Assembly (NCBI RefSeq): GCF_017357225.1
Contig: NZ_CP071604.1
Coordinates: 3,537,001 to 3,601,000 of the forward strand
Origin: Rhizobium binae
Lineage (GTDB): Bacteria > Pseudomonadota > Alphaproteobacteria > Rhizobiales > Rhizobiaceae
Reading direction: 5' to 3'
DNA: 64,000 nucleotides
Shown here: positions 1-64,000 of the stretch, piece by piece
Layout of the letters: each line of letters begins with the position of its first letter
Numbering within the stretch: position 1 is the first letter of the stretch
Translations under genes and position numbers: made by a program
Notes under the pieces: model-generated
Seen by the model: the letters and a program-made list of their open reading frames with translations, nothing else
What the model was told of the DNA's origin: nothing
The model's database searches: none

Positions 1-1838
1 CTTGGTGCCCGGCCTATGCCGCGCCGATCTGTTCGCTCTGCTGCTCGCTCGACAGCCGCTGCCACGACATGTGCAAGCCGGCAGCCCGTTTCAATGCACA
101 GGTCGGCACCGTCGCAAAGGTCCTGCTGCCGGAAACCGTTCTGGGCAAATTGACGACGCGCCTCGGCCGCTACGGCATCGCCGTCGTTCTGGCCCTGGCC
201 GCCATCGGCGCCATCCTGGCGATGATCGCCCACCAGGTCGCCGCCGCCTCCCCCGAGACGGCCGAGGTGGTCAACCGCACCATCCTGGTCGTCTTTTTCG
301 TCTTTTCGGTGATATCGGGCGTCGTCTGCTGGTTCTACGTGCTCGCCCATGACAGCCGCGTCGTCGCCGAGGAAGAATCGTCACGCCAGAACACCCTGCT
401 GCTCAAGGAAATCGCCGCCCACAAGAAGACCGACGCCGCCTTGCAGAACGCCAAGGAGACGGCCGAAGCCGCCAACCGCGCCAAGAGCCGCTATGTCGTC
501 GGCCTCAGCCATGAGCTGCGCACGCCGCTGAATGCCGTGCTCGGCTATGCCCAGATCCTCGAGCGCGACGAAACCATCCCTGCGCCGCGCCATTCTTCGA
601 TCAAGGTCATCCGCCGCAGCGCCGAACATCTCTCCGGCCTGATCGACGGTCTGCTCGACATCTCTAAGATCGAGGCCGGCCGCCTGCAGGTCTATTCCAA
701 CGAGATCAACATCCAGGATTTTCTCGACCAGATCGTCGAGATGTTCCGCCCGCAGGCGCAGGCAAAGGGGCTCGTCTTCGAGCATCAACGCTCGCCGGCC
801 CTGCCGCAATTCGTCCGCACCGATGAGAAGCGCCTGCGCCAGATCCTCGTCAACCTGCTCTCCAATGCCATCAAGTTCACCGACGAGGGCAGCGTCACCT
901 TCAATGTCGCCTATCGCAGCCAGGTCGCGACCTTCACCGTTGCCGATACCGGCCGCGGCATTGCCGAAAAGGATCTGACGCGCATCTACGAACCCTTTCA
1001 GCGCGGCGAGGCCGAAAGTGTGCGGCCAATGCCGGGTCTCGGGCTCGGTCTCACAATCACCCGGCTACTGACCAACACGCTCGGCGGCGAGATCGCGGTC
1101 TCGAGCGTGAGGGACGAGGGCTCGACCTTTCGCGTGCGGCTTATGCTTTCGGCCGTCATGCGCGCTGCCGCCCCGCCACAGGAGAAACGTATCGTCGGGT
1201 ATGACGGCCCGCGCCGCACGATCGTCGTCGTCGACGACAATGAGGATCACCGCGAGATGATGCGCGAAATCCTCGCACCGCTCGATTTCATCGTGCTGAC
1301 GGCGGCCGGCGGCGCCGAATGCCTGACGCTGATCGACGGCATCATGCCGGATCTCTTCCTCGTCGATATCCTGATGCCCGGCATGAACGGCTGGCAGCTC
1401 GTCTCGCGCCTGCGCGAGGCCGGCCAGACGGCGCCGATGGTGATGCTGTCGGCCAATATCGGCGATGCGGCCGTTCTTGGCGACAGCGACGACAGCCACA
1501 ATGATGCGATCGGCAAGCCGGTCGACATCCGCCGGCTGCGCGACAAGCTCGCTTTGCATCTCGGCCTGAAATGGATCTATGCCGACGCCGCGCCTGCCGT
1601 TCCTGACAGAATTGAAGCGCCGTTGCTGAGCCCCGGTGCTGCCCATGTGCAGGAATTGCTGCGGCTGGGAGAAATCGGTTACATCAGGGGCATCGAAGCC
1701 AAGCTTTCGGACCTTGCCAAGGTGGAGGCAAATCGGCCATTCACCGAGGCTCTTCGACCCTATGTCGCCGCCTTCGATCTGGCCGGCTTCATGACCTTCC
1801 TGCACGACTTCGACAAAAAGGTGGAATCCATTGGCTGA
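1..1838 (+). CDS. Hybrid membrane histidine kinase/response regulator, 5'-truncated by window edge
   Basis: The frame is open to the window edge, so the true start lies upstream; the ATG at 69 is internal. The visible part begins with a cysteine-rich stretch (Cys at residues 2, 10, 13, 14, 20 and 24 of the visible protein), then two membrane segments near residues 57-80 and 92-115 and a short helical linker. A HisKA domain follows (H-box SHELRTPLN), then an HATPase domain with N-box NLLSNAIKF, G1 DTGRGI and G2 GLGLGL, then a receiver (VVDDNED, phosphoacceptor in LVDILMPGMNGW, lysine in GKPVD) and a C-terminal tail of about 90 residues. The next gene starts inside its last codons, so the pair is probably co-translated. 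The signal sensed is unknown; the cysteines could bind metal or an Fe-S cluster, which is inference. Confidence 0.9.
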   Translation, partial: WCPAYAAPICSLCCSLDSRCHDMCKPAARFNAQVGTVAKVLLPETVLGKLTTRLGRYGIAVVLALAAIGAILAMIAHQVAAASPETAEVVNRTILVVFFVFSVISGVVCWFYVLAHDSRVVAEEESSRQNTLLLKEIAAHKKTDAALQNAKETAEAANRAKSRYVVGLSHELRTPLNAVLGYAQILERDETIPAPRHSSIKVIRRSAEHLSGLIDGLLDISKIEAGRLQVYSNEINIQDFLDQIVEMFRPQAQAKGLVFEHQRSPALPQFVRTDEKRLRQILVNLLSNAIKFTDEGSVTFNVAYRSQVATFTVADTGRGIAEKDLTRIYEPFQRGEAESVRPMPGLGLGLTITRLLTNTLGGEIAVSSVRDEGSTFRVRLMLSAVMRAAAPPQEKRIVGYDGPRRTIVVVDDNEDHREMMREILAPLDFIVLTAAGGAECLTLIDGIMPDLFLVDILMPGMNGWQLVSRLREAGQTAPMVMLSANIGDAAVLGDSDDSHNDAIGKPVDIRRLRDKLALHLGLKWIYADAAPAVPDRIEAPLLSPGAAHVQELLRLGEIGYIRGIEAKLSDLAKVEANRPFTEALRPYVAAFDLAGFMTFLHDFDKKVESIG

Positions 1839-2748
1839 GCCGGTCCTTCCCCGCGACATCGTTCTGCTTGTCGATGACTCGCCCGAAGCGCTCGGTTTCC
1901 TGACCGATGCGCTCGAGCAATCCGGCTTTTCCGTGCTGATCGCCACATCGGGCACGGCAGCACTCGGCATCGTCGAGCGCATCACGCCCGATCTCATCCT
2001 GCTCGACGCCGTCATGCCTGCCATGGATGGCTTCGAGACCTGCCGCAGGCTGAAGGCGAATGTCGCTGTGGCGCAGGTGCCTGTCATCTTCATGACCGGC
2101 CTGACCGAGACCGAACATGTCGTGCATGCGCTGGAATCCGGCGGTGTCGATTATCTCAGCAAACCGATCAATATCGACGAGCTGCGCGCCCGTATTCGCG
2201 TCCATCTCAGAAATGCCCGCTCGACCCAGAGCGCCCGCGTTGCCCTCGACGCCGCAGGGCGCCATCTGCTGGCCGTCAAGGGCGACGGCGCGATCCATTG
2301 GTCGACGCCGCAGGCAACGCGCCTTGTCAATGCCGCCATGGGCAGCGACGACGGCATGGAAATCGTCGTCCGGCATATCGCGGGCTGGATGCGCGATCGC
2401 GTTGCCGCATCGCGTGACGGCGTCATCTCGATCGCCCATGCCGGCCAGGCGGCACTGCAGCTCGCCTTTCTCGGCGCGATCGGCCCCGACGAATATCTGT
2501 TTCGCCTCACCGCCGCCAGCCAGCGCAGCGACGACGAGGTGCTGCGCCAACGCTTCTCGCTCACCCAGCGCGAATCCGAAGTGCTGCTTTGGATCGCCAA
2601 GGGCAAGCCCAACCGGGATATCGGCGAAATACTGGGATTGTCGGCGCGCACGGTGAACAAGCACCTCGAACAGATCTACGTGAAGCTCGGCGTCGAAAAC
2701 CGAGCGTCCGCCGCCGTTAAGGCCACGCATGTGCTGCACGAGATGTGA
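1831..2748 (+). CDS. LuxR/NarL-type response regulator, partner of the upstream hybrid kinase
   Basis: This is a 305-residue protein. The receiver spans about residues 9-125 with acidic pair D15/D16 and phosphoacceptor D59 in LILLDAVMP. A linker of about 110 residues separates it from a C-terminal LuxR helix-turn-helix at about 240-300 (LTQRESEVLLWIAKG, then LSARTVNKHLEQIY). The start is TTG at 1831, overlapping the kinase stop by 8 nt (TTGGCTGA), with an AAAAAGGTGG ribosome-binding site before it. The overlap indicates translational coupling and a cognate two-component pair. Targets are unknown. Confidence 0.9.
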   Translation: MAEPVLPRDIVLLVDDSPEALGFLTDALEQSGFSVLIATSGTAALGIVERITPDLILLDAVMPAMDGFETCRRLKANVAVAQVPVIFMTGLTETEHVVHALESGGVDYLSKPINIDELRARIRVHLRNARSTQSARVALDAAGRHLLAVKGDGAIHWSTPQATRLVNAAMGSDDGMEIVVRHIAGWMRDRVAASRDGVISIAHAGQAALQLAFLGAIGPDEYLFRLTAASQRSDDEVLRQRFSLTQRESEVLLWIAKGKPNRDIGEILGLSARTVNKHLEQIYVKLGVENRASAAVKATHVLHEM

Positions 2749-2886
2749 GTGATCTTGGGCGGCACGGCATCGCCGCTGCCGCCGAAACTCCCGAGGACCT
2801 TCGCACCGGCCGGAATTGGGCGGACCCGCTTGCAGCGATAACCGGCACTGCGGCGGACGGGAAACTGACGCCTCCGTCAAACAAAG

Positions 2887-2908
2887 AAGCCCGGTCGAAA
2901 CCGGGCTT
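2887..2908 (-). terminator. Rho-independent terminator of livK
   Basis: A perfect 9-bp stem (AAGCCCGGT/ACCGGGCTT) with a 4-nt loop. On the minus strand it is followed by the T-rich CTTTGTTTG, and it lies 31 nt beyond the livK stop. The rightward response-regulator gene ends 139 nt away on the other side, so the hairpin may serve both directions. Confidence 0.85.
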
Positions 2909-2939
2909 CGATCTCAAATCCCCAAAAGGGAAGTCAGGC

Positions 2940-4061
2940 TTACATGCCCTGCGGAACGTATGTGTACTTGCCGTCCGCGCCCTTCTTCCATTCGTACATG
3001 ATGTAGCCAGGAATTTTCGGGTCGCCCTTCTCGTCGAACGAAATGTCGCCGAGAACTGTCGGGAAGGGACCCTTTTCCTTCATCGCGGTGGCAACGGCTT
3101 CAGGATCCACCGAACCGGCAGCCTTGGCCGCACCGGCGATCGCCTGCATCGCAGCGTAGGAATAGAGCGTATAGGCTTCCGGGTTGAAACCGGCGGCCTT
3201 GAACTTCTCGACGAGTTCCTTGTTTGCCGGGTTCAGCGTCGGATCGGGACCGAAGGTGTTGAGCGTACCGGCAACGGCGTCACCAGCGATGGAGGCCAGT
3301 TCGTTCGAAACGATACCATCGCCCGAGACCAGCGTTGCCTTCAGACCCTGATCGGCAGCCTGACGGATGATCAGGCCGGCTTCGGTATGCAGGCCGCCCC
3401 AATAGATGATTGAAACACCGGCTTCCTTCATCTTGGCGATGAGGGCCGAGAAGTCCTTGTCGCCGACATTGATGCCTTCGTACATGACTTCGGTCAGACC
3501 GGCGGCATTCATGGCCTTCTTGGTTTCGTCGGCAAGACCCTGACCGTAGGGGGTCTTGTCGTGAACAACGGCGATCTTGGCGTCCTTGAAGTGGTCGGCA
3601 AGATACTTGCCGGCGATAGCGCCCTGCTGGTCGTCACGGCCGCAGGTACGGAACGTGTTCCAGAGACCGCGCTCGGTGAACTTCGGGTTGGTAGCGGCCG
3701 GAGTGATTTCGAGAATGCCGTTTTCGGCATAGACTTCCGAAGCCGGGATGGAAACGCCCGAGTTGAAGTGACCGATGACGAACTTGACGCCGTCGGCCAC
3801 GAATTTGTTGGCGACCGAAATGCCCTGCTTCGGGTCGGAGACGTCGTCGCCGAGCTCGATCTTGATCTGCTCGCCGTTGATGCCGCCGGCGGCGTTGATG
3901 TCAGCGGCCGCCTGCTCGGCACCCTTCTGAAGCTGCGCGCCGAACGCGGCGTTCGGGCCGGTCAGCGGACCAGCGACAGCGATGAGAACGTCGGCCCAGG
4001 CGTTGCCACTGAAGGCGACCATCGCCGTCAGAGCCACTGCCGACAGAAGAGACTTCTTCAT
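2940..4061 (-). CDS. livK: Branched-chain amino acid ABC transporter, periplasmic binding protein
   Basis: A 373-residue type I periplasmic binding protein that captures Leu/Ile/Val-type amino acids for the LivHMGF permease. The N-terminus [19 protein letters not shown] then NAWA is a clear Sec signal peptide. The mature part begins with the family motif [17 protein letters not shown] and ends in a Lys/Tyr-rich segment, with the usual length for the family. A GGGAG ribosome-binding site precedes the ATG at 4061. It is the last gene of the leftward liv cluster, but a 120-nt gap separates it from the small membrane gene upstream. It could therefore also be transcribed from its own promoter, as strongly expressed binding proteins often are. 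Confidence 0.95.
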
Positions 4062-4181
4062 ATTGTTACTCCCAATTTTTGGGCGGGTTCCGGTCCAAGG
4101 CCCAGCGCATTACCCACCATTGACTGCGCCAGGAAAGCTGTTCCACTCTGAAGGCAATTCATGCCTAGTTTCAACGGACTG

Positions 4182-4535
4182 TCAATGTTTGTCCTTCCAC
4201 GAAAACGCGGAAGTTTTTTCGTACAGCCAGTAATAGTTGTTGACCATCTGATTGGTGCGGCGATAGCGGAAGCCGGCCGTCGAGAAGACCAGCAGAGTCA
4301 CGAAATCGACGCCATAATAGAGAGCGCTGAGCATCGGCCCATTGAACAGGGCGTGGTGAAGAAACTGCATCGCCCAAGCGAGCAGGAAAGTGTAGACGAC
4401 CGCCAGCGGATAATTGTTCCAGCTGTCGGCGACCGCCTTGCCGGCGCGCCAGGCCGTCCAGAAGCCGATCAGCACGACAAGGGCGCGAATGACGAGACGG
4501 ACGCTGTCATCGCTTTCGAAGAAAAGTCCCTGCAT
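4182..4535 (-). CDS. Small membrane protein of the liv operon (DUF6867-like)
   Basis: A 117-residue protein with about three hydrophobic segments (residues 13-32, 38-58 and 63-85) and a polar, Tyr-rich C-terminus (NNYYWLYEKTSAFSWKDKH). The start at 4535 is chosen because AAGGGAGAG precedes it at proper spacing; a longer frame to 4625 would run into livF without a ribosome-binding site. It lies 19 nt downstream of livF in the same direction, so it should share the transcript. I associate it with the DUF6867 family found next to rhizobial liv genes, from memory. Its role is unknown; a link to the Liv permease is inferred from position only. Confidence 0.75.
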   Translation of the reverse strand: MQGLFFESDDSVRLVIRALVVLIGFWTAWRAGKAVADSWNNYPLAVVYTFLLAWAMQFLHHALFNGPMLSALYYGVDFVTLLVFSTAGFRYRRTNQMVNNYYWLYEKTSAFSWKDKH

Positions 4536-4554
4536 CTCAAACTCTCCCTTCGAG

Positions 4555-5298
4555 CTAGTGTCTTCCGCCTTCGAGATAGGCGGCGCGGACCTCGGGATTG
4601 GCAAGCAACTCCTTGCCGGAACCACTCATCGTCACCTTGCCGTTCACCATCACATAGGCGCGATGCGAAAGCCGCAGCGCCGCGAAGGCATTCTGCTCTA
4701 CCAGGAACACGGTAAGGCCTTCCTGCTCATTGAGCTTGCGGATCGCCTCGAAAATGCCCTTGACGATCAGCGGCGCGAGGCCGAGCGAGGGTTCGTCGAG
4801 CAGCAACAGTTTAGGGCGCGCCATCAGCGCGCGGCCGATCGACAGCATCTGCTGTTCACCGCCCGAAAGCGTGCCGCCGCGCTGGGCGTGACGTTCCTTG
4901 AGACGCGGGAAGAGCGTAAAGATCTTCTCGACGTCCTCGGCGAAATATTTGAGATTGTCGAGGCCGGCGCCCATCTGAAGGTTTTCCAGAACCGTCATGC
5001 GCGGGAAGATACGGCGCCCTTCAGGCGACTGCGCGATGCGCAGCCGGGCGATTTCATGGGTCGGCATATGGGTAATGTTGCGGCCCTCGAACACGACCGA
5101 GCCGGTGCGGGCCTGTGGGCTGCCGCAGATCGTCATCATCAGTGTCGACTTGCCGGCGCCGTTGGCGCCGATCAGGCTGACGATCTCGCCCTTGTTGACC
5201 TGGACATCGATGCCGGCCAGAGCACGGATATTGCCATAATAGGTTTCGACGCCATTCACCTGAAGGAGCGGTTGACCGGTCATTACTTCGTCGCCCAT
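4555..5298 (-). CDS. livF: Branched-chain amino acid ABC transporter ATPase LivF
   Basis: A 247-residue cytoplasmic ATPase that, with LivG, drives branched-chain amino acid uptake. It has Walker A IGANGAGKST at about residues 43-52, the family hallmark SPEGRRIFPRMTVLENL near 91-107, signature LSGGEQQ at about 144-150 and Walker B LLLLDEP near 164-170. The ATG overlaps the livG stop in an ATGA at 5295-5298, the usual coupling of this operon. The length is typical. Confidence 0.95.
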   Translation of the reverse strand: MGDEVMTGQPLLQVNGVETYYGNIRALAGIDVQVNKGEIVSLIGANGAGKSTLMMTICGSPQARTGSVVFEGRNITHMPTHEIARLRIAQSPEGRRIFPRMTVLENLQMGAGLDNLKYFAEDVEKIFTLFPRLKERHAQRGGTLSGGEQQMLSIGRALMARPKLLLLDEPSLGLAPLIVKGIFEAIRKLNEQEGLTVFLVEQNAFAALRLSHRAYVMVNGKVTMSGSGKELLANPEVRAAYLEGGRH

Positions 5299-6173
5299 CA
5301 GTTTGCGCCTCCTTCGAGCTGCTCGACGGTTGCGATCACCTCTTCCACTTCCTCATCCTCGACGCCGAGATAGGCCGCGATGACCTTCGGGTCGTGCTTC
5401 ACGTGATCCGGCGTGCCATCGGAAATCTTCTGGCCGTATTCGAGGACGACGACGTGGTCGGAGATTTCCATCACAACCGACATGTCGTGCTCGATGAGCA
5501 GAATGGAGGTTCCGGTTTCGGCGCGGATGTTCTGCAATAGCGCATTCAGCGTTGCCGATTCGCGAGGGTTGAGACCTGCAGCCGGCTCGTCCAGGCAAAG
5601 CAGCTCCGGGCCTGTGCACATGGCGCGCGCGATTTCCAGGCGCCGCTGGGCGCCATAGGGCAAATCGCCGGCCGGATCGTCGGCGCGGTCGATCAGGTCG
5701 GCCTTTTCAAGCCAATGGCGCGCGAGCTCGATGGCAGCAGAGGCCTCCCGCCGATAGGGGCCGATGCCGATGAGGCCGAGGATCGTATAGCCCGATGCCT
5801 GCATCAGCTTGTTGTGCTGGGCAACCAGCAGGTTTTCGAGAACGGTCAGGCCAGAGAACAGCCGAATGTTCTGGAAGGTGCGCGCCACCTTGGCTTCCTT
5901 GGTGATGCGGAAGTCCGGCAGACGCTCCAGAAGATACTGTTTACCGTTCCTCTGATTGAGCGTGATCATCCCCATCGTGGGCTTGTAGAAGCCGGTGATG
6001 CAGTTGAAGACAGTGGTCTTGCCGGCGCCGTTCGGTCCGATCAGCGCGGTGATATCGCCGCGCTTGGCTTCGAAGGAGAAGTCGTTGATGGCCATCAGGC
6101 CGCCGAACTTCATCGACAGGTGCTCAACCTTGAGCAGCGTATCGCTCGACATCGTGTTGGTAACCGGGCTCAT
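5298..6173 (-). CDS. livG: Branched-chain amino acid ABC transporter ATPase LivG
   Basis: A 291-residue ATPase subunit of the Liv system. It has Walker A IGPNGAGKTT near residues 45-54, the LivG-type insert LERLPDFRITKEAKVARTFQNI, signature LPYGAQRRLEIA, Walker B LLCLDEPAAGLNP and the C-terminal switch IEHDMSVVMEISDHV. The ATG at 6173 is preferred over a TTG one codon upstream because it forms an exact ATGA overlap with the livM stop. Its own stop overlaps the livF start in the same way, so the genes are translationally coupled. Confidence 0.95.
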   Translation of the reverse strand: MSPVTNTMSSDTLLKVEHLSMKFGGLMAINDFSFEAKRGDITALIGPNGAGKTTVFNCITGFYKPTMGMITLNQRNGKQYLLERLPDFRITKEAKVARTFQNIRLFSGLTVLENLLVAQHNKLMQASGYTILGLIGIGPYRREASAAIELARHWLEKADLIDRADDPAGDLPYGAQRRLEIARAMCTGPELLCLDEPAAGLNPRESATLNALLQNIRAETGTSILLIEHDMSVVMEISDHVVVLEYGQKISDGTPDHVKHDPKVIAAYLGVEDEEVEEVIATVEQLEGGAN

Positions 6174-7564
6174 CAACCATGGCCCTCCTTGGTAAAGCTT
6201 CCGGATATGGCCTTGCGCTCCTTGAGGAAGGCGGTCGGTTCACGTGAGCCGACGAAACCGCGCGGCTTGAACAGCATGACGACTACCATGGCAAGGCCGA
6301 AGAGCAGCATGCGGTAGAGTTCCGGCGTGAAGTCCGGCCCGAAGACCGCTTTCAGGAAGTCCATTTCGCGCAGAGCCTCGGTGCCGCCGACCATGACGAT
6401 CGCAGCCACGGCAATGCCGGTCAGCGACCCCATGCCGCCGAGAACAACGATGGCGAGAACGACGGCCGATTCCAGGAAGATGAAGGATTCCGGTGAGACG
6501 AAGCCCTGGCGTGCTGCGAAGAACGAGCCTGCGAATCCGCCGAACATTGCGCCCGTCGCGAAAGCTGTGAGTTTGGTCGTCACCGTGTTGATGCCGAGCG
6601 AACGGCAGGCGATTTCGTCTTCGCGCAGCGCTTCCCAGGCACGTCCGATCGGCATGCGGCGCAGCCGGATGGTGACGTAGGCCGTCAGCATGCAAAGCGC
6701 CAGGATGAGATAGAAGAGGAAGATCTTGTAATAGGCGGACGACATCGGCAGGTGGAATAGCTTGGCAAAGCCGCCGGCCGTCGCATCGAAGGGGATGCCG
6801 AACAGAGTCGCCTTCGGTATGCTCGAGATACCGAACGTACCCTTGGTCACATCGGTCCAATTGATGAGGACGAGACGGATGATCTCGCCGAAGGCAAGCG
6901 TCACGATTGCGAGGTAGTCACCGCGCAGGCGCAGCACCGGAAAGCCGAGGATGACGCCCCAGAGAGCCGCCAGGATGCCGGAAAGCGGCAGCAGCACCCA
7001 GAAGGACAGGCCGAAATAGCTCGACAGCAGCGCGTAGGAATAGGCGCCGACCGCATAGAAGGCGACGTAACCGAGATCGAGCAGGCCGGCGAGGCCGACG
7101 ACGATGTTCAGTCCCCAGGCGAGCATCACGTAGATCAGGATCTGGATGCCGAAATTGTCGACCCATTTCAGCGAGCCCTGGGCACCGACAAGAGCCACGA
7201 TCACGACAGGATAGAGCACCAGCGCGAGCAGCGCGATCTTCAGGAAGTGCCGATGGAAGAAGTTCTTCTCGGTCGAAATGTCGAGATCGCCTTCCCGTGC
7301 CTTTCTGAGCTTGCGGCGGTCGATGTTCGGCTTGATGAAAACGACCATGAGGAAACGGCCGATCGCGGCGACAGCGACGAAGATTGCAAGCAATCCCCAG
7401 CGCTGAACGATGATCAGCTCGTTGTTGATGTTCTGGTCGGTCTTCAGACCGACATACAGGACGAACATGCCGAGTGACAGGACGGCGGCGAAAAGGGCTT
7501 CGGTAAGGCCTTTGCGGACAAGTCCGGCATCGGGCTTGCCTGCAGAATTCTCGATGTTTGCCAT
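6173..7564 (-). CDS. livM: Branched-chain amino acid ABC transporter permease LivM
   Basis: A 463-residue inner-membrane permease that forms a heterodimer with LivH. It is longer than a minimal LivM because of an N-terminal extension of about 120 residues containing two hydrophobic segments and a charged stretch (RRKLRKAREGDLDISTEKN). The permease core follows, with GLNIVVGLAGLLDLGYVAFYAVGAYSYALL-type sequence (residues near 150-180), FGEIIRLVLINWTDVTKG and the coupling helix GRAWEALREDEIACRSLGIN. It starts 4 nt after the livH stop. Confidence 0.94.
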   Translation of the reverse strand: MANIENSAGKPDAGLVRKGLTEALFAAVLSLGMFVLYVGLKTDQNINNELIIVQRWGLLAIFVAVAAIGRFLMVVFIKPNIDRRKLRKAREGDLDISTEKNFFHRHFLKIALLALVLYPVVIVALVGAQGSLKWVDNFGIQILIYVMLAWGLNIVVGLAGLLDLGYVAFYAVGAYSYALLSSYFGLSFWVLLPLSGILAALWGVILGFPVLRLRGDYLAIVTLAFGEIIRLVLINWTDVTKGTFGISSIPKATLFGIPFDATAGGFAKLFHLPMSSAYYKIFLFYLILALCMLTAYVTIRLRRMPIGRAWEALREDEIACRSLGINTVTTKLTAFATGAMFGGFAGSFFAARQGFVSPESFIFLESAVVLAIVVLGGMGSLTGIAVAAIVMVGGTEALREMDFLKAVFGPDFTPELYRMLLFGLAMVVVMLFKPRGFVGSREPTAFLKERKAISGSFTKEGHG

Positions 7565-7568
7565 GACG

Positions 7569-8471
7569 TTAAACCTTCTCGACTTCCGGCCGTCCGAGGA
7601 TACCCGTCGGCTTGAAGATCAGCACGAAAGCGAGGATGGCGAAGGTCGCCACATCCTTGTAGGCGATGGTGAAATAGGCCGACCACAGCGATTCAATCAG
7701 ACCGATCATCAGCCCGCCGAGAACAGCGCCCGGCAGCGAGCCGATGCCGCCGAGAACGGCTGCGGTGAATGCCTTCACGCCCGGCGTGAATCCGTCGGCG
7801 AATGACGCGACACCATAATACATCAGATACATCGTGCCGGCGACGGCAGCGAGCGCAGCACCCATGACGAAGGTGATCGAGATCGTCTGGTCGACGTTGA
7901 CGCCGAGAAGCGCCGCCATCTTGCGATCCTGCTCGGTGGCGCGCTGGGCGCGGCCGAGAGCGGTATGGTTGACGATATACCAGAAAATCGTCAGCAGCAC
8001 CGCGGTGATCACGATGATGATGATCTGCTTCAGCGATACCGAAATGTTGCCGAACTGGTAGACCGAACTGACCATCGGCGGGATCGGCTTGTTGCGCGGG
8101 CCCTGCGTCACCTGGATGAAGTTGGACAGCACGATCGACATGCCAATCGCGGTGATCAGCGGCGCCAGGCGGAATGAACCGCGCAAAGGCCGGTATGCGA
8201 CACGCTCGATCGTCCAATTCCACAAACTCGTCATCAACATCGCGACGACAAGCATCGCCAGCAGCAGAATTGCCACGGGGAGACCTGCAAAGATGGATGT
8301 GAGGACGAGAAAGACGATAAGAGCGGCGAAACCACCGAGCATGAAGATGTCGCCATGGGCGAAGTTGATCATGCCGATAATGCCATAAACCATCGTATAG
8401 CCGATAGCCACGAGGCCATAGATGGATCCGAGCGTCAGCCCGTTGAAGAGCTGCTGGACGAAATACTCCAT
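7569..8471 (-). CDS. livH: Branched-chain amino acid ABC transporter permease LivH
   Basis: A 300-residue inner-membrane permease with about eight hydrophobic segments. It carries the LivH hallmarks FVQQLFNGLTLGSIYGLVA at the N-terminus, GMINFAHGDIFMLGGF, the coupling helix LGRAQRATEQDRKMAALLG and a GVKAFTAAVLGGIGSLPGA-type motif. The ATG at 8471 is chosen over an upstream in-frame ATG (8531) because the conserved domain begins immediately and AGGGGA lies 7-8 nt before it. It is the first gene of the liv transcript. Confidence 0.95.
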   Translation of the reverse strand: MEYFVQQLFNGLTLGSIYGLVAIGYTMVYGIIGMINFAHGDIFMLGGFAALIVFLVLTSIFAGLPVAILLLAMLVVAMLMTSLWNWTIERVAYRPLRGSFRLAPLITAIGMSIVLSNFIQVTQGPRNKPIPPMVSSVYQFGNISVSLKQIIIIVITAVLLTIFWYIVNHTALGRAQRATEQDRKMAALLGVNVDQTISITFVMGAALAAVAGTMYLMYYGVASFADGFTPGVKAFTAAVLGGIGSLPGAVLGGLMIGLIESLWSAYFTIAYKDVATFAILAFVLIFKPTGILGRPEVEKV

Positions 8472-9004
8472 ATGTCGTTTTCCCCTGGATGCGAGCCGAT
8501 ACGCTGCATCTCTTTTTGGTTCTTCGGTCACCCGTTTCAGGCGACCTCATGACCGCATGCATAGCGGTTTCGCTGCAAATGTGAAGACAAAAAGGATTTT
8601 CTCCGGCAGATTCTTGTTCGAACAGGGCTAAATGGCGCATTTTGCACCAAAATCCACAGAAAATCGGCGACGCGCGACCTGTTTTTAGCCAAGATCCGGC
8701 ACCGAATTAACCATCCGGTGATTTCGTCTTATGATTTCATGAAGTCCCTGCGGCGTAAGCCATTCCACAAAATTGGAAGATGGAGCAAATTCGGACCCTC
8801 AGCGCCGCGCTTTGGCGAATCTCATTTCAGCGAATGGCTGCCATCTTTGTCTGACAAGACCGAAGGCTTATGGTAGCATTGCAGACTGAGTTATCGGTGT
8901 GGGGAACGCGGGGCGAAACACCATATAAGATCTGGTATGATGACAGGGATGGTTTGCGGACGGGCGACAAGGGGTGCTCGGCGCGCGGCGAACGGCAAAG
9001 GACA
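8472..9004. promoter_or_regulatory. Divergent intergenic region between livH and cysQ
   Basis: About 530 nt with no credible gene. It must carry the liv promoter (leftward) and the cysQ promoter (rightward). The only structure I see is a small dyad, ACCGC-ATGCATA-GCGGT, at 8553-8569, about 80 nt upstream of livH. I could not assign -35/-10 boxes with confidence. Confidence 0.4.
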
Positions 9005-9802
9005 ATGCTGAGGACATTCGAAAGGGCGGCGCTCGAAGCCGGCAAGGCCATCATAACGGTCTTGCGTGAAGGCTTTCCCGTCGCCATGAAGGCGGACGCA
9101 AGCCCGGTCACGGTCGCCGACGAGGAGGCCGAACGCATCATCCTTGCGCATCTTGCCCGAGACTTTCCCGAAATACCCGTCGTGGCGGAAGAGTCAGTCG
9201 CCGCCGGCAGAGTGCCTGACATCAGCGGTCGGGGCTTCTTCTTGGTCGACCCTCTCGACGGCACGCGGGAATTCGTCGACGGGCGGCAGGAATTCACCGT
9301 CAACATTGCCTATATTGAGAACGGCGCGCCGGTGGCCGGGCTCGTCTACGCGCCGGCGCTCGGGCTTGCCTTCTCGGGAGAACGCGGCCACGCCGAAAGG
9401 CTCGAGGTCACGGAGGATTTCACCGTCGGCGCACGCAGTGCAATCACCGTGCGCGAGCAACCGGCCGACCGGCTGGCGCTCGCGAGCCTTCGCCATAACA
9501 GCCCGGAGACCGGAACCTTTCTCGCCGACCATGCGATTTCCAAGTGCACCAACATCGGCTCGTCGCTGAAATTCTGCCTGCTGGCCGAAGGCAAGGCCGA
9601 CGTCTATCCCCGTTTCACCCGCACAATGGAATGGGACACGGCGGCCGGCGATGCAGTACTTCGCGCCGCCGGCGGTTCGACCGTGACGCTCGACGGAGCG
9701 CCGCTGACCTATGGCAAGACCGGAACGGCGGCCGATTTCGATTTCGCCAACCCGAACTTCATTTCCTGGGGCGGCAGGAAGCGCGTCCTCGAACCCGCGT
9801 AA
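9005..9802 (+). CDS. cysQ: 3'(2'),5'-bisphosphate nucleotidase CysQ
   Basis: A 265-residue Mg-dependent, Li-sensitive type phosphatase that hydrolyses 3'-phosphoadenosine 5'-phosphate, a by-product of sulfate assimilation and sulfotransfer. It shows the inositol-monophosphatase fold motifs K29-DASPVTVAD, the metal ligands E62/E63 in VAEES, the signature DPLDGTREF (D82, D85) and the C-terminal metal site EWDTAAGDAVL. The ATG at 9005 has AAAGGA in front and starts the domain directly. The earlier in-frame ATG at 8870 would add 45 residues without homology. It stands alone on its strand. Confidence 0.92.
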   Translation: MLRTFERAALEAGKAIITVLREGFPVAMKADASPVTVADEEAERIILAHLARDFPEIPVVAEESVAAGRVPDISGRGFFLVDPLDGTREFVDGRQEFTVNIAYIENGAPVAGLVYAPALGLAFSGERGHAERLEVTEDFTVGARSAITVREQPADRLALASLRHNSPETGTFLADHAISKCTNIGSSLKFCLLAEGKADVYPRFTRTMEWDTAAGDAVLRAAGGSTVTLDGAPLTYGKTGTAADFDFANPNFISWGGRKRVLEPA

Positions 9803-10376
9803 CCGCCCGCACGGACCGCACGCAAAGGTTCTGCACTGCGACAAGGTCGATGCCTTCTCGGCCCCCCGTGCCGGCTATCTCAGGGCCGCCGGTCATCTGC
9901 TGATTCGCATGGCCGGGCGACAGAGGTGGTTCTGTGGGAATCGTCCGGGTCCCCACACCTTCTGCCTGCAAAAGCGCGCTGATCCCGCCTTGGTTTTGTC
10001 ACATTTTGGCACTGTAAGGTAATCAGCCAACCGTTCTCGCCGAAAAATTTCGTCCCGGATTTTGTTAAGGTATGGCGCCTTTGGGCAATGCGGTACGTGC
10101 CGAAAAGGCACGTCCGGAGCACCCCGCAAGCCCCTGTCAAAGGCCTAAAAACCTTGATGAAATTCCAATTCTTAACGAAATATCATGAGTTTGCCTCAAC
10201 TTAACGCAAGTGCGAAAGATTTATTGCGATGCGATATTTCACTGGACACCATTACACAATTGTCGCATTTTTCCGTTTTAGTAGGGTTACCAACATCTGA
10301 GTGCAGCCCTGGTGACAGGGTAAACCATTGATCGCCTATTGCCGCCGCGCCCCTCGAAGACAACAGAGTACGATCC
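9803..10376 (+). promoter_or_regulatory. Long leader/promoter region of exoY
   Basis: About 570 nt without a gene. It contains a 7-bp inverted repeat ACGTGCC-GAAAA-GGCACGT (10095-10113). A near-direct repeat TTGTC(A/G)CATTTT occurs at 9996-10007 and 10260-10271. Two TTAACG motifs lie at 10172-10177 and 10200-10205 in a locally AT-rich stretch, unlike the surrounding GC-rich DNA. This is compatible with a heavily regulated exopolysaccharide promoter. Which regulator binds cannot be read from sequence. Confidence 0.4.
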
Positions 10377-11102
10377 TTGAGCATCACGGAACTAAACAAC
10401 ACCATTTCGACAGAGTCCTTCCGGCCGAGCCGCCGCCAGCAGCCGAGCCTGAAGATCCAGACTCCTGTAATCCACAGCGATGCGCCGCAGGCGCCTTGGG
10501 TGGATCTCGTCCTGAAGCGGGCGTTCGACATTGTTTCGTCGTTGAGCGCCCTCCTCGTCCTCGCGCCTCTGCTTCTCCTCGTCGCCCTCTTGATTAAGCT
10601 GGACAGCCCCGGACCGGTGCTGTTCAAGCAGACCCGTTGGGGTAGGAACTGCAAGGCGATCAAAGTCTACAAGTTCCGCTCCATGCGCACCGATCTGTGC
10701 GATGTCTCGGGCGTCGCTCAGACGGTGAAGAACGACCCGCGCGTCACCCGCATCGGCGCCATCCTGCGCCGCACGAACATCGACGAATTGCCGCAGCTGT
10801 TGAACGTGTTGTTGGGCGACATGTCGGTCGTCGGCCCGCGCTGCCACGCAATCGGCATGCGCGCCGGCGGCATGCTCTACGAAGAGCTTGTGCCGGAATA
10901 CCACCAGCGCCACGCAATGCGTCCGGGCATGACCGGTCTCGCCCAGATGCGCGGCCTGCGCGGCCCGACTGATCGTCCTGCGAAGGCGCGCGCCCGCATC
11001 GCCTGCGATCTCTATTACGTCGGGAATTTCTCGATCTGGATGGATATGCGCATCATTGTCGGAACCGTCCTGTCGGAACTGGCCGGCGGAAAAGGCTTCT
11101 AG
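10377..11102 (+). CDS. exoY: ExoY/PssA-type undecaprenyl-phosphate sugar phosphotransferase
   Basis: A 241-residue priming transferase that moves a sugar-1-phosphate from a UDP-sugar to undecaprenyl phosphate, the first step of exopolysaccharide repeat-unit assembly at the inner membrane. After a polar tail of about 40 residues there is one membrane helix (about 46-68). The bacterial sugar transferase core follows: [59 protein letters not shown] and [13 protein letters not shown]. The start is assigned to TTG at 10377; no in-frame ATG precedes the core. The gene stands alone with a long upstream region, as expected for a separately regulated pssA/exoY. Whether the sugar is glucose or galactose is not decidable here. 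Confidence 0.9.
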
Positions 11103-11120
11103 GCTTTATTGTGAGAAAGG

Positions 11121-11142
11121 GCCGGCTGCTCCGTCAGCCGGC
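11121..11142 (+). terminator. GC hairpin after exoY
   Basis: GCCGGCTG-CTCCGT-CAGCCGGC is a perfect 8-bp stem beginning 18 nt after the exoY stop. It has no U-tract, so its strength as an intrinsic terminator is doubtful. Confidence 0.5.
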
Positions 11143-11267
11143 ACCGAAATGCTCCGGCGACGCCTGCAATGCGGTTGAGCGAATCGAGCTTGCCATCGCG
11201 CTCCTCTGATACCCCAACGATCCATGCGACGAGATCGAGAAGATTCAAGTCTCGTCCCTACTCCTGC

Positions 11268-11500
11268 CGTCAGCCGAACCAGCGCCGCGCGTCTTAGGAG
11301 GCGTTGACTGAAGCGCGAGGGACCCGGCAGCGCTTTGGATAGCCTCAGGCCGTAGTGCGTTGCCATTGACGCCCCCTGCCGGCATGGCCAGCTGCCTGAC
11401 AAACGCAAAAATGTATTGTTTCGGGTCAGCGTCACGCAATGCGAAGGCGACGGTATTCTTCGCCGCATCCGGGAAGAACGCATCGAGATGGCGATTTCCT
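11268..11500 (-). pseudogene. Frameshifted relic of an addiction-module antidote (HigA-like, TIGR02684 type)
   Basis: Two overlapping minus-strand frames each hold half of a recognisable antidote domain. One frame (about 11500-11376) reads ALRDADPKQYIFAFVRQLA, matching the family pattern AL-x-D-x-DP-aromatic-AL-x-x-IA. A second frame (about 11366-11268) reads GLRLSKALPG and then PSRFSQRLLRRAALVRLT, matching GL-SRESLYKAL-x-NPRFSTLLKVVRALG-x-xLT. A frameshift near 11370 and loss of a few residues of the recognition helix separate them. No intact start or stop fits, and no partner toxin can be recognised upstream. The assignment is my own pattern match, made without a search. Confidence 0.5.
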
Positions 11501-12026
11501 GATTGGCCGCCTTCTCGTAAACGAACCCTCGGCAAAGAAGATCGGCAGGATCGCCCGCTTCATCGCCATCACTGGCCTGCAGCAGTAAAAAAGGTCGGCG
11601 GCCTAAAGCTGACGATTTGCAGTGGTTCAAAGTGCGTCGCATGAATCACATTTGCTGCGACGCGCAGTGGATATCCAAGTCTGCAAGCTCCGCCATCTCA
11701 TCGAGCCGTGCCTTCTTCGCCGCTGTCGAACTGCAGAGACGAAGATGCAGCGCCCCCGTTGTCAACGGCAGCCGTTGTCGACGGCGCGTTTTTTATCGTC
11801 CTGATCTCGTGTGACCGATTTCGGTTCGGTCTTGTTGCCGGGGATGAGAAGCGCGCGCCGCAGCGTCGCTGAAGGCGGCTTGGCTGCCTAAACGGGACAG
11901 AAAGCGTCAAAATCGTACGAACTGGGCCGATGCAGGCAAGATCGGAGAGGTGGGCTCGCGAGGCAGACGCCCATTCATCCGCCACTCCGGGGCGTCTAAA
12001 TTTGTTATCAAAGTCTTACGTTGGGC
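11501..12026. other. Gene-free stretch, probably decayed DNA
   Basis: There is no convincing coding sequence, RNA gene or strong hairpin between the antidote relic and the sciP promoter. Short open frames exist on both strands but lack ribosome-binding sites and recognisable motifs. Together with the relic next to it, this looks like eroding accessory DNA. Confidence 0.4.
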
Positions 12027-12041
12027 TTAGGCAATTTTTAA
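12027..12041 (+). promoter_or_regulatory. CtrA-like box upstream of sciP
   Basis: TTAG-GCAATTT-TTAA differs from the CtrA consensus TTAA-N7-TTAA at one position. It ends 51 nt before the sciP ATG, a plausible activator position. Confidence 0.5.
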
Positions 12042-12092
12042 ATGTGGCAGGCTAGAGTGGCGCTCGTGGTCTTGCGTTGTGTAGAGAGTCCA

Positions 12093-12368
12093 ATGACCGA
12101 AATGATACGTCCCCGAGTGAAATATGTCATCGGCCCCGATGGCAGCCCCCTGACCATCGCGGACCTTCCGCCGCCCAATACGCGGCGCTGGGTGATCCGC
12201 CGGAAGGCAGAGGTTGTCGCGGCTGTTCGCGGTGGCCTGTTGAGCTTGGAAGAGGCCTGCGAGCGTTACACGCTCACGGTCGAAGAGTTCCTGTCCTGGC
12301 AGTCCTCGATCAACAGCCATGGCCTCGCCGGCCTGCGCACCACGCGCATTCAGCAGTATCGCCACTGA
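12093..12368 (+). CDS. sciP: SciP-like small CtrA inhibitory protein (DUF1153)
   Basis: A 91-residue DUF1153 protein. In Caulobacter the homologue SciP binds CtrA and blocks its recruitment of RNA polymerase, resetting CtrA-activated promoters in the cell cycle. Conserved parts visible are YVIGPDGSPLTIADLPPP, the helix-turn-helix-like RWVIRRKAEVVAAVRGGLLS and LEEACERYTLTVEEFLSWQ. The ATG at 12093 is chosen because the conserved region begins a few residues later; the longer in-frame extension from 12042 is not conserved in character. The gene lies 2 kb upstream of ctrA, with the fliJ-like gene between, an arrangement common in Rhizobiales. Confidence 0.88.
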   Translation: MTEMIRPRVKYVIGPDGSPLTIADLPPPNTRRWVIRRKAEVVAAVRGGLLSLEEACERYTLTVEEFLSWQSSINSHGLAGLRTTRIQQYRH

Positions 12369-12389
12369 TCGCCCGCCAGCATCGACGAT

Positions 12390-12857
12390 TTATTTCGGGC
12401 CGCATGCGTCTCCCGTCAGGGAGTGCAGAAGGCCCGAAATCATTGACGAGGCCGCGTAGCACCACAGGCCAGGCGGGGTGAAAGCATCCGCCACTCCCGT
12501 CGTCTTCGCCGCCGCAATGACGATCGCGACCAGCAGCACGTCCATCATTGACCACTTGGACAGATGCGGCACGACGCGATGATAAAATAGACTGCTGGCC
12601 CCGCCGCCGGCACCTGTTGCTTCCGCAGCGATCCCAACCATCTTTAGAATCGGTAGTACGATCGAGACCAGTCCGACGATCGCCGCCAGCAGCCGATCCC
12701 CGCCCTGCCAGAGCGAGACGACGATTTCGACGAGCGACGGGGTCTGATCGAAAAAATACAATGTCTCGAAACGGACCAGCGGCAAGATGAGGCCAAGCGC
12801 CAGCAGGAACGGCGCAATCACGAGAAGAACCGGTCGGATCACCGCAAGCGCCTTCAT
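12390..12857 (-). CDS. PqiA-like integral membrane protein
   Basis: A 155-residue protein with four hydrophobic segments (about residues 5-25, 49-72, 98-120 and 128-148). Family-like features include an extracytoplasmic loop before SLVEIVVSLWQGGDRLLA, the helix GLVSIVLPILKMVG and the segment KWSMMDVLLVAIVIAAAKT, which match the second half of paraquat-inducible protein A. Single-repeat PqiA-like proteins are associated with envelope lipid-transport systems, but no MCE gene is nearby. The start at 12857 is tentative because no strong ribosome-binding site is present; a GTG at 12896 is an alternative. Confidence 0.7.
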   Translation of the reverse strand: MKALAVIRPVLLVIAPFLLALGLILPLVRFETLYFFDQTPSLVEIVVSLWQGGDRLLAAIVGLVSIVLPILKMVGIAAEATGAGGGASSLFYHRVVPHLSKWSMMDVLLVAIVIAAAKTTGVADAFTPPGLWCYAASSMISGLLHSLTGDACGPK

Positions 12858-12998
12858 CCGCCGGAAGCTCGCACCGATCCGACCTTTTTCATGAACACTG
12901 CGTCTCCTCCGGGAACTGCCTCGCCGGCTTGGCATGATCGCGACGCCGTGTCACCGTCGCCGGCGACAATATCCCCATCCCTCTGCGAGGAAAGACAA

Positions 12999-13277
12999 AT
13001 GGACATTCGAAACGAGGAAGGCGGCTCCGGCGGACGTTATGCGGCCGAGGTAGAAGGGCATCAGGCGGAGATGACCTATTCGCGCACATCGCCGAAACTT
13101 ATCATCATCGATCACACCGCTGTTCCCGATGCCCTGCGCGGCAAAGGTGTCGGCCAAGCATTGGCGCTGCACGCGGTGGAGGCCGCTCGCACCGGCGGCT
13201 GGAAGATCATTCCGCTCTGCCCTTTTTTCAAGGCGCAGGCGCAGCGCCACCCGGACTGGCGCGACGTCGTGAACTGA
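12999..13277 (+). CDS. Small GNAT-fold acetyltransferase (YjdJ type)
   Basis: A 92-residue minimal GNAT domain. The acetyl-CoA loop region is visible as HTAVPDALRGKGVGQALALHAVEAA, followed by GWKIIPLCPFFKAQAQRHPDW, the hallmark end of YjdJ/Gtf-like small acetyltransferases. The ATG at 12999 is preceded by GAGGAAAG at good spacing; the longer frame from 12891 overlaps the divergent membrane gene's upstream region and is unlikely. The substrate is unknown. Confidence 0.85.
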   Translation: MDIRNEEGGSGGRYAAEVEGHQAEMTYSRTSPKLIIIDHTAVPDALRGKGVGQALALHAVEAARTGGWKIIPLCPFFKAQAQRHPDWRDVVN

Positions 13278-13375
13278 TTCCCGTGGCTGGCGGCGATTTC
13301 TAAACCCCCCGACGTCTTTTCAGAGCCGCGAGGAATGCAGCAACCGTTCAGCTGATCGTGCTTTGCGAAAAGCGA

Positions 13376-13481
13376 ACCCGATTTTTTCGGGCTGATGCGC
13401 CAGAGGGGCGATATCGCGACGTGAGACGGGAAACACCAAAAGCCATGTATGACGGACCAGCGCGCCCATCATACATGGCTT
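13376..13481 (-). terminator. Tandem hairpins between the GNAT gene and the fliJ-like gene
   Basis: There are two structures between convergent genes. The first is a perfect 13-bp inverted repeat AAGCCATGTATGA/TCATACATGGCTT (13440-13452 and 13469-13481, 16-nt loop), followed on the minus strand by TTGGTGTTT. The second is a shorter CCCGA-TTTTT-TCGGG stem near 13379-13395. A GC-rich 8-bp hairpin also sits at 13499-13518, directly after the fliJ-like stop. Together they probably end leftward transcription. Confidence 0.55.
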
Positions 13482-13529
13482 CTCTGTGGCGATTCCCGGG
13501 GCGCCGAAGCCGGCGCCCGTCATTTTCTC

Positions 13530-13880
13530 CTACGCCCTGGCTCGGGCGCCGCTGTCACGTTCTTCCAGCGCCGACGCCCTTGCATATTCCGCCTGCATCT
13601 CCTCAAGCGCCAGTTCCAGCGCCTCTTCCTGCATCTTCAATTCCTTGATCGAAACCTGCAGGTTGTCGGCCCGCTGACGCGCGGCCTTGGCGAAGGTCGG
13701 ATAAGCAAAGTGATTCGGGTCTGATATACCGGACTTCTTTTCCTCGACGACGATCTGGCTCTCCAGATCCTTCGTCATCCGTTCGAATTCGGACATCATC
13801 ATCTGCAACTGCTGCAACTGACGTCGTTTTTCGTTCACCTGAAACTCTTTCAGGCGAACGAGACTTTCTCGCGACTTCAT
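13530..13880 (-). CDS. fliJ: FliJ-like coiled-coil protein (flagellar export chaperone candidate)
   Basis: A 116-residue, almost entirely helical and charged protein with heptad-like spacing. It has MKSRESLVRLKEFQVNEKRR at the N-terminus, then LQQLQMMMSEFERMTKDLE, and a Glu/Ala-rich C-terminal helix. Length and pattern fit FliJ, which escorts substrates to the flagellar type III ATPase, and the rhizobial gene conventionally sits beside ctrA. The ATG at 13880 has GGGAG 8 nt upstream. An ATG two codons earlier is too close to that site. No fliI is visible, so the flagellar role is inferred. Confidence 0.7.
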   Translation of the reverse strand: MKSRESLVRLKEFQVNEKRRQLQQLQMMMSEFERMTKDLESQIVVEEKKSGISDPNHFAYPTFAKAARQRADNLQVSIKELKMQEEALELALEEMQAEYARASALEERDSGARARA

Positions 13881-13886
13881 ACGCAT

Positions 13887-14316
13887 TACTCCCGTGATGC
13901 GAGACCCCGGCTCAACTTGAAACCGCCCTGCGCGCCGCTTTGACACGGTTTGCTAAAAAATTTCCTGCGATATTAACAAAAACCTACCGCTGGTAACCTT
14001 TCGTTTACGGGCATCGTTAATGATAGGCCCGATGATTTAAGGGTCGGTAAATGCCGCGGCATGAACTTCGAACCTTTTCATTGGCGAGTCGGATGAATCA
14101 CTTAGCGCTGTTTCCTAATGTTAAAATTGAGGAGCGTCTTTTTGAGATTCCTATTGGAAAACAGAGAAATGGAAAAATTATTTAATAAATTCGATACTCC
14201 TTGCCAGAGTGAATCAGAATTTGTTAACCATTTCGTGGCAGCTTCCAAATCACGTAGCTTGTTCGGTAGCGTGTAGGGGGCCAGACCACCTTTCGGCGGC
14301 GGTAAAGGGGATAATT
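13887..14316. promoter_or_regulatory. Divergent fliJ-like/ctrA control region with GANTC sites
   Basis: About 430 nt, locally AT-rich. It holds three GANTC motifs for the CcrM methyltransferase (14086-14090, 14095-14099 and 14211-14215) and the CtrA half-site TTAACCAT (14224-14231), about 90 nt before the ctrA ATG. It also holds several TTAA motifs (near 13975, 14017, 14037, 14120 and 14181), none forming a full TTAA-N7-TTAA box within one mismatch. In Caulobacter, ctrA is controlled by CcrM methylation and by CtrA itself. The same logic here is inference. Confidence 0.5.
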
Positions 14317-15018
14317 ATGCGGGTACTTCTCATCGAGGACGACAGCGCTACGGCGCAGAGCATCGAGTTGATGCTGAAATCTGAGAGTTTTAATGTTTAT
14401 ACCACCGATCTCGGTGAAGAAGGCGTCGATCTGGGCAAGCTGTATGATTATGATATCATCCTTCTCGATCTGAACCTGCCCGACATGTCCGGATATGAAG
14501 TGCTCCGCACTCTCCGTCTGTCGAAGGTCAAGACACCGATCCTCATTCTGTCGGGCATGGCCGGTATCGAAGACAAGGTTCGCGGCCTCGGCTTCGGCGC
14601 CGACGACTACATGACCAAGCCGTTCCACAAGGACGAACTCGTCGCCCGCATCCACGCCATCGTCCGCCGCTCCAAGGGCCATGCCCAGTCGGTGATCATG
14701 ACCGGCGAACTGATCGTCAATCTCGATGCCAAGACCGTTGAAGTCGGCGGCCAGCGCGTCCACCTGACGGGCAAGGAATATCAGATGCTGGAGCTGCTTT
14801 CGCTCCGCAAGGGCACCACTCTGACCAAGGAAATGTTCCTCAACCATCTTTATGGCGGCATGGACGAGCCGGAACTGAAGATCATCGACGTCTTCATCTG
14901 CAAGCTGCGCAAGAAACTTGCCAACGCCGCCGGTGGCGCCAACTATATCGAGACCGTCTGGGGCCGTGGTTACGTCCTTCGCGAGCCGGATGGCGCCGAA
15001 TATGCGGAAACCGCCTGA
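14317..15018 (+). CDS. ctrA: Cell-cycle master response regulator CtrA
   Basis: A 233-residue OmpR-type regulator that controls replication initiation, division and motility genes in alphaproteobacteria. The receiver is [20 protein letters not shown] onward, with phosphoacceptor D51 in [13 protein letters not shown] and lysine in [14 protein letters not shown]. The C-terminal winged helix contains [20 protein letters not shown] and [10 protein letters not shown]. The protein ends AEYAETA with small residues, suitable for ClpXP recognition. The ATG at 14317 follows AAAGGGG; the longer frame to 14209 is not expected to be translated. Its phosphotransferase gene chpT lies 0.7 kb downstream on the opposite strand. 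Confidence 0.98.
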
Positions 15019-15053
15019 GCTTCCAATCTTCCGGTCCCCCTTATCGGATGACG

Positions 15054-15080
15054 AAATCCCGCCCTTCCGGCGGGATTTTT
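15054..15080 (+). terminator. ctrA terminator
   Basis: AAATCCCGCC-CTTCC-GGCGGGATTT is a 10-bp stem followed by TT, 36 nt after the ctrA stop. It is a classic intrinsic terminator. Confidence 0.9.
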
Positions 15081-15236
15081 CGTTTTGGCTGGCAATGAGA
15101 GTGAAATGGCCTGAGACCTTGATCGACCTGAAGTCCATCGTCCCGGTGAGGAAGCGAAGTCGCAGCGTCAACCGGCGTGCGCACTTTTTGGCGGAAGACT
15201 CCGGGAATGGATGATGTCGGCGGAATGCGCCGGCCG

Positions 15237-15599
15237 TCAGGCGGCGATCGCTCGATTTCCGAAAACGGCGGTCAGGATCTTGCGATCGAAGGGTTTGAGC
15301 AGGAAATCCGTGGCGCCGGCCCGTTTGCCCGCCATCAGTTTCTTCAGGTCCGCTTCGATGACGCAGTAATAGATCTTGACGTCCTTGCCCCCGTCCATGG
15401 CGCGGATGGCGGCAATGAGGTCGAGGGCGCCTTCCATGCCGGAATCGACGATCAGATATTCCGGCAGTTCCGCCTGGCAGCGCTGCAGCGCCTCGCTGGC
15501 ATTGGAAGCCTCGCTGACGAGAAAATCGAGTTCGGAGAGAATGCGCTTGCCGACCTTGCGGACAATGTCCGAATTATCGGTGATCATGAACCTTTGCAT
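15237..15599 (-). CDS. Single-domain response regulator with degenerate switch residue
   Basis: A 120-residue receiver without an output domain. The phosphoacceptor D52 (LIVDSGMEG) and lysine K102 (LLKPFD) are present. The acidic pocket reads MITDNSD, so one of the usual two acids is Asn. The conserved Thr/Ser of the switch is Val or Cys (IYYCVIEAD, about residue 80). It is encoded leftward, downstream of chpT with a 120-nt gap, and converges on ctrA. It is not a close match to CpdR or DivK as I know them. It may be a phosphate sink or adaptor in the ChpT branch, which is inference from position. Confidence 0.85.
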   Translation of the reverse strand: MQRFMITDNSDIVRKVGKRILSELDFLVSEASNASEALQRCQAELPEYLIVDSGMEGALDLIAAIRAMDGGKDVKIYYCVIEADLKKLMAGKRAGATDFLLKPFDRKILTAVFGNRAIAA

Positions 15600-15719
15600 G
15601 ACTGCTCCTTTGCCCCCGCATTCGTCGCAACAAGAGGCCTCTCACAACCCTAGAGGATAGGTCCATCACGCTAAGGAATCGTTACCGGATGGGCGCCGAC
15701 ACCGTTCCGGGCTCCGAAA

Positions 15720-16370
15720 TCAAGCAGCAGGGACCAACGCCGTGAACACCAATTCCTCGGCGCTGGCGCCGTGATCGAGCGTCATTCCGCACTCCTCAGC
15801 CAGCAGCACGGTGTAATAGGGCTGTATCGAATGGGCGTCGATTGCCTCTTCGATCGTACCGGTCGATATTTCAACGAATTTCGGCGGCAAGCGCATCATC
15901 TTGCCCTTGGCCGTGAGCGTGAATTTGGCGTCGAATTCGGGATTTTCGAGCGTCACCTCGAGCACGCCGCCGCGTGGAATGGAGGAGTAGGCGACGAGGA
16001 AGAGATTGAGCAGCAGCTTGACCCGGTTCTTGGCAACGATGGCGCGCGGTCCGTTCCAGATCACCTCGGTTTTTTTCTCCGCCAGCGCAAAATCCTTGGC
16101 GGCCCGCTCTGCCTCGCCGGTGTCGATCGAAGCACCGACGGAACCGGATGCGCCAAAGGCAAGGCGCGCGAATTTCAGCCGGACGGAAGCATTGAGCGCG
16201 CTGGTGCGGATCAGGTCCATCGCATCGGAATCGGCACCGCCTTCATCCAGAAGTTCCAGACCGTTATTGATCGCACCGACGGGCGAGATGACGTCGTGGC
16301 AAACGCGGCTGCAGAGGAGCGCGGCCAGATCCGGGCCGGATAGGGTAAGGTTCGGGTTCTTGGACATCAT
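15720..16370 (-). CDS. chpT: Histidine phosphotransferase ChpT
   Basis: A 216-residue dimeric phosphotransferase that relays phosphate from the hybrid kinase CckA to CtrA and CpdR. The phosphorylated residue is H25 in SRVCHDVISPVGAINNGLEL, the hallmark of the family. The C-terminal part is a degenerate HATPase-like domain (NRVKLLLNLFLVAYSSIPRGG and later) lacking ATP-binding motifs, as in Caulobacter ChpT. AGGAGAC precedes tandem ATG codons at 16370 and 16367; either may be used. cckA and cpdR are not in the window. Confidence 0.93.
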   Translation of the reverse strand: MMSKNPNLTLSGPDLAALLCSRVCHDVISPVGAINNGLELLDEGGADSDAMDLIRTSALNASVRLKFARLAFGASGSVGASIDTGEAERAAKDFALAEKKTEVIWNGPRAIVAKNRVKLLLNLFLVAYSSIPRGGVLEVTLENPEFDAKFTLTAKGKMMRLPPKFVEISTGTIEEAIDAHSIQPYYTVLLAEECGMTLDHGASAEELVFTALVPAA

Positions 16371-16473
16371 CGTCTCCTGAAGGGCGGCAATCTCATCGCG
16401 CCCGGTAATATGCGTCAGCTAAATTGCGCGAAGTTTGCGATCGTATTGGGTGCCATAATGACACCATATTTGG

Positions 16474-16488
16474 TAAACCGATTGTTAA
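16474..16488 (+). promoter_or_regulatory. CtrA-like box upstream of eipA
   Basis: TAAA-CCGATTG-TTAA is one mismatch from TTAA-N7-TTAA and ends 74 nt before the eipA ATG. In Brucella eipA is reported to be directly activated by CtrA, so a functional site here is plausible. Confidence 0.55.
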
Positions 16489-16562
16489 GATCATCGGCGC
16501 AAAATGCAGCAATTGACGCGAGCGGTTGTCCGCTCCCCGACCAACGACGAACGGATGACACC

Positions 16563-17150
16563 ATGCGCCCTCGATTTCCGCACCGATTCATCGGCTTCTG
16601 CAGGTTGCTCTCGGCCCTCGTCTTTTCCTCGATGATGGTTGCCGGGCCGGCCGCCGCTCAGAACAACGGTCAGTATACGATGCAGGAAATCATCGATACC
16701 GGCCACTCCTTCTTCGGCTCCGCCAGCGGCGGTCTCGCCAAGGTGGTGGAAAGCGCCTTCCAGAAATACGGCCTGCCGAACGGTTACATTCTCGGACAGG
16801 AAGGCGGCGGCGCCTTCATCGCCGGTCTCACCTATGGCGAAGGCCAGCTGAACACCAAAAACGCCGGCGAGCACCCGCTCTACTGGCAAGGGCCCTCCCT
16901 CGGCATCGACTACGGCGGACAGGGCTCGCGCGTCATGATGCTGGTCTACGATCTGCCCTCCATCGACGGCATCTATGCCCGCTTCGGCGGCGTCAGCGGC
17001 TCGGCCTACGTGATTGCCGGCGTCGGCATGACGGTACTGAAGAACAACGACGTGCTGGTCGTGCCGATCCGCACCGGCGTCGGCGCCCGACTCGGCGTCA
17101 ATGTCGGCTACCTCAAGATCACCCAGGCGCCGACCTGGAACCCCTTCTGA
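16563..17150 (+). CDS. eipA: EipA-type periplasmic envelope integrity protein (DUF1134)
   Basis: A 195-residue secreted protein. The first 33 residues form a Sec signal peptide (MRPRFPHRFIGFCRLLSALV then FSSMMVAGPAAAQ). The DUF1134 domain fills the rest: YTMQEIIDTGHSFFGSASGGLAKVVESAF-like start, GGGAFIAGLTYGEGQL, QGPSLGIDYGGQGSRVMMLVYDLP and GVGMTVLKNNDVLVVPIRTGVGARLG, written here in part. The Brucella homologue EipA supports envelope stress resistance and is CtrA-controlled. The ATG at 16563 is chosen because it starts the signal peptide; the longer frame from 16410 would bury it. The gene is divergent from chpT. Confidence 0.88.
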   Translation: MRPRFPHRFIGFCRLLSALVFSSMMVAGPAAAQNNGQYTMQEIIDTGHSFFGSASGGLAKVVESAFQKYGLPNGYILGQEGGGAFIAGLTYGEGQLNTKNAGEHPLYWQGPSLGIDYGGQGSRVMMLVYDLPSIDGIYARFGGVSGSAYVIAGVGMTVLKNNDVLVVPIRTGVGARLGVNVGYLKITQAPTWNPF

Positions 17151-17366
17151 AGCCGCAGGAGCGTTGGAAACTCTCGCCACCCGCATCGGCGGCCTTGCCC
17201 CGATGCGCCATGCGTGCTTAATCATCACGGATGACCCGGAATATGACACCGAACGCGTAATCGGTTTTCGGATGTCACGTTCCGGCCAACGGAGACGGGA
17301 TTCAGATCTTAGGCCGACTGGGCTGAAATCCTGTTTTGGTATCAACATTGAATCGATGGCCTCGCC

Positions 17367-18527
17367 GTGATCGAATACGCTCTCTTGTTCGGACTGGGCT
17401 TCCTGACCGCGGCCTTCCTCGTCTTTCTGATTTCGCCGGCCGTACACCGCCGCATCGTCTGGTATACAGAAAACCGGCTGAAAGCGACGATGCCGCTGAG
17501 CCCGCAAGAGGTTCGCGCCCAGAAAGATATGGTGCGCGCCCTTTATGCCGCCGAAAACGCGCGCACCACCCAGGACCTTCTGCGTGAACGCGAAAAATCC
17601 CTCTCGCTTCAACTGCGGCATGACTCCCTTGCCGTCGATGCCGGCAGGCTTGCCGCCGATATCGTGGAATTGCAGGCCCAGATCGGCGAGATGCATGTCG
17701 AGGCGGCCGAGCAGCGCTCGCACCTGCGCAAGGATGAGAACTATATCAGCCAGTTGAAGACCAATCTGCATATTGCCGAGCAATCCGCTGCCAACAAGGA
17801 GAGCGAACTGGCGGCAATGCGGACGCGGCTGAGCAAGCTCAGCGAACAAACCGACGGGCTCAGGATCGATCTGGCCGCGCGCGACACAGAGGCGGAAAGC
17901 CTGAAATTGCGCGCCAACGCGCTGCGCGACGAACGCGATACATTGCGACAGGACGTCACCCTGCTGCAGAAGCGGGCCAAGGATGCCGAGCAGAAACTGA
18001 CACAGCAGCAGCACTTGGTGATCCGTCTGGAAGACAAGGCCGCGCGCGAGAGCGCATCCGCCGCCGAGAAGGAAAGCCTGCTCGCCCGCCGTCAGCAGGA
18101 AATCGCCAAGCTGAAGGAGCAGTTGAAAGCCGCCAATGCCGAGATCCGCAAGATCAACCGGCTGCTGCGCGACGCCGGCTTGGCCAAAATGGTGGCGGAC
18201 CTGCCGGCGGAACCGACAGCCGAAAACACAACCGAGTCCATGCTCGATACCGCCGCGGTGGCGGCTGAGATGGGCGAGGATGCCCGCAAGCGCAGCGCCG
18301 CCCTTGCCGAGCGCCTGCAGAAGGCAAAGTCCATCCCCGGACGTGATGGTGCGATCCGCGAGGAGATCGCCTCGATCGCCGCCAATATGGTGGCGCTGAC
18401 CGCACTCAACGAAGGCCCTTCCTCGCCGATCCGAACCTTGCTGCCGGATGCCGGGGCCAAGAATCCGAACGACCGCGTCAGCCTTGCCGACAGGGCGGCC
18501 GCCATCATTGCCAATCCGGTGCGTTAA
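17367..18527 (+). CDS. Membrane-anchored coiled-coil protein of unknown function
   Basis: A 386-residue protein that starts with GTG. One membrane helix lies at about residues 4-26 (ALLFGLGFLTAAFLVFLISP), followed by a long charged coiled coil at about 50-275 (repeated ELAAMRTRLSKL, LRDERDTLRQDV and EQKLTQQQHLV patterns). An Ala/Ser-rich segment and a C-terminal region rich in Ala and small residues (MVALTALNEGPSSPIRTLL) complete it. Topology predicts an N-terminal anchor with a cytoplasmic rod, as in division or polarity scaffolds, but I recognise no family. It follows eipA by 216 nt in the same direction. Its TAA stop lies inside the end of a palindromic repeat. Confidence 0.8.
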   Translation: MIEYALLFGLGFLTAAFLVFLISPAVHRRIVWYTENRLKATMPLSPQEVRAQKDMVRALYAAENARTTQDLLREREKSLSLQLRHDSLAVDAGRLAADIVELQAQIGEMHVEAAEQRSHLRKDENYISQLKTNLHIAEQSAANKESELAAMRTRLSKLSEQTDGLRIDLAARDTEAESLKLRANALRDERDTLRQDVTLLQKRAKDAEQKLTQQQHLVIRLEDKAARESASAAEKESLLARRQQEIAKLKEQLKAANAEIRKINRLLRDAGLAKMVADLPAEPTAENTTESMLDTAAVAAEMGEDARKRSAALAERLQKAKSIPGRDGAIREEIASIAANMVALTALNEGPSSPIRTLLPDAGAKNPNDRVSLADRAAAIIANPVR

Positions 18528-18630
18528 AGCATGTCGCGCAAAAGTGTCCGGCGGTTTTGCGATAACGACATGCGGGAAAATTAAGATCTAAAGCGCGGCG
18601 AGCGGATCTGAAAGATCGCGACGTGCTTTA
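18525..18630. repeat. Interspersed rhizobial palindromic repeat, copy 1
   Basis: About 105 nt with near-perfect terminal inverted repeats (TAAAGCATGTCGC at the left, GCGACGTGCTTTA at the right). An internal inverted pair is also present (GCATGTCGCGCAAAA and TTTTGCGATAACGACATGC). A second copy in the same orientation lies at 50954-51064. The left end supplies the stop codon of the preceding gene, and the right end abuts the SpoU gene's stop. Confidence 0.8.
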
Positions 18631-18634
18631 GCGG

Positions 18635-19459
18635 TCAGATCCGCCCCATGGCCGAGGCCATGGAAAACAGCGCGATCCCCGTCGCTGTCGCCGCATTGAG
18701 GCTGTCGAGCTCGTCCGATTGCGGGATGCGCGCGCTCTGAAAGCGGGCCAGAAGCGCCTCCGGCAAGCCCTCCCCCTCCGTGCCGACGACGAGTGCCATG
18801 CGTGCTGCAGCCGGAATGGCGCGAATGTCCGTCTTGCCGTGGGGCGAAAGCGTCCAGATGGCAAAACCCCCTTCGGCGAGCGCAAGGAGCAGGTCCAGTG
18901 CCTTGCCGCCGCGCCGGTGTGGAACGCGCAGCACCGAACCGACGGACACACGCAGGGCTTTGCGATATAGAGGGTCACAGGAAGTTTCGTCGAACAGCAC
19001 GGCATCTGCCCGGAAGGCGGCGGCGTTGCGGAACATCGAGCCGGCATTGTCGTGATTGGAAATGCCGCATCCGACGAGGACCAGCGCCCGCTCCGGCAGG
19101 GCGTCAATGAGTGCTGCCCCGTCACGCTCCTCCCGCCGGCCAAGCGCCAGAACGCCTCGATGCAGATGGAAACCGACGATGCAGGCAAGCGCGTCAGCCT
19201 CGGCGACATAGACCGGCACGTCGGCCGGAAACAGGTCCAGGATCGGCAGGAGGCCTGCGACGCGGTTACGCAGCAGCAGTATCTTTTCGGCGCGAAAGCC
19301 GCGGCCTTCCGAATGCGCCTCGGCGAGCATCCTAAGCACGACGGTCCCCTCGGCGATGAAGCGGTTCTCCCGCCCGGTCAGGTCGCGCTCGCGGATATCC
19401 CGGAATTCCGCGATGCGCGGATCGTCGGCATTTGCGATGGCGATCGGGGCAGCGACCAT
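18635..19459 (-). CDS. SpoU/TrmH-family RNA 2'-O-ribose methyltransferase
   Basis: A 274-residue SPOUT-class methyltransferase. The N-terminal substrate-binding region (about 1-110) is followed by the knotted catalytic domain with motif 1 NHDNAGSMFRNA, motif 2 MALVVGTEGEGLPEALL and motif 3 IPQSDELDSLNAATATGIAL, which form the S-adenosylmethionine pocket. Such enzymes methylate tRNA or rRNA riboses; the target nucleotide cannot be read here. It starts 7 nt after the small membrane gene upstream, so the two form an operon. Confidence 0.92.
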   Translation of the reverse strand: MVAAPIAIANADDPRIAEFRDIRERDLTGRENRFIAEGTVVLRMLAEAHSEGRGFRAEKILLLRNRVAGLLPILDLFPADVPVYVAEADALACIVGFHLHRGVLALGRREERDGAALIDALPERALVLVGCGISNHDNAGSMFRNAAAFRADAVLFDETSCDPLYRKALRVSVGSVLRVPHRRGGKALDLLLALAEGGFAIWTLSPHGKTDIRAIPAAARMALVVGTEGEGLPEALLARFQSARIPQSDELDSLNAATATGIALFSMASAMGRI

Positions 19460-19466
19460 GTCGGCC

Positions 19467-19847
19467 TCAATTGCCCGTGACGGTCAGGTCAGCGACGGTG
19501 CGGCCGGTCCGGAGATCGAAGATCAGCGCCTGGCCCTTGCCCTCGACGGTCTGACCGTAAAACAGGATCTGTCCCGCCGAGAACGAGGTCGACTGCACCT
19601 TGAAACCCAGCGGCAGGGAAACGGTCGCTGCAAGCGGCGCATCCGAGGGCACACCGGAGGCGGCAGTGGGAGCCGTCTCCTTCGGCTCGCGCATCGTCTT
19701 GTAGACAACCGCGCCGAAGACCGCCATAAGGCTCACGAACATGATGGCGCCGGAAACGATCTGCAGGCGGACCATCTTGCGCCGGACACTTTCCATCGCC
19801 GGATCAAGGGGCTTCTCTTCCTGGTCGTCTGGCTCGATTGCTGTCAT
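19467..19847 (-). CDS. Small single-span membrane protein (DUF6476-like), unknown function
   Basis: A 126-residue protein. It has a charged cytoplasmic N-terminus (MTAIEPDDQEEKPLDPAMES), one membrane helix at about 35-56 (IVSGAIMFVSLMAVFGAVVY) and an extracytoplasmic beta-rich tail ending DLRTGRTVADLTVTGN. The ATG at 19847 is chosen because the sequence further upstream belongs to the divergent pseudouridine synthase gene. I relate it tentatively, from memory, to the DUF6476 proteins found beside rluD-like genes. It is co-transcribed with the SpoU methyltransferase. Confidence 0.75.
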   Translation of the reverse strand: MTAIEPDDQEEKPLDPAMESVRRKMVRLQIVSGAIMFVSLMAVFGAVVYKTMREPKETAPTAASGVPSDAPLAATVSLPLGFKVQSTSFSAGQILFYGQTVEGKGQALIFDLRTGRTVADLTVTGN

Positions 19848-19887
19848 CTGTGCGTCCCGTTCAAAAATATGTCGGAGAAAAAGCGTC

Positions 19888-20913
19888 TTGAGCGACCCCT
19901 TTAAACAAGCAGCCGGCATTAGAAAAGTCCTGACCGCCGATGAAACCGCCGAAGGCCGGCTCGACGCCTGGCTGACGGCGCAGGTCGGCGAGGATTTTTC
20001 CCGCAGCCGTATCAAGGCGCTGATCAAAGAGGGGCAGGTTTCTTTGCGAGGCGAGCAGGTTACCGATCCGCAGCGCAAGGTGCGCGTCGGCGACAGTTTC
20101 GAAATCACCCTGCCCGAGCCTGAAGACCCGACTCCAAAGGGCGAAGATATCCCGCTCGACATCCTTTATGAGGACGATGACCTCATCGTCATATCGAAAC
20201 CGGCGGGTCTGGTCGTCCATCCCGGCTCCGGTAACTGGACAGGAACGCTGGTCAACGCGCTGATATATCATTGCGGCGATACGCTTTCCGGCGTCGGCGG
20301 TGTGCGCCGCCCCGGCATTGTCCATCGTCTCGACAAGGACACGACAGGGGTCATGGTCGTCGCCAAAAACGACATTGCCCATCGCCACCTCTCGCTCCAG
20401 TTTGCCGACCATGGCCGCACCATGCCGCTGGAGCGGGCCTATCAGGCAATCGTCTGGGGCCGCCCCCGGTCGCTGACAGGCACGGTTGACGCGCCGCTCG
20501 GCCGCGCCACCGGCGATCGCACCCGCCGCGCCGTCAAGCGCCCCGACAGCCAAGACGCCGACGAGGCGATCACCCATTACGAGGTGATCGAGCGCTTCCA
20601 CGAAACCCCGGACGCGACGGCGCTCGCCTCGCTGGTCGAGTGCCGCCTCGAAACCGGCCGCACCCACCAGATCCGTGTGCATATGGCCCATATCGGCCAC
20701 CCGCTGCTCGGCGACACGGTCTACGGAGCCGGCTTCAGGACCAAGGCCAATCTGCTGCCCGAAGAGATCCGCAGACTGGTCAACGGGTTCGACCGCCAGG
20801 CGCTGCATGCCTTCATGCTGCAATTCGAGCATCCCCGCAGCGGCGAACTCATGCATTTCGAGGTATCGCTGCCACAAGATATGGTGGAACTTGTGGAGGC
20901 ATTGCGGAGTTAG
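19888..20913 (+). CDS. RluA-family (RluD-like) 23S rRNA pseudouridine synthase
   Basis: A 341-residue enzyme. The S4 RNA-binding domain lies at about residues 20-70, followed by the pseudouridine synthase domain with motif I KPAGLVVHPG and motif II GIVHRLDKDTTG (catalytic D149). The later ETGRTHQIRVHMAHIGHPLLGD segment and the C-terminal HAFMLQFEHP are typical of RluD/RluC. The start is TTG at 19888, preceded by GGAG (19874-19877); the two S4 helices begin soon after. It is divergent from the small membrane gene (40-nt gap) and is followed by rpoH. Confidence 0.92.
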   Translation: MSDPFKQAAGIRKVLTADETAEGRLDAWLTAQVGEDFSRSRIKALIKEGQVSLRGEQVTDPQRKVRVGDSFEITLPEPEDPTPKGEDIPLDILYEDDDLIVISKPAGLVVHPGSGNWTGTLVNALIYHCGDTLSGVGGVRRPGIVHRLDKDTTGVMVVAKNDIAHRHLSLQFADHGRTMPLERAYQAIVWGRPRSLTGTVDAPLGRATGDRTRRAVKRPDSQDADEAITHYEVIERFHETPDATALASLVECRLETGRTHQIRVHMAHIGHPLLGDTVYGAGFRTKANLLPEEIRRLVNGFDRQALHAFMLQFEHPRSGELMHFEVSLPQDMVELVEALRS

Positions 20914-20938
20914 AGGGAACTGCGGAATTCTGCCTCCC

Positions 20939-20960
20939 CGTCTCACACCTTCGTGAGACG
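20939..20960 (+). terminator. Hairpin downstream of the pseudouridine synthase gene
   Basis: CGTCTCAC-ACCTTC-GTGAGACG is a perfect 8-bp stem 26 nt after the stop. It lacks a U-tract and lies immediately upstream of the rpoH promoter-like boxes, so it could also be a regulatory element. Confidence 0.45.
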
Positions 20961-20963
20961 CGC

Positions 20964-20992
20964 CTTGAACCGCCGTTTCGCCATACTTATCT
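20964..20992 (+). promoter_or_regulatory. Heat-shock (sigma-32-type) promoter candidate of rpoH
   Basis: CTTG at 20964-20967, an 18-nt spacer, then CTTATCT at 20986-20992. This matches the alphaproteobacterial RpoH consensus CTTG-N17/18-CYTATNT. It lies about 110 nt upstream of the rpoH ATG. Confidence 0.6.
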
Positions 20993-21102
20993 GTATATAG
21001 ACTTAGTGCGGGCTTGGAACAAAAGCCGCACGCTCCGGTTCGCCTTTTAACGCGGGGGCGCGTTTTCATCGGGAGCCGGAATTCACTTTAGGAGGGTGCA
21101 CA

Positions 21103-22011
21103 ATGGCCCGAAATACCTTGCCGTCCATAACCGCCGGCGAAGCCGGCCTCAATCGTTATCTCGACGAAATCCGCAAATTTCCGATGCTCGAGCCGCAGCA
21201 GGAGTATATGCTGGCGAAGCGTTATGCCGAGCACGGCGACCGCGACGCCGCTCACAAGCTCGTCACCAGCCATCTGCGCCTCGTCGCGAAGATCGCCATG
21301 GGTTATCGCGGCTACGGCCTGCCGATCGGCGAAGTTGTCTCCGAAGGCAATGTCGGCCTGATGCAGGCTGTCAAGAAATTCGATCCGGAGCGTGGCTTCC
21401 GCCTCGCCACCTATGCCATGTGGTGGATCAAGGCCTCGATACAGGAATATATCCTGCGCTCGTGGTCGCTGGTGAAGATGGGGACGACCGCAAACCAGAA
21501 GCGCCTGTTTTTCAACCTGCGCCGGCTAAAGGGCCGTATTCAGGCGATCGACGATGGCGACCTGAAGCCGGAGCACGTATCGGAAATCGCCACCAAGCTG
21601 AACGTCTCGGAGGAGGAGGTCATTTCGATGAACCGCCGTCTCTCCGGCGACGCCTCGCTGAACGCGCCGATCAAGGCGGCCGAAGGCGACAGCGGTCAAT
21701 GGCAGGACTGGCTTGTGGACGAGCACGACAGCCAGGAAGACGTGCTAATCGAACAGGACGAGCTCGAAACCCGCCGGCGCATGCTGAGCAAGGCAATGAG
21801 TGTGCTGAACGAACGCGAGCGCCGCATCTTCGAGGCCCGCCGCCTCGCCGAGGAGCCGGTGACCCTGGAAGACCTGTCGGCCGAATTCGACATCAGCCGC
21901 GAACGCGTCCGCCAGATCGAGGTTCGCGCCTTCGAAAAGGTGCAGGACGCTGTCCGCAAGGAAGCCCTGGAACGCGCCAAAGCTATCCGCGTCGTCGAAG
22001 CCACGGCCTGA
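21103..22011 (+). CDS. rpoH: RNA polymerase sigma-32 factor RpoH
   Basis: A 302-residue heat-shock sigma factor. Region 2 contains AHKLVTSHLRLVAKIAMGYRG (19 of its residues are diagnostic) and the -10 recognition helix FRLATYAMWWIKASIQEYIL. The RpoH box is NQKRLFFNLRRLKGRIQ, which binds core polymerase and DnaK. Region 4 has LSAEFDISRERVRQIEVRAF. AGGAGGG precedes the ATG at 21103. It is closest in character to rhizobial RpoH1, the main heat and oxidative stress factor. A heat-shock-like promoter upstream suggests self-activation. Confidence 0.96.
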   Translation: MARNTLPSITAGEAGLNRYLDEIRKFPMLEPQQEYMLAKRYAEHGDRDAAHKLVTSHLRLVAKIAMGYRGYGLPIGEVVSEGNVGLMQAVKKFDPERGFRLATYAMWWIKASIQEYILRSWSLVKMGTTANQKRLFFNLRRLKGRIQAIDDGDLKPEHVSEIATKLNVSEEEVISMNRRLSGDASLNAPIKAAEGDSGQWQDWLVDEHDSQEDVLIEQDELETRRRMLSKAMSVLNERERRIFEARRLAEEPVTLEDLSAEFDISRERVRQIEVRAFEKVQDAVRKEALERAKAIRVVEATA

Positions 22012-22031
22012 TACGGCTGAAGTCTAATTGG

Positions 22032-22069
22032 CAACGCCATCTCCCCAGCGCGGGAGGTGGCGTTGTTGT
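22032..22069 (+). terminator. rpoH terminator
   Basis: A 14-bp stem (22032-22045 with 22052-22065) containing one G-T pair and a 6-nt loop, followed by TTGTTGTG. It lies 20 nt after the rpoH stop. Confidence 0.8.
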
Positions 22070-22074
22070 GTCTG

Positions 22075-22440
22075 AGGTGAGGCTTAGGGAGGACGCGAGA
22101 CGTGGCCAAGAGTCCCCTTCTCCTCAGCGGGGGACCGAAGGACGGGTTGAGATGCGCGGCTCAACCCCGGTCGATGCCAGCAGGCAGATGAGGGGGTGAG
22201 CGGCGAAGCCGCGAATGCGCTGAGCGCAAGCGAAGTTCAATTTGAACGGCGCGCCCTGTCGACACCCTCATCCGGCCCTTCGGATCATTTCTCCCCGCTC
22301 GGGAGAAGAGGGGAGCCAAGCCCGCTTGCCCGGAGGGATCGGATCCGGCCGCGCATACTCTTAACCAAACTGGGAAGGGTGGCGGCGACCGGATGAAGGG
22401 AGGCGCAAGCGAAGGATAATGAAATACCCCTCACCGCCCC
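22075..22440. repeat. Mosaic intergenic repeat region
   Basis: About 365 nt without a gene. Inverted, degenerate copies of a motif recur: CTTCTCCTCAGCGGGGGA with CAGATGAGGGGGTGAGCGG on one side, and CACCCTCATCCGGCCC with TTTCTCCCCGCTCGGGAGAAG on the other. Such CCCTCATCCG/CTCCCCGC blocks are widespread in rhizobial intergenic DNA. It separates rpoH from the convergent 834-residue gene. Confidence 0.5.
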
Positions 22441-22451
22441 CGCGAAACACC

Positions 22452-24956
22452 TCACTGGCTCGTCGACACATCTCCGAGCGCGGTCCATTCCTTGATGGCG
22501 GTATTGAAGGCATCCGTTCCCGTGCCGCCCTTCTCCATCGTCAGCAGCGCGCGGCGGCCGTTGCGGTAGGTGATCGGAATATCGATCCAGTTGCGGGTCG
22601 ACATCAGGTCGAGATTGGCCTTGCGCGCGTCGGGATAATCATTGAGCGCGATCATGTGGAAATCGTCGGTGATCTTGGCCGGAACCGCAATCAGCGCGTC
22701 GCCACGATCCTGTTCCGTGCGCTTCATCGAGATGCGCTGGACGCTGTCGATGCTGCCGCCTTCGAAATTGGGCGGCACCGAGAAGACGATCTCGACAAGA
22801 TGGCTTGCCGGCAGCGACGGATCGGAGTTGCGCTTGAAAGTGACGAGAGCCGAGAGATTACGCTCGGGAACGGTGATATTGCCCTGGACGGTCGCTTCCT
22901 GCCGGCCACCCTGGCCGGCCTCGCGCTGTACACTCCAGACGACCGTTCCCTCGATCGCCGTCGGCGAGCTCTGGCCGATACGCTCCTCGTAGAGGAACAT
23001 CTTCTCCGACGTCCCAACCGGGGCGGCCTGCTGCGGCGATGCCGCCGGACCGTTCGGCGTCAGCGTTTCCGGCCGGGCGGTATCGCCTTGCGCGCTGGCA
23101 GGCGGCGTATCCGCAGCCGCGACATTCTGCTCGGCCACCGATTTCCCTTCGGCGGTCGGCGTTCCCGGCACGGACGCCGGGCCGCTGTCGACTTCAGTCC
23201 CATCGGAAAGCAGCCGCTGGGTGAATTTGGAATTGGCCGCCGCACCGTCATTGTTCAATGATGCCACTTGCTGGTCCGGCTGTGCCGGTGCTGGTGCCGC
23301 CGGCGTGTTCTGCGCTTCCGGCGCGGCTGGCTGGGCTGACGCCGGCGTGCTGGGCGGAGCAGGCGTTTCGGAACTCGCCGGCGTCATGGCCGCCTCGTTC
23401 CTCGTGGCCTGCGATGGCGCAGAGCTGACAAGCCCGTCGACCATTGCCACCAACGCCTCCCTGTTCATCCAGCCGGCATAGACGCCGCCGCCGATCAGGA
23501 TAAGCGCGAAGATGAGGGTGATTATCGTGCCGATACCGAAGCGCCGCCGCTTCGGCTCCATGCGGAAATTCTTGCCCTGCAGCTTGGCGGCGACAATCTG
23601 ATCGATATCCATCGTCGGATTGGCGTCGTCATCGTCAGCGGCGAGCGATCCGCGGCGGTCATACCCGCGCAGTGCCTTGGCTTCGCGCCATGCCTCGCTC
23701 GGCGCGCCGGCGGCGGGCGCGGCCTTGCCATCGTGCACTTCAGCAAAAATATCGACATCGTCGAAATGCGAGGAAACCGGCGTCTTCTTGTTGCTGCCAG
23801 CCTCGATCGGCGGCAGATCGTCGAAGGCGGCCGTTTCCCAGGAGAAACTCTCCTTGGCAGCCGGCATGACCGCCGCGGGTGCGATCTTTTCGAGGCTCGA
23901 TATCACCTCTTCGAAGGCGCGCGCCGAGGTGTCGGCGGCGACCGGAGCAGTTTCCGAATATTGCCGAAGCTCCTCTTCCGCCCATTCGGTCTCGGCATCC
24001 TTCGGCGCCGGAGCCGGTGTTTCGGCCGCGGGTTCGGTCCAGACCGGGTCGAAATGCGCAGCCGCATCCGCCTGCAGCGGCGCCTCTTGGCTGTGTTCGA
24101 CGAATTCCTGCGCACGATTGAAATCGGCGACCGGCTCGACCAGCCGATTGGACGCGTGCTCTATGCCGCGCGCGACCGGCTGAAACGATTCGACGGGCTC
24201 GTAAGCCGCCTCGGCCGGCTTGTGGCTTTCAACGGCCGCCGCTTCGGCCGCGACCTGTTCGGCTTGTGCCGGAAACGGCTCGCCGGCTCGATCTTCGTCG
24301 GCTTGCTCGTAGCCATGCTCGGCAGGCGACGGTTCGAAGCCGCCATGGTCAGACGCCACCGCTTCGCCAGCGACCTCACGCGCCTCGCCGGCATGCCATT
24401 CCTCGGCCGGCGCCTCCTCCTCATGAGAGGGATGCCAGTATGATTCAATGGGCGATTCCGTCTCGGTCGAAACCGGTGTTTCCACGAGCGCGGGCTCTGC
24501 AGGCTCAGGTTCTGCAGACTCGACGTCCTCGGCTACGACCTCTTCCGCAGCTTCCTGCGGTGCGGCGGCTTCGACGCGATCGGGGTCATCGACGGCCTCT
24601 GCCGCCGGTGGTTCCGCATCGGCTTCATCGATCGGCTCGTCGACGGCCGGCTGCGCCACGTGCGCCGGTTCGCTTTCACCGCGAGCCGCAAGTTCTTCGA
24701 CGGGATCTGGCGCGGCGACGGCCGCAGCCTCATCGAGCGACACCGCCTCGGAGTGTTCACCCTCCACTTCGCGGATGGCGGCCTCGAGCTTTTCGAGCTG
24801 GCGTTGCAGCATGGCTTCCGGCGGACGCGGCTTCATGTTCTCGAGCTGCCGCTGCACTGCGCCGCGGGCACGTTCGTAGACCTTTACCCGCATCTCGGGG
24901 GTATTTTCGGCCAGGCCGTCGACGGCCCGCCGAATGACTGCAATAAAATCCGCCAT
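22452..24956 (-). CDS. Large single-span membrane protein with acidic N-terminus, unknown function
   Basis: An 834-residue protein. Residues 1-70 are helical and charged (RRAVDGLAENTPEMRVKVYE). Residues 70-450 are low-complexity, rich in Glu, Ala and Pro. One membrane helix follows a basic KRRRFG stretch at about 473-497, then a Pro/Ala/Ser-rich spacer (about 510-640). A conserved-looking C-terminal domain of about 180 residues includes MFLYEERIGQSSPTAIEGTV and ends in TMEKGGTGTDAFNTAIKEWT. Topology suggests a long cytoplasmic acidic arm and a periplasmic domain. It lies 61 nt downstream of purA in the same direction. I recognise no function. Confidence 0.85.
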   Translation of the reverse strand: MADFIAVIRRAVDGLAENTPEMRVKVYERARGAVQRQLENMKPRPPEAMLQRQLEKLEAAIREVEGEHSEAVSLDEAAAVAAPDPVEELAARGESEPAHVAQPAVDEPIDEADAEPPAAEAVDDPDRVEAAAPQEAAEEVVAEDVESAEPEPAEPALVETPVSTETESPIESYWHPSHEEEAPAEEWHAGEAREVAGEAVASDHGGFEPSPAEHGYEQADEDRAGEPFPAQAEQVAAEAAAVESHKPAEAAYEPVESFQPVARGIEHASNRLVEPVADFNRAQEFVEHSQEAPLQADAAAHFDPVWTEPAAETPAPAPKDAETEWAEEELRQYSETAPVAADTSARAFEEVISSLEKIAPAAVMPAAKESFSWETAAFDDLPPIEAGSNKKTPVSSHFDDVDIFAEVHDGKAAPAAGAPSEAWREAKALRGYDRRGSLAADDDDANPTMDIDQIVAAKLQGKNFRMEPKRRRFGIGTIITLIFALILIGGGVYAGWMNREALVAMVDGLVSSAPSQATRNEAAMTPASSETPAPPSTPASAQPAAPEAQNTPAAPAPAQPDQQVASLNNDGAAANSKFTQRLLSDGTEVDSGPASVPGTPTAEGKSVAEQNVAAADTPPASAQGDTARPETLTPNGPAASPQQAAPVGTSEKMFLYEERIGQSSPTAIEGTVVWSVQREAGQGGRQEATVQGNITVPERNLSALVTFKRNSDPSLPASHLVEIVFSVPPNFEGGSIDSVQRISMKRTEQDRGDALIAVPAKITDDFHMIALNDYPDARKANLDLMSTRNWIDIPITYRNGRRALLTMEKGGTGTDAFNTAIKEWTALGDVSTSQ

Positions 24957-25017
24957 CAGTACTTTCTCAAGAAGTCCGGTATTCTCCCGAACCTATCCTC
25001 CACAGTGACCGGTGACC

Positions 25018-26316
25018 TTAATCCTCAAACGGATCGGTCACAAGTATGGTGTCGTCCCGCTCCGGGCTGGTGGACAGGAGCGCGACAGGCGCCCCGATCA
25101 GCTCTTCGACCTGGCGAACATATTTGATCGCCTGCGCCGGAAGATCTGCCCAACTGCGGGCGCCGACGGTCGATTCCTTCCAGCCCTCCAGCGTGATATA
25201 GATCGGTTCGACCCTAGCTTGCGCTCCCTGGCTTGCGGGAAGATGATCAATCTGTTCGCCGTCGAGCATGTAGCCGACGCAGATCTTCAGTTCCTCGAGG
25301 CCGTCGAGCACATCGAGCTTGGTGAGCGCGATGCCGGTGATGCCGTTGGTGGCGACCGACTGACGGACCAGCGCGGCGTCGAACCAGCCGCAGCGACGCT
25401 TGCGCCCCGTCACGACGCCAAACTCATGACCCTTTTGGCCCAGAAACTCTCCGATTTCATCCTTCAGTTCCGTCGGGAACGGGCCCTCGCCGACACGGGT
25501 CGTATAGGCCTTCGTGATGCCGAGGATATAACCCAGTGAACCCGGCCCCATGCCGGAACCGGCGGCCGCCTGACCAGCCACGGTATTCGAGGAGGTGACG
25601 AAAGGATAGGTGCCGTGGTCGATATCAAGCAGGCTGCCCTGTGCACCTTCGAAGAGGATGCGGGCCCCCCTGCGGCGCTCCTTGTCGAGGAAAAGCCAGA
25701 CGGTATCGCGGAACGGCAGTACCCGTTCGGCGACCGAGGTCAGTTCGTCCATGATGGTCTGGTGGCTGACTTCGGCGACACCGAGGCCGCGGCGAAGTGC
25801 ATTGTGATGGGTGAGTATCCGATCGACCTTGCCGGGAAGGCTGTCGAGATCGGCAAGATCCATTACCCGGATCGCGCGGCGGCCGACCTTGTCTTCATAG
25901 GCCGGACCGATGCCGCGGCGCGTCGTACCGATCTTGGTGCCGCTGTTGGATGCCGCGTCCTCGCGCATCGCGTCGAGCTCCCGGTGCAGCGACAGGATGA
26001 GCGTCGCGTTGTCGGCCACGCGCAGATTGTCGGGGGTGATCCTCACGCCCTGGCCGGCGAGCTTTTCGATCTCGGCGATCAGCGCATGCGGGTCGACCAC
26101 GACGCCGTTGCCGATCACCGCCATCTTGCCCGGACGCACGACGCCGGACGGCAGCAGCGACAGCTTGTAGCTCGTGCCGTCGATGACGAGCGTATGGCCG
26201 GCATTGTGTCCGCCCTGATAGCGCACGACGATATCCGCGCGTTCCGAAAGCCAGTCGACAATCTTGCCTTTGCCTTCGTCACCCCATTGCGAACCGACCA
26301 CGACCACGTTCGTCAT
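25018..26316 (-). CDS. purA: Adenylosuccinate synthetase
   Basis: A 432-residue GTP-dependent enzyme that joins IMP and aspartate to adenylosuccinate, the first committed step of AMP synthesis. Motifs include the P-loop [15 protein letters not shown] (about residues 8-22), the general-base region [25 protein letters not shown], the switch region [22 protein letters not shown] in part, and [12 protein letters not shown]. Length and motifs are complete. It is the first gene of a leftward pair with the 834-residue membrane protein. Confidence 0.97.
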
Positions 26317-26509
26317 CTAACTCTTCCTGTTACCGGCGCGGAACCGCGCACCTGCTCAAACCCGCGCATCTATAAAGCTTTGTTTTTGGGAAAGCGACCC
26401 TGTTGTCGCAGACGATTGGGCTTTTTACGTGACAAATCAGCACTCGGCAGGCTATTTCCCCTGGGAAAACGCCGCTTGTTGATCACCAAAAGACGAGGAA
26501 CAAACGCTC

Positions 26510-27427
26510 TTGCAAGCCACGGCCTATATTTGGCTCGTCATCGCCACCCTCTGCTGGGGCGGCAACTCCGTCGCCGGCAAGCTCGCGGTCGGCCATGTCA
26601 GTCCGATGATGCTGACCTTCCTGCGCTGGTTCCTTGCCGTCGCGGTGATCACCCTGATCTCGGTGCCGCAACTCAGGAAGGACTGGCCGATAGCCAGGAA
26701 AAACCTGCCGCTGCTGCTGTGCTACGGCGCCATCGGCTACAGCCTCTTCAATGCCATGCTCTACTCGGCGGTGCAGTATACGACGGCGATCAATGTAGCC
26801 ATCGAACAGGCCGGCATTCCGATGCTGATCTTTCTGCTGAATTTCGTCTTCTTCCGCACCGGCATTTCGCTGGCGCAATGCTTCGGCTTCGCAATGACGC
26901 TGCTGGGCGTGGCGCTGACAGCGGCCCACGGCGACCTCGCCACACTGCTGCAGCTGCAGCTCAACTGGGGCGACGGGCTGATGCTGATCGCCATCGTCGC
27001 CTATTCGCTCTACACGATCTTCCTGCGCTGGAAACCGCGGGTCGACTGGCGAACGCTGATGGCCTTCCCGGCCATTGCCGCCATGCTGACATCGCTGCCG
27101 CTGCTCCTCTGGGAGGCAGGCCGGGGCGCGACGCAATGGCCCGATCAGGCCGGCTGGGCTATCACTCTTTACACGGCGATCTTCCCCTCGCTGCTGGCGC
27201 AGATTCTTTACATCAAGGGCGTCGAGGCAATCGGCGCCAATCGGGCCGGCCTGTTCATCAATCTCGTCCCGGTATTCGGAACCCTGCTTTCCGTAGCCCT
27301 GGTCGGTGAGACGCTGCAGTCCTTCCATATGGTCTCGCTGGCCCTGACGCTCGGCGGCATCGCCATCGCCGAAAAAGGTCGCCCGAAAGCTTCGGCTCCA
27401 ACGGTGCCCGCCTCACCGGTGGATTAG
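26510..27427 (+). CDS. EamA/DMT-superfamily transporter
   Basis: A 305-residue protein with ten hydrophobic segments arranged as two EamA repeats: the first starts AYIWLVIATLCWGGNSVAGK, the second NWGDGLMLIAIVAYSLYTIF. The conserved second-repeat end is NLVPVFGTLLSVALVGE. Members export or import small metabolites; the substrate is unknown. The start is TTG at 26510 with GAGGAA upstream. It is divergent from purA, and its stop overlaps the convergent acetyltransferase stop. Confidence 0.9.
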   Translation: MQATAYIWLVIATLCWGGNSVAGKLAVGHVSPMMLTFLRWFLAVAVITLISVPQLRKDWPIARKNLPLLLCYGAIGYSLFNAMLYSAVQYTTAINVAIEQAGIPMLIFLLNFVFFRTGISLAQCFGFAMTLLGVALTAAHGDLATLLQLQLNWGDGLMLIAIVAYSLYTIFLRWKPRVDWRTLMAFPAIAAMLTSLPLLLWEAGRGATQWPDQAGWAITLYTAIFPSLLAQILYIKGVEAIGANRAGLFINLVPVFGTLLSVALVGETLQSFHMVSLALTLGGIAIAEKGRPKASAPTVPASPVD

Positions 27428-28272
27428 CCAAGCTCCAGCGTCGTCACGCCGAAGACGTGTTTCAATGGTGTGGCTGGCGCTTGCCCGCGATACATCCGCA
27501 TGGTCTCGAACACTGGCTGAAGGCCCATGCCTTCGGCAAGCGCGATCGCCTCGCGGTTTTCTGCAGGAATATCGACGAAGACTGTTGCCCCTTTCGTCTC
27601 GGGGATCAGTTCGGTAAGCAGCGCCGCGGCGCTATCGGCATCATTGGCAAAGAGCGGGCCGATCTTGTAGCCCTCGTAGCACCGGCGGATCGTGCCGTAG
27701 CCACGGATTTTGTGGCTCTTGCGTACGACGGCGGTACGCCGTCCCTTGCGGCCGGTGCACCAAGCGGCGAGGAAGGCTTCCCGCGGCTGCGGAAAGATCG
27801 CCGAATCATAACGCAGCAGCCCCTCCAGGCGCGAATCCAGCACCGGATGTGCAACGAGCGTCGAGCCCGGCAGCGGGCTGGCGACGCCGCCATAGCGAAT
27901 GGTGAGATAAGCGGGTTCGAAGCCGGCCCTGCGGTAGTTCTGCTGCTGCGCGGCGACGCCGTCGAGACCGACCGTCCGGCCCTCCGCCGTGGCGATCCCC
28001 GCTTCCCAGATCGCCTTGCCGTAACCCTTGCCGCGGAAATCGGGGTGAACGATGTAGAGGCCGAGAAAGGCAAAGCTGTCGCCATATTTGACGACGGAGA
28101 TCGAGCCGACAGGAACTTCGCCGATGGCGCCGACGAAAAACCCCGACGGATCAGCTTCGAGGAATGCCGACGAATCGTCGAGGCCGGGATTCCAGCCCTC
28201 CTGACGCGCCCATTCGAGCACGAGCTCCAATTCGCCGGGCCGCATCGAACGAATGGCAAACTCCGAATTCAT
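27424..28272 (-). CDS. GNAT acetyltransferase with C-terminal second GNAT-like domain
   Basis: A 282-residue protein. The N-terminal GNAT domain covers about residues 1-130, with the acetyl-CoA motif IVHPDFRGKGYGKAIWEAGI and DGVAAQQQNYRRAGFEP. The C-terminal half (about 150-280), with SHKIRGYGTIRRCYEGYKIG, GATVFVDIPAENREAIALAE and GLQPVFETMRMY, is the domain seen in YitH/HmoA-like two-domain acetyltransferases. The ATG at 28272 is chosen because the domain begins at once. The substrate is unknown. The 3' end overlaps the transporter gene by 4 nt, tail to tail. Confidence 0.88.
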   Translation of the reverse strand: MNSEFAIRSMRPGELELVLEWARQEGWNPGLDDSSAFLEADPSGFFVGAIGEVPVGSISVVKYGDSFAFLGLYIVHPDFRGKGYGKAIWEAGIATAEGRTVGLDGVAAQQQNYRRAGFEPAYLTIRYGGVASPLPGSTLVAHPVLDSRLEGLLRYDSAIFPQPREAFLAAWCTGRKGRRTAVVRKSHKIRGYGTIRRCYEGYKIGPLFANDADSAAALLTELIPETKGATVFVDIPAENREAIALAEGMGLQPVFETMRMYRGQAPATPLKHVFGVTTLELG

Positions 28273-28578
28273 GCGACCTTCCCAGATTGAATGTCCCGCA
28301 AGTCCATCCCGCCAGCGGCAAAGCAATTGTCAGGTCACGGCTTCCGTTTCGCGCCCGCGAATGATGGAGAAGCGGCGCCGATGGTCCTGACGCTGCGTAT
28401 AATCATTTTCGATGCAATGCAGTAAGCTTCGTTTCCGCATTACCATGAAACAATGCCGTTGCAAGCTCAAGAATATTACTTGACCCCTGATTATCTTCCT
28501 GCCGGCGCGAATAAAATGTCGCGCCGAGGTCTGCTCGTTCACCTGTTGTTGAAGACAAGGAAGCGTTTCGGCCGGAAA
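28273..28578. other. Intergenic stretch without recognised features
   Basis: About 300 nt between two leftward genes. It must contain the acetyltransferase promoter and the end of the GGDEF-EAL transcript. I see no strong hairpin, repeat or coding frame. Confidence 0.4.
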
Positions 28579-30423
28579 TCAGCCGCCTATCGCTGCCTTG
28601 TGCTTTTCGGCTGCGCTTGTGAGCGGGGAGAACAGCCGGTCCGTCTCGATTGCCGGCGCCGGATAGCCAAACGCATAACCCTGCAAACCGTCGCAGCCAA
28701 GCTGCGCCAGCACGGTGGCATGCGCCTCGGTCTCAATGCCCTCGGCGATCACCTCGACATCGAGCGCCTTGGCAATTTCGACGATCGAACCGACCACGCG
28801 CCGCTGCTCCTGCGAGCTGACGACCTCGGCAACCAGTTGCCGGTCGATCTTCAGCCGCTTCGGCCGCAGCTTGACGAGACCGATGAGCGAGGCGTGGCCC
28901 GATCCGAAATCGTCGATTTCGATGTCGATGCCCATCTGCTTGATATCGTCGATATGATCGAGCAGCGTCTCATCGCTGTCGTCGAGGAAAATTGTTTCGA
29001 CCAGCTCGAAGACGATTGCGCCGGGCGGAATGTCGAGTTTTTTCAGTTTGCCGAGTAGTGCCGGGTCGGCAAGGCGCGACGCCGAAATGTTGACGGCGAT
29101 GCGCGGAACCGCGAGGCCGCGTAACTGCCAGACCTGCCGGTCCTCGAGAACACGTTTCAAGACCGCCGCATCGATCTCCGCAGCAAGCCCATGCTCGTCG
29201 GCGATCTTCAGAAATACGCCCGGGGCGAGCACACCCTTCTCCGGATGTTTCCAGCGCGCCAACGCCTCGAAGCCAACAACCTGCCGTGTTCTGGCAGAGA
29301 GCTGCACCTGATAATAGGGAATGATCTCGCCGCGCTCCAACCCGAGCTTCAGCTCTTCGACCAATCGGCGCTTGGATCGCAGATCCTCCTGCAGTTGGCG
29401 GGAGAAGAATTCGATGCGATTTCGCACGAGTTGCTTGGCTTGATAGAGCGCCAGATCGGATTCGGCCAGCAGGTTGCGCGCCCGTCGATCGCCGCTCCAT
29501 GACACGCCGATGGAAGCCCCGGATTGCAGCATCTCCTGGCCGAAGCGGATCTTCTTGCGCAGGCGCCGCTGGACATCCTCAGTGATCAGTTTCAGCTCGG
29601 CGAGATCGGTGAAATTGACCAGAACGACAACGAACTCGTCGCCGCCGACGCGGGCGACCATGCCGTTTGCCGGGATGGCGGCGGCAATGCGAAGGGCTGC
29701 GGCCTTGAGCACGGCGTCGCCGGCCGCATGGCCGTGGCTGTCGTTGATCTGCTTGAATAGGTCGATATCGAGATGCAGCACGCCAACCGTCGCGATGCTC
29801 CTGTCCGCCGGCAGCTCCGCCAGCCGCTTGTCGAGACGGCGCCGGTTGGGCAAGCCGGTGAGATAATCGTGATCGGCGACATGCTCGATACGCGCATTGC
29901 TTTCCTCGAGCGCCAGCGCCCTCGCCTCGGCCACCGTCTTCTGCCGCGCAAGCTCGGCGTTGAGCTGCACGTCTGCCGTCACATCCCACTCGGCGCCGAT
30001 GAAGGAGGGCGCGCCCTCCGCATCCACGTAAAAATGCGCCCGCGAACGAAGATGCCGGATTTCGCCGCTCGGTAGCACGATTCGGAATTGCGAATCATAG
30101 GCGCCGCGCGCAGCGATTGCCTGCTCGAAATCACGTTCGGCCCGTTCGCGATCATCGGGATGGATCGCATCCGACCAGAACCATGCCGGCACCTGGCGAC
30201 ATGTTTCGCCGGTCTCATAGAGCCGGTGCATCTGTGCGTCCCATAAGATCCCGCCCTTGGCGATGCTATGCTCCCAGACGCCAATCCGGGATGCGTCGAG
30301 AGCGAGTTCGAGCCGGCGCAGAAGATCCTGAAACTCTTGTTCGGATCGTGTGGCTTTATTTTCTGGCAACACGGCCTCAGCCTTAGAAGCTTGCATAATG
30401 GCAATATGGTCTTCGACCGGCAT
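28579..30423 (-). CDS. PAS-GGDEF-EAL cyclic di-GMP enzyme
   Basis: A 614-residue cytoplasmic protein with no membrane segment. A PAS domain lies at about residues 35-155 (ASRIGVWEHSIAKGGILWD, and SFIGAEWDVT at its end), GGDEF at about 180-345 (intact RVGGDEF at 258-264) and EAL at about 355-605. The EAL catalytic set is complete: FEAL386-388, NISASRL, FELVET, DDFGSG, LKIDR and AEGIET. The GGDEF domain has no RxxD inhibitory site at the usual position. Both cyclase and phosphodiesterase activity are therefore possible. It probably influences attachment and exopolysaccharide. Confidence 0.93.
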   Translation of the reverse strand: MPVEDHIAIMQASKAEAVLPENKATRSEQEFQDLLRRLELALDASRIGVWEHSIAKGGILWDAQMHRLYETGETCRQVPAWFWSDAIHPDDRERAERDFEQAIAARGAYDSQFRIVLPSGEIRHLRSRAHFYVDAEGAPSFIGAEWDVTADVQLNAELARQKTVAEARALALEESNARIEHVADHDYLTGLPNRRRLDKRLAELPADRSIATVGVLHLDIDLFKQINDSHGHAAGDAVLKAAALRIAAAIPANGMVARVGGDEFVVVLVNFTDLAELKLITEDVQRRLRKKIRFGQEMLQSGASIGVSWSGDRRARNLLAESDLALYQAKQLVRNRIEFFSRQLQEDLRSKRRLVEELKLGLERGEIIPYYQVQLSARTRQVVGFEALARWKHPEKGVLAPGVFLKIADEHGLAAEIDAAVLKRVLEDRQVWQLRGLAVPRIAVNISASRLADPALLGKLKKLDIPPGAIVFELVETIFLDDSDETLLDHIDDIKQMGIDIEIDDFGSGHASLIGLVKLRPKRLKIDRQLVAEVVSSQEQRRVVGSIVEIAKALDVEVIAEGIETEAHATVLAQLGCDGLQGYAFGYPAPAIETDRLFSPLTSAAEKHKAAIGG

Positions 30424-30527
30424 TAAGGAAGCCTTGTGCTATGGATCGAACAAATGACGAGGTGAAATCTTCGTTACGGCTTTCCCCTTTTGGATCAAAG
30501 GACTTGCGATCTACCGCAGCGTCGGGA

Positions 30528-32312
30528 TCAATGATTATGCCTCGGTGGTCTTTTCGCGATCTGGCGGAATTCCGCCGCCCCTTCCAGAACGGCGCCGTCC
30601 GCCAGCTGCGTGACCGAACGGCGGTAGATCTGCTGCCACGGCGTCGCATCCGCCGGCACCGGTGGAATGCCCTCGCCCTTGCGCCGTTCGAGCTCGACTT
30701 CATCCACCAGCACGTCGCAGCGCCCGTGGTTGAAGTCGATGCGGATCGTGTCGCCGCTGCGAAGCCAGGCGAGGCCGCCGCCGGCAGCGCTCTCCGGCGA
30801 AGCGTTGAGGATCGAGGGGCTGTCCGACGTGCCCGATTGACGGCCGTCGCCGATCGTCGGCAGGCTGCGGATACCGCGTTTCAGAAGATGGTCCGGCGGC
30901 TGCATATTCACGACCTCGGCCGAGCCTGGCCAGCCGAGCGGCCCCGCGCCGCGGATCACGAGGATGGTATTCTCGTCGATGCCGAGCGCGGGATCGTTGA
31001 TGCGACGATGATAATCTTCCGACCCGTCGAACACGACCGCCTTGCCCTCGAAGACGCCTTCACGCCCCGGCTCCTGGAGATAGCGCCGTCGGAAATCCTC
31101 TGAAACCACGCTCATCTTCATGATGGCGAAGTCGAAAAGATTGCCCTTGAGAACGAGAAAGCCCGCCCGCGCCTTCAGCGGTTCATCGAACGGCCGGATG
31201 ACCTCGCGGTCGCTGGCCTCCCGCCCATTCAGGTTCTCGGCCATCGTTTTGCCTGTGACCGTGCGACAGTCGCCGTCGAGTTTTCCGGCCTGCAGCAACT
31301 CCCACATAATTGCCGGCGTGCCGCCGGCGCGGTGATAACGCTCGCCGAGATAGGCACCCGCCGGTTGGACATTGGCGAGCAGCGGGATGTCGAAGCCATG
31401 CACCTGCCAGTCGTCCGGATAGAGTTCGACGCCGGCATGCTTCGCCATCGCCGCCAGATGCGGCTGCGCATTGGTCGAGCCGCCGATCGCCGAATTGGTA
31501 CGGATGGCATTGAGGAAAGCGTCGCGCGTCAAGATATCCGACGGCTTCAGGTCCTCGAACACGATCTCGACGGCACGCCGTCCGGTGCGATAGGCCATCT
31601 GGCCGCGCTCGCGATAAGCAGCCGGAATGGCGCCGCATCCGGTGAGCGACAGGCCGAGCGCTTCGGCGAGCGCATTCATCGTCGAAGCGGTGCCCATCGT
31701 GTTGCAATGGCCGACGGAAGGAGCCGAATCGAGCGCCGCCTGCAGGAATTCCTCGCGATCGATCTCGCCTGCCGCATATTTCCGCCGCATCCGCCAGATC
31801 ACCGTGCCGGAGCCCGCCAGTTCCCCCTCGTGCCATCCGTCGAGCATCGGCCCGCCGGAGAGCACGATGGCCGGAATATCGACCGTCGACGCCGCCATGA
31901 TCGCTGAAGGCGTGGTCTTGTCGCAGCCAGTTGTCAGAACCACTCCATCGAGCGGGTAGCCGTAGAGGATCTCGACGAGACCGAGATAGGCGAGATTGCG
32001 GTCGAGCGCGGCCGTCGGACGCTTGCAATTCTCAAAGATCGGATGTGTCGGAAATTCGATCGGAATGCCGCCGGCGTCGCGAATGCCGTCGCGCACGCGC
32101 GCGGCGAGTTCGACATGCACCCGATTGCAGGGCGTAAGATCGCTGCCGCTCTGGGCAATCCCGATGATCGGCCTGCCGGAGCGCAATTCTTCCGGCGTGA
32201 TGCCGTAATTCATGAAACGCTCGAGGTAGAGCGCTGCCATATCGATATGGTCGGGATTGTCGAACCAATCCTGCGAACGCAGGCGGCGTTTCTTCGTTTG
32301 GCTGTCTGTCAT
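30528..32312 (-). CDS. xylD: IlvD/Edd-family sugar-acid dehydratase, xylonate dehydratase type
   Basis: A 594-residue Fe-S dehydratase. The three cluster-binding cysteines are present: C62 (DLTPCNRV), C129 (TTGCDKTTP) and C202 (GHCNTMGTAST). The N-terminal RLRSQDWFDNPDHIDMAAL and FMNYGITPEELRSG closely recall Caulobacter XylD (D-xylonate dehydratase) rather than branched-chain IlvD, so the substrate is probably D-xylonate or a related aldonate. The ATG at 32312 is preferred because GGGAGG sits at proper spacing; an ATG two codons earlier overlaps that site. No xylose dehydrogenase or lactonase is adjacent. Confidence 0.82.
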   Translation of the reverse strand: MTDSQTKKRRLRSQDWFDNPDHIDMAALYLERFMNYGITPEELRSGRPIIGIAQSGSDLTPCNRVHVELAARVRDGIRDAGGIPIEFPTHPIFENCKRPTAALDRNLAYLGLVEILYGYPLDGVVLTTGCDKTTPSAIMAASTVDIPAIVLSGGPMLDGWHEGELAGSGTVIWRMRRKYAAGEIDREEFLQAALDSAPSVGHCNTMGTASTMNALAEALGLSLTGCGAIPAAYRERGQMAYRTGRRAVEIVFEDLKPSDILTRDAFLNAIRTNSAIGGSTNAQPHLAAMAKHAGVELYPDDWQVHGFDIPLLANVQPAGAYLGERYHRAGGTPAIMWELLQAGKLDGDCRTVTGKTMAENLNGREASDREVIRPFDEPLKARAGFLVLKGNLFDFAIMKMSVVSEDFRRRYLQEPGREGVFEGKAVVFDGSEDYHRRINDPALGIDENTILVIRGAGPLGWPGSAEVVNMQPPDHLLKRGIRSLPTIGDGRQSGTSDSPSILNASPESAAGGGLAWLRSGDTIRIDFNHGRCDVLVDEVELERRKGEGIPPVPADATPWQQIYRRSVTQLADGAVLEGAAEFRQIAKRPPRHNH

Positions 32313-32543
32313 TACCATCCTCCCGATCGGCCATACTTCTCATCGAGGTCGAGAAGCGGGGCCTCGTCCCCACCATCTCCCCGCAAGCGCTGCGGTCCTG
32401 CCGGCGTTGAGTATCCGGATGGCCGAGGTAAGTTCCGCGCCGATCCTCTCAGCTGTTATCCGTCTTTGATAGTCCCCTCGTCCATGGTTGCAACCGTTTT
32501 GATGCACGTAACGCATTTTTGTCGACTGACCGAAAAACGATAC

Positions 32544-32567
32544 GGGCGAGAACCGAAGTTCCCGCCC
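32544..32567 (-). terminator. Terminator of the first RND operon
   Basis: Read leftward, GGGCGGGAAC-TTCG-GTTCTCGCCC is a 10-bp stem with one G-T pair and a stable TTCG loop, followed by GTATCGTTTTT. It lies 33 nt beyond the permease stop. Confidence 0.88.
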
Positions 32568-32599
32568 GATTTACTCGACAAAGGAAGGTTGAATTCCGT

Positions 32600-35500
32600 T
32601 TATTCGGCCGCGAGCCGGATGACCTCGGCCTCTTCCTCCTTGTGCTCGTCCGGCTTGTGCTGGACCAGCGGGCGGTTGCCCGTCATCCGGCGGAGCAGCA
32701 CGTAGAACACCGGCGTCATGAAGATGCCGAAGAAGGTCACACCGATCATGCCCGAGAAGACCGCGACACCCATGGCGGCGCGCATTTCCGAGCCAGCGCC
32801 GGTGGAGACGACCAGCGGCACGACGCCCATGATGAAGGCCATGGAGGTCATGAGGATCGGGCGAAGACGAAGGCGGCTGGCCTCGACCGCCGCCTCGCGT
32901 GGCGTCCTGCCTTGGAACTCCAGTTCGCGGGCAAATTCGACGATGAGGATCGCGTTTTTCGCCGATAGGCCGACAAGCACCACGAGACCGATCTGGGTGA
33001 AGATGTTGTTGTCTCCACCGGTAAGCCAGACGCCCGTCAACGCGGCCAGCACACCCATCGGCACGATCATGATGATCGCAAGCGGCAGAGTCAGGCTCTC
33101 ATACTGGGCGGCCAGCACCAGGAAGACGAGCAGCAGAGCCAGCGGGAAGACGACCACGCTCGAATTGCCGGCGAGGATCTGCTGATAGGTCAGATCCGTC
33201 CATTCGAAGTCGATGCCGGCAGGCAGGGTCTCACGAAGGATCTTCTCGATTGCGGCCTGCGCCTGGCCGGAGGAGAAGCCCGGCGCCGGACCGCCGTTGA
33301 TATCGGCAGCGAGGAAGCCGTTGTAACGGTTCGCACGCTCCGGACCGGTGCTCGGCTCTACTTTCAAGAGGGCCGAAAGCGGGATCATCTCACCTGATGC
33401 CGAACGGACTTTCAACTGGCCGATATCTTCCGGCTGGGCGCGGAATTTTGCATCGGCCTGCACGCGGACGCTGTAGGTGCGGCCGAAGGCGTTGAAATCG
33501 TTCACATAGAGCGAACCGAGATAGATCTGCAGCGTCTGGAAGACATCGGTGACGGAAACTCCGAGCTGCTCGGCCTTGGCACGGTCGAGATCGGCATAGA
33601 GCTGCGGCACGTTGATCTGGAAGCTGGAAAACAGCCCGGCAAGTTCAGGCGTCTGATAGGCCTTGGCGAGCACCGCCTTGGTCGCCTCGTCAAGTGCCTG
33701 ATTGCCGAGGCCGGCGCGGTCCTCGATCTGCAGTTTGAAGCCGCCCGTCGTGCCGAGGCCGTTGACCGGCGGCGGCGGGAACATGGCGATGAAGGCGTCC
33801 TGGATGGCGCCGAACTTCTGGTTCAGCGCCATGGCTATGGCGCCGCCTGCGAGATCGGGCGTCTTGCGCTCCTCGAAGTCCTTCAGCGTCACGAAGACGA
33901 TGCCGGCATTCGAGGAATTGGTGAAGCCGTTGATCGACAGCCCCGGAAAGGCGATCGCATTGGCGACGCCCGGCTGGGCGAGCGCGATGTCGGTCATCCG
34001 TTTGATGACGTCTTCCGTTCGGTCGAGGCTCGCGGCATCCGGCAGTTGGGCAAAGCCGATCAGATACTGCTTGTCCTGCGACGGCACGAAGCCACCCGGG
34101 ACGGTGGTGAACATGCTATAGGTCGCGCCGACCAGTGCCAGATAGACCACCATGACGATGCTCTTGCGCGAGACCAACCCGCCCACACCCTTGCCGTAGG
34201 CGTTCGAACCGGCGCCGAAGACACGGTTGAAGCCGCGGAAGAACCAGCCGAAGATCGCGTCCATGAACCGCGTCAGCCAGTCCTTCGGCGCATGGTGCCC
34301 CTTCAACAGAAGGGCTGCGAGCGCCGGAGACAGGGTGAGCGAGTTGAAGGCGGAAATGACGGTCGAGATCGCGATCGTCAGCGCGAATTGGCGATAGAAC
34401 TGACCCGACAGGCCGGAGATGAAGGCGAGCGGCACGAAGACCGCGACGAGGACCAGCGCGATCGCTACGATCGGACCGGAAACCTCCTTCATCGCCTTGT
34501 AGGTAGCCGCCCGCGGCGACAGTCCGTGCTCGATATTGCGCTCGACATTTTCGACCACGACGATCGCGTCGTCGACGACGATGCCGATCGCCAACACCAG
34601 CCCGAATAGGCTCAGCGCGTTGATCGAGAAGCCGAAGACGTACATGACCGCGAAGGTGCCGATGATCGAGACCGGAACCGCGATCAGCGGGATGATCGAA
34701 GCGCGCCATGTCTGCAGGAACAGGATGACGACGAGGACGACGAGCGCAATGGCTTCGAGGAGCGTATCGATGACCTTCTCGATCGAGGCGCGCACGAACT
34801 TCGTCGTATCGTAGACGATCTCATATTTGACGCCTTCAGGCATGGCGAGCTGCAGCTGGTCCATGGTCGTACGCACATTGTCGGCGATCTCGATCGCGTT
34901 CGAACCGGGCGCCTGGAGAACGGCGACGGCAACGGCCGGCTTGCCATCGAGAAGCGAGCGCAGCGTATAGTCGGCGGCGCCGAGCTCGATGCGGGCGACA
35001 TCGCGGAGGCGGGTGATTTCGCCGTTGGCGCCCGTCTTCACGATGATGTTGCCGAACTCTTCGGGTGTGCGCAGGCGGCCCTGCGCATTGACGTTGAGCT
35101 GAAGGTCGACGCCCGGCTGGCTGGGCGACGCGCCGATGATGCCGGCGGCGGCCTGGACGTTCTGCGAGCTTATGGCGTTGCTGATATCGCTGGCAGCGAG
35201 ATCATGCTCGGCGGCCTTCTGCGGATCGATCCAGACGCGCATCGAATAGTCGCCGGCGCCGAAAACCTGCACTTGGCCGACGCCCGGAATGCGGGCGAGC
35301 CGGTCCTTGACGTTGAGGGTCGCGTAGTTGCGCAGATAGGTGATGTCGTGACCGTCGCCGTCGGAGACGAGATTGACGACCATGATGAAGTCGGGCGAGC
35401 TCTTGACCGTCGTGATGCCCAGCGCGCGGACTTCCGCCGGCAGGCGCGGCTCGGCTTGCGAAACACGGTTCTGCACAAGCTGCTGCGCCTTGTCGGGATC

Positions 35501-35800
35501 GGTGCCGAGCTTGAAGGTGACGGTGACGTTGAGCACGCCGTCCGACGTTGCCTGGCTCGACATGTAGAGCATGCCCTCGACGCCGTTGATCTGCTCTTCG
35601 AGCGGTGTCGCCACCGTTTCGGCGATGACGCTCGGGTTGGCGCCGGGATAGGTGGCACGCACGACAACCGATGGCGGCACGACCTCCGGATATTCGGAAA
35701 TCGGCAGCGCCCTGAGGCCGATCAGGCCGGCAACGACAATGAGGACCGAAAGAACGCCGGCAAAAACCGGGCGGTCGACAAAGAATCTGGAGATGTTCAT
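32600..35800 (-). CDS. RND multidrug efflux permease (HAE1, AcrB/MexB type), pump 1
   Basis: A 1066-residue inner-membrane proton antiporter. It has the N-terminal helix ISRFFVDRPVFAGVLSVLIV, then porter-domain signatures (ISEYPEVVPPSVVVRATYPG in part and SSQATSDGVLNVTVTFKLGT in part). The TM4 proton-relay aspartates are in GIVVDDAIVVVENVERN, near residue 410. The second repeat includes IMIVPMGVLAALTGV and VGLSAKNAILIVEFARE. The C-terminus is Glu-rich. It probably exports amphiphilic drugs or plant phenolics, working with the adaptor encoded upstream. No outer-membrane factor is encoded nearby. Confidence 0.95.
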   Translation of the reverse strand: MNISRFFVDRPVFAGVLSVLIVVAGLIGLRALPISEYPEVVPPSVVVRATYPGANPSVIAETVATPLEEQINGVEGMLYMSSQATSDGVLNVTVTFKLGTDPDKAQQLVQNRVSQAEPRLPAEVRALGITTVKSSPDFIMVVNLVSDGDGHDITYLRNYATLNVKDRLARIPGVGQVQVFGAGDYSMRVWIDPQKAAEHDLAASDISNAISSQNVQAAAGIIGASPSQPGVDLQLNVNAQGRLRTPEEFGNIIVKTGANGEITRLRDVARIELGAADYTLRSLLDGKPAVAVAVLQAPGSNAIEIADNVRTTMDQLQLAMPEGVKYEIVYDTTKFVRASIEKVIDTLLEAIALVVLVVILFLQTWRASIIPLIAVPVSIIGTFAVMYVFGFSINALSLFGLVLAIGIVVDDAIVVVENVERNIEHGLSPRAATYKAMKEVSGPIVAIALVLVAVFVPLAFISGLSGQFYRQFALTIAISTVISAFNSLTLSPALAALLLKGHHAPKDWLTRFMDAIFGWFFRGFNRVFGAGSNAYGKGVGGLVSRKSIVMVVYLALVGATYSMFTTVPGGFVPSQDKQYLIGFAQLPDAASLDRTEDVIKRMTDIALAQPGVANAIAFPGLSINGFTNSSNAGIVFVTLKDFEERKTPDLAGGAIAMALNQKFGAIQDAFIAMFPPPPVNGLGTTGGFKLQIEDRAGLGNQALDEATKAVLAKAYQTPELAGLFSSFQINVPQLYADLDRAKAEQLGVSVTDVFQTLQIYLGSLYVNDFNAFGRTYSVRVQADAKFRAQPEDIGQLKVRSASGEMIPLSALLKVEPSTGPERANRYNGFLAADINGGPAPGFSSGQAQAAIEKILRETLPAGIDFEWTDLTYQQILAGNSSVVVFPLALLLVFLVLAAQYESLTLPLAIIMIVPMGVLAALTGVWLTGGDNNIFTQIGLVVLVGLSAKNAILIVEFARELEFQGRTPREAAVEASRLRLRPILMTSMAFIMGVVPLVVSTGAGSEMRAAMGVAVFSGMIGVTFFGIFMTPVFYVLLRRMTGNRPLVQHKPDEHKEEEAEVIRLAAE

Positions 35801-35889
35801 ATCAAAGCCCTCTCCGGGGTGAACATGGATGCGAAGTCCCTCTCCGGCGGCTTGGGAGCCACCGGCGGGTCATATCAATTCGGGCATGG

Positions 35890-35910
35890 GCCCTCCCCGC
35901 TGGGGAGGGC
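35890..35910 (-). promoter_or_regulatory. Intercistronic hairpin between RND adaptor and permease
   Basis: A perfect 9-bp stem GCCCTCCCC/GGGGAGGGC with a 3-nt loop, in the 116-nt gap between two genes normally co-transcribed. It begins 7 nt after the adaptor stop on the minus strand, without a U-tract. It may protect mRNA or lower downstream expression. Confidence 0.5.
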
Positions 35911-35916
35911 GAGGTC

Positions 35917-37107
35917 TTACTGAGCGGTCGCGACCTTCTCTTCCATCTGCGGGATGACGACGGCGCCCGGACGGATGCGCTGCAGACCGTTGACGACGAT
36001 CTTCTCACCGGCATTCAGGCCGCTTTCGACCACCCGCTGACCGTCAGACAGCCTGCCGAGCTGCACCTGCCGGTAGGCAACCTTGTTCTCGCCATCGACG
36101 ACGAAGACGAACTTCTTGTCCTGGTCGGTGCCGACCGCACGATCACTGATAACGATCTTGTTCTCGGCCTTCGGCTGGCCCATGCGCACGCGTACGAACT
36201 GGCCCGGGATCAGACGCCCGCCCGGATTGTCGAAGACGGCGCGCACGCCGATCGTGCCGCTTGATGCATCGACCTCATTGTCGATCAGCTGCAGCTTGCC
36301 CTTGATGGGAGTGCCATCATCGGCGAGCGTGCCGACCTCGACAGGGATCTGCTCGACCGGCGGCAGGGCGACGTCGGTCTGCGGCAGCTGGGCAAGGGCA
36401 CGCGTCACCATCTCCTCGCTTGCGTTGAAGCTCGCATAGATCGGATCGACCGAAACGAGCGTCGTCAGCGACGGTGAAGCCGAACCGGCCGCAACTAGGT
36501 TGCCAGTCGTCACCTCGATCTTGCCGATGCGGCCGGAGACCGGCGCCCGCACCTGCGTATAATCCAGATCGAGCTGGGCGGACTGCAATGCGGCCTGCGC
36601 CGAACGCAGTCCGGCCTGCGCCTCGGCCAGCGCGCTCTGGCGCTGATCGAGATCGCTCTGGGAGATGGTTCGGTTGTCGGAAAGCCTGCGGCCGCGATCG
36701 AGTTCGGTCTGCGCCAGGCTGACCTTGGCTTCGGCCGAAGCAACCTGGCCCTGCGCCTGCGCCACGCTTGCCTGATAGGGAGCCGGGTCGATGGTGAAGA
36801 GCAAGTCGCCCTGCTTGACCAGCGCCCCTTCGCGGAAGGCCACCGACAGGATGGCGCCGGCGACGCGGGAACGAACCTGGACACGGTCGACGGCTTCGAG
36901 GCGGCCGGAGAAACTCTCCCAGGCCGTCACGTCGCGCGCCCCGACGACGGCAACCGTCACCGGTACGGCGGGAGGCTGCGCCGGGGCGGATGCGGCCGTG
37001 GCGGTCGCGCTCATCGGCAATTCGAAAAACAATGCAGCGCCGGACACCGACGCAATAAGACCTATGCCGGCGCCCACCAGGGCCCAGCGCTTACTTCTGG
37101 ACGTCAT
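35917..37107 (-). CDS. RND efflux periplasmic adaptor (membrane fusion protein), pump 1
   Basis: A 396-residue adaptor linking the inner-membrane pump to an outer-membrane channel. The N-terminal signal or anchor (RWALVGAGIGLIASVSGAAL) is followed by the lipoyl half-motif RLEAVDRVQVRSRVAGAILS. A coiled-coil hairpin (about 110-175) precedes the second lipoyl half, DYTQVRAPVSGRIGKIEVTTG, and beta-barrel and membrane-proximal domains with VFDNPGGRLIPGQFVRVRMG complete it. It is the HlyD/AcrA class. The hydrolase gene ends 46 nt upstream and may share its promoter. Confidence 0.94.
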   Translation of the reverse strand: MTSRSKRWALVGAGIGLIASVSGAALFFELPMSATATAASAPAQPPAVPVTVAVVGARDVTAWESFSGRLEAVDRVQVRSRVAGAILSVAFREGALVKQGDLLFTIDPAPYQASVAQAQGQVASAEAKVSLAQTELDRGRRLSDNRTISQSDLDQRQSALAEAQAGLRSAQAALQSAQLDLDYTQVRAPVSGRIGKIEVTTGNLVAAGSASPSLTTLVSVDPIYASFNASEEMVTRALAQLPQTDVALPPVEQIPVEVGTLADDGTPIKGKLQLIDNEVDASSGTIGVRAVFDNPGGRLIPGQFVRVRMGQPKAENKIVISDRAVGTDQDKKFVFVVDGENKVAYRQVQLGRLSDGQRVVESGLNAGEKIVVNGLQRIRPGAVVIPQMEEKVATAQ

Positions 37108-37153
37108 CAGTACTCTCCTTGCGGCCCCGAGCCGCCAAAATATCAGATCTTCT

Positions 37154-37969
37154 TCAATGCAATTGCGGTTGGACGCTTACGTCCTGAAGGAAACTTCCGA
37201 AATGGCGGCTGACGTGTTCCTGCCAATCGGACGCTTCCCCGGATTTCCCACCATAAATTGAGGGCCAGCCCGTCCCGGCGGGAAGGACATGCTGGCGCAC
37301 ACCGACACCTGCCTTCTTCAGGCGGGCACCGTAACCAATTGTTTCGTCATACAGCGGATCGTCCTCGGCGGTGAAGATCAGCGCCGGGGCGACGCCTGAA
37401 AGACGCGAACAGAGGCAAGGTGCTGCGTAAGGGTGGCAGCCGCCGCCGCTTAAGTAGTGACTCCAGCCCTCCGTCCAGCGCTGCCGCATGCCGATCGCAT
37501 CAGCCTTGCGGATCGAGGACGTACCCATGAAGGGATCGAGTAGCGGCGAAATCAGCACCTGGCCGTCGAGCGCATCCGGCATCTGGTCGCGCGCCTTCAG
37601 CGCCACGCCGGCGGCGACATTGCCGCCCGCCTCTTCGCCGGCGACGAAGAGCAGCGACTTTCGGTCACCGAGACCGGCGGCGCGCTTGTTGGCGAGATAG
37701 GTGAAAACGGAGAAGGAAACCTCCAGCGCCTTGGGAAACAGATTGCCGGACAGGCTGCTATAGTCGACGGCGGCGACGATCGCGCCAGCCTTGGCGAGGC
37801 TGATCGCCACCGGCCGGTCGACATTTGTCTCCTGATCGAGAAACGCGCCGCCATGCAGGTAAAGCACGATCGGCGGCCCTTTGCCGTAATCGGCGCCCTG
37901 GTAGATACGTGCGGAAACGGGGCCGATGGCCACCTTATCCAGCATCATATCTTTCCATTCCACCGTCAT
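37154..37969 (-). CDS. Alpha/beta-hydrolase-fold protein lacking the nucleophilic serine
   Basis: A 271-residue protein of the hormone-sensitive-lipase type. The oxyanion motif HGGAF (H39-F43) and the AVDYSSLSGNLFP segment are in place. The nucleophile elbow, normally GDSAGG, reads G111-E-E113-A-G, so Ser is replaced by Glu. A downstream FTAEDDPLYDE acid segment and HVLPAGTGW follow. It may therefore be a non-hydrolytic, regulatory or binding protein. The start at 37969 is chosen for the AGAGG site upstream; ATG codons at 37990 and 38029 are alternatives. It precedes the RND adaptor and is divergent from a LysR gene. Confidence 0.82.
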   Translation of the reverse strand: MTVEWKDMMLDKVAIGPVSARIYQGADYGKGPPIVLYLHGGAFLDQETNVDRPVAISLAKAGAIVAAVDYSSLSGNLFPKALEVSFSVFTYLANKRAAGLGDRKSLLFVAGEEAGGNVAAGVALKARDQMPDALDGQVLISPLLDPFMGTSSIRKADAIGMRQRWTEGWSHYLSGGGCHPYAAPCLCSRLSGVAPALIFTAEDDPLYDETIGYGARLKKAGVGVRQHVLPAGTGWPSIYGGKSGEASDWQEHVSRHFGSFLQDVSVQPQLH

Positions 37970-38133
37970 GGCTCCGGCCTCTGTACGCATCGCGACAAAC
38001 AGACAGCGCCTGTCGCTTGCATTTTTCATAAAAAAGATATTGTTATTCAGAACAGGGAATAAGAAGCAATATCGCGATTACACTGTTCCAATTCTCGAAT
38101 AATGGTGCAACGCAAACTGCGGACTTGAAACCG

Positions 38134-39045
38134 ATGGATCAGCTTTCGGCAATGCGCGTCTTCATCCGCGTGGTTGAGACGGGCAATTTCACCCGCGCCG
38201 CCGACATGCTCGCCATGCCCAAGGCGACGGTGACCAATCTTATCCAGGGCCTGGAGGCGCATTTGCGCACCAAGCTTCTGAACCGTACCACGCGCCGGGT
38301 GATGGTGACCACGGACGGCGCGCTTTATTACGAACGCGCCGCTCAGCTTATCTCCGAACTGGAGGAACTCGACGGCAGCCTCTCCAATTCGCAGAGCCTG
38401 CCGAGCGGCCGCCTGCGCGTCGAGATGAGCGGCGCCTTTGCTGACGCAATCGTGGTCCCGGCGCTGTGCGACTTTTATCAGCGTTATCCCGATATCCGTC
38501 TGGATCTCGGCGTCAGCGACCGGACGGTGGATTATCTCGTCGAAAACGTCGACTGCGCGCTGCGGGCCGGCACGCCCACCGACCAGTCGCTGATCGCCCG
38601 GCGCGTTTCAGAGATGGAACTCATCACCTGTGCCTCGCCAAGTTACATTCAGAAATTCGGCATGCCCGAACGCCCTGAGGATCTGGAGGCCGCACACTAC
38701 TCGGTCAATTATTTCCGCGCTCAGAACAACCGGACGCTGCCCTTCGAATTTCGCAGGGACAACGAGACGATAGAGACCAGCCCGCGCTACATCGCCTCCG
38801 TCAACGACAGCCGCACCTATCTGACCGCGGCACTGACGGGGCTCGGCGTCGCGCAGGTGCCGACCTTCATGGCGCGCGAACCGATGCGGCGGGGCGAACT
38901 CGTCCGCGTGCTGCCGGAATGGCGCCGCGATCCAATCCCGCTCTATGTCGTCTATCCGCCGAACCGCCACCTCAGCAACAAGGTCCGCGTCTTCGTCGAC
39001 TGGCTCGTGAAGCTTCTGGTCGAGGCCAGGCTGAACGACTATTGA
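38134..39045 (+). CDS. LysR-type transcriptional regulator
   Basis: A 303-residue protein. The N-terminal winged helix-turn-helix is MDQLSAMRVFIRVVETGNFT (first 20 residues), then AADMLAMPKATVTNLIQGLE; the effector-binding domain covers about 90-295. The helix-turn-helix is of the CrgA/DhcR-like MDQLxAM class. The ATG at 38134 is preferred over a TTG three codons upstream. The divergent position, 164 nt from the hydrolase-RND operon, suggests it controls that operon. The intergenic DNA has a palindrome ATCGCGAT near 38075. The inducer is unknown. Confidence 0.92.
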   Translation: MDQLSAMRVFIRVVETGNFTRAADMLAMPKATVTNLIQGLEAHLRTKLLNRTTRRVMVTTDGALYYERAAQLISELEELDGSLSNSQSLPSGRLRVEMSGAFADAIVVPALCDFYQRYPDIRLDLGVSDRTVDYLVENVDCALRAGTPTDQSLIARRVSEMELITCASPSYIQKFGMPERPEDLEAAHYSVNYFRAQNNRTLPFEFRRDNETIETSPRYIASVNDSRTYLTAALTGLGVAQVPTFMAREPMRRGELVRVLPEWRRDPIPLYVVYPPNRHLSNKVRVFVDWLVKLLVEARLNDY

Positions 39046-39225
39046 CTGGTAAAACAGATACGGCCCGGAAGGCAGGGGAACCTTCGACGGGCCGCAATAT
39101 TTTGAACATCGGACCTGTCGCGCCGCAGAGCGGGCGCGGCAGGCTCTGGAGGTTCGGAAGAGAGCATCAGGGAACTCCACTCTCTCGCGAAAAAGCAGTT
39201 ATAAGCACTCTCCATAAGATTGTAA

Positions 39226-39495
39226 GTGGAAAAACTCACAAGCGCCGTTCACATAATCGCGATGATGTCCGCGGCAAGGATGGGCCTCGGCCTGATCCAG
39301 ATCCCGCGTTACCACGCTGAAAACGATCTCACTGAGGGAAGGCTGGTTCGCGTCCTCGAGGAATTTCCGCTGACGCCGACGCCGGTGTCCCTGCTCTATC
39401 CCCGCAATCGCCAGCTTTCACCGCGCGTGCGCGTCTTCATCGACTGGCTGGTAAAGGTCTTCGCTCGACAAAATCCGGAAAGCGCGCATCATTAA
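39226..39495 (+). pseudogene. C-terminal fragment of a second LysR-type regulator
   Basis: Only the last third of a LysR effector domain remains. MMSAARMGLGLIQIPRYHAE is followed by LTEGRLVRVLEEFPLTPTPV, LLYPRNRQLSPRVRVFIDWL and VKVF. This aligns residue by residue with the end of the intact LysR protein just upstream (GLGVAQVPTFMAREPMRRGE and VRVFVDWLVKLL). No helix-turn-helix coding part exists in the 180 nt between them. It is probably the relic of a duplicated or inserted regulator gene. Confidence 0.75.
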
Positions 39496-39510
39496 AACGC
39501 GCCTTGCTAA

Positions 39511-39852
<342 letters not shown>

Positions 39853-39902
39853 TGCCTGCCTCTCCGCAGCGAGCGGTTTTGGGATGACGGCCGCCACGTC
39901 GA

Positions 39903-40520
39903 ATGTTATCTGCGTCGGCCATGACCGATGGTGGAACGAAAGCCAGCGCAATCGGCGCCGATGCGCTCACCGGTGAAAGCCTCAAGGCGTTTTTCGAGCG
40001 CGACGCGATCACTGTTGCCCGCGCTCTGCTCGGCTGCCATCTCACAGTCGACGGGGCCGGCGGCCGCATCACTGAGACCGAAGCCTATTTCCCCGATGAC
40101 GAGGCCTCGCACAGCTTCCGCGGCCCGACCAAGCGCAACGGCGCCATGTTCGGCGGCCCGGGCAATGTCTACATCTACCGCATCTACGGCATGTACTGGT
40201 GCCTGAACTTCGTCTGTCACGCAGGTTCAGCCGTGTTGATCCGGGCGCTCGAGCCGGAAACCGGAATCCCTTTGATGACGGAGCGGCGCGGCACCGATAT
40301 GCTGACGGCGCTCTGCAGCGGTCCCGGTAAACTCTGCCAGGCGCTCGGCATCGACATCGAGATCAACGACAGGCTGCTCGACCGCCCTCCCTATGCGCTG
40401 ACGCCCTCAGCTCCGGTGCCGATCGTTTCGGGAAAGCGCATCGGCATCACGAAAAATGCCGATGTGCCATGGCGCTTCGGCATTCAGGGATCACGTTATC
40501 TCAGCAAGCCGTTTCGCTGA
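39903..40520 (+). CDS. DNA-3-methyladenine glycosylase (AAG/MPG family)
   Basis: A 205-residue base-excision repair enzyme that removes alkylated purines. Visible motifs are VARALLGCHLTVDGAGGRITE and ETEAY with the catalytic Glu. DEASHSFRGPTKRNGAMFGG follows, then PGNVYIYRIYGMYWCLNFVC, VLIRALEPE, GPGKLCQALGI and the C-terminal WRFGIQGSRYLSKPFR (listed in parts). An ATG at 39921 would give 199 residues; neither start has a clear ribosome-binding site. It is convergent with the MFS gene, whose stop codon begins at the very next base. Confidence 0.92.
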   Translation: MLSASAMTDGGTKASAIGADALTGESLKAFFERDAITVARALLGCHLTVDGAGGRITETEAYFPDDEASHSFRGPTKRNGAMFGGPGNVYIYRIYGMYWCLNFVCHAGSAVLIRALEPETGIPLMTERRGTDMLTALCSGPGKLCQALGIDIEINDRLLDRPPYALTPSAPVPIVSGKRIGITKNADVPWRFGIQGSRYLSKPFR

Positions 40521-42062
40521 TTATTCCATGACGGCGCTATGATCGACCGCAGGCGCCGCCTTCGGCTTGCGCAGCAGAAGCACCAACGGGATGACCGCCA
40601 GCGACATCAGCATCAACAGCTTGAAATCGTCCATATAGGCGATGATCGTCGATTGCAGCGTGATGATCTCGTTGAGCGAGGCGCGCCCGGCCGCCGTCAG
40701 CGGGCTGAGCCCCTGCGCCGCCACCGCGTTGAAGGCGTGGTTGAACGGCGTCACATAGGCTGCGATCGATTCATGATTGCTCTGCGTGTTCTCGACGATC
40801 AGCGTCGAGACGATCGAGATGCCCACGGACGAGCCAATATTGCGCGACAGATTGTAGAGACCGGTGCCGTCGCCGCGCATATGGGCGGGCAGCGTGGCGA
40901 AGGCGATCGTCGTCAGCGGCACGAAGAGGAAGCCGAGGCCCGCACCCTGGATGAAGCCGACCGAGACGATCGTCCATTGCGAGACGTCGGGCGTCCAACC
41001 CGTCATGTCGTACATCGCCCAGGCGGTAAGCCCAAGCCCGAGAACCAGCAGCCAGCGTGTATCGACCTTGCCGATCAGCCGCCCGACGATGAACATGCAG
41101 AGCATGGTGCCGAGGCCGCGCGGCCCCATGACGATGCCGGCGGTGATGACGGGATAGCCCATCAGCGTCTGCAGATAGGGCGTCATCAGCGCCAGCGAAG
41201 CGAGATAGGTGATGCCGATCACGAAGATGAAAATCATGCTGACGCTGAAGTTCTGGTCGAGAAACAGCTTCGGATTGACGAAGGATTTCTCCGCCGTCAG
41301 CGTGTGCACGATCAGGAGATAGAAAGCGGCAGCGCAGATCAGCGCCTCTAGCATGATTTCGCCCGAGGAGAACCAGTCGAGCTGTTCGCCGCGGTCGAGG
41401 AAAAGCTGCAGCGCGGCGATACCGAGGCTCATCATCCCGAAGCCGAACCAGTCCAGCTTGGCGAGCAGATCCCGCTTTGTCTCGGTGACGAAGACGACGA
41501 TGCCCATGAAGGCGAGCGCCCCGATCGGCACGTTGATGTAGAACACCCAGCGCCAGCTGATATTGTCGGTCAGCCAGCCGCCGATGACGGGTCCAAGGAC
41601 CGGCCCGACCATGACCGAGACGCCGAAGAGGGCCATGGCCGAGCCGCGCTCCTCGACTGTATAGATGTCGAGGAGAATGCCTTGCGAAAGGGGGACCAGC
41701 GATGCGCCGAACAGGCCCTGCAACAGGCGGAAGGCGACGATCTGGTTCAGCGATTGCGCCAGACCGCAGAGCACCGAGGCGCCGACGAAGCCGGCGATGG
41801 CGACGAGCAACACGCGCTTTCGGCCGAACTTGGCGGCCAGGAACCCCGATGGCGGCGTCATGATCGCCGCTGCGACGATGTAGGAGGTCAGCACCCAGTT
41901 GATCTGGTCGGCGGAGGCTGACACGCTGCCCTGAATATAGGGCAGCGCCACGTTGGCGATCGTCGTATCCAGCGCCTGCATGATCACGGCGAGAATGACG
42001 CAGGCGGTAATCGCACCGCGATTGGCAACCGGGGTTGCCGGAGATGCGGGAGCGTTATTCAT
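40521..42062 (-). CDS. DHA2-family MFS drug exporter (EmrB/QacA type)
   Basis: A 513-residue protein with 14 predicted membrane helices. Signatures are MQALDTTIANVALPYIQG (DHA2 motif D1), the motif A loop AKFGRKRVLLVAIAGFVGAS and the antiporter motif GVSVMVGPVLGPVIGGWLTD. It probably forms a tripartite pump with the HlyD-type protein encoded upstream, with which its start overlaps by 8 nt. Tandem ATG codons at 42065 and 42062 are both possible starts. Confidence 0.93.
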   Translation of the reverse strand: MNNAPASPATPVANRGAITACVILAVIMQALDTTIANVALPYIQGSVSASADQINWVLTSYIVAAAIMTPPSGFLAAKFGRKRVLLVAIAGFVGASVLCGLAQSLNQIVAFRLLQGLFGASLVPLSQGILLDIYTVEERGSAMALFGVSVMVGPVLGPVIGGWLTDNISWRWVFYINVPIGALAFMGIVVFVTETKRDLLAKLDWFGFGMMSLGIAALQLFLDRGEQLDWFSSGEIMLEALICAAAFYLLIVHTLTAEKSFVNPKLFLDQNFSVSMIFIFVIGITYLASLALMTPYLQTLMGYPVITAGIVMGPRGLGTMLCMFIVGRLIGKVDTRWLLVLGLGLTAWAMYDMTGWTPDVSQWTIVSVGFIQGAGLGFLFVPLTTIAFATLPAHMRGDGTGLYNLSRNIGSSVGISIVSTLIVENTQSNHESIAAYVTPFNHAFNAVAAQGLSPLTAAGRASLNEIITLQSTIIAYMDDFKLLMLMSLAVIPLVLLLRKPKAAPAVDHSAVME

Positions 42063-43275
42063 CATCCCCGACCTGAGACCGGCCCAGAAGCTTGTTGACG
42101 AAGTCGGGCAGGCCGCGGGCATGGCCGGTATCGACATCGACCACCGTGCTCATGCCGACGCGAAGCGGCGGCTTGCTCTCGGTATGCTCGATGCTGACGC
42201 GCATCGGAATCCGCTGCACGACCTTCACCCAGTTGCCGGTGGTGTTCTGCGCCGGCAGCAGCGAGAAGCTGGAGCCGGAGGCCGGGCTGATGCTCTCGAC
42301 CTTGCCCTTCCACGTCACGCCGGGATAGGTATCGACGTAGATGTCCGCCGTCTGGCCTGGTTTGACATAGGTCAGCTCGGTTTCCTTCGGGCTGGCGGCG
42401 ATCCACAGATGGTCGGTAGCGACGAGCGAGAAGGCCTGCTGCGACGCCTGCAGATAGGAGCCCACCTGCAAAGCGTTGACATTGGTGACGATGCCGGCGA
42501 ACGGCGCCTTGACGACGCTGTGGTCAAGCTCGCGTTGCGCATTGTCGACCTGTGACTTCGCCTGCAGATAGAGCGGGTTTTGCTCGACCGGCTGGTCAGC
42601 ACTGCCGCCGAGCTGGGCGAGCGTCGTTGCGGCCTCCGCCTTGGCGACCGCAACCTTCTGCCGCGCGGCCTCGAGATTGTGCTTGGCCTCGTCATAGGCG
42701 GATTGGGTCGCGCTGCCGTTGTTGACCAGGCTCTGCTGCCGGTCGAACTGATCCTGGTAATAGGGCAGATCGGCTTGCGACTGGGTAATCTCGGCGAGCG
42801 ACTGCTGATAGCTCGCCTTGAGGTTCATGATCTGGTTGCGCTGCGCGCCGAGTTGCGCCTTGGCGCCGTCGAGCGCGATCCTGAAGGAATCCGATTTGAG
42901 GCTGAAGAGCACCTGCCCCGCCTTGACCGCCTCGTTCTCATGCACGTTGATCTGATCGACGATGCCCGAGACATCGGTGGTGACCCCGACCATATCGGCC
43001 TGGATATAGGCATTGTCGGTCGACATCACCTGGCCGCCATTGACGTAATAATAACCGCCGACGACGAGCGCCACCGGCAGCAGGGCGAAAAGCACGGGCC
43101 GCGTGAGACTGCGCCGGCGGCGGACCTTGTTGCCGCCGGGCGCAGCCACGGCGGCAGCCGGCGCTGAACTGGATGAAGACGCTTCGGCTACCGTTTCCTG
43201 CTGTTTGACTTGGTTTTCTTTAGATGTCTTGGCATTGGCGTCGGCAACGACGCGGAGGTTGGGTTGATCAGCCAT
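42055..43275 (-). CDS. HlyD/EmrA-family membrane fusion protein
   Basis: A 406-residue adaptor for the MFS exporter. It has a cytoplasmic Ser/Ala-rich tail, one membrane helix (about 58-77, PVLFALLPVALVVGGYYYV) and lipoyl half-motif TDNAYIQADMVGVTTDVSGI. A coiled-coil hairpin of about 110 residues precedes the second lipoyl half VVKAPFAGIVTNVNALQVGS. The C-terminal beta domain has PGVTWKGKVESISPASGSSF. The ATG at 43275 overlaps the marR stop by 8 nt (ATGGCTGA), supporting this start over ATGs at 43287 and 43296. Confidence 0.92.
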   Translation of the reverse strand: MADQPNLRVVADANAKTSKENQVKQQETVAEASSSSSAPAAAVAAPGGNKVRRRRSLTRPVLFALLPVALVVGGYYYVNGGQVMSTDNAYIQADMVGVTTDVSGIVDQINVHENEAVKAGQVLFSLKSDSFRIALDGAKAQLGAQRNQIMNLKASYQQSLAEITQSQADLPYYQDQFDRQQSLVNNGSATQSAYDEAKHNLEAARQKVAVAKAEAATTLAQLGGSADQPVEQNPLYLQAKSQVDNAQRELDHSVVKAPFAGIVTNVNALQVGSYLQASQQAFSLVATDHLWIAASPKETELTYVKPGQTADIYVDTYPGVTWKGKVESISPASGSSFSLLPAQNTTGNWVKVVQRIPMRVSIEHTESKPPLRVGMSTVVDVDTGHARGLPDFVNKLLGRSQVGDDE

Positions 43276-43732
43276 CGTTCGTCTCATTTTCTTCAACTGG
43301 TGTTCGGCAAGCCTGCACCAGGTTCGTCTTCATTGCGGATAGGATCTGGTAAAGCTGCTCGCGCTGCTCGGCGGCGACGCCTTCGAGTGCCTCGGCTCGG
43401 GTCACATCGCCCAGCTCGCGCATTTCGGCGAGCAGCGGATGCGCCTCCTCGCGCATGTAGAGCAGCCAGATGCGCCGATCGGTCGGATGCTGACGGCGCT
43501 CGATCAGCCCGCGCTCCGCGAGCTTGTCGAGGATGCGAACCAGCGTGATCGGCTCGATTTCCAGGATTTCGGCCAGACCGCTCTGATGAATACCCTCATT
43601 GTTCGAGAGATAGGCAAGCGTCTGCCATTGCGAACGCGTCAGCCCAAGGCACTTCGCCCGTTGCTCGAACCGCTTGCGCAGCAGCCGTGCGACGTCGTGG
43701 AGAAGGAAACCGAGTGTCGGCGTAGCGTTCAT
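43268..43732 (-). CDS. MarR-family repressor of the emr-type operon
   Basis: A 154-residue winged-helix dimer. Visible parts are LGLTRSQWQTLAYLSNNEGI, the recognition helix LAEILEIEPITLVRILDKLA, and the wing ERGLIERRQHPTDRRIWLLY. It is the first gene of a three-gene leftward operon with the HlyD-type and MFS genes, all overlapping by 8 nt. A palindrome upstream is a likely autoregulatory operator. The inducer is probably a toxic compound or substrate of the pump. Confidence 0.93.
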   Translation of the reverse strand: MNATPTLGFLLHDVARLLRKRFEQRAKCLGLTRSQWQTLAYLSNNEGIHQSGLAEILEIEPITLVRILDKLAERGLIERRQHPTDRRIWLLYMREEAHPLLAEMRELGDVTRAEALEGVAAEQREQLYQILSAMKTNLVQACRTPVEENETNDG

Positions 43733-43752
43733 GAAACCTCTATCGGCTATTT

Positions 43753-43766
43753 ATAAGCATACTTAT
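43753..43766. promoter_or_regulatory. MarR operator candidate
   Basis: ATAAG-CATA-CTTAT is a perfect 5-bp dyad in an AT-rich patch, 20-34 nt before the marR ATG. It is well placed to block leftward transcription when bound. The nearby Na+/H+ antiporter gene is divergent and over 200 nt away. Confidence 0.55.
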
Positions 43767-43968
43767 GATATCGGTAAATATATTGAGCATGCATGGCACG
43801 CAAGAGCGAGAGAGGCAATATCCGCAGTCGCGGCGAAAATGCCGCAGCCCGGGTCGGAGCGTGGGCCCTTTTTGCCGGGCCGTTATGCGCCGGACAGTGG
43901 CCATGGCATGACTCAGCCCTAATTTCGGGGAAGGATTGCCTCTACAGGAGGTGCGCAGGAGGGCTTGA

Positions 43969-45510
43969 ATGGCGTTCTTCGAAAGCATGCTGACGCTGCT
44001 GCTGGTGGCGATCGTCTTCCTGCAATTCTCCAGGAAATTCCGCATCCCCTATCCGACCATGCTGGCGATTGCTGGCATCATCGTCGCCGCCTTCCCCTGG
44101 GCGCCCAATGTCGCAATTGATCCGCAGCTTGCCTTGGCGCTCTTGATCGCGCCCGTGCTTTTCGACGCGGCCTATGATCTGCCGCCGCGTACATTGAAGC
44201 GGAACTGGCTGCCGCTCGTCTCGCTCGCCGGCATCGCCGTGATCCTCACGGCCGCAGCCGTCGCCGCCGTCGGCATGACGATCGCCGGCCTGCCGCTTGC
44301 CGTAGCCATAGCACTCGGCGCCATCGTCGCGCCGCCGGATGCGGTGGCGGCGACAGCCATGCTCGACCGCTTCGATCTGCCGCGCCAGACCTATGTGATC
44401 CTGAAAGGCGAGAGCCTGCTGAACGATGCCGTGGCACTCCTGATTTTCAGCGCCGCGGTTACTGCCGTCGCAAATCCCGCCTTCTTCACCGGCGCCCTGG
44501 CAGAACTCACGCTGGCGGTGCCGGGCGGCATCATCCTCGGCTATCTCCTCGGCCGCCTCTACATGATCGTCGGCCTGAAGCTCGCCGGCACGCTGGGCGG
44601 CACCCTGCTCGAATTCGTCGCCACCTTCGGCACATGGCTCATCGCCGAGCGGCTGCATCTATCGGCCATCCTGGCGATCGTCGTCTATGCGATGGTGATT
44701 GCCCGCTACATGCCCGAGCGCCAGACGGCACGCCACCGCATTCATTCCTATTCTGTCTGGGAAGCCGCCGTCTTCCTGCTCAACGTACTCGCCTTCCTGC
44801 TGATGGGCCTCCAGGTCCGTCAGATCGTTCTCGATCTTGAACCGGGCCGCCTGAATTTCGCAATTAACCTGGCCATCGCGGTCTTCATCACCGTCATCGC
44901 CGTCCGTCTGGCCTGGGTGCTTCTCTACAACCGCGTGGTCACCATCCTCGCCGCACGCGGATATACGAGACAGGCCGCCCCCTCTTTCGCCACGAGTGTC
45001 ATCGCCGGCTGGTGCGGCATGCGCGGCCTCGTCACATTGGCGACGGCGCTCGCCTTGCCGATCGACTTTCCCGATCGCGACATCATCCTGCTTAGCGCGA
45101 TTGCCGTCGTCCTCGGCACCCTCGTCGTCCAGGGGCTGACGCTCGGGCCGCTGATCCGCCTTCTCAATTTTGACCCGGACACGTCATTGGACCGCGACCT
45201 CACCCGAACACGCATCGCCCTCATCGATGCGGCGCTCACCGAGCTTGAGGGCGAGGACAAAACCACCCGCATCCTGCGCGACGTCTATACCTCGGAGCGC
45301 GAAATCGCCGCGGACGGCAAACACCCGCGCGAAGTCAGCAAGCTGGATAAGCAGCGCCGCGGCGTCATCGTTGCGAAACGCCGCAAACTGGCCGCAATGC
45401 GCCACAGCGACGAGATCGACGACGATGTCTTCCACATCCTGGAGCAGGAGCTCGACTGGGCAGAGCTCGCCGTCCTGCCGCCCGGTCGCGACGAGATCGT
45501 CGAGAGTTGA
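43969..45510 (+). CDS. CPA1-family Na+/H+ antiporter (NhaP type)
   Basis: A 513-residue inner-membrane exchanger with about 12 helices in the first 400 residues. Motifs are PPDAVAATAMLDRFDLPRQT and LKGESLLNDAVALLIFSAAV, the ion-binding ND pair of CPA1 proteins, and later GWCGMRGLVTLATALALP. A cytoplasmic, charged tail of about 100 residues (residues 400-513) may sense pH. AGGAGG precedes the ATG. It probably maintains pH and Na+/K+ balance. Confidence 0.93.
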   Translation: MAFFESMLTLLLVAIVFLQFSRKFRIPYPTMLAIAGIIVAAFPWAPNVAIDPQLALALLIAPVLFDAAYDLPPRTLKRNWLPLVSLAGIAVILTAAAVAAVGMTIAGLPLAVAIALGAIVAPPDAVAATAMLDRFDLPRQTYVILKGESLLNDAVALLIFSAAVTAVANPAFFTGALAELTLAVPGGIILGYLLGRLYMIVGLKLAGTLGGTLLEFVATFGTWLIAERLHLSAILAIVVYAMVIARYMPERQTARHRIHSYSVWEAAVFLLNVLAFLLMGLQVRQIVLDLEPGRLNFAINLAIAVFITVIAVRLAWVLLYNRVVTILAARGYTRQAAPSFATSVIAGWCGMRGLVTLATALALPIDFPDRDIILLSAIAVVLGTLVVQGLTLGPLIRLLNFDPDTSLDRDLTRTRIALIDAALTELEGEDKTTRILRDVYTSEREIAADGKHPREVSKLDKQRRGVIVAKRRKLAAMRHSDEIDDDVFHILEQELDWAELAVLPPGRDEIVES

Positions 45511-45766
45511 CAGGGTCTGCTGAAGTCTTCGTGATCGCGAGACAGGGATAATTGGCATTTGCTATTTTTCGCCCCTGCCGCTTATATCCACTTCCGCGGT
45601 GACGATTTTTCCGACGTGCATCGCATGCCGGCTTTCCTTCCCAGGGATTGGGCGCCGGGAGAAATCACGGGGGCGGCAGCCTTCGTTCTAAAGCAAGACA
45701 CGAATAGCATCACTTCATTTTGGATTGGACGGTCGCCGATCGACCGTCGATATTGGAGGGACCGTT
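45511..45766 (+). promoter_or_regulatory. Upstream region of RND pump 2 with dyad
   Basis: About 255 nt without a gene. A perfect inverted repeat GACGGTCG-CCGAT-CGACCGTC (45728-45748) ends 18 nt before the adaptor ATG and overlaps the leader just before the TTGGAGGG ribosome-binding site. It could be an operator or an RNA hairpin limiting translation. No regulator gene is adjacent. Confidence 0.5.
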
Positions 45767-46945
45767 ATGACGGACATGCTTCGACGGATATTGGCGTTTG
45801 GCTCCATCGCAATACTCATGCCCCTGGCCGCGATGGCGCAGGGCGCTCCGGCCGCCCCTCCTCCCGTCACTGTCGCAAAACCAGTGGTGCGCGATGTCAT
45901 CGACAATGACGAATTCATCGGCCGTTTCCAGCCGGTCGACGAGGTCGCCGTCCGTTCGCGCGTCGGCGGCTATCTGCAGGAGGTCCATTTCGAAGACGGC
46001 GCATTGGTGAAGCAGGGAGACCTGCTCTTCGTCATCGACCAGCGTCCCTTCATAACCGCGCTCAACCAGGCAAAGGCCGCCCTCGAAGCGTCGCAGTCCG
46101 CCCTGGTCTTTGCCGATGCGCAATACAAACGCGCCCAGTCGCTCGCATCGAGCGGCAGCCAGTCCGCACAGACGCTCGACGATCGCCGCCGCGAATTCGA
46201 TTCCGCCCAGGCGAATGTGCGAGGCGCCCAGGCCGCGGCCGACCGTGCCGCTCTCGACATGGAATATACGGAGATCAGGGCGCCGCTCAGCGGCCGCATC
46301 GACCGTCGCCTGATTTCCACCGGCAATCTCGTGCAGGCCAACCAGACTGTGCTCACCACCATCGTTTCGCTTGATCCGATCGATTTCTATTTCGACGTCG
46401 ACGAACGCCGCCTGCTGAATTTTGCCGCAACCGCGCGTAAGCAGGGCGAGGATCTTCAACTGGGCGGCGGCGGCGTGGACGTTTCCGTCACGATCTCGGA
46501 CCCCACGGCCAAGCCCTTCAAGGGAAAACTCGACTTCGCCGAAAACCGCGTCGACAACGAGAGCGGCACCATCCGCATCCGCGCCCGCCTCCCAAATCCT
46601 GATCTTGTCCTTCAGCCTGGTCTCTTCGGCCGCGTCCAGGTCGCAGCCTCAAACACCTATAAGGCTATCCTCGTGCCCGACGAGGCAATCGGCTCGGACC
46701 AGAATGAACGCGTCGTCTATGTCGTCGATGCGCAAGGAAAGGTTACGACAAAGCCCGTGCGGCCCGGCCCGCGGCTCTACGGCTATCGCGTGATCCGCGA
46801 GGGCCTCGACGGCACGGAGACGATCATCGTCAATGGCCTGATGCGCGCAAGGCCAGGTTCGACGATCACGCCTCAGATGACCGAACTGCCGCAGGAGCGG
46901 CAGGACACTGCGCCGGAAGCCGCCAGCGCGGAGAACGGACAATGA
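45767..46945 (+). CDS. RND efflux periplasmic adaptor, pump 2
   Basis: A 392-residue membrane fusion protein of the MexE/AcrA class. The signal peptide is MLRRILAFGSIAILMPLAAM with cleavage after AQG. Lipoyl half one is RSRVGGYLQEVHFEDGALVK, then a coiled coil (about 100-165) and lipoyl half two, EIRAPLSGRIDRRLISTGNL. The end is Glu/Ala-rich. TTGGAGGG precedes the ATG at 45767. The stop overlaps the permease start (ATGA at 46942-46945), so the two are coupled. Confidence 0.94.
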   Translation: MTDMLRRILAFGSIAILMPLAAMAQGAPAAPPPVTVAKPVVRDVIDNDEFIGRFQPVDEVAVRSRVGGYLQEVHFEDGALVKQGDLLFVIDQRPFITALNQAKAALEASQSALVFADAQYKRAQSLASSGSQSAQTLDDRRREFDSAQANVRGAQAAADRAALDMEYTEIRAPLSGRIDRRLISTGNLVQANQTVLTTIVSLDPIDFYFDVDERRLLNFAATARKQGEDLQLGGGGVDVSVTISDPTAKPFKGKLDFAENRVDNESGTIRIRARLPNPDLVLQPGLFGRVQVAASNTYKAILVPDEAIGSDQNERVVYVVDAQGKVTTKPVRPGPRLYGYRVIREGLDGTETIIVNGLMRARPGSTITPQMTELPQERQDTAPEAASAENGQ

Positions 46946-49900
46946 GATTTGCGCACTTCTTCGTGGACCGGCCGATCTTTGCGGCCGTCATCTCCATCGT
47001 CTTTCTCGTCGTCGGCGGCATTGCCTATACGCAGCTGCCGGTTTCCCAATATCCGGAGATCGCGCCCCCGACCATCGTCGTGCGCACCTCCTATCCGGGC
47101 GCCGACCCGCAGACCATCGCCGACACGGTTTCGACGCCGCTCGAACAACAGATCAACGGCGTCGAAGACATGCTTTACATGTCTTCCTATTCGAGCGCCG
47201 ACGGCGCCATGTCGCTGACGATCACCTTCAAGCTCGGCACCGATCTCGACAAGGTGCAGGTGCTTGTCCAGAACCGCGTTTCCATCGCGCTGCCCCGTCT
47301 TCCCGAGGAGGTCCAGCGGCTCGGCGTGACCACGGACAAGAGTTCGCCCGATCTGATGATGGTGGTGCACCTCCTGTCGCCGTCGCACCGCTACGACCAG
47401 CTCTACGTCTCGAACTACGCCCGCAACCGCATCCGCGACGTGCTCGTCCGCCTCGACGGCGTCGGCGACGTGCAGATCTTCGGCGAGCGCCAGTATTCGA
47501 TGCGAATCTGGCTCGATCCGGAAAAGCTCTCCGCCTACGGCATGACATCGGACGACGTCGTCTCCGCCCTGAGGGACCAGAACGTTCAGGTCTCGGGCGG
47601 CAAGATCGGCGCGCCGCCGGTGACAGGGAAGAACGCCTTTGAATATACGGTGCGCACTGACGGGCGCTTCTCCGACGTACGCGAATTCCGCTACGTCATC
47701 GTCAAATCGACGGGTGCGGGCCGGCTCGTGCAGTTGCAGGATGTCGCTCGCATCGAACTTGGCGCCCAGGATTACGTCACCAACAGCTATCTCAACAACG
47801 ACCCCGCGGTTGCGCTTGGCATTTTCGCTAGGCCGGGAACCAACGCTCTCGACACGGCGCATCAGGTCCAGACCCTGATGAAGGACATTTCGCAGAATTT
47901 TCCGCCGGGCCTGGAATATCGCATTGTTTACGACACGACCGAATTCATCTCGGATTCGATCAATGAGGTCTACCGGACCATTGCCGAGGCGGCGATCCTG
48001 GTGGCGATCGTGGTGCTCGTCTTCCTGCAATCCTGGCGAACGGCGATCATCCCGATCGTCGCCATCCCGGTATCGCTGATCGGCACATTCGCTATTCTGC
48101 TCGCTTTCGGCTTTTCGCTCAACATGCTGACGCTCTTCGGCCTCGTGCTGGCGATCGGCATCGTGGTCGACGATGCGATTGTCGTTGTCGAAAACGTCGA
48201 GCGCAATCTGGCGCGCGGCATGACGGCCAAGCAGGCTTCCCACGTCACCATGGACGAAGTCGGCACCGCCGTCGTGGCCATCTCGCTGGTGCTGATCGCC
48301 GTGTTCGTGCCGACGGCCTTCATCCCTGGAATCACGGGCCAGTTCTACAGGCAGTTCGCGGTCACGATCTCCGTCACCACAGCAATATCCGCTTTAAACT
48401 CCCTGACGCTTTCGCCCGCCCTTGCCGGCATATTGCTGAAACCCCACGACCACGAAACCAAGCGCACGAATATCGCCACGCAGCTTGGACGAGGTCTCGC
48501 GAACGGCTTCAATCGTGGCTTCGACAGGATGAGCTCCGGCTATTCGTGGATTGTCCGGCATCTCGTCAGCAGTTGGGTGGGCTTGACCTGCGCGATGCTC
48601 GCCTTCGTCGCGCTCCTGGGCGCCACCTGGTACATGGGCAACCGCGTTCCCTCGGGCTTCATCCCGACCATGGATCAGGGTTATGCGATCATCGTCGTGC
48701 AGCTTCCCGATGGCGCTTCGCTCGCGCGAACCGATGCCGTCGTCAAGCAGGTGGGCGACATTGCCCGCACGGTGCCAGGCGTCGGCAATGCCGTGCAGTT
48801 TGCCGGATTCAGCGGGGCGACATTCACCAATGCCTCGAATGCCGGCGTCGTCTTCGTTCCGTTCAAATCCTTTGCCGAGCGCGAGGAAGGCGGGGAGAAC
48901 GCCAACAAGATCATCGGCGAGCTTTACGGCAAGCTGCAAGCAATCCAGGAAGCCTTCATCATCGCCATCCCGCCACCGTCCGTACGCGGCGTCGGCAATT
49001 CCGGCGGTTTCAAGATGCAGATTTCCGATCTGGAAAATCCCGATATGACGCGCGTGCTCGGCCTCGCCCGCCAGATGATGGGTGCGGCAGCGACGACCGA
49101 GGGGCTGACGGGGGTCTTTACGACATTCTCCGATGCAAGCCCGCAATATTTCCTGTCGATCGACCGCGACAAGGCGCGCTTCCTGAACGTGCCGATTCCC
49201 AATATCTTCAACGCGCTTTCGATCAATCTCGGTGTCGCCTATGTCAACGACTTCAACGCCTTCGGCCGCGTTTACCAGGTCCGTGCCCAGGCCGACCGGC
49301 AATACCGCATGGACAAGGAGGACATCCTTGCCCTGAAGGTCCGCTCGGCCTCCGGCGCCCTGGTGCCGCTGGGAACCCTAATGGATATCCAGGATTCCAG
49401 CGGCCCGGCGCTTGTCCAGCGTTACAACATGTACGTCTCGGTGCCGCTTCAGGGCAATCCGACGCCGGGCACATCGACGGGCGATGCAATCAAGAAGATG
49501 GAAGCGCTGGCGGCCAAGATCCTGCCGCCTGGAACGACCTTCGAATGGACGGAACTCGCCTATCAGGAAACCCATACCGGCAACACCGCCATCTACATTT
49601 TCGCCCTGTCGGTGATCTTCGTCTTCCTGGCGCTGGCGGCGCAATATGAAAGCTGGGTTCTGCCGCTCGCGATCATCCTCATCGTGCCGCTTGCGGTGCT
49701 GGCGGCGCTGATCGGGGTTTCGCTGAGGGGAATGGACAACAACGTCCTGACGCAGATCGGCCTGATCGTGCTGATCGGCCTTGCGGCCAAGAACGCCATC
49801 CTGATTGTTGAATTCGCGAGACAAGCGGAAGAGGAAGGCAAGTCGCCGGTGGAGGCGGCCATCGAGGCGAGCCACCTTCGTCTGCGCCCGATTCTGATGA

Positions 49901-50127
49901 CGGCATTCGCCTTCATCTTCGGCGTTCTCCCGCTTGCCATCGCTACCGGCCCCGGCGCCGAAATGCGCCAGTCGCTCGGCACCGCCGTCTTCTCGGGCAT
50001 GCTCGGCGTCACGCTCTTCGGCCTGTTCCTCACGCCGGTCTTCTATGTCGTGCTGCGCGGCTGGCGTCGCAAACGCTCGGTCGAAAGGCCGGTCGAGGCC
50101 GTCCCGACCGAGAGGGAGACGGCCTGA
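46942..50127 (+). CDS. RND multidrug efflux permease (HAE1, MexF-like), pump 2
   Basis: A 1061-residue proton-driven exporter. It has FFVDRPIFAAVISIVFLVVG at the N-terminus, then LPVSQYPEIAPPTIVVRTSY and GIVVDDAIVVVENVERNLAR with the proton-relay aspartates. The porter loops include GFIPTMDQGYAIIVVQLPDG, and the second repeat includes IGLAAKNAILIVEFARQAEE. It differs from pump 1 in sequence and orientation, so it is not a recent duplicate. No TolC-type gene follows; the next gene is convergent. Confidence 0.95.
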   Translation: MRFAHFFVDRPIFAAVISIVFLVVGGIAYTQLPVSQYPEIAPPTIVVRTSYPGADPQTIADTVSTPLEQQINGVEDMLYMSSYSSADGAMSLTITFKLGTDLDKVQVLVQNRVSIALPRLPEEVQRLGVTTDKSSPDLMMVVHLLSPSHRYDQLYVSNYARNRIRDVLVRLDGVGDVQIFGERQYSMRIWLDPEKLSAYGMTSDDVVSALRDQNVQVSGGKIGAPPVTGKNAFEYTVRTDGRFSDVREFRYVIVKSTGAGRLVQLQDVARIELGAQDYVTNSYLNNDPAVALGIFARPGTNALDTAHQVQTLMKDISQNFPPGLEYRIVYDTTEFISDSINEVYRTIAEAAILVAIVVLVFLQSWRTAIIPIVAIPVSLIGTFAILLAFGFSLNMLTLFGLVLAIGIVVDDAIVVVENVERNLARGMTAKQASHVTMDEVGTAVVAISLVLIAVFVPTAFIPGITGQFYRQFAVTISVTTAISALNSLTLSPALAGILLKPHDHETKRTNIATQLGRGLANGFNRGFDRMSSGYSWIVRHLVSSWVGLTCAMLAFVALLGATWYMGNRVPSGFIPTMDQGYAIIVVQLPDGASLARTDAVVKQVGDIARTVPGVGNAVQFAGFSGATFTNASNAGVVFVPFKSFAEREEGGENANKIIGELYGKLQAIQEAFIIAIPPPSVRGVGNSGGFKMQISDLENPDMTRVLGLARQMMGAAATTEGLTGVFTTFSDASPQYFLSIDRDKARFLNVPIPNIFNALSINLGVAYVNDFNAFGRVYQVRAQADRQYRMDKEDILALKVRSASGALVPLGTLMDIQDSSGPALVQRYNMYVSVPLQGNPTPGTSTGDAIKKMEALAAKILPPGTTFEWTELAYQETHTGNTAIYIFALSVIFVFLALAAQYESWVLPLAIILIVPLAVLAALIGVSLRGMDNNVLTQIGLIVLIGLAAKNAILIVEFARQAEEEGKSPVEAAIEASHLRLRPILMTAFAFIFGVLPLAIATGPGAEMRQSLGTAVFSGMLGVTLFGLFLTPVFYVVLRGWRRKRSVERPVEAVPTERETA

Positions 50128-50163
50128 CCACGGTGATGGCGCAGCCCTCCCTGTGGCGTGATG

Positions 50164-50940
50164 TCAGGTGGAAAACAGATGCACCTGGCCCTCCCACAGA
50201 CGGGCGACGGTCAGCCTGCCGCTGCGGAAGGCGCGTGTGTCGAGATTGAGCCGCCTCGCGCGGACCTCCGGCTCGTCGTTCGGCGTATGACCATGAACGA
50301 CGAGCTTCGGCAGGGGGATCCTGCTTTGGAGAAAACGGTGGCGGATGAGGACCAGATCCTCCTCCGTCTGTGCCGCGAGCGGCAACATGGGATCGATGCC
50401 CGCGTGCACGAATACCACGTGAGGCGTATCCAGCATGATCGGCATCGCCCGCATGAAGTCGATGTGCGTATGCGGCAGCGATTGGCGGAGGAAGGCATCG
50501 AGCTGCGCGCCGGAGGGGAAGACCAGCGGCAGATGCTCCGGATCGAGCCCATAGGATTTGAGCAGCTCCGCCGACCCCATGCGCATCCAGTCGTCATAAG
50601 AGAGCCAGCCTTCGACATAATCGAGCATGGCGATCTCGTGATTGCCGGCAAGACAGATCCGATCGAAACCATCCGGCGGCGGCTCGATGAGATGATTGAT
50701 GACCTGCGCCGACTCCGGGCCGCGGTCGATATAGTCGCCGAGTGTCACAATCAGCTTACGCCCGGGCAACCGCGCCGCATCACGCAGGATCGCCTGCTCG
50801 GCTTTCACAAGCAGATCGTACCGGCCATGAATGTCGCCGATCGCATAGGTCGGAATGTCGGCGATATCCAGCGTCAGACGCGGTCTCGGCTGGCGTGCCA
50901 TTTTCGAAACCTCGCTATGGCGAGCAAGACGTTCGCTCAT
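50164..50940 (-). CDS. PPP-family metallophosphoesterase (serine/threonine phosphatase or ApaH-like)
   Basis: A 258-residue dinuclear-metal phosphatase. The motif series is complete: YAIGDIHGRYDLL (near 32-44), TLGDYIDRGPES (66-77), LAGNHEIAML (near 98), a His in VFVHAGIDPML, and VVHGHTPNDEP. Bacterial relatives act on phosphoproteins or on diadenosine tetraphosphate, which cannot be separated here. The start at 50940 is the first in-frame ATG downstream of a repeat element that fills the upstream DNA; ATGs at 50943 and 50901 are alternatives. Confidence 0.9.
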   Translation of the reverse strand: MSERLARHSEVSKMARQPRPRLTLDIADIPTYAIGDIHGRYDLLVKAEQAILRDAARLPGRKLIVTLGDYIDRGPESAQVINHLIEPPPDGFDRICLAGNHEIAMLDYVEGWLSYDDWMRMGSAELLKSYGLDPEHLPLVFPSGAQLDAFLRQSLPHTHIDFMRAMPIMLDTPHVVFVHAGIDPMLPLAAQTEEDLVLIRHRFLQSRIPLPKLVVHGHTPNDEPEVRARRLNLDTRAFRSGRLTVARLWEGQVHLFST

Positions 50941-50953
50941 CATGTTTCTCAAT

Positions 50954-51064
50954 CTTAAGCATGTCGCGCAAAACTGTGCAGCGCTTTTGCGGCAACGACG
51001 TGCGAGAAAAAATAAAAATGCAAAGCGCAAGGAGCGAACCTGAAGGATCGCGACGCGCTTTGGG
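50954..51064. repeat. Interspersed rhizobial palindromic repeat, copy 2
   Basis: About 110 nt, same family and orientation as 18525-18630. It shares TTAAGCATGTCGCGCAAAA at the left, TTTTGCGGCAACGACGTGC in the middle and GGATCGCGACGCGCTTTG at the right. It lies immediately upstream of the phosphatase start and probably contributes its leader. Confidence 0.8.
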
Positions 51065-51488
51065 AGACCTCGGTTAACCATAAGTAGCGGCGAGAACAAG
51101 GCGATCAAGTTGGTCAGAAAATTCCAGGCATCCGGCTTTTCTGGAAAAACCGCCCTGTCGATATCGGGACTGACGGCAATTGCTGTGCCGCCCGAGCATG
51201 AAGGTGCCGAACGCCCTGCTCGCCGAAGTCGTCGCGATCATCGCCGAGGCCGATGCCTCGATCGGCGAACTCTGGAGCATCTTTTTTCCGTGCTGGAAAC
51301 CCTTCCCATCCAGGATCTGAAGGCATCGCTGTTTGCGCGCGCTGCTCTCGATCGTCATTGGCGCAATGCCCGCATTCACGCGCTGTCGCTGCCACGCGAT
51401 GCATTGCTGCGCGGCGCAGGCGACATGCGTCGAAGTTTGGCAACGCGTGAATCGCTGCTGGCCTGAAATTATCTGAAGCCGAAAGATT
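51065..51488. other. Gene-free stretch with a possible decayed small gene
   Basis: About 420 nt without an intact gene. On the plus strand, ATG at 51198 opens a short frame (KVPNALLAEVVAIIAEADAS and GELWSIFFP). It appears to continue in another frame (SVLETLPIQDLKASLFARAA) after about 51290, as if frameshifted. I recognise no family, and this may be chance. Confidence 0.3.
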
Positions 51489-51953
51489 TCAGCTGGCTGC
51501 GGAAATCGGCACTTCTTCCCGCGTGTCTTCGATACGGCCGCCGGCCGCGACGAATTGCTCGAGGGTCATATTGTCGAGAATGGCGGCGATCGCGTCCCGA
51601 ACATCGGTCATCGAGCGCCGCACCTGACAGGTTTCCGGGTCGGCGCAATCGTCACACGCCTCATACGCCGTGCGGCTGGCGCAGCGGATCGGCGCCAGCG
51701 GCCCATCAAGCGTGCGGATGACATGGCCGATGCGGATCTCGGAGGCCGGCCGCGAGAGGGAATAACCGCCGCCAGGCCCCTTTTTCGAACGCAGGATGCC
51801 GACATTGCGCAGTTCCAAGAGGATCGTATCGAGGAACTTCTTCGGGATATTGTTACGGGCCGCAACGTCGTTGATGAAGGCAGTCTCGCCCGGCGGCAGC
51901 CGCGCCAGATCGACCAGCGCCTTCAGGCCGTATTTTCCCTTTTTCGTCAGCAT
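51489..51953 (-). CDS. Rrf2-family transcriptional regulator with cysteine cluster
   Basis: A 154-residue protein. The winged helix is MLTKKGKYGLKALVDLARL with recognition part IPKKFLDTILLELRNVGILR and wing SKKGPGGGYSLSRP. Cysteines at 91, 100, 103 and 109 lie where IscR-like proteins bind an Fe-S cluster, so redox, iron or sulfur sensing is plausible. It is not RirA-like at the N-terminus. The ATG at 51953 starts the domain. An AT-rich dyad-like stretch lies upstream at about 52026-52048 (ATAAAATAGGTATTATTTAT) and may be its own operator. Targets are unknown. Confidence 0.9.
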   Translation of the reverse strand: MLTKKGKYGLKALVDLARLPPGETAFINDVAARNNIPKKFLDTILLELRNVGILRSKKGPGGGYSLSRPASEIRIGHVIRTLDGPLAPIRCASRTAYEACDDCADPETCQVRRSMTDVRDAIAAILDNMTLEQFVAAGGRIEDTREEVPISAAS

Positions 51954-52144
51954 TGTCTTTGCCCTGTCGAAAACGCAACAATTATCCTGCCGACAGCAGG
52001 CAATAGCGTCGAAAGCGTGAAGATACAATAAAATAGGTATTATTTATAGCTTATATTGGCAACATCTGCAGTGCCGGCAACGGTGGCGGCATTCTCAACA
52101 TGGCTCGATTGCGCCACTCGCTCGTGATCGCCCGCGCTGTACCG

Positions 52145-52933
52145 TCAGATCGTCTTGAGCATACCGCCGTCGACGAAATAGGTCGATCCGATGCAGTAAC
52201 TCGCCCGTTCCGAACTCAGAAAGACGAAGACGTTCGCCAGCTCTTCCGGCGTGCCGAACCGTTTGGAAGCAGCATGCTCATTGGCGACACTCTGCAGATA
52301 CCCTTCCCAGTTCCCGCCGCTTTCGGCGGTCAGCGCCTTGGCGGTCTTGATCCAGTCAGGCGTCAGGATCAGGCCGGCATTGACGCAGTTGACGCGGATA
52401 TTATCCGGGATGAGCTCGGTCGAGAGCGTCTTCGAAAACATCATCAGCGCCGATTTGCTGACATTGTAGATCGGTTCGTACCAGAGCGGCTGGACGGCGC
52501 AGATCGAGGCATTGTGCAGGATCACCCCGCCGCCTCGCTTCTTCATCTGCGGTGCGATGCCGCGCGCAAGCCTCACGGCGGCCATCACGTGCAGGTCCCA
52601 ATAGGCCTGCCATTTCTCATCAGGCGCCTCCATGACGGTCTCGTTCGATCCGGTGCCGGCATTATTGATGAGGATATCGGCGCCACCCTTTTCGGCAGCC
52701 GCGGCAATGATCGCCTCCGTTCCCGCAGCCGTCGCGACGTCGGCGGCGACGGCGGTGGCGCTGACGCCGAATTTCTCGGCAATGCGGGCGCCCTCCGCCT
52801 CCAGCCGTTCGCCGCCACGCGCAGCCAGCACGAGGTCCACGCCCTCAGCCGCCAGCCCTTCGGCGATCGCCAGTCCGATGCCGACCGACGCACCCGTTAT
52901 GACGGCGATCTTACCCTTCAATCCCAGATCCAT
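52145..52933 (-). CDS. Short-chain dehydrogenase/reductase
   Basis: A 262-residue classical SDR. It has the Rossmann motif TGASVGIG (13-20), NNAG (90-93), catalytic S143 and Y156-x-x-x-K160 (YNVSK), and a C-terminal CIGSTYFVDGG. GGAGGAAG lies before the ATG at 52933. It is divergent from the first hydroxypyruvate isomerase-like gene (138 nt), so it probably belongs to the same catabolic locus, oxidising or reducing a sugar or polyol. Substrate and cofactor preference are not evident. Confidence 0.9.
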   Translation of the reverse strand: MDLGLKGKIAVITGASVGIGLAIAEGLAAEGVDLVLAARGGERLEAEGARIAEKFGVSATAVAADVATAAGTEAIIAAAAEKGGADILINNAGTGSNETVMEAPDEKWQAYWDLHVMAAVRLARGIAPQMKKRGGGVILHNASICAVQPLWYEPIYNVSKSALMMFSKTLSTELIPDNIRVNCVNAGLILTPDWIKTAKALTAESGGNWEGYLQSVANEHAASKRFGTPEELANVFVFLSSERASYCIGSTYFVDGGMLKTI

Positions 52934-53071
52934 GTCTTCCTCCGAAGCGCCGGCGATCCCGGCTCGTGGAAGCAAGTGTTCCGCCAATGAATCCGGGCGT
53001 CAAGCACCCAAACGCCTCTTGCGGCGGTCTCCGTTCTGTCGCAGCCTGCATCCGCACCGGGAGGAGTTTTC

Positions 53072-53842
53072 ATGCGACGTTATTCAGCCTGTATAGAGTG
53101 GCTGTTTGCCGAGGACGGCGACAACTTTCCCGACCGCATCCGTCGCGCCCATGCTGGCGGCCTGACGGCGGTCGAATTCTGGCGCTGGACCGACAAGGAT
53201 CTGGACGCGATCGAGGCGGCGTTGAAGGAAACCGGCCTTGCCGTCACCAGCCTCGTCGCCGAGCCGATGATCGCGCTGACCGATGCCGCCAACCGGAAGG
53301 CCTGGCTGAAAGGCCTTGCCGATTCCGTCACAGTCGCCAAACGCCTCGGCGCGCCGGTGCTGATCGCCCAGGCAGGCGACGATCTCGCCGGCTTCAGCCG
53401 TGAAGAACAGCGCCGGGCCCTCAGCGAAACCTTGAAACCAGGTGCCGATATCCTGAAAGGCAGCGGCGTGCGGCTCGGCGTAGAACCTCTCAACATCCGT
53501 ATCGATCATATCGGCTACTTCCTCGATTCAACCCGCGAAGGCCTCGACGTCGTCGATGACGTCGCCCGCCCCGAGATCGGCATCGTCTACGACATCTACC
53601 ATTCCGCCGTGATGGGCGAACGCACCGAAGACGTGCTGGACGGCCGCCTCGACCGTGTTTTCCACGTCCATGTCGCCGATCATCCCGGCCGCAACGAACC
53701 GGGTTCCGGCGGGATAGACCTCGCTCATCGCCTCGACTGGATCTTCGCCAACGGCTATGCCGGCGCCGTCGGTCTGGAATACCGGCCGACCAAGCCCGGC
53801 GCGGACGCAGTCAAGGCTGCCATTGCTGCGCTCGGTGGTTAA
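53072..53842 (+). CDS. Hydroxypyruvate isomerase-like TIM-barrel protein, copy 1
   Basis: A 256-residue AP-endonuclease-2-type TIM barrel. Its motifs fit the Hyi/OtnI group: EWLFAEDGDNFPDRIRRAHA near the N-terminus, the metal ligand Glu in LGVEPLNIR, IVYDIYHSAVMGE, and HVHVADHPGRNEPGSGGID. Relatives isomerise hydroxypyruvate or 2-oxo-tetronates. AGGAG precedes the ATG. Its stop overlaps the convergent lacI-type stop. A paralogue closes the ABC operon at 63295. Confidence 0.85.
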   Translation: MRRYSACIEWLFAEDGDNFPDRIRRAHAGGLTAVEFWRWTDKDLDAIEAALKETGLAVTSLVAEPMIALTDAANRKAWLKGLADSVTVAKRLGAPVLIAQAGDDLAGFSREEQRRALSETLKPGADILKGSGVRLGVEPLNIRIDHIGYFLDSTREGLDVVDDVARPEIGIVYDIYHSAVMGERTEDVLDGRLDRVFHVHVADHPGRNEPGSGGIDLAHRLDWIFANGYAGAVGLEYRPTKPGADAVKAAIAALGG

Positions 53843-54858
53843 ACCCCGGGGACATCGACGCTCGCCGCCGCCTTGCAGGGTCCGGCCGAGCGGCGCTCGA
53901 TAATGCGCGAGGCGATCATGATGCGCCTCGCCGGCATGCCCGGCAGGCGTGGATTCTCGATCCGCTCAAGCAATAGCCGCAGCCCCACGGCCCCGCATTC
54001 CTGCCCCTCCATCCTCACCGTCGTCAGCGCCGGCGAGATCAGTGACGCCGGCGAGTAGTCGCCGAAACCGACAACCGAAATATCGTCCGGAATGCGGTAC
54101 CCCTGCCCAAGCAGTTCGGAGACCACGGTCAGCGCTAACCCGTCATGGGCGCAGAAAAAAGCCGTCGGGCGAATGCCTTTGTCCACGAGCGCCCGGAACG
54201 CCGTGCCGAAGCCATTCTCTTCGTCGAATTGCATAACATGGAGCGCAACATCAGGATAACGTTCGGCGATTTCGCGAGCGCCGTAATGGCGCTCCTGACG
54301 TCCCCGCAGGCCCGGCATGCCATAGACGTACACGATGGACCGGTGGCCGAGTCCGACTAGATACTCCACCACCGCCTGCCCTGCCTCATGGTCGGTGCCG
54401 CCGACATGGTCGACCTGCTCGAGCGCATCGACCCAGCCGAAACGCACGATCGGAACGCCGGTGGCGCTCGCCGCTGCCACGGCCTCACGGGCATGCGGAC
54501 CAACGAGCATCAGGCCATCACAGCTGCGCGCCAACTCTTCCAACTGGCCGACATCATGGGTCCAGCGCACGCGCAGCGTCATGCCAAGCCGATGAGCCTC
54601 TCGCTGCACACCGTTCTGCACCTGCATATAGAGCTCGCTGTTGACGGCATCGAGATCGTGAAAGACCACCGCAACCTCGCCGGCAGCACCATGCCCGGCG
54701 GGCTTGGTGTAGCCTAGGCGCTGCGCCGTGTCGCGGATCAGCGCGCGCGTTTCCTCGCTGACACCGCTCTTGCCGGCGAGCGACCGCGAGACCGCAAATT
54801 TCGACAGCCCGACCTCTCGCGCGATCGTCTGCAAAGTAACCCGGCCCCTGCTTCCCAC
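53839..54858 (-). CDS. LacI-family transcriptional regulator
   Basis: A 339-residue repressor. The helix-turn-helix at about residues 5-25 is VTLQTIAREVGLSKFAVSRS, followed by the hinge ALIRDTAQRLGYTKPA and a periplasmic-binding-protein-like sensor domain. That domain includes LMLVGPHAREAVAAASATGV, the sugar-site sequence VRFGWVDALEQVDHVGGTDH, and FFCAHDGLALTVVSELLGQG. It is divergent from the binding-protein operon (178 nt), so it probably controls that operon. The ligand is unknown. Confidence 0.93.
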   Translation of the reverse strand: MGSRGRVTLQTIAREVGLSKFAVSRSLAGKSGVSEETRALIRDTAQRLGYTKPAGHGAAGEVAVVFHDLDAVNSELYMQVQNGVQREAHRLGMTLRVRWTHDVGQLEELARSCDGLMLVGPHAREAVAAASATGVPIVRFGWVDALEQVDHVGGTDHEAGQAVVEYLVGLGHRSIVYVYGMPGLRGRQERHYGAREIAERYPDVALHVMQFDEENGFGTAFRALVDKGIRPTAFFCAHDGLALTVVSELLGQGYRIPDDISVVGFGDYSPASLISPALTTVRMEGQECGAVGLRLLLERIENPRLPGMPARRIMIASRIIERRSAGPCKAAASVDVPGV

Positions 54859-54882
54859 GTGGCACCTCGCCCTTCGATTGAT

Positions 54883-54908
54883 AGGCGCTGGTTATACCAA
54901 CTGCGCCT
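54883..54908. promoter_or_regulatory. LacI operator candidate
   Basis: Nested symmetry between the divergent lacI-type and binding-protein genes: inner TGGT-TAT-ACCA (54889-54899) flanked by AGGCGC (54883-54888) and GCGCCT (54903-54908). It is 25 nt from the regulator ATG and 129 nt from the operon start. Confidence 0.5.
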
Positions 54909-55036
54909 GTATGCCAAATTTTCTCACTAACGTGAACATAACGCTTTACCTAACAATATCCAAATGTAATCTTTCCCTCATCCCGGCCCCACAGCAAAAA
55001 TAATGATAATGGCACGGGTTTTTGGAGGAGATCCCT

Positions 55037-56962
55037 ATGATCAAGCTGAAACGACGTGCGTTTCTGGCCGGGACGTCGGCCGCCCTGATAATGCCGGCCC
55101 TGCCGGTTTTCGCCGCTGACTTCAAGGAAGCGGATGTCCTGAAAGCGAAAGTGTCGAGCGGCGCCCTGCCGGGTCTCCAGGAGAGGCTTCCCGAAAATCC
55201 GCTCGTCGTCAAACCGGTTGAAAGCATCGGCAAATACGGCGGCGACTGGAATATGGCGCTAGTCGGCGGCGGGTCGCTGTCGATGCTGTTCCGCTACCAG
55301 GCCTATGAGCCGCTGCTACGCTATACGCGCGATTGGTCTGGCGTGACGCTGAATGTCGCCGAGTCCTTTGAGGGCGATGCCGACTCCAAGGTCTATACGA
55401 TCCGCCTGCGCAAGGGCATGAAATGGTCGGATGGCCATCCCTACACCACCGCCGACATCAAGTTCTGGTACGATACTGTTTTCACCGACAAGCGCGTCGC
55501 CTTTGTCGGTCAGGATCATTGGAAATCCGGCGGTAAGCCGGCCAAGCTGGAGATCGTGGACGAGCAGACCTTCAAGGTCATCTTCGACAAGCCGAACGGC
55601 CTGTTCCCGCTGCAGGTCGCCTGGGCAAACAACGATCAGACGACGCGCACGCCGAAGCATTATCTCGAGCAATTCCACATCGATTACAATCCGAAGGCCG
55701 ATGAACTCGCCAAGCAACGCGGCTTCGAAAGTTGGATCGCGTCGTTCCAGGCGGCCGCCGGCTTCCAGGACGACAACGCCTTCTTCCTCAACTCCTCGAA
55801 GAAGCCCTGCGTGCATGCCTGGGTGTTCACGATCGCGCCAGGCGAAAACACCGAACGGGCTGTTGCCGAGCGCAATCCATACTATTGGAAGGTTGATAGC
55901 GAGGGCAACCAGCTGCCCTATATGGACCGCATCGTTTACCAGATGGTCGCCGACCCGCAGGTTCTGCTGCTGAAGGCCATGCAGGGCGAGGTCGACCTGA
56001 TGGACCAGTACATTGCCACGCCGAACAACAAATCGGTTCTCTACGATGCGCGTGAGCAGGGCGGCTATGATTTCTACACGCTGACTTCGACCGAAGCCAA
56101 TGTCATGAATTTCATCTTCAACCTGAACCACAATGACGAGACCAAGCGGAAGCTCTTCCGGAACAAGGATTTCCGTGCCGCACTCTCGACCGCACTCGAC
56201 CGGCAGTCGCTGATCGATGCGGTGCTCGTCGGCCAGGGGGCGCCTGCCCAGCCGTCGATCAAGAAGGAAGATCCGCTTTACAACGAGCAACTCGCCACGC
56301 AGTTCACGGCCTATGACGTCGACAAGGCGAATGCCATGCTCGATCAGATCGTGCCGAAGCGCGACGACCAGAACTTCCGCCTCGACGAAAAGGGCCGCCG
56401 CCTGACGATCATCTTCGAGATCGACCAGGCGCGCGCCGTCTTCCTCGATCTCTTCCAGCTGGTGATCCCGATGTTCCAGGCGGTCGGCATCGATGCGCAG
56501 ATGCGCACGATGGACCGTTCGCTCTGGGAGACGCGCGTCCGCCAGGGCCGTGATTTCGATGCGACCGCCCATCAGTTCGGCGCAAATGGCGGCGTCGCCG
56601 CCATGCTCGACCCGCGCTACTACGTGCCGACCGATGCCAACGCCATGTACGCCCCGGCCTGGCAACTCTGGTATCGCGACCGCACCAATGCCAATGCCGA
56701 GGAACCGCCGGAAAGCACGAAGAACCAGCTTGCGCTCTACGACAAGCTGAAGACGACTTCCGACCCATCGGGCCAGCGCGAGGTCATGAAGCAGATCCTT
56801 CAAGGCGCCGCCGACAATTTCTATGTCTTCGGCATCTCGCTGCCGCCCGACGGCTACGGCATCGTCAAAAACAACATGAAGAACATCACGAAAACCATGC
56901 CGAACTCCTTCGGCTGGCCGACGCCCGCTCCGACCATGCCGGAGCAGTTCTACAAGGTCTAG
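55037..56962 (+). CDS. ABC transporter binding protein, SBP_bac_5 family, Tat-exported
   Basis: A 641-residue periplasmic binding protein of the peptide/oligosaccharide type. The N-terminus MIKLKRRAFLAGTSAALIMP has a twin-arginine motif and hydrophobic core, cleaved near AFAAD-like FAAD. The family part shows YEPLLRYTRDWSGVTLNVAE, KGMKWSDGHPYTTADIKFWY and a long C-terminal lobe. The length of over 600 residues fits members that bind oligosaccharides or glycosides rather than dipeptides. GGAGGAG precedes the ATG. It is the first gene of the rightward operon. Its TAG stop lies at the edge of a palindromic repeat. Confidence 0.92.
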   Translation: MIKLKRRAFLAGTSAALIMPALPVFAADFKEADVLKAKVSSGALPGLQERLPENPLVVKPVESIGKYGGDWNMALVGGGSLSMLFRYQAYEPLLRYTRDWSGVTLNVAESFEGDADSKVYTIRLRKGMKWSDGHPYTTADIKFWYDTVFTDKRVAFVGQDHWKSGGKPAKLEIVDEQTFKVIFDKPNGLFPLQVAWANNDQTTRTPKHYLEQFHIDYNPKADELAKQRGFESWIASFQAAAGFQDDNAFFLNSSKKPCVHAWVFTIAPGENTERAVAERNPYYWKVDSEGNQLPYMDRIVYQMVADPQVLLLKAMQGEVDLMDQYIATPNNKSVLYDAREQGGYDFYTLTSTEANVMNFIFNLNHNDETKRKLFRNKDFRAALSTALDRQSLIDAVLVGQGAPAQPSIKKEDPLYNEQLATQFTAYDVDKANAMLDQIVPKRDDQNFRLDEKGRRLTIIFEIDQARAVFLDLFQLVIPMFQAVGIDAQMRTMDRSLWETRVRQGRDFDATAHQFGANGGVAAMLDPRYYVPTDANAMYAPAWQLWYRDRTNANAEEPPESTKNQLALYDKLKTTSDPSGQREVMKQILQGAADNFYVFGISLPPDGYGIVKNNMKNITKTMPNSFGWPTPAPTMPEQFYKV

Positions 56963-57060
56963 AGCAGTTCCAGGAAAATGCGAAGCGGTTTTCCTGGAAC
57001 TGCGTTAAGACAAAAACTCAGAGCGATTACACGACTGGTAAGATTGAACCGCTCTGATGA
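56960..57060. repeat. Palindromic repeat with 15-bp perfect stem
   Basis: GCAGTTCCAGGAAAA (56964-56978), a 10-nt loop, and TTTTCCTGGAACTGC (56989-57003). A second inverted pair is AGAGCG (57010-57015) with CGCTCT (57050-57055). Elements with this GTTCCAGGAAAA core are common between Rhizobium genes. It sits between the binding-protein and glycosidase genes and may tune their relative expression. Confidence 0.75.
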
Positions 57061-57069
57061 CCTTTTTCC

Positions 57070-59253
57070 ATGATGCCTTCTCAGGCGCCGGCCCCTCCGG
57101 TTGGCGCTGAGGCGCTCTCTTTTGCCAATGATTGGATGAAGACGATGCTCGACGCCAGGAGACAGAACACCCACACGCTGAGGACGCCGGACTGGTTTAA
57201 GACCGCGACCCGCTGGACCCAGCTGACCTTCGTGGAAGACGACCCGGAGAAATACGACCCGGCCTTCTGGATCGACGTCTTCAAACGCACGAAATCGAAC
57301 GCGGTCTGCCTCAGTGCCGGCGGCTATATCGCCTATTATCCGAGCGAAGTGCCTTACCACTATGTCAGCAAATATCTCGGCGACAAGGATATCTTCGGCG
57401 CGCTCGTCGATGCCGCCCGCAAGCTCGACATGCACGTCATGGCCCGCGTCGACCCGCATGCGGTCCATGACGATGCGGCCAAAGCCAATCCGGAATGGGT
57501 GATGATCAATGCCGACGGCACGCCGCGCCGCCACTGGGCCTATCCCGATGTCTGGGTCACCAATGCTTATGGCGACTACAACACCGTCTTCATGCCTGAG
57601 GTGGTCAAGGAGATCGTCCGCAAATACGATATCGACGCGGTCTTCGCCAATCGCTGGCAGGGCCACGGCGTCGATTACAGCGAAGACAGCGCCCGCCGCT
57701 TCAAGGACATGTTCGGCTATGCCCTTCCTGCAAGACCCGATGCCGAGGATCCCGCCTGGCAGGCCTGGGTGCAGTGGCGCCGCCGCGTGCTCACCGACAT
57801 GATCGCGCAGTGGGACGATGCCGTCAAAGCGATCCGCCCGCATGCGAGCTTCATTCCGAACATGGGTGGCGCTTCGCTGATGGAATTCGATCTCTCGGTC
57901 ATCGCCAAACACTGCCCCTTCCTCGTCGTCGACCATCAGGGCCGCAAGGGCCTTGAGCTCGGCTGGTCGGCAGGCCGCAATGGCAAGCGCATCCGAGCCA
58001 CCTTCCCCGACCGCCCGGTCGTGCTGATCACCTCGATCGGCCCCGAGGAGGAATATCGCTGGAAGGATGCCGTCACCTCGGGCGAGGAGATGCAGCTCTG
58101 GATCAATGACGGCACCGCCCACGGCCTCTACGCCTGGTTCACCAAGTTCAACGGCGTCGTGCCTGACAAACGCTGGGTCGAGCCGGTGGCCGACGCATTC
58201 GCCCTGCAGGCAGCCATCGAGCCGGTGCTGGAAAGCATGAAGCCGACCGCCGAAATCGCCGTCATCGATCCCTCGACGACGCTGCGCCACTGGGCGCCGG
58301 AAGAACGGCATTCCGCCGAGAAGCACGACCTCGGTTTCTACCATGCCCTCGTCGAGGCCCGCCTGCCCTTCGAGCTGCTTTCGGACCAGGTGTTGACCGA
58401 CGAGAGCCTCGATCGGTTCAAGCTCATCATCCTTGCCAACGCTTCCTGCCTTTCGGATGCGCAGAACGCGGCGATCCGCGCCTATGTCGATCGCGGTGGC
58501 AGCATGATTGCCTCTTACGAGACGTCGCTGCGCGACGAATTCGGCAAGAAGCGCCCCGACTTCGGCCTCGCCGACGTGCTGGGTGCCAGCTACGTCTCCG
58601 GCCCGCGCGGCATCGTCAAGAACACCTATGTCGCACTTTCCGGCGATCACCCGATCAACCGGGGCTTCGACGGCGCCGAGCGCATCATGGGCGGCACTCG
58701 CCTGATCCACGCCGTACCGTCGGCCGATGCGAAGGCGCCCTTCCTCTACGTTCCCGACTTTCCCGATCTGCCGATGGAAGAGGTCTATCCGCGAGAAGAA
58801 CCAAAAGGTGCTGCCGTCATCGCCCGCGAGACTGGCAAGGGTGGCCGCACAGTCTATATTCCCTGGAATATCGGTGAGATCTTCTGGGAGGTCTATGCCG
58901 TCGATCATGCGCGGCTCCTCGCCAACGCCGTCCATTGGGCACTCGGCAAGACACCACGCGTCACCATCGAGGGCAAGGGCGTCATCGATCTGGCGCTACG
59001 CGAAAACGGTGAGGGCATGGCAGTCAGCCTCTTCAACCTCACCAACCCGATGATGATGAAAGGCCCGATCCGCGACAATTACCCTCTGGCAGCGCAGACC
59101 ATTTCGGTGGAGATTCCGGAGGGCCGATCGGTGGCGAAGGCATGGCTCGTCGTTGCCGACCGCGCCGCAAGCTTCAGCCTTGCGAACGGCCGTGCGCAGG
59201 TGGAGGTGCCCGGTATCGACCGGCTGGAAGTCCTGCATCTCACCTGGAAATGA
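57070..59253 (+). CDS. Putative glycoside hydrolase (GHL6-like TIM barrel plus GATase-like domain)
   Basis: A 727-residue cytoplasmic protein without a signal peptide. The N-terminal region (about 30-370) reads as a TIM barrel: WTQLTFVEDDPEKYDPAFWI, DPHAVHDDAAKANPEWVMIN, IDAVFANRWQGHGVDYSEDS and FNGVVPDKRW. Residues of about 395-620 resemble the beta-galactosidase trimerisation (GATase-like) fold: HDLGFYHALVEARLPFELLS, IRAYVDRGGSMIASYETSLR and VYIPWNIGEIFWEVY. A beta-rich tail follows. This fits the hypothetical glycosyl hydrolase 6 group (GHL6). The bond cleaved is unknown. It probably processes the imported ligand. The start at 57070 lacks a strong ribosome-binding site; an ATG follows directly at 57073. 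Confidence 0.75.
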   Translation: MMPSQAPAPPVGAEALSFANDWMKTMLDARRQNTHTLRTPDWFKTATRWTQLTFVEDDPEKYDPAFWIDVFKRTKSNAVCLSAGGYIAYYPSEVPYHYVSKYLGDKDIFGALVDAARKLDMHVMARVDPHAVHDDAAKANPEWVMINADGTPRRHWAYPDVWVTNAYGDYNTVFMPEVVKEIVRKYDIDAVFANRWQGHGVDYSEDSARRFKDMFGYALPARPDAEDPAWQAWVQWRRRVLTDMIAQWDDAVKAIRPHASFIPNMGGASLMEFDLSVIAKHCPFLVVDHQGRKGLELGWSAGRNGKRIRATFPDRPVVLITSIGPEEEYRWKDAVTSGEEMQLWINDGTAHGLYAWFTKFNGVVPDKRWVEPVADAFALQAAIEPVLESMKPTAEIAVIDPSTTLRHWAPEERHSAEKHDLGFYHALVEARLPFELLSDQVLTDESLDRFKLIILANASCLSDAQNAAIRAYVDRGGSMIASYETSLRDEFGKKRPDFGLADVLGASYVSGPRGIVKNTYVALSGDHPINRGFDGAERIMGGTRLIHAVPSADAKAPFLYVPDFPDLPMEEVYPREEPKGAAVIARETGKGGRTVYIPWNIGEIFWEVYAVDHARLLANAVHWALGKTPRVTIEGKGVIDLALRENGEGMAVSLFNLTNPMMMKGPIRDNYPLAAQTISVEIPEGRSVAKAWLVVADRAASFSLANGRAQVEVPGIDRLEVLHLTWK

Positions 59254-59357
59254 AGTGACAGGCGACGGAGGAGCGCTTTCGGCCTGAAGGGCCGACGGCG
59301 CGTGAAGATCCGGGGGAGGCGCGTCACAGCGTTCCCGACGGGAGGAGAAACGTTTCG

Positions 59358-60344
59358 ATGCTTGGCTATATCTTCAAGCGCGTACTCTACATGATCCCGA
59401 CCTTGTTCGGCATGTCGCTGATCTCGTTCCTGATCATCCAGCTGCCGCCAGGTGATTACCTGACCTCGATGATCGCCACCATGAGCGACAGCGGCCAAAC
59501 CGTCGATCCCGCTCAGATCGAGCGGCTGAAGGAAATCTACGGCTTCGATGACCCCTTCTATGTCCAATACCTCAAATGGATCTGGGGCATCGTCAGCCGC
59601 GGCGACTTCGGCTACTCCTTCGAGTGGAGTCAGCCAGTCTCCGGGCTGATCTGGGCGCGTATGGGCTCGACGCTGGTTATCTCGCTCTTGAGCCTGCTCT
59701 TCGTCTGGATCGTGGCTTTGCCGATCGGCGTCTATTCCGCCGTCCGCCGCCACTCCGTCGGCGACCATGTCTTCACCTTTCTCGGCTTCATCGGCCTTGC
59801 GGTGCCGAACTTCATCCTGGCGCTGACGTTGATGTACATCGCCTATAAATTTCTTGGCCAGAGCGTCGGCGGGCTGGTCTCGCCGGCATATGCCGAAGCG
59901 CCCTGGAGCTTTGCCAAGGTCGGCGATTTCCTCGCCCATCTCTGGATCCCGATCATCATCATTGGCGCGTCTGGAACGGCAGCGATGATCCGGATCCTGC
60001 GCGCCAACCTGACCGACGAACTGCACAAGCCCTATGTCGTTACGGCCCGCGCCAAGGGACTGCCGGAATACAAGGTGATCCTCAAGTATCCGGTCAGAAT
60101 CGCGCTCAATCCCTTCGTCTCGGCGATCGGCTGGGTGCTGCCGCATCTCGTTTCGGGCGTGACGATCACTGCCATCGTGCTGAACCTGCCGACCGCTGGT
60201 CCCCTGCTTTTCCGCGCGCTGATCTCGCAGGACATGTACCTCGCCGGCAGCTTCGTTCTGCTTTTGAGCGCGCTGACCCTTGTCGGCATGCTGCTGTCGG
60301 ATCTGCTGCTGGCCCTGCTCGATCCACGCATCCGGTTCAATTGA
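59358..60344 (+). CDS. Peptide-type ABC transporter permease 1 (OppB/DppB family)
   Basis: A 328-residue inner-membrane subunit with six helices. Visible parts are the N-terminal MLGYIFKRVLYMIPTLFGMS, LDDPFYVQYLKWIWGIVSRG-like FDDPFYVQYLKWIWG, and the coupling motif LPEYKVILKYPVRIALNPFV. A loop of about 50 residues (GLVSPAYAEAPWSFAKVGDF) extends the usual structure. GGGAGGAG precedes the ATG. It pairs with the permease encoded 11 nt downstream. Confidence 0.93.
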   Translation: MLGYIFKRVLYMIPTLFGMSLISFLIIQLPPGDYLTSMIATMSDSGQTVDPAQIERLKEIYGFDDPFYVQYLKWIWGIVSRGDFGYSFEWSQPVSGLIWARMGSTLVISLLSLLFVWIVALPIGVYSAVRRHSVGDHVFTFLGFIGLAVPNFILALTLMYIAYKFLGQSVGGLVSPAYAEAPWSFAKVGDFLAHLWIPIIIIGASGTAAMIRILRANLTDELHKPYVVTARAKGLPEYKVILKYPVRIALNPFVSAIGWVLPHLVSGVTITAIVLNLPTAGPLLFRALISQDMYLAGSFVLLLSALTLVGMLLSDLLLALLDPRIRFN

Positions 60345-60355
60345 GGGCGAACGCG

Positions 60356-61546
60356 ATGAGCACGCACGAGACCTTCGGAAATCATGCTGGTCCGCTTCAC
60401 ACTGTTGCCGATGGCCCCTCGATCAGCCCATTGAAACAGGGCAAGACCGTCTCGACCGCAGCGATCGGTCCCTGGCGGCTGGTCGCTGGCAAGCTGATCC
60501 GCCAGAAGGTGGCGATGGTGGCCGGCGTCATTATCCTCTGCCTCTATCTGGTCGGTCTGTTAGCCGAATTCCTGGCGCCCGCTTTGCCGATGACCTCGCG
60601 GCCGCAATACACCTATGCCCCGCCGCAGGGCTTCAGCTTCTTCGTCGAAAAGCCGGACGGCAGCTCTGAGTTCAATATCCATGTGAAGGGCTACAAGGTC
60701 GAGATCGACAAGGTGGCGCTACGCCGCACCTTCGTCGTCGACGACACCAAGGTCGTCCCGATCGGCTTCTTCGTCAAAGGCGCGGCCTACGATCTCTGGG
60801 GCGTGATCCCGATGAACCGGCACCTGATCGGCCCGCTCAACCAAAACGACCCGATGTACCTGCTCGGCGCCGACCGGCTCGGCCGCGATGTCTTCTCTCG
60901 GCTCGTCTACGGCACCCGCGTATCCATGTCGATCGGCCTCGTCGGCGTCGCCATGTCGCTGATCCTCGGCGTCGTGCTCGGCTCGATCTCCGGTTTCTAC
61001 GGCGGCTGGGTCGATACGCTGATCCAGCGCGTCATCGAGGTCGTCAGTGCAATGCCGACCATCCCGCTGTGGCTCGGCCTGGCGGCGGCGATCCCGCTGA
61101 CATGGTCGCCGGTCAATGTCTATTTCGTCATAACGATCATCGTCTCGCTGCTCGGCTGGACCAGCCTGGCGCGTGAAGTGCGCGGCCGGTTCCTGGCGCT
61201 GCGCAGTGAGGATTTCGTCGTTGCCGCCAGGCTCGACGGATCCAGCGAGACCAGGCTGATCTTTCGGCATATCCTGCCGTCACTGACAAGCCATATCCTT
61301 GCGGTCGTCACACTGGCCGTACCGACCATGATCGTCGCCGAGACCTCTCTTTCCTTCCTCGGCATCGGCCTTAAGCCGCCGGTCGTCAGTTGGGGCGTGC
61401 TGCTGCAGGACGCCCAGAACATCCGCACCGTCGCCACCGCGCCGTGGCTCTTGATCTGGCCGTCGCTCGCAGTCGTCATCGCCGTCCTGTCCTTCAATTT
61501 CTTCGGCGACGGCCTGCGCGATGCCGCCGACCCCTACGACAATTGA
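60356..61546 (+). CDS. Peptide-type ABC transporter permease 2 (OppC/DppC family)
   Basis: A 396-residue permease, longer than the usual 280-300. Between the first helix (VAMVAGVIILCLYLVGLLAE) and the core there is a periplasmic insertion of about 130 residues (YTYAPPQGFSFFVEKPDGSS). The core has LGADRLGRDVFSRLVYGTRV, then RLDGSSETRLIFRHILPSLT as the coupling loop and AETSLSFLGIGLKPPVVSWG. The ATG at 60356 follows GAGGGCG; a TTG at 60341 lies inside the previous gene. The insertion is typical of permeases paired with long SBP_bac_5 proteins. Confidence 0.92.
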   Translation: MSTHETFGNHAGPLHTVADGPSISPLKQGKTVSTAAIGPWRLVAGKLIRQKVAMVAGVIILCLYLVGLLAEFLAPALPMTSRPQYTYAPPQGFSFFVEKPDGSSEFNIHVKGYKVEIDKVALRRTFVVDDTKVVPIGFFVKGAAYDLWGVIPMNRHLIGPLNQNDPMYLLGADRLGRDVFSRLVYGTRVSMSIGLVGVAMSLILGVVLGSISGFYGGWVDTLIQRVIEVVSAMPTIPLWLGLAAAIPLTWSPVNVYFVITIIVSLLGWTSLAREVRGRFLALRSEDFVVAARLDGSSETRLIFRHILPSLTSHILAVVTLAVPTMIVAETSLSFLGIGLKPPVVSWGVLLQDAQNIRTVATAPWLLIWPSLAVVIAVLSFNFFGDGLRDAADPYDN

Positions 61547-61556
61547 GGAGGAAACC

Positions 61557-63284
61557 ATGGCCGACCTTTCAAAAGACGTCGTTCTCTCCGTCGAAAACCT
61601 CTCGATCGATTTCAGGCTGCGCACCCACATCCTGCACGCCGTCGAAAATGTCAGTTTCGAGCTGAAACGCGGGCAAACGCTGTGCCTCGTCGGTGAAAGC
61701 GGCTCCGGCAAGAGCGTCACCGCCCGTTCGCTGCTGCAGATCGTCGACAGCCCCGGCAGTATTGTTTCCGGCCGCATCCTGCTCAGGGACGGCGACGGGG
61801 CCACCGGAAGTCACGGAATCACCGATATTGCCGTCTTGAAGCCGTCCGATCGGGCGATGCGGGCCATCCGCGGTCGCCGCATCGGCCTGATCTTCCAGGA
61901 GCCGATGAGTTCGCTGTCGCCGGTTCACACCATCGGTTCGCAGATCATTGAGGCGGTGCGCCTGCACAGTGATCTCGATCATCGCGCCGCCCGCGAAAGG
62001 ACCGTCGAACTGCTGCGACAGGTCGAGATCCCGAACCCGGACAAGATGGCTGACCGCTACACCTTCGAATTCTCCGGCGGCATGCGCCAACGCGCCATGA
62101 TCGCCATGGCGCTTGCCGGCAATCCCGACATTCTCATCGCCGACGAGCCGACGACAGCCCTCGACGTCACCACCCAGGCCGAAATCCTCGATCTGATCAA
62201 GCGCCTGCAGGTCGAACGCGGCATGGCCATGCTGCTCATCACCCATGACATGGGGATCGTCGCCGAAGTGGCCGACGATGTCGCCGTCATGCGCTTCGGC
62301 CGCATCGTCGAGCGCGGACCCGTCGATGCAATCTACCATGCCGCCGAACATCCCTATACCCGCCAACTGCTTGCCTCGACAGTCAAGCTCACGCATCATG
62401 TCGATGGCAAGCTGCCCGCCATAGCACTGTCGCCGGCGGCACCGCAGCCGATCCTGTCCGTCCGCCACCTCAGCAAGATCTATGGTTGGCACGGCAAGGC
62501 CAACACGTTGCGCGCCGTCGACGACGCCAGCTTCGATCTCTATCCCGGCGAAAACCTCGGTATTGTCGGCGAAAGCGGCTCCGGCAAGACGACACTCGGC
62601 CGGCTCATCCTGCGCACCGTCGAGCCGACCTCGGGCAGCATCAGCTATTGCGGCAAGGACGGCGGCGAGATCGACGTCACCAAACTCACCAAGCGCGAAC
62701 TCCGCACATTCCATCGCGAAGTCCGCTTGGTTTTTCAGGATCCCTTCGCCTCGCTCAATCCGCGCATGACTGTCAAGGAGGTGATCGGCGATCCGCTTGT
62801 TGTCAACGGGCTGGCAAGGGGCAAGGCGCTGGCGGACCGTGTCGCCGAACTGATGCGCCTTGTCGGCCTCGACCCGATGGGGATGGAGCGTTATCCACAT
62901 GCCTTCTCCGGCGGCCAGCGCCAGCGCATCGGCATCGCTCGCGCGCTTGCGCTCGACCCACGCATCATCATCGCCGATGAGGCGACGTCCGCTCTCGATG
63001 TCTCGATCCGCAGCCAGATTCTCGACCTGCTGCTCGATATCCGTCAACGGCTGAACCTAAGCTTCATCTTCATTTCGCACGACATTTCGGTGGTGCGTTA
63101 TTTCTGCGATCGTGTCGCCGTCATGCATCGCGGCAAGATCGTCGAACTCGGCGAGGCCGAACAGATCTGCACCGCTCCTGAGGGGGCCTATACGAAGAGC
63201 CTCATCTCCGCCGTTCCCAATCCCGACCCTCGCGACAAGCGCATGCTGCACCGGCATCGTTTCGTCGCGTCTGCCGATATCTAA
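61557..63284 (+). CDS. Fused double ATPase of the ABC transporter (OppD-OppF type)
   Basis: A 575-residue protein carrying two complete ATPase domains. Domain 1 has Walker A GESGSGKS near residues 46-53, signature [15 protein letters not shown] and Walker [13 protein letters not shown]. Domain 2 has Walker [10 protein letters not shown] at about 338-346, signature [15 protein letters not shown] and Walker [13 protein letters not shown]. Each ends with the OppD/F helix ([20 protein letters not shown] or similar). Both sites look active. GGAGGAAA precedes the ATG at 61557. One fused gene replaces the usual separate oppD and oppF. Confidence 0.94.
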
Positions 63285-63294
63285 GGACGATCCC

Positions 63295-64000
63295 GTGCAG
63301 AAATTTTCCGCCAACCTTTCCTTCCTCTACCAAGACCTGCCCTTTCTCGACCGCTTCGCCGCTGCTGCAAAGGACGGCTTCGGTGCCCTCGAATATCTGG
63401 GCCCCTATGCCGAACCCAGGGAGAAGGTTGCCGAGGCGCTGAAGGCAAGCGGCCTGAAACAGGCGCTCTTCAACGTGCCGTCCGGCGACTGGGCCGGCGG
63501 CGAGCGCGGCATCGCCTGCCTGCCGGAGCGTGCAGAGGAGTTCCGCGATGGACTCGAGCAGGCGCTCGACTATGCCGCAGCGCTCGATTGCCGGCAGGTG
63601 AATGTCATCTCCGGCCTGGTGCCAAAAGGTGCGGACCTTCAAACGCTGGAAACGGTGCTGGTCGGCAATCTGAAATATGCTGCGAAACGTTGTGCCGACG
63701 CCGGCGTCACCCTGCTGATCGAGCCGATCAACCTGCGGGATATTCCGGGTTTCTTTCTGTCGACCACCACCCATGCGGAGCGCATCCTCGACAGGGTCGG
63801 TTCCGACAACCTCTATATCCAGTATGATTTCTACCACATGCAGGTCATGCAGGGCGATCTGATCCCCACCTTCACCCGACTTAAGGAGAAAATCGCCCAT
63901 GTGCAGATCGCCGACCATCCTGGGCGCAACGAGCCCGGCACCGGCGAGATCAACTACAATTTCATCCTCTCCGAACTCGACCGCCTCGGCTACGACGGCT
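63295..64000 (+). CDS. Hydroxypyruvate isomerase-like TIM-barrel protein, copy 2, truncated by window end
   Basis: A GTG start at 63295 with AAGGAC upstream, 10 nt after the ATPase stop; the frame runs off the right edge after about 235 residues. It carries the Hyi signatures QKFSANLSFLYQDLPFLDRF, FNVPSGDWAGGERGIACLPE, LLIEPINLRDIPGFFLSTTT, YIQYDFYHMQVMQGDL and HVQIADHPGRNEPGTGEINY. It is closer to canonical hydroxypyruvate isomerase (gcl-hyi type) than copy 1. In this operon a role as 2-oxo-tetronate or sugar isomerase is also possible. Confidence 0.9.
   Translation, partial: MQKFSANLSFLYQDLPFLDRFAAAAKDGFGALEYLGPYAEPREKVAEALKASGLKQALFNVPSGDWAGGERGIACLPERAEEFRDGLEQALDYAAALDCRQVNVISGLVPKGADLQTLETVLVGNLKYAAKRCADAGVTLLIEPINLRDIPGFFLSTTTHAERILDRVGSDNLYIQYDFYHMQVMQGDLIPTFTRLKEKIAHVQIADHPGRNEPGTGEINYNFILSELDRLGYDG

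Follow-up and report, generated by a model that had tools for sequence, protein, structure and literature searches.

A gene cluster of Rhizobium binae is read here, with roughly even confidence, as one repressor-controlled operon that would import an acidic oligosaccharide, cleave it in the cytoplasm and pass a three-carbon product to the enzyme pair Hyi2–GlxR. The reading draws on gene content, conservation, an operator motif, family memberships and conserved ligand arginines, all at the level of sequence. A LacI-type repressor acting at a single operator between its own gene and that of the solute-binding protein (SBP) would control the operon: the exported SBP would capture an acidic, probably uronate-containing, oligosaccharide, OppB–OppC–OppDF would import it, and the GHL6 protein and a GH42-type enzyme would cut it in the cytoplasm. 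The three-carbon product would be handled by Hyi2 (hydroxypyruvate/tartronate semialdehyde) and by GlxR, which would form D-glycerate from tartronate semialdehyde; some relatives would also employ a glycerate-kinase-family protein encoded in the same row of genes. The ligand is likely to be a plant-derived acidic sugar chain, imported by rhizobia and their relatives. No paper treating this gene cluster was found among the open PubMed Central papers, and to that extent the claim of the initial annotation that the locus is undescribed stands.

Gene content and organization

The window analysed, a stretch of 64,000 nucleotides of the R. binae genome, contains eight open reading frames and the start of a ninth between positions 52145 and 64000 (Table 1). 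Domain searches bore out the gene families first proposed for them (SDR, LacI, SBP_bac_5, GHL6, OppB, OppC and an OppDF with two ABC stretches), including the AP_endonuc_2 TIM barrels at both ends of the block. The right end is cut off, as had been stated, and the genome sequence continues rightward into GlxR and a GH42-type gene. The ATG at 55037 assigned as the start of the SBP follows GGAGGAG (the listed reading frame starts at 55022), and the ATG at 57145 of GHL6 agrees with the starts of most relatives; GHL6 residue numbers count from 57070. Within 50000–64000, no Rfam family scored above its gathering score.

Table 1. Features of the locus, with positions in the window or, where stated, beyond its edge
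Feature	Position	Strand	Evidence
SDR dehydrogenase, accessory	52145..52987	-	adh_short_C2 3.6e-46
Hyi1, remote hydroxypyruvate-isomerase-like TIM barrel, accessory	53072..53842	+	TIGR03234 147 bits vs 353.45
LacI-family regulator	53839..54858	-	LacI + Peripla_BP_3 domains
Putative LacI operator ATAACGCTTTACCTAAC, near-palindromic core TAACGCTTTA	54938..54954	+	pattern search
SBP_bac_5 solute-binding protein, Tat-type leader	55037..56962	+	PF00496 4.9e-52
GHL6 protein, GH151-like fold	57145..59253	+	Asn194 at nucleophile place
OppB-type permease	59358..60344	+	BPD_transp_1 1.3e-25
OppC-type permease, ~74-residue insertion	60341..61546	+	BPD_transp_1 6.2e-27, OppC_N 6.9e-10
Fused OppDF ATPase	61521..63284	+	two ABC_tran stretches, 1.1e-58
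Hyi2, hydroxypyruvate / 2-oxo-tetronate isomerase family	63295..64000 (gene runs on to 64089, beyond window edge)	+	GTG start
GlxR	64086-64961, beyond window edge, after Hyi2		TIGR01505 382.5 over 340.75
GH42-type hydrolase	65067-67169, beyond window edge, after GlxR		PF02449, PF08532

The genes are not shown to form the single LacI-controlled block that had been envisaged: the SDR and Hyi1 genes are divergent, Hyi1 converges on the LacI gene, and the putative operator occurs only in the gap between the LacI and SBP genes. Moreover, the SDR–Hyi1 pair (SDR at ≥70% identity) is found in 16 of the 80 orthologous loci, on which ground it was rejected as a core part; the window SDR accompanies the locus only in the R. 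leguminosarum/BK-strain group. Nor are the two Hyi/OtnI-type isomerases equivalent: Hyi2 lies above both curated cut-offs, whereas Hyi1 lies far below that for hydroxypyruvate isomerase and that for 2-oxo-tetronate isomerase (100.5 bits for the latter). The best solved relative of Hyi1 is 3ngf (E 4.2e-17), and it also matches 6wn6, a 3-keto-D-glucoside 4-epimerase (E 1.5e-9). Overall, the initial annotation was borne out for the genes and their families and is supported for uptake followed by cleavage, but not for the size of an insertion in OppC, the single block, the equality of the isomerases, the core standing of SDR and Hyi1, or the apiose, tetronate and glyoxylate routes.

Conservation of the locus

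The comparison covers the best 80 among 329 matches, GHL6 having been the query. Because many of these loci come from almost identical strains and a number of contigs stop early, the counts are not independent events, and a gene that is not seen may still be present. A gene was scored as present when a relative above set identity limits lay anywhere in the fetched stretch. Relatives of the SBP, OppB, OppC and OppDF share that stretch with GHL6 in 75 of the 80 loci (OppB is present in 78 and OppDF in 75), which argues against a chance grouping, and a LacI relative (at least 38% identity) is present in 76. Since Hyi2 was found in 64/80, GlxR in 55/80 and GH42 in 51/80, with some contigs ending early, the three-carbon branch and the GH42-type enzyme are not fixed parts. 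A glycerate-kinase-family gene (DUF4147 plus MOFRL) occurs in 11/80, these genes scoring under the NCBIfam cut-offs. When 385 genomes of the class were searched for GHL6 at E 1e-60, matches came only from the R. binae genome itself and one other.

The regulator and its putative operator

The LacI gene is divergent from the SBP-led operon, and the putative 17-bp operator is a conserved stretch chosen by eye from printed intergenic gaps and then checked by pattern search. Of the 80 orthologous loci, 52 carry it without a mismatch (the same search matched 53 of 133 loci, one being a piece of the R. binae genome itself), and in the 7.06-Mb genome a single site with up to two mismatches is found, in the LacI–SBP gap; the gene set is probably under one repressor. 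A perfectly palindromic operator was rejected, as even palindromes recurred at most twice. The 42 representative gaps, of which some are very short or empty owing to the choice of start codon, shared 5-mer inverted repeats in at most 2 cases, and shuffles also reached 2 in 7 of 50. A TTTACC-N16-TAATCT promoter pair noticed by eye is not supported, a promoter scan of 52880–55080 having given no sigma-70-type site.

The solute-binding protein and transporter

The SBP carries a twin-arginine leader (KRRAFLAG), and in 74 of the 78 orthologous SBPs an RRx[FILMV][LIVMF] motif falls within the N-terminal 45 residues, in keeping with the Tat export predicted earlier. Its best solved relative is SPH1118 of Sphingomonas sp. 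A1 (7ver; E 8.4e-94), a protein of the same SBP_bac_5 family and of similar length, with which it shares 199 of 591 aligned positions (34% identity) and four ligand arginines; SPH1118 binds GalA and unsaturated tri-GalA, with Arg57, Arg438 and Arg466 making four, five and four hydrogen bonds to the ligand, respectively (PMC9314435). Together with Arg496, these correspond to Arg91, Arg471, Arg499 and Arg532 of the window SBP (numbered from 55022), and all four are arginine in 78 of 78 orthologous SBPs from 77 loci. Only Arg438 is distinctive: its position is Ser, Pro and Gly in two paralogues from the same genome and in 5ipw, whereas position 57 is Arg in both paralogues, position 466 in every compared protein and position 496 in the L011 paralogue as well. 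Most of the non-arginine ligand residues differ: Asn53 is replaced by Ser, Glu216 by Asp or Val, Asn324 by Glu or Ala, Asp483 by His and Glu505 by Asn (Ser, Asp, Glu, His and Asn in the window SBP itself), and the match to Phe592/Trp594 is gap-dependent, being aligned by HMMER and not by MAFFT. We do not claim oligogalacturonate as the ligand.

The next solved relative, 5ipw, which we take to be TM0300/GloE, lacks both Arg438 and Arg496, which the window SBP keeps; 6epy, a periplasmic alpha-galactoside-binding protein (AgpA), is a sugar-binding member of the same family with a far weaker match (E 3.2e-24). With relatives that bind pectin or alpha-galactosides and two glycosidase-like enzymes in the operon, the earlier proposal of glycoside uptake followed by cytoplasmic cleavage appears sound. 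In OppC, the predicted periplasmic insertion exists but spans about 74 residues (84–157, relative to three short OppC-type proteins of 287–355 aa) rather than about 130; because the OppCs of the two paralogous systems in the same genome are also long (377 and 373 aa), it looks like a subfamily trait.

The glycosidase-like enzymes

Over its whole length, GHL6 has a GH151-like fold, its nearest solved fold being the alpha-L-fucosidase ALfuk2 (6tvk; 16% identity). The nucleophile of the GH151 fucosidase, at the end of strand 4, is Asp154 (PMC10154630). In a weak (17-bit) profile alignment, with a presumed numbering offset of 29 residues for the comparison, it is aligned with Asn194 of GHL6, directly after strand 190–193. 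Position 194 is Asn in 118 of 118 rows (the query and 117 proteins longer than 650 aa among 120 of 1954 matches listed) and in 32 of 32 wider rows; in L129 and L132 an Asp immediately precedes the Asn, and a one-residue shift could place it at the nucleophile position. The strand-6 acid of GHL6, Asp288, lies inside strand 285–291 and is Asp or Glu in 31 of the 32 wider rows (Asp in five, Glu in four and Thr in one of ten wider relatives, a second alignment gapping the strand in three); it may or may not correspond to the acid/base Glu235 at the end of strand 6 in ALfuk2. Asp128 is Asp in 30 of the 32. The main cutting enzyme appears to lack the catalytic residue of its closest solved relative. 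There is a small chance that this GHL6 branch is a separate glycoside-cleaving class, with a GH151-like barrel, a fixed Asn and a retained strand-6 acid, that inverts, uses another acid (Asp128) or cleaves acidic glycosides non-hydrolytically; a three-carbon acid released in this way would account for the linked Hyi–GlxR–glycerate kinase set of rhizobia and for that of Sphingobium, where the uptake genes are different.

The GH42-type enzyme (PF02449, 154.2 over 21; PF08532, 62.5 over 25.8) keeps both catalytic glutamates, Glu164 and Glu318, each conserved across at least 97% of the 52 rows compared. It could cut beta-galactose, and GHL6 an alpha-L-sugar, if the ligand were a neutral galactoside or an L-fucoside/L-galactoside, such as a side-chain piece of xyloglucan or galactan, as in Thermotoga gloR–gloEFGKL, an account that we hold possible but doubtful. 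The paralogous L010 SBP/Opp system of the same genome adjoins a fucosidase-like gene (touched by PF14871 at E 3.3e-4) that, from its translation, we take to be GH29, the gene labels at L010 and L011 being partly assumed from such readings. The fucosidase fold of GHL6, the intact GH42 glutamates and the alpha-galactoside binder 6epy also fit, as does Mfuc3, an active alpha-L-fucosidase from soil with a GHL6 Pfam match (PMC4723247), now assigned to GH151 (PMC10154630). Against this, the window SBP retains the pectin binder's Arg438, which 5ipw and the L010 paralogue lack, GHL6 has Asn at the fucosidase nucleophile position, and a neutral ligand leaves Hyi2–GlxR without explanation.

The three-carbon branch

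Hyi2 passes the cut-offs of both TIGR03234 (hydroxypyruvate isomerase, 355.5 over 353.45) and NF043033 (2-oxo-tetronate isomerase, 360.5 over 325), and these scores therefore do not separate the two activities. The only Hyi and GlxR matches above cut-off in the whole genome are the operon's own. Of the 2-oxo acid isomerisation predicted earlier, a part is retained through Hyi2, now coupled with the tartronate semialdehyde reductase GlxR. Ordinary glyoxylate assimilation is not: genome-wide, no Gcl exceeds the cut-off (best 343.6 against 711.2), and the glyoxylate carboligase route was rejected.

A route from uronate through hexarate and GarL to tartronate semialdehyde is attractive but unsupported here, as this genome has no GarL over cut-off (the best match is an HpaI aldolase) and no match to glucarate dehydratase. 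Judged from a match to KdgD (479.7 over 373.95), hexarates seem to pass through that enzyme in this genome, a route that would not yield tartronate semialdehyde. Uronate genes lie near only 8 of the 80 loci by gene panel, which counts against a uronate ligand, or 9 if the KdgD-like and dehydratase-like genes of L050 are counted. GH28, GH88 and KduI lie directly upstream in seven Neorhizobium-type loci (domains checked in one, the other six called by 85–93% identity), and at L069 a uronate dehydrogenase adjoins GHL6, with a lactonase 5.5 kb further.

It is rather unlikely that the ligand is a glycoside of a three-carbon acid (glycosyl-glycerate or similar), whose cleavage would free glycerate or hydroxypyruvate for conversion of L- to D-glycerate by a dehydrogenase, Hyi and GlxR. 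This would suit the presence of Hyi2–GlxR in a genome with no Gcl over cut-off and the glycerate-kinase-family genes of relatives, and an acidic ligand of this kind is equally compatible with the SBP arginines. On a Sphingobium plasmid, two GHL6 genes are linked with SDR–GlxR–Hyi–glycerate kinase (no Opp system is annotated in 48 kb), and the same enzymes adjoin a gene annotated as an L-lactate permease; the linkage counts for the preferred reading as well. Nevertheless, nothing direct points to a ligand of this type, some loci retain GHL6 and the transporter while Hyi2 and GlxR are not seen, and a comparison of the window SDR with the Sphingobium region (E 1e-12, more than 100 residues) gave no match. 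A connection with the breakdown of tomatine by Sphingobium was rejected, since the main text of the paper on it (PMC10653915) contains neither 'hydroxypyruvate' nor 'GHL6'.

Catabolism of tetronates or apiose, put forward in the initial annotation, agrees with the 2-oxo-tetronate score of Hyi2 and is nonetheless improbable: GlxR is far from L-threonate dehydrogenase (176.8 against a cut-off of 350), the operon families include no otn-type kinase or aldolase, a second Hyi-like and HIBADH-like pair at C2:388.9-390.6 kb may serve tetronates instead, and the glycosidases are left without explanation. Least credible is a peptide or opine importer with unrelated neighbouring enzymes, and an SBP taking only peptides is unlikely by sequence, for although SBPs of family 5 and Opp permeases often carry peptide-transporter annotations and Opp4, NikA and Dpp models are among the profile matches, these SBP and permease models fall below cut-off, two glycosidase-like genes lie in the operon, and SPH1118 was concluded by its authors to recognise pectin rather than oligopeptides (PMC9314435).

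Relation to known systems and significance

The preferred reading, uptake of an acidic oligosaccharide joined to a three-carbon branch, has partial counterparts. The gcl–hyi–glxR operon of Pseudomonas aeruginosa (PA1498–PA1502) likewise places Hyi beside tartronate semialdehyde reductase, feeding D-glycerate (PMC12694930), whereas here Gcl is absent above cut-off from operon and genome, and Hyi and GlxR are joined to sugar uptake. The xyloglucan locus of Thermotoga maritima (gloR/gloEFGKL–cel74–fucA) shares a divergent LacI-family local regulator and a five-gene transporter with glycosidases; its glycosidases are others, and Hyi and GlxR are not named there (PMC3750489).

Many Alphaproteobacteria that live with plants or in soil share the locus as a conserved trait. 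PF14871 is still named 'hypothetical glycosyl hydrolase 6'; its matches include GH151 fucosidases such as Mfuc3, and the fixed Asn of this GHL6 branch poses a sharp, testable question of mechanism. Because the operon has a single regulator, putative operator and transporter, its ligand can be sought with just one binding protein; should this be a plant uronic-acid oligosaccharide, it would name a root-zone carbon source for legume symbionts and agrobacteria.

Gene organization and conservation

The eight frames and the start of a ninth described in the initial annotation were recovered where it had placed them, and in the families it had named, by ORF listing and domain searches. It had also suspected that the cut right end hid further enzymes, and rightward extension within the genome (7.06 Mb, eight contigs) indeed brought in GlxR and a GH42-type gene. 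These are followed by a minus-strand gene without a Pfam match, a cupin gene and then, on the opposite strand, sugar-type ABC transporter genes (all in L009, the stretch reaching right of the window).

Features in window coordinates (window coordinate = L009 coordinate + 61000)
Feature	Position	Remarks
RND-type efflux transporter frame	46942-50127	Upstream of the locus; labelled by reading the translation
Putative LacI operator, ATAACGCTTTACCTAAC	54938-54954	LacI-SBP gap
TTTACC-N16-TAATCT	54945-54972	Overlaps the putative operator; not called by the promoter scan
Hyi2	end at 64089	Ends beyond the window edge (L009)
GlxR, 2-hydroxy-3-oxopropionate (tartronate semialdehyde, TSA) reductase	64086-64961	4-base overlap with Hyi2
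GH42-type hydrolase, 700 residues	65067-67169	Next after GlxR

Conservation was assessed in the best 80 of 329 relatives of the glycosidase-like protein GHL6 from named genomes; orthologous loci with 94-95% GHL6 identity belong mainly to Rhizobium leguminosarum and close species. Relatives of the solute-binding protein (SBP), GHL6, OppB, OppC and OppDF co-occur in 75 of these 80 loci (individually: OppB 78, SBP 77, LacI 76, OppC 75, OppDF 75), with Hyi2 in 64, GlxR in 55, GH42 in 51, and SDR and Hyi1 in 16 each. Gene order and strand are identical in most (L046, L069, L076, L084 and L091 are rearranged), and the layout recurs in Rhizobium, Neorhizobium, Agrobacterium, Sinorhizobium, Devosia, Inquilinus, Aureimonas and Rhodobacteraceae. 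On these counts the core consists of LacI and, divergent from it, SBP-GHL6-OppB-OppC-OppDF, in most loci accompanied by Hyi2, GlxR and GH42; SDR and Hyi1 represent a local addition.

Seven loci from Devosia and one Rhizobiales isolate (L063, L064, L067 and L072-L075) carry a Gfo/Idh/MocA dehydrogenase and a PF01261 barrel of ~305 residues between OppDF and Hyi2, and no GH42 gene was seen in any of them; the insertion is perhaps an oxidative replacement for GH42. One GHL6 relative (P0091, 76% identity) is filed in a eukaryote protein set, possibly through bacterial contamination.

Putative operator

The motif ATAACGCTTTACCTAAC occurs exactly in 52 of the 80 orthologous loci (best 80 of 329; pattern search), and its near-palindromic centre, TAACGCTTTA, would suit a LacI-type protein. 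It has a single match in the window at up to three mismatches, as against a match in 1 of 100 shuffles, and a single match in the whole genome at up to two; since the backwards-read pattern also has one genomic match, the argument for an operator is conservation rather than enrichment. A pattern search of the window found no copy in the SDR-Hyi1 gap, which argues against the single LacI-controlled block, SDR-Hyi1 pair included, that had been proposed.

Ligand of the binding protein

Among solved structures, the SBP is nearest to SPH1118 (E 8.4e-94); 5ipw comes next (3.5e-81) and then 6epy (3.2e-24), which binds alpha-galactosides. The SPH1118 article (PMC9314435) gives galacturonate and unsaturated trigalacturonate as ligands, with contacts including Asn53, Arg57, Glu216, Leu295, Ser298, Asn324, Arg438, Arg466, Asp483, Arg496, Glu505, Phe592 and Trp594. 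The window SBP has all four ligand arginines, as do all 78 of the orthologous proteins compared; Arg438 is replaced in 5ipw and both same-genome paralogues, whereas Arg57, Arg466 and, in part, Arg496 are common to more of the compared proteins. The remaining polar ligand residues mostly differ, and we infer a ligand that is probably acidic, but other than those of SPH1118.

The genome holds two paralogous long-SBP/OppBC systems, L010 (C3:24000-43000) and L011 (C2:513000-529274). One adjoins a putative fucosidase-like gene; the other adjoins a uronate-dehydrogenase-like gene and two galactonate-dehydratase-like genes below cut-off.

In seven Neorhizobium-type loci, GH28, GH88-family and KduI genes lie directly upstream, and in one Mesorhizobium locus a uronate dehydrogenase adjoins GHL6 (3rft, E 5.9e-49), with a lactonase close by.

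Three-carbon branch

Across the genome, the curated cut-off for hydroxypyruvate isomerase is passed by Hyi2 alone and that for TSA reductase by GlxR alone; no glyoxylate carboligase reaches cut-off there. A second pair, Hyi-like and HIBADH-like and both below cut-off, lies at C2:388886-390555 (L095, L109), a possible tetronate locus. According to PMC12694930, Hyi of P. aeruginosa may curb TSA loss via tautomerisation ahead of reduction by GlxR. Of the 80 loci (best 80 of 329), 11 encode a glycerate-kinase-type DUF4147/MOFRL protein, scoring below NCBIfam cut-offs, after GlxR or, in L091, beside GHL6. The genome's hexarate route appears to go via KdgD, with no match to glucarate dehydratase and no GarL over cut-off in the genome, which argues against a simple reading in which the uronate context noted above would supply the three-carbon compound.

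Forty-three plasmid records carry GHL6 relatives, 10 of them from Sphingobium. In the one region read of plasmid AP027342.1 from Sphingobium sp. TomTYG74 (L128, L133), two GHL6 genes accompany SDR-GlxR-Hyi-glycerate kinase-permease, and no Opp system is annotated in its 48 kb. GlxR of this region shares 62% identity with its R. binae counterpart, and Hyi 54%. GHL6 is thus connected with the three-carbon branch in a second lineage as well. The region also encodes a cyclase, a second MOFRL protein, RpiB/RbsK and a TonB receptor.

Overall, the locus is real and conserved, a probable catabolic operon that is undescribed in the open PubMed Central papers searched. Its plan is already known: a LacI regulator, an Opp-type oligosaccharide importer and predicted cytoplasmic glycosidases. 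Two features set it apart: a glycosidase-like GHL6 protein that seems to lack the expected nucleophile, and the linkage of a predicted hydroxypyruvate/TSA branch to the importer genes.
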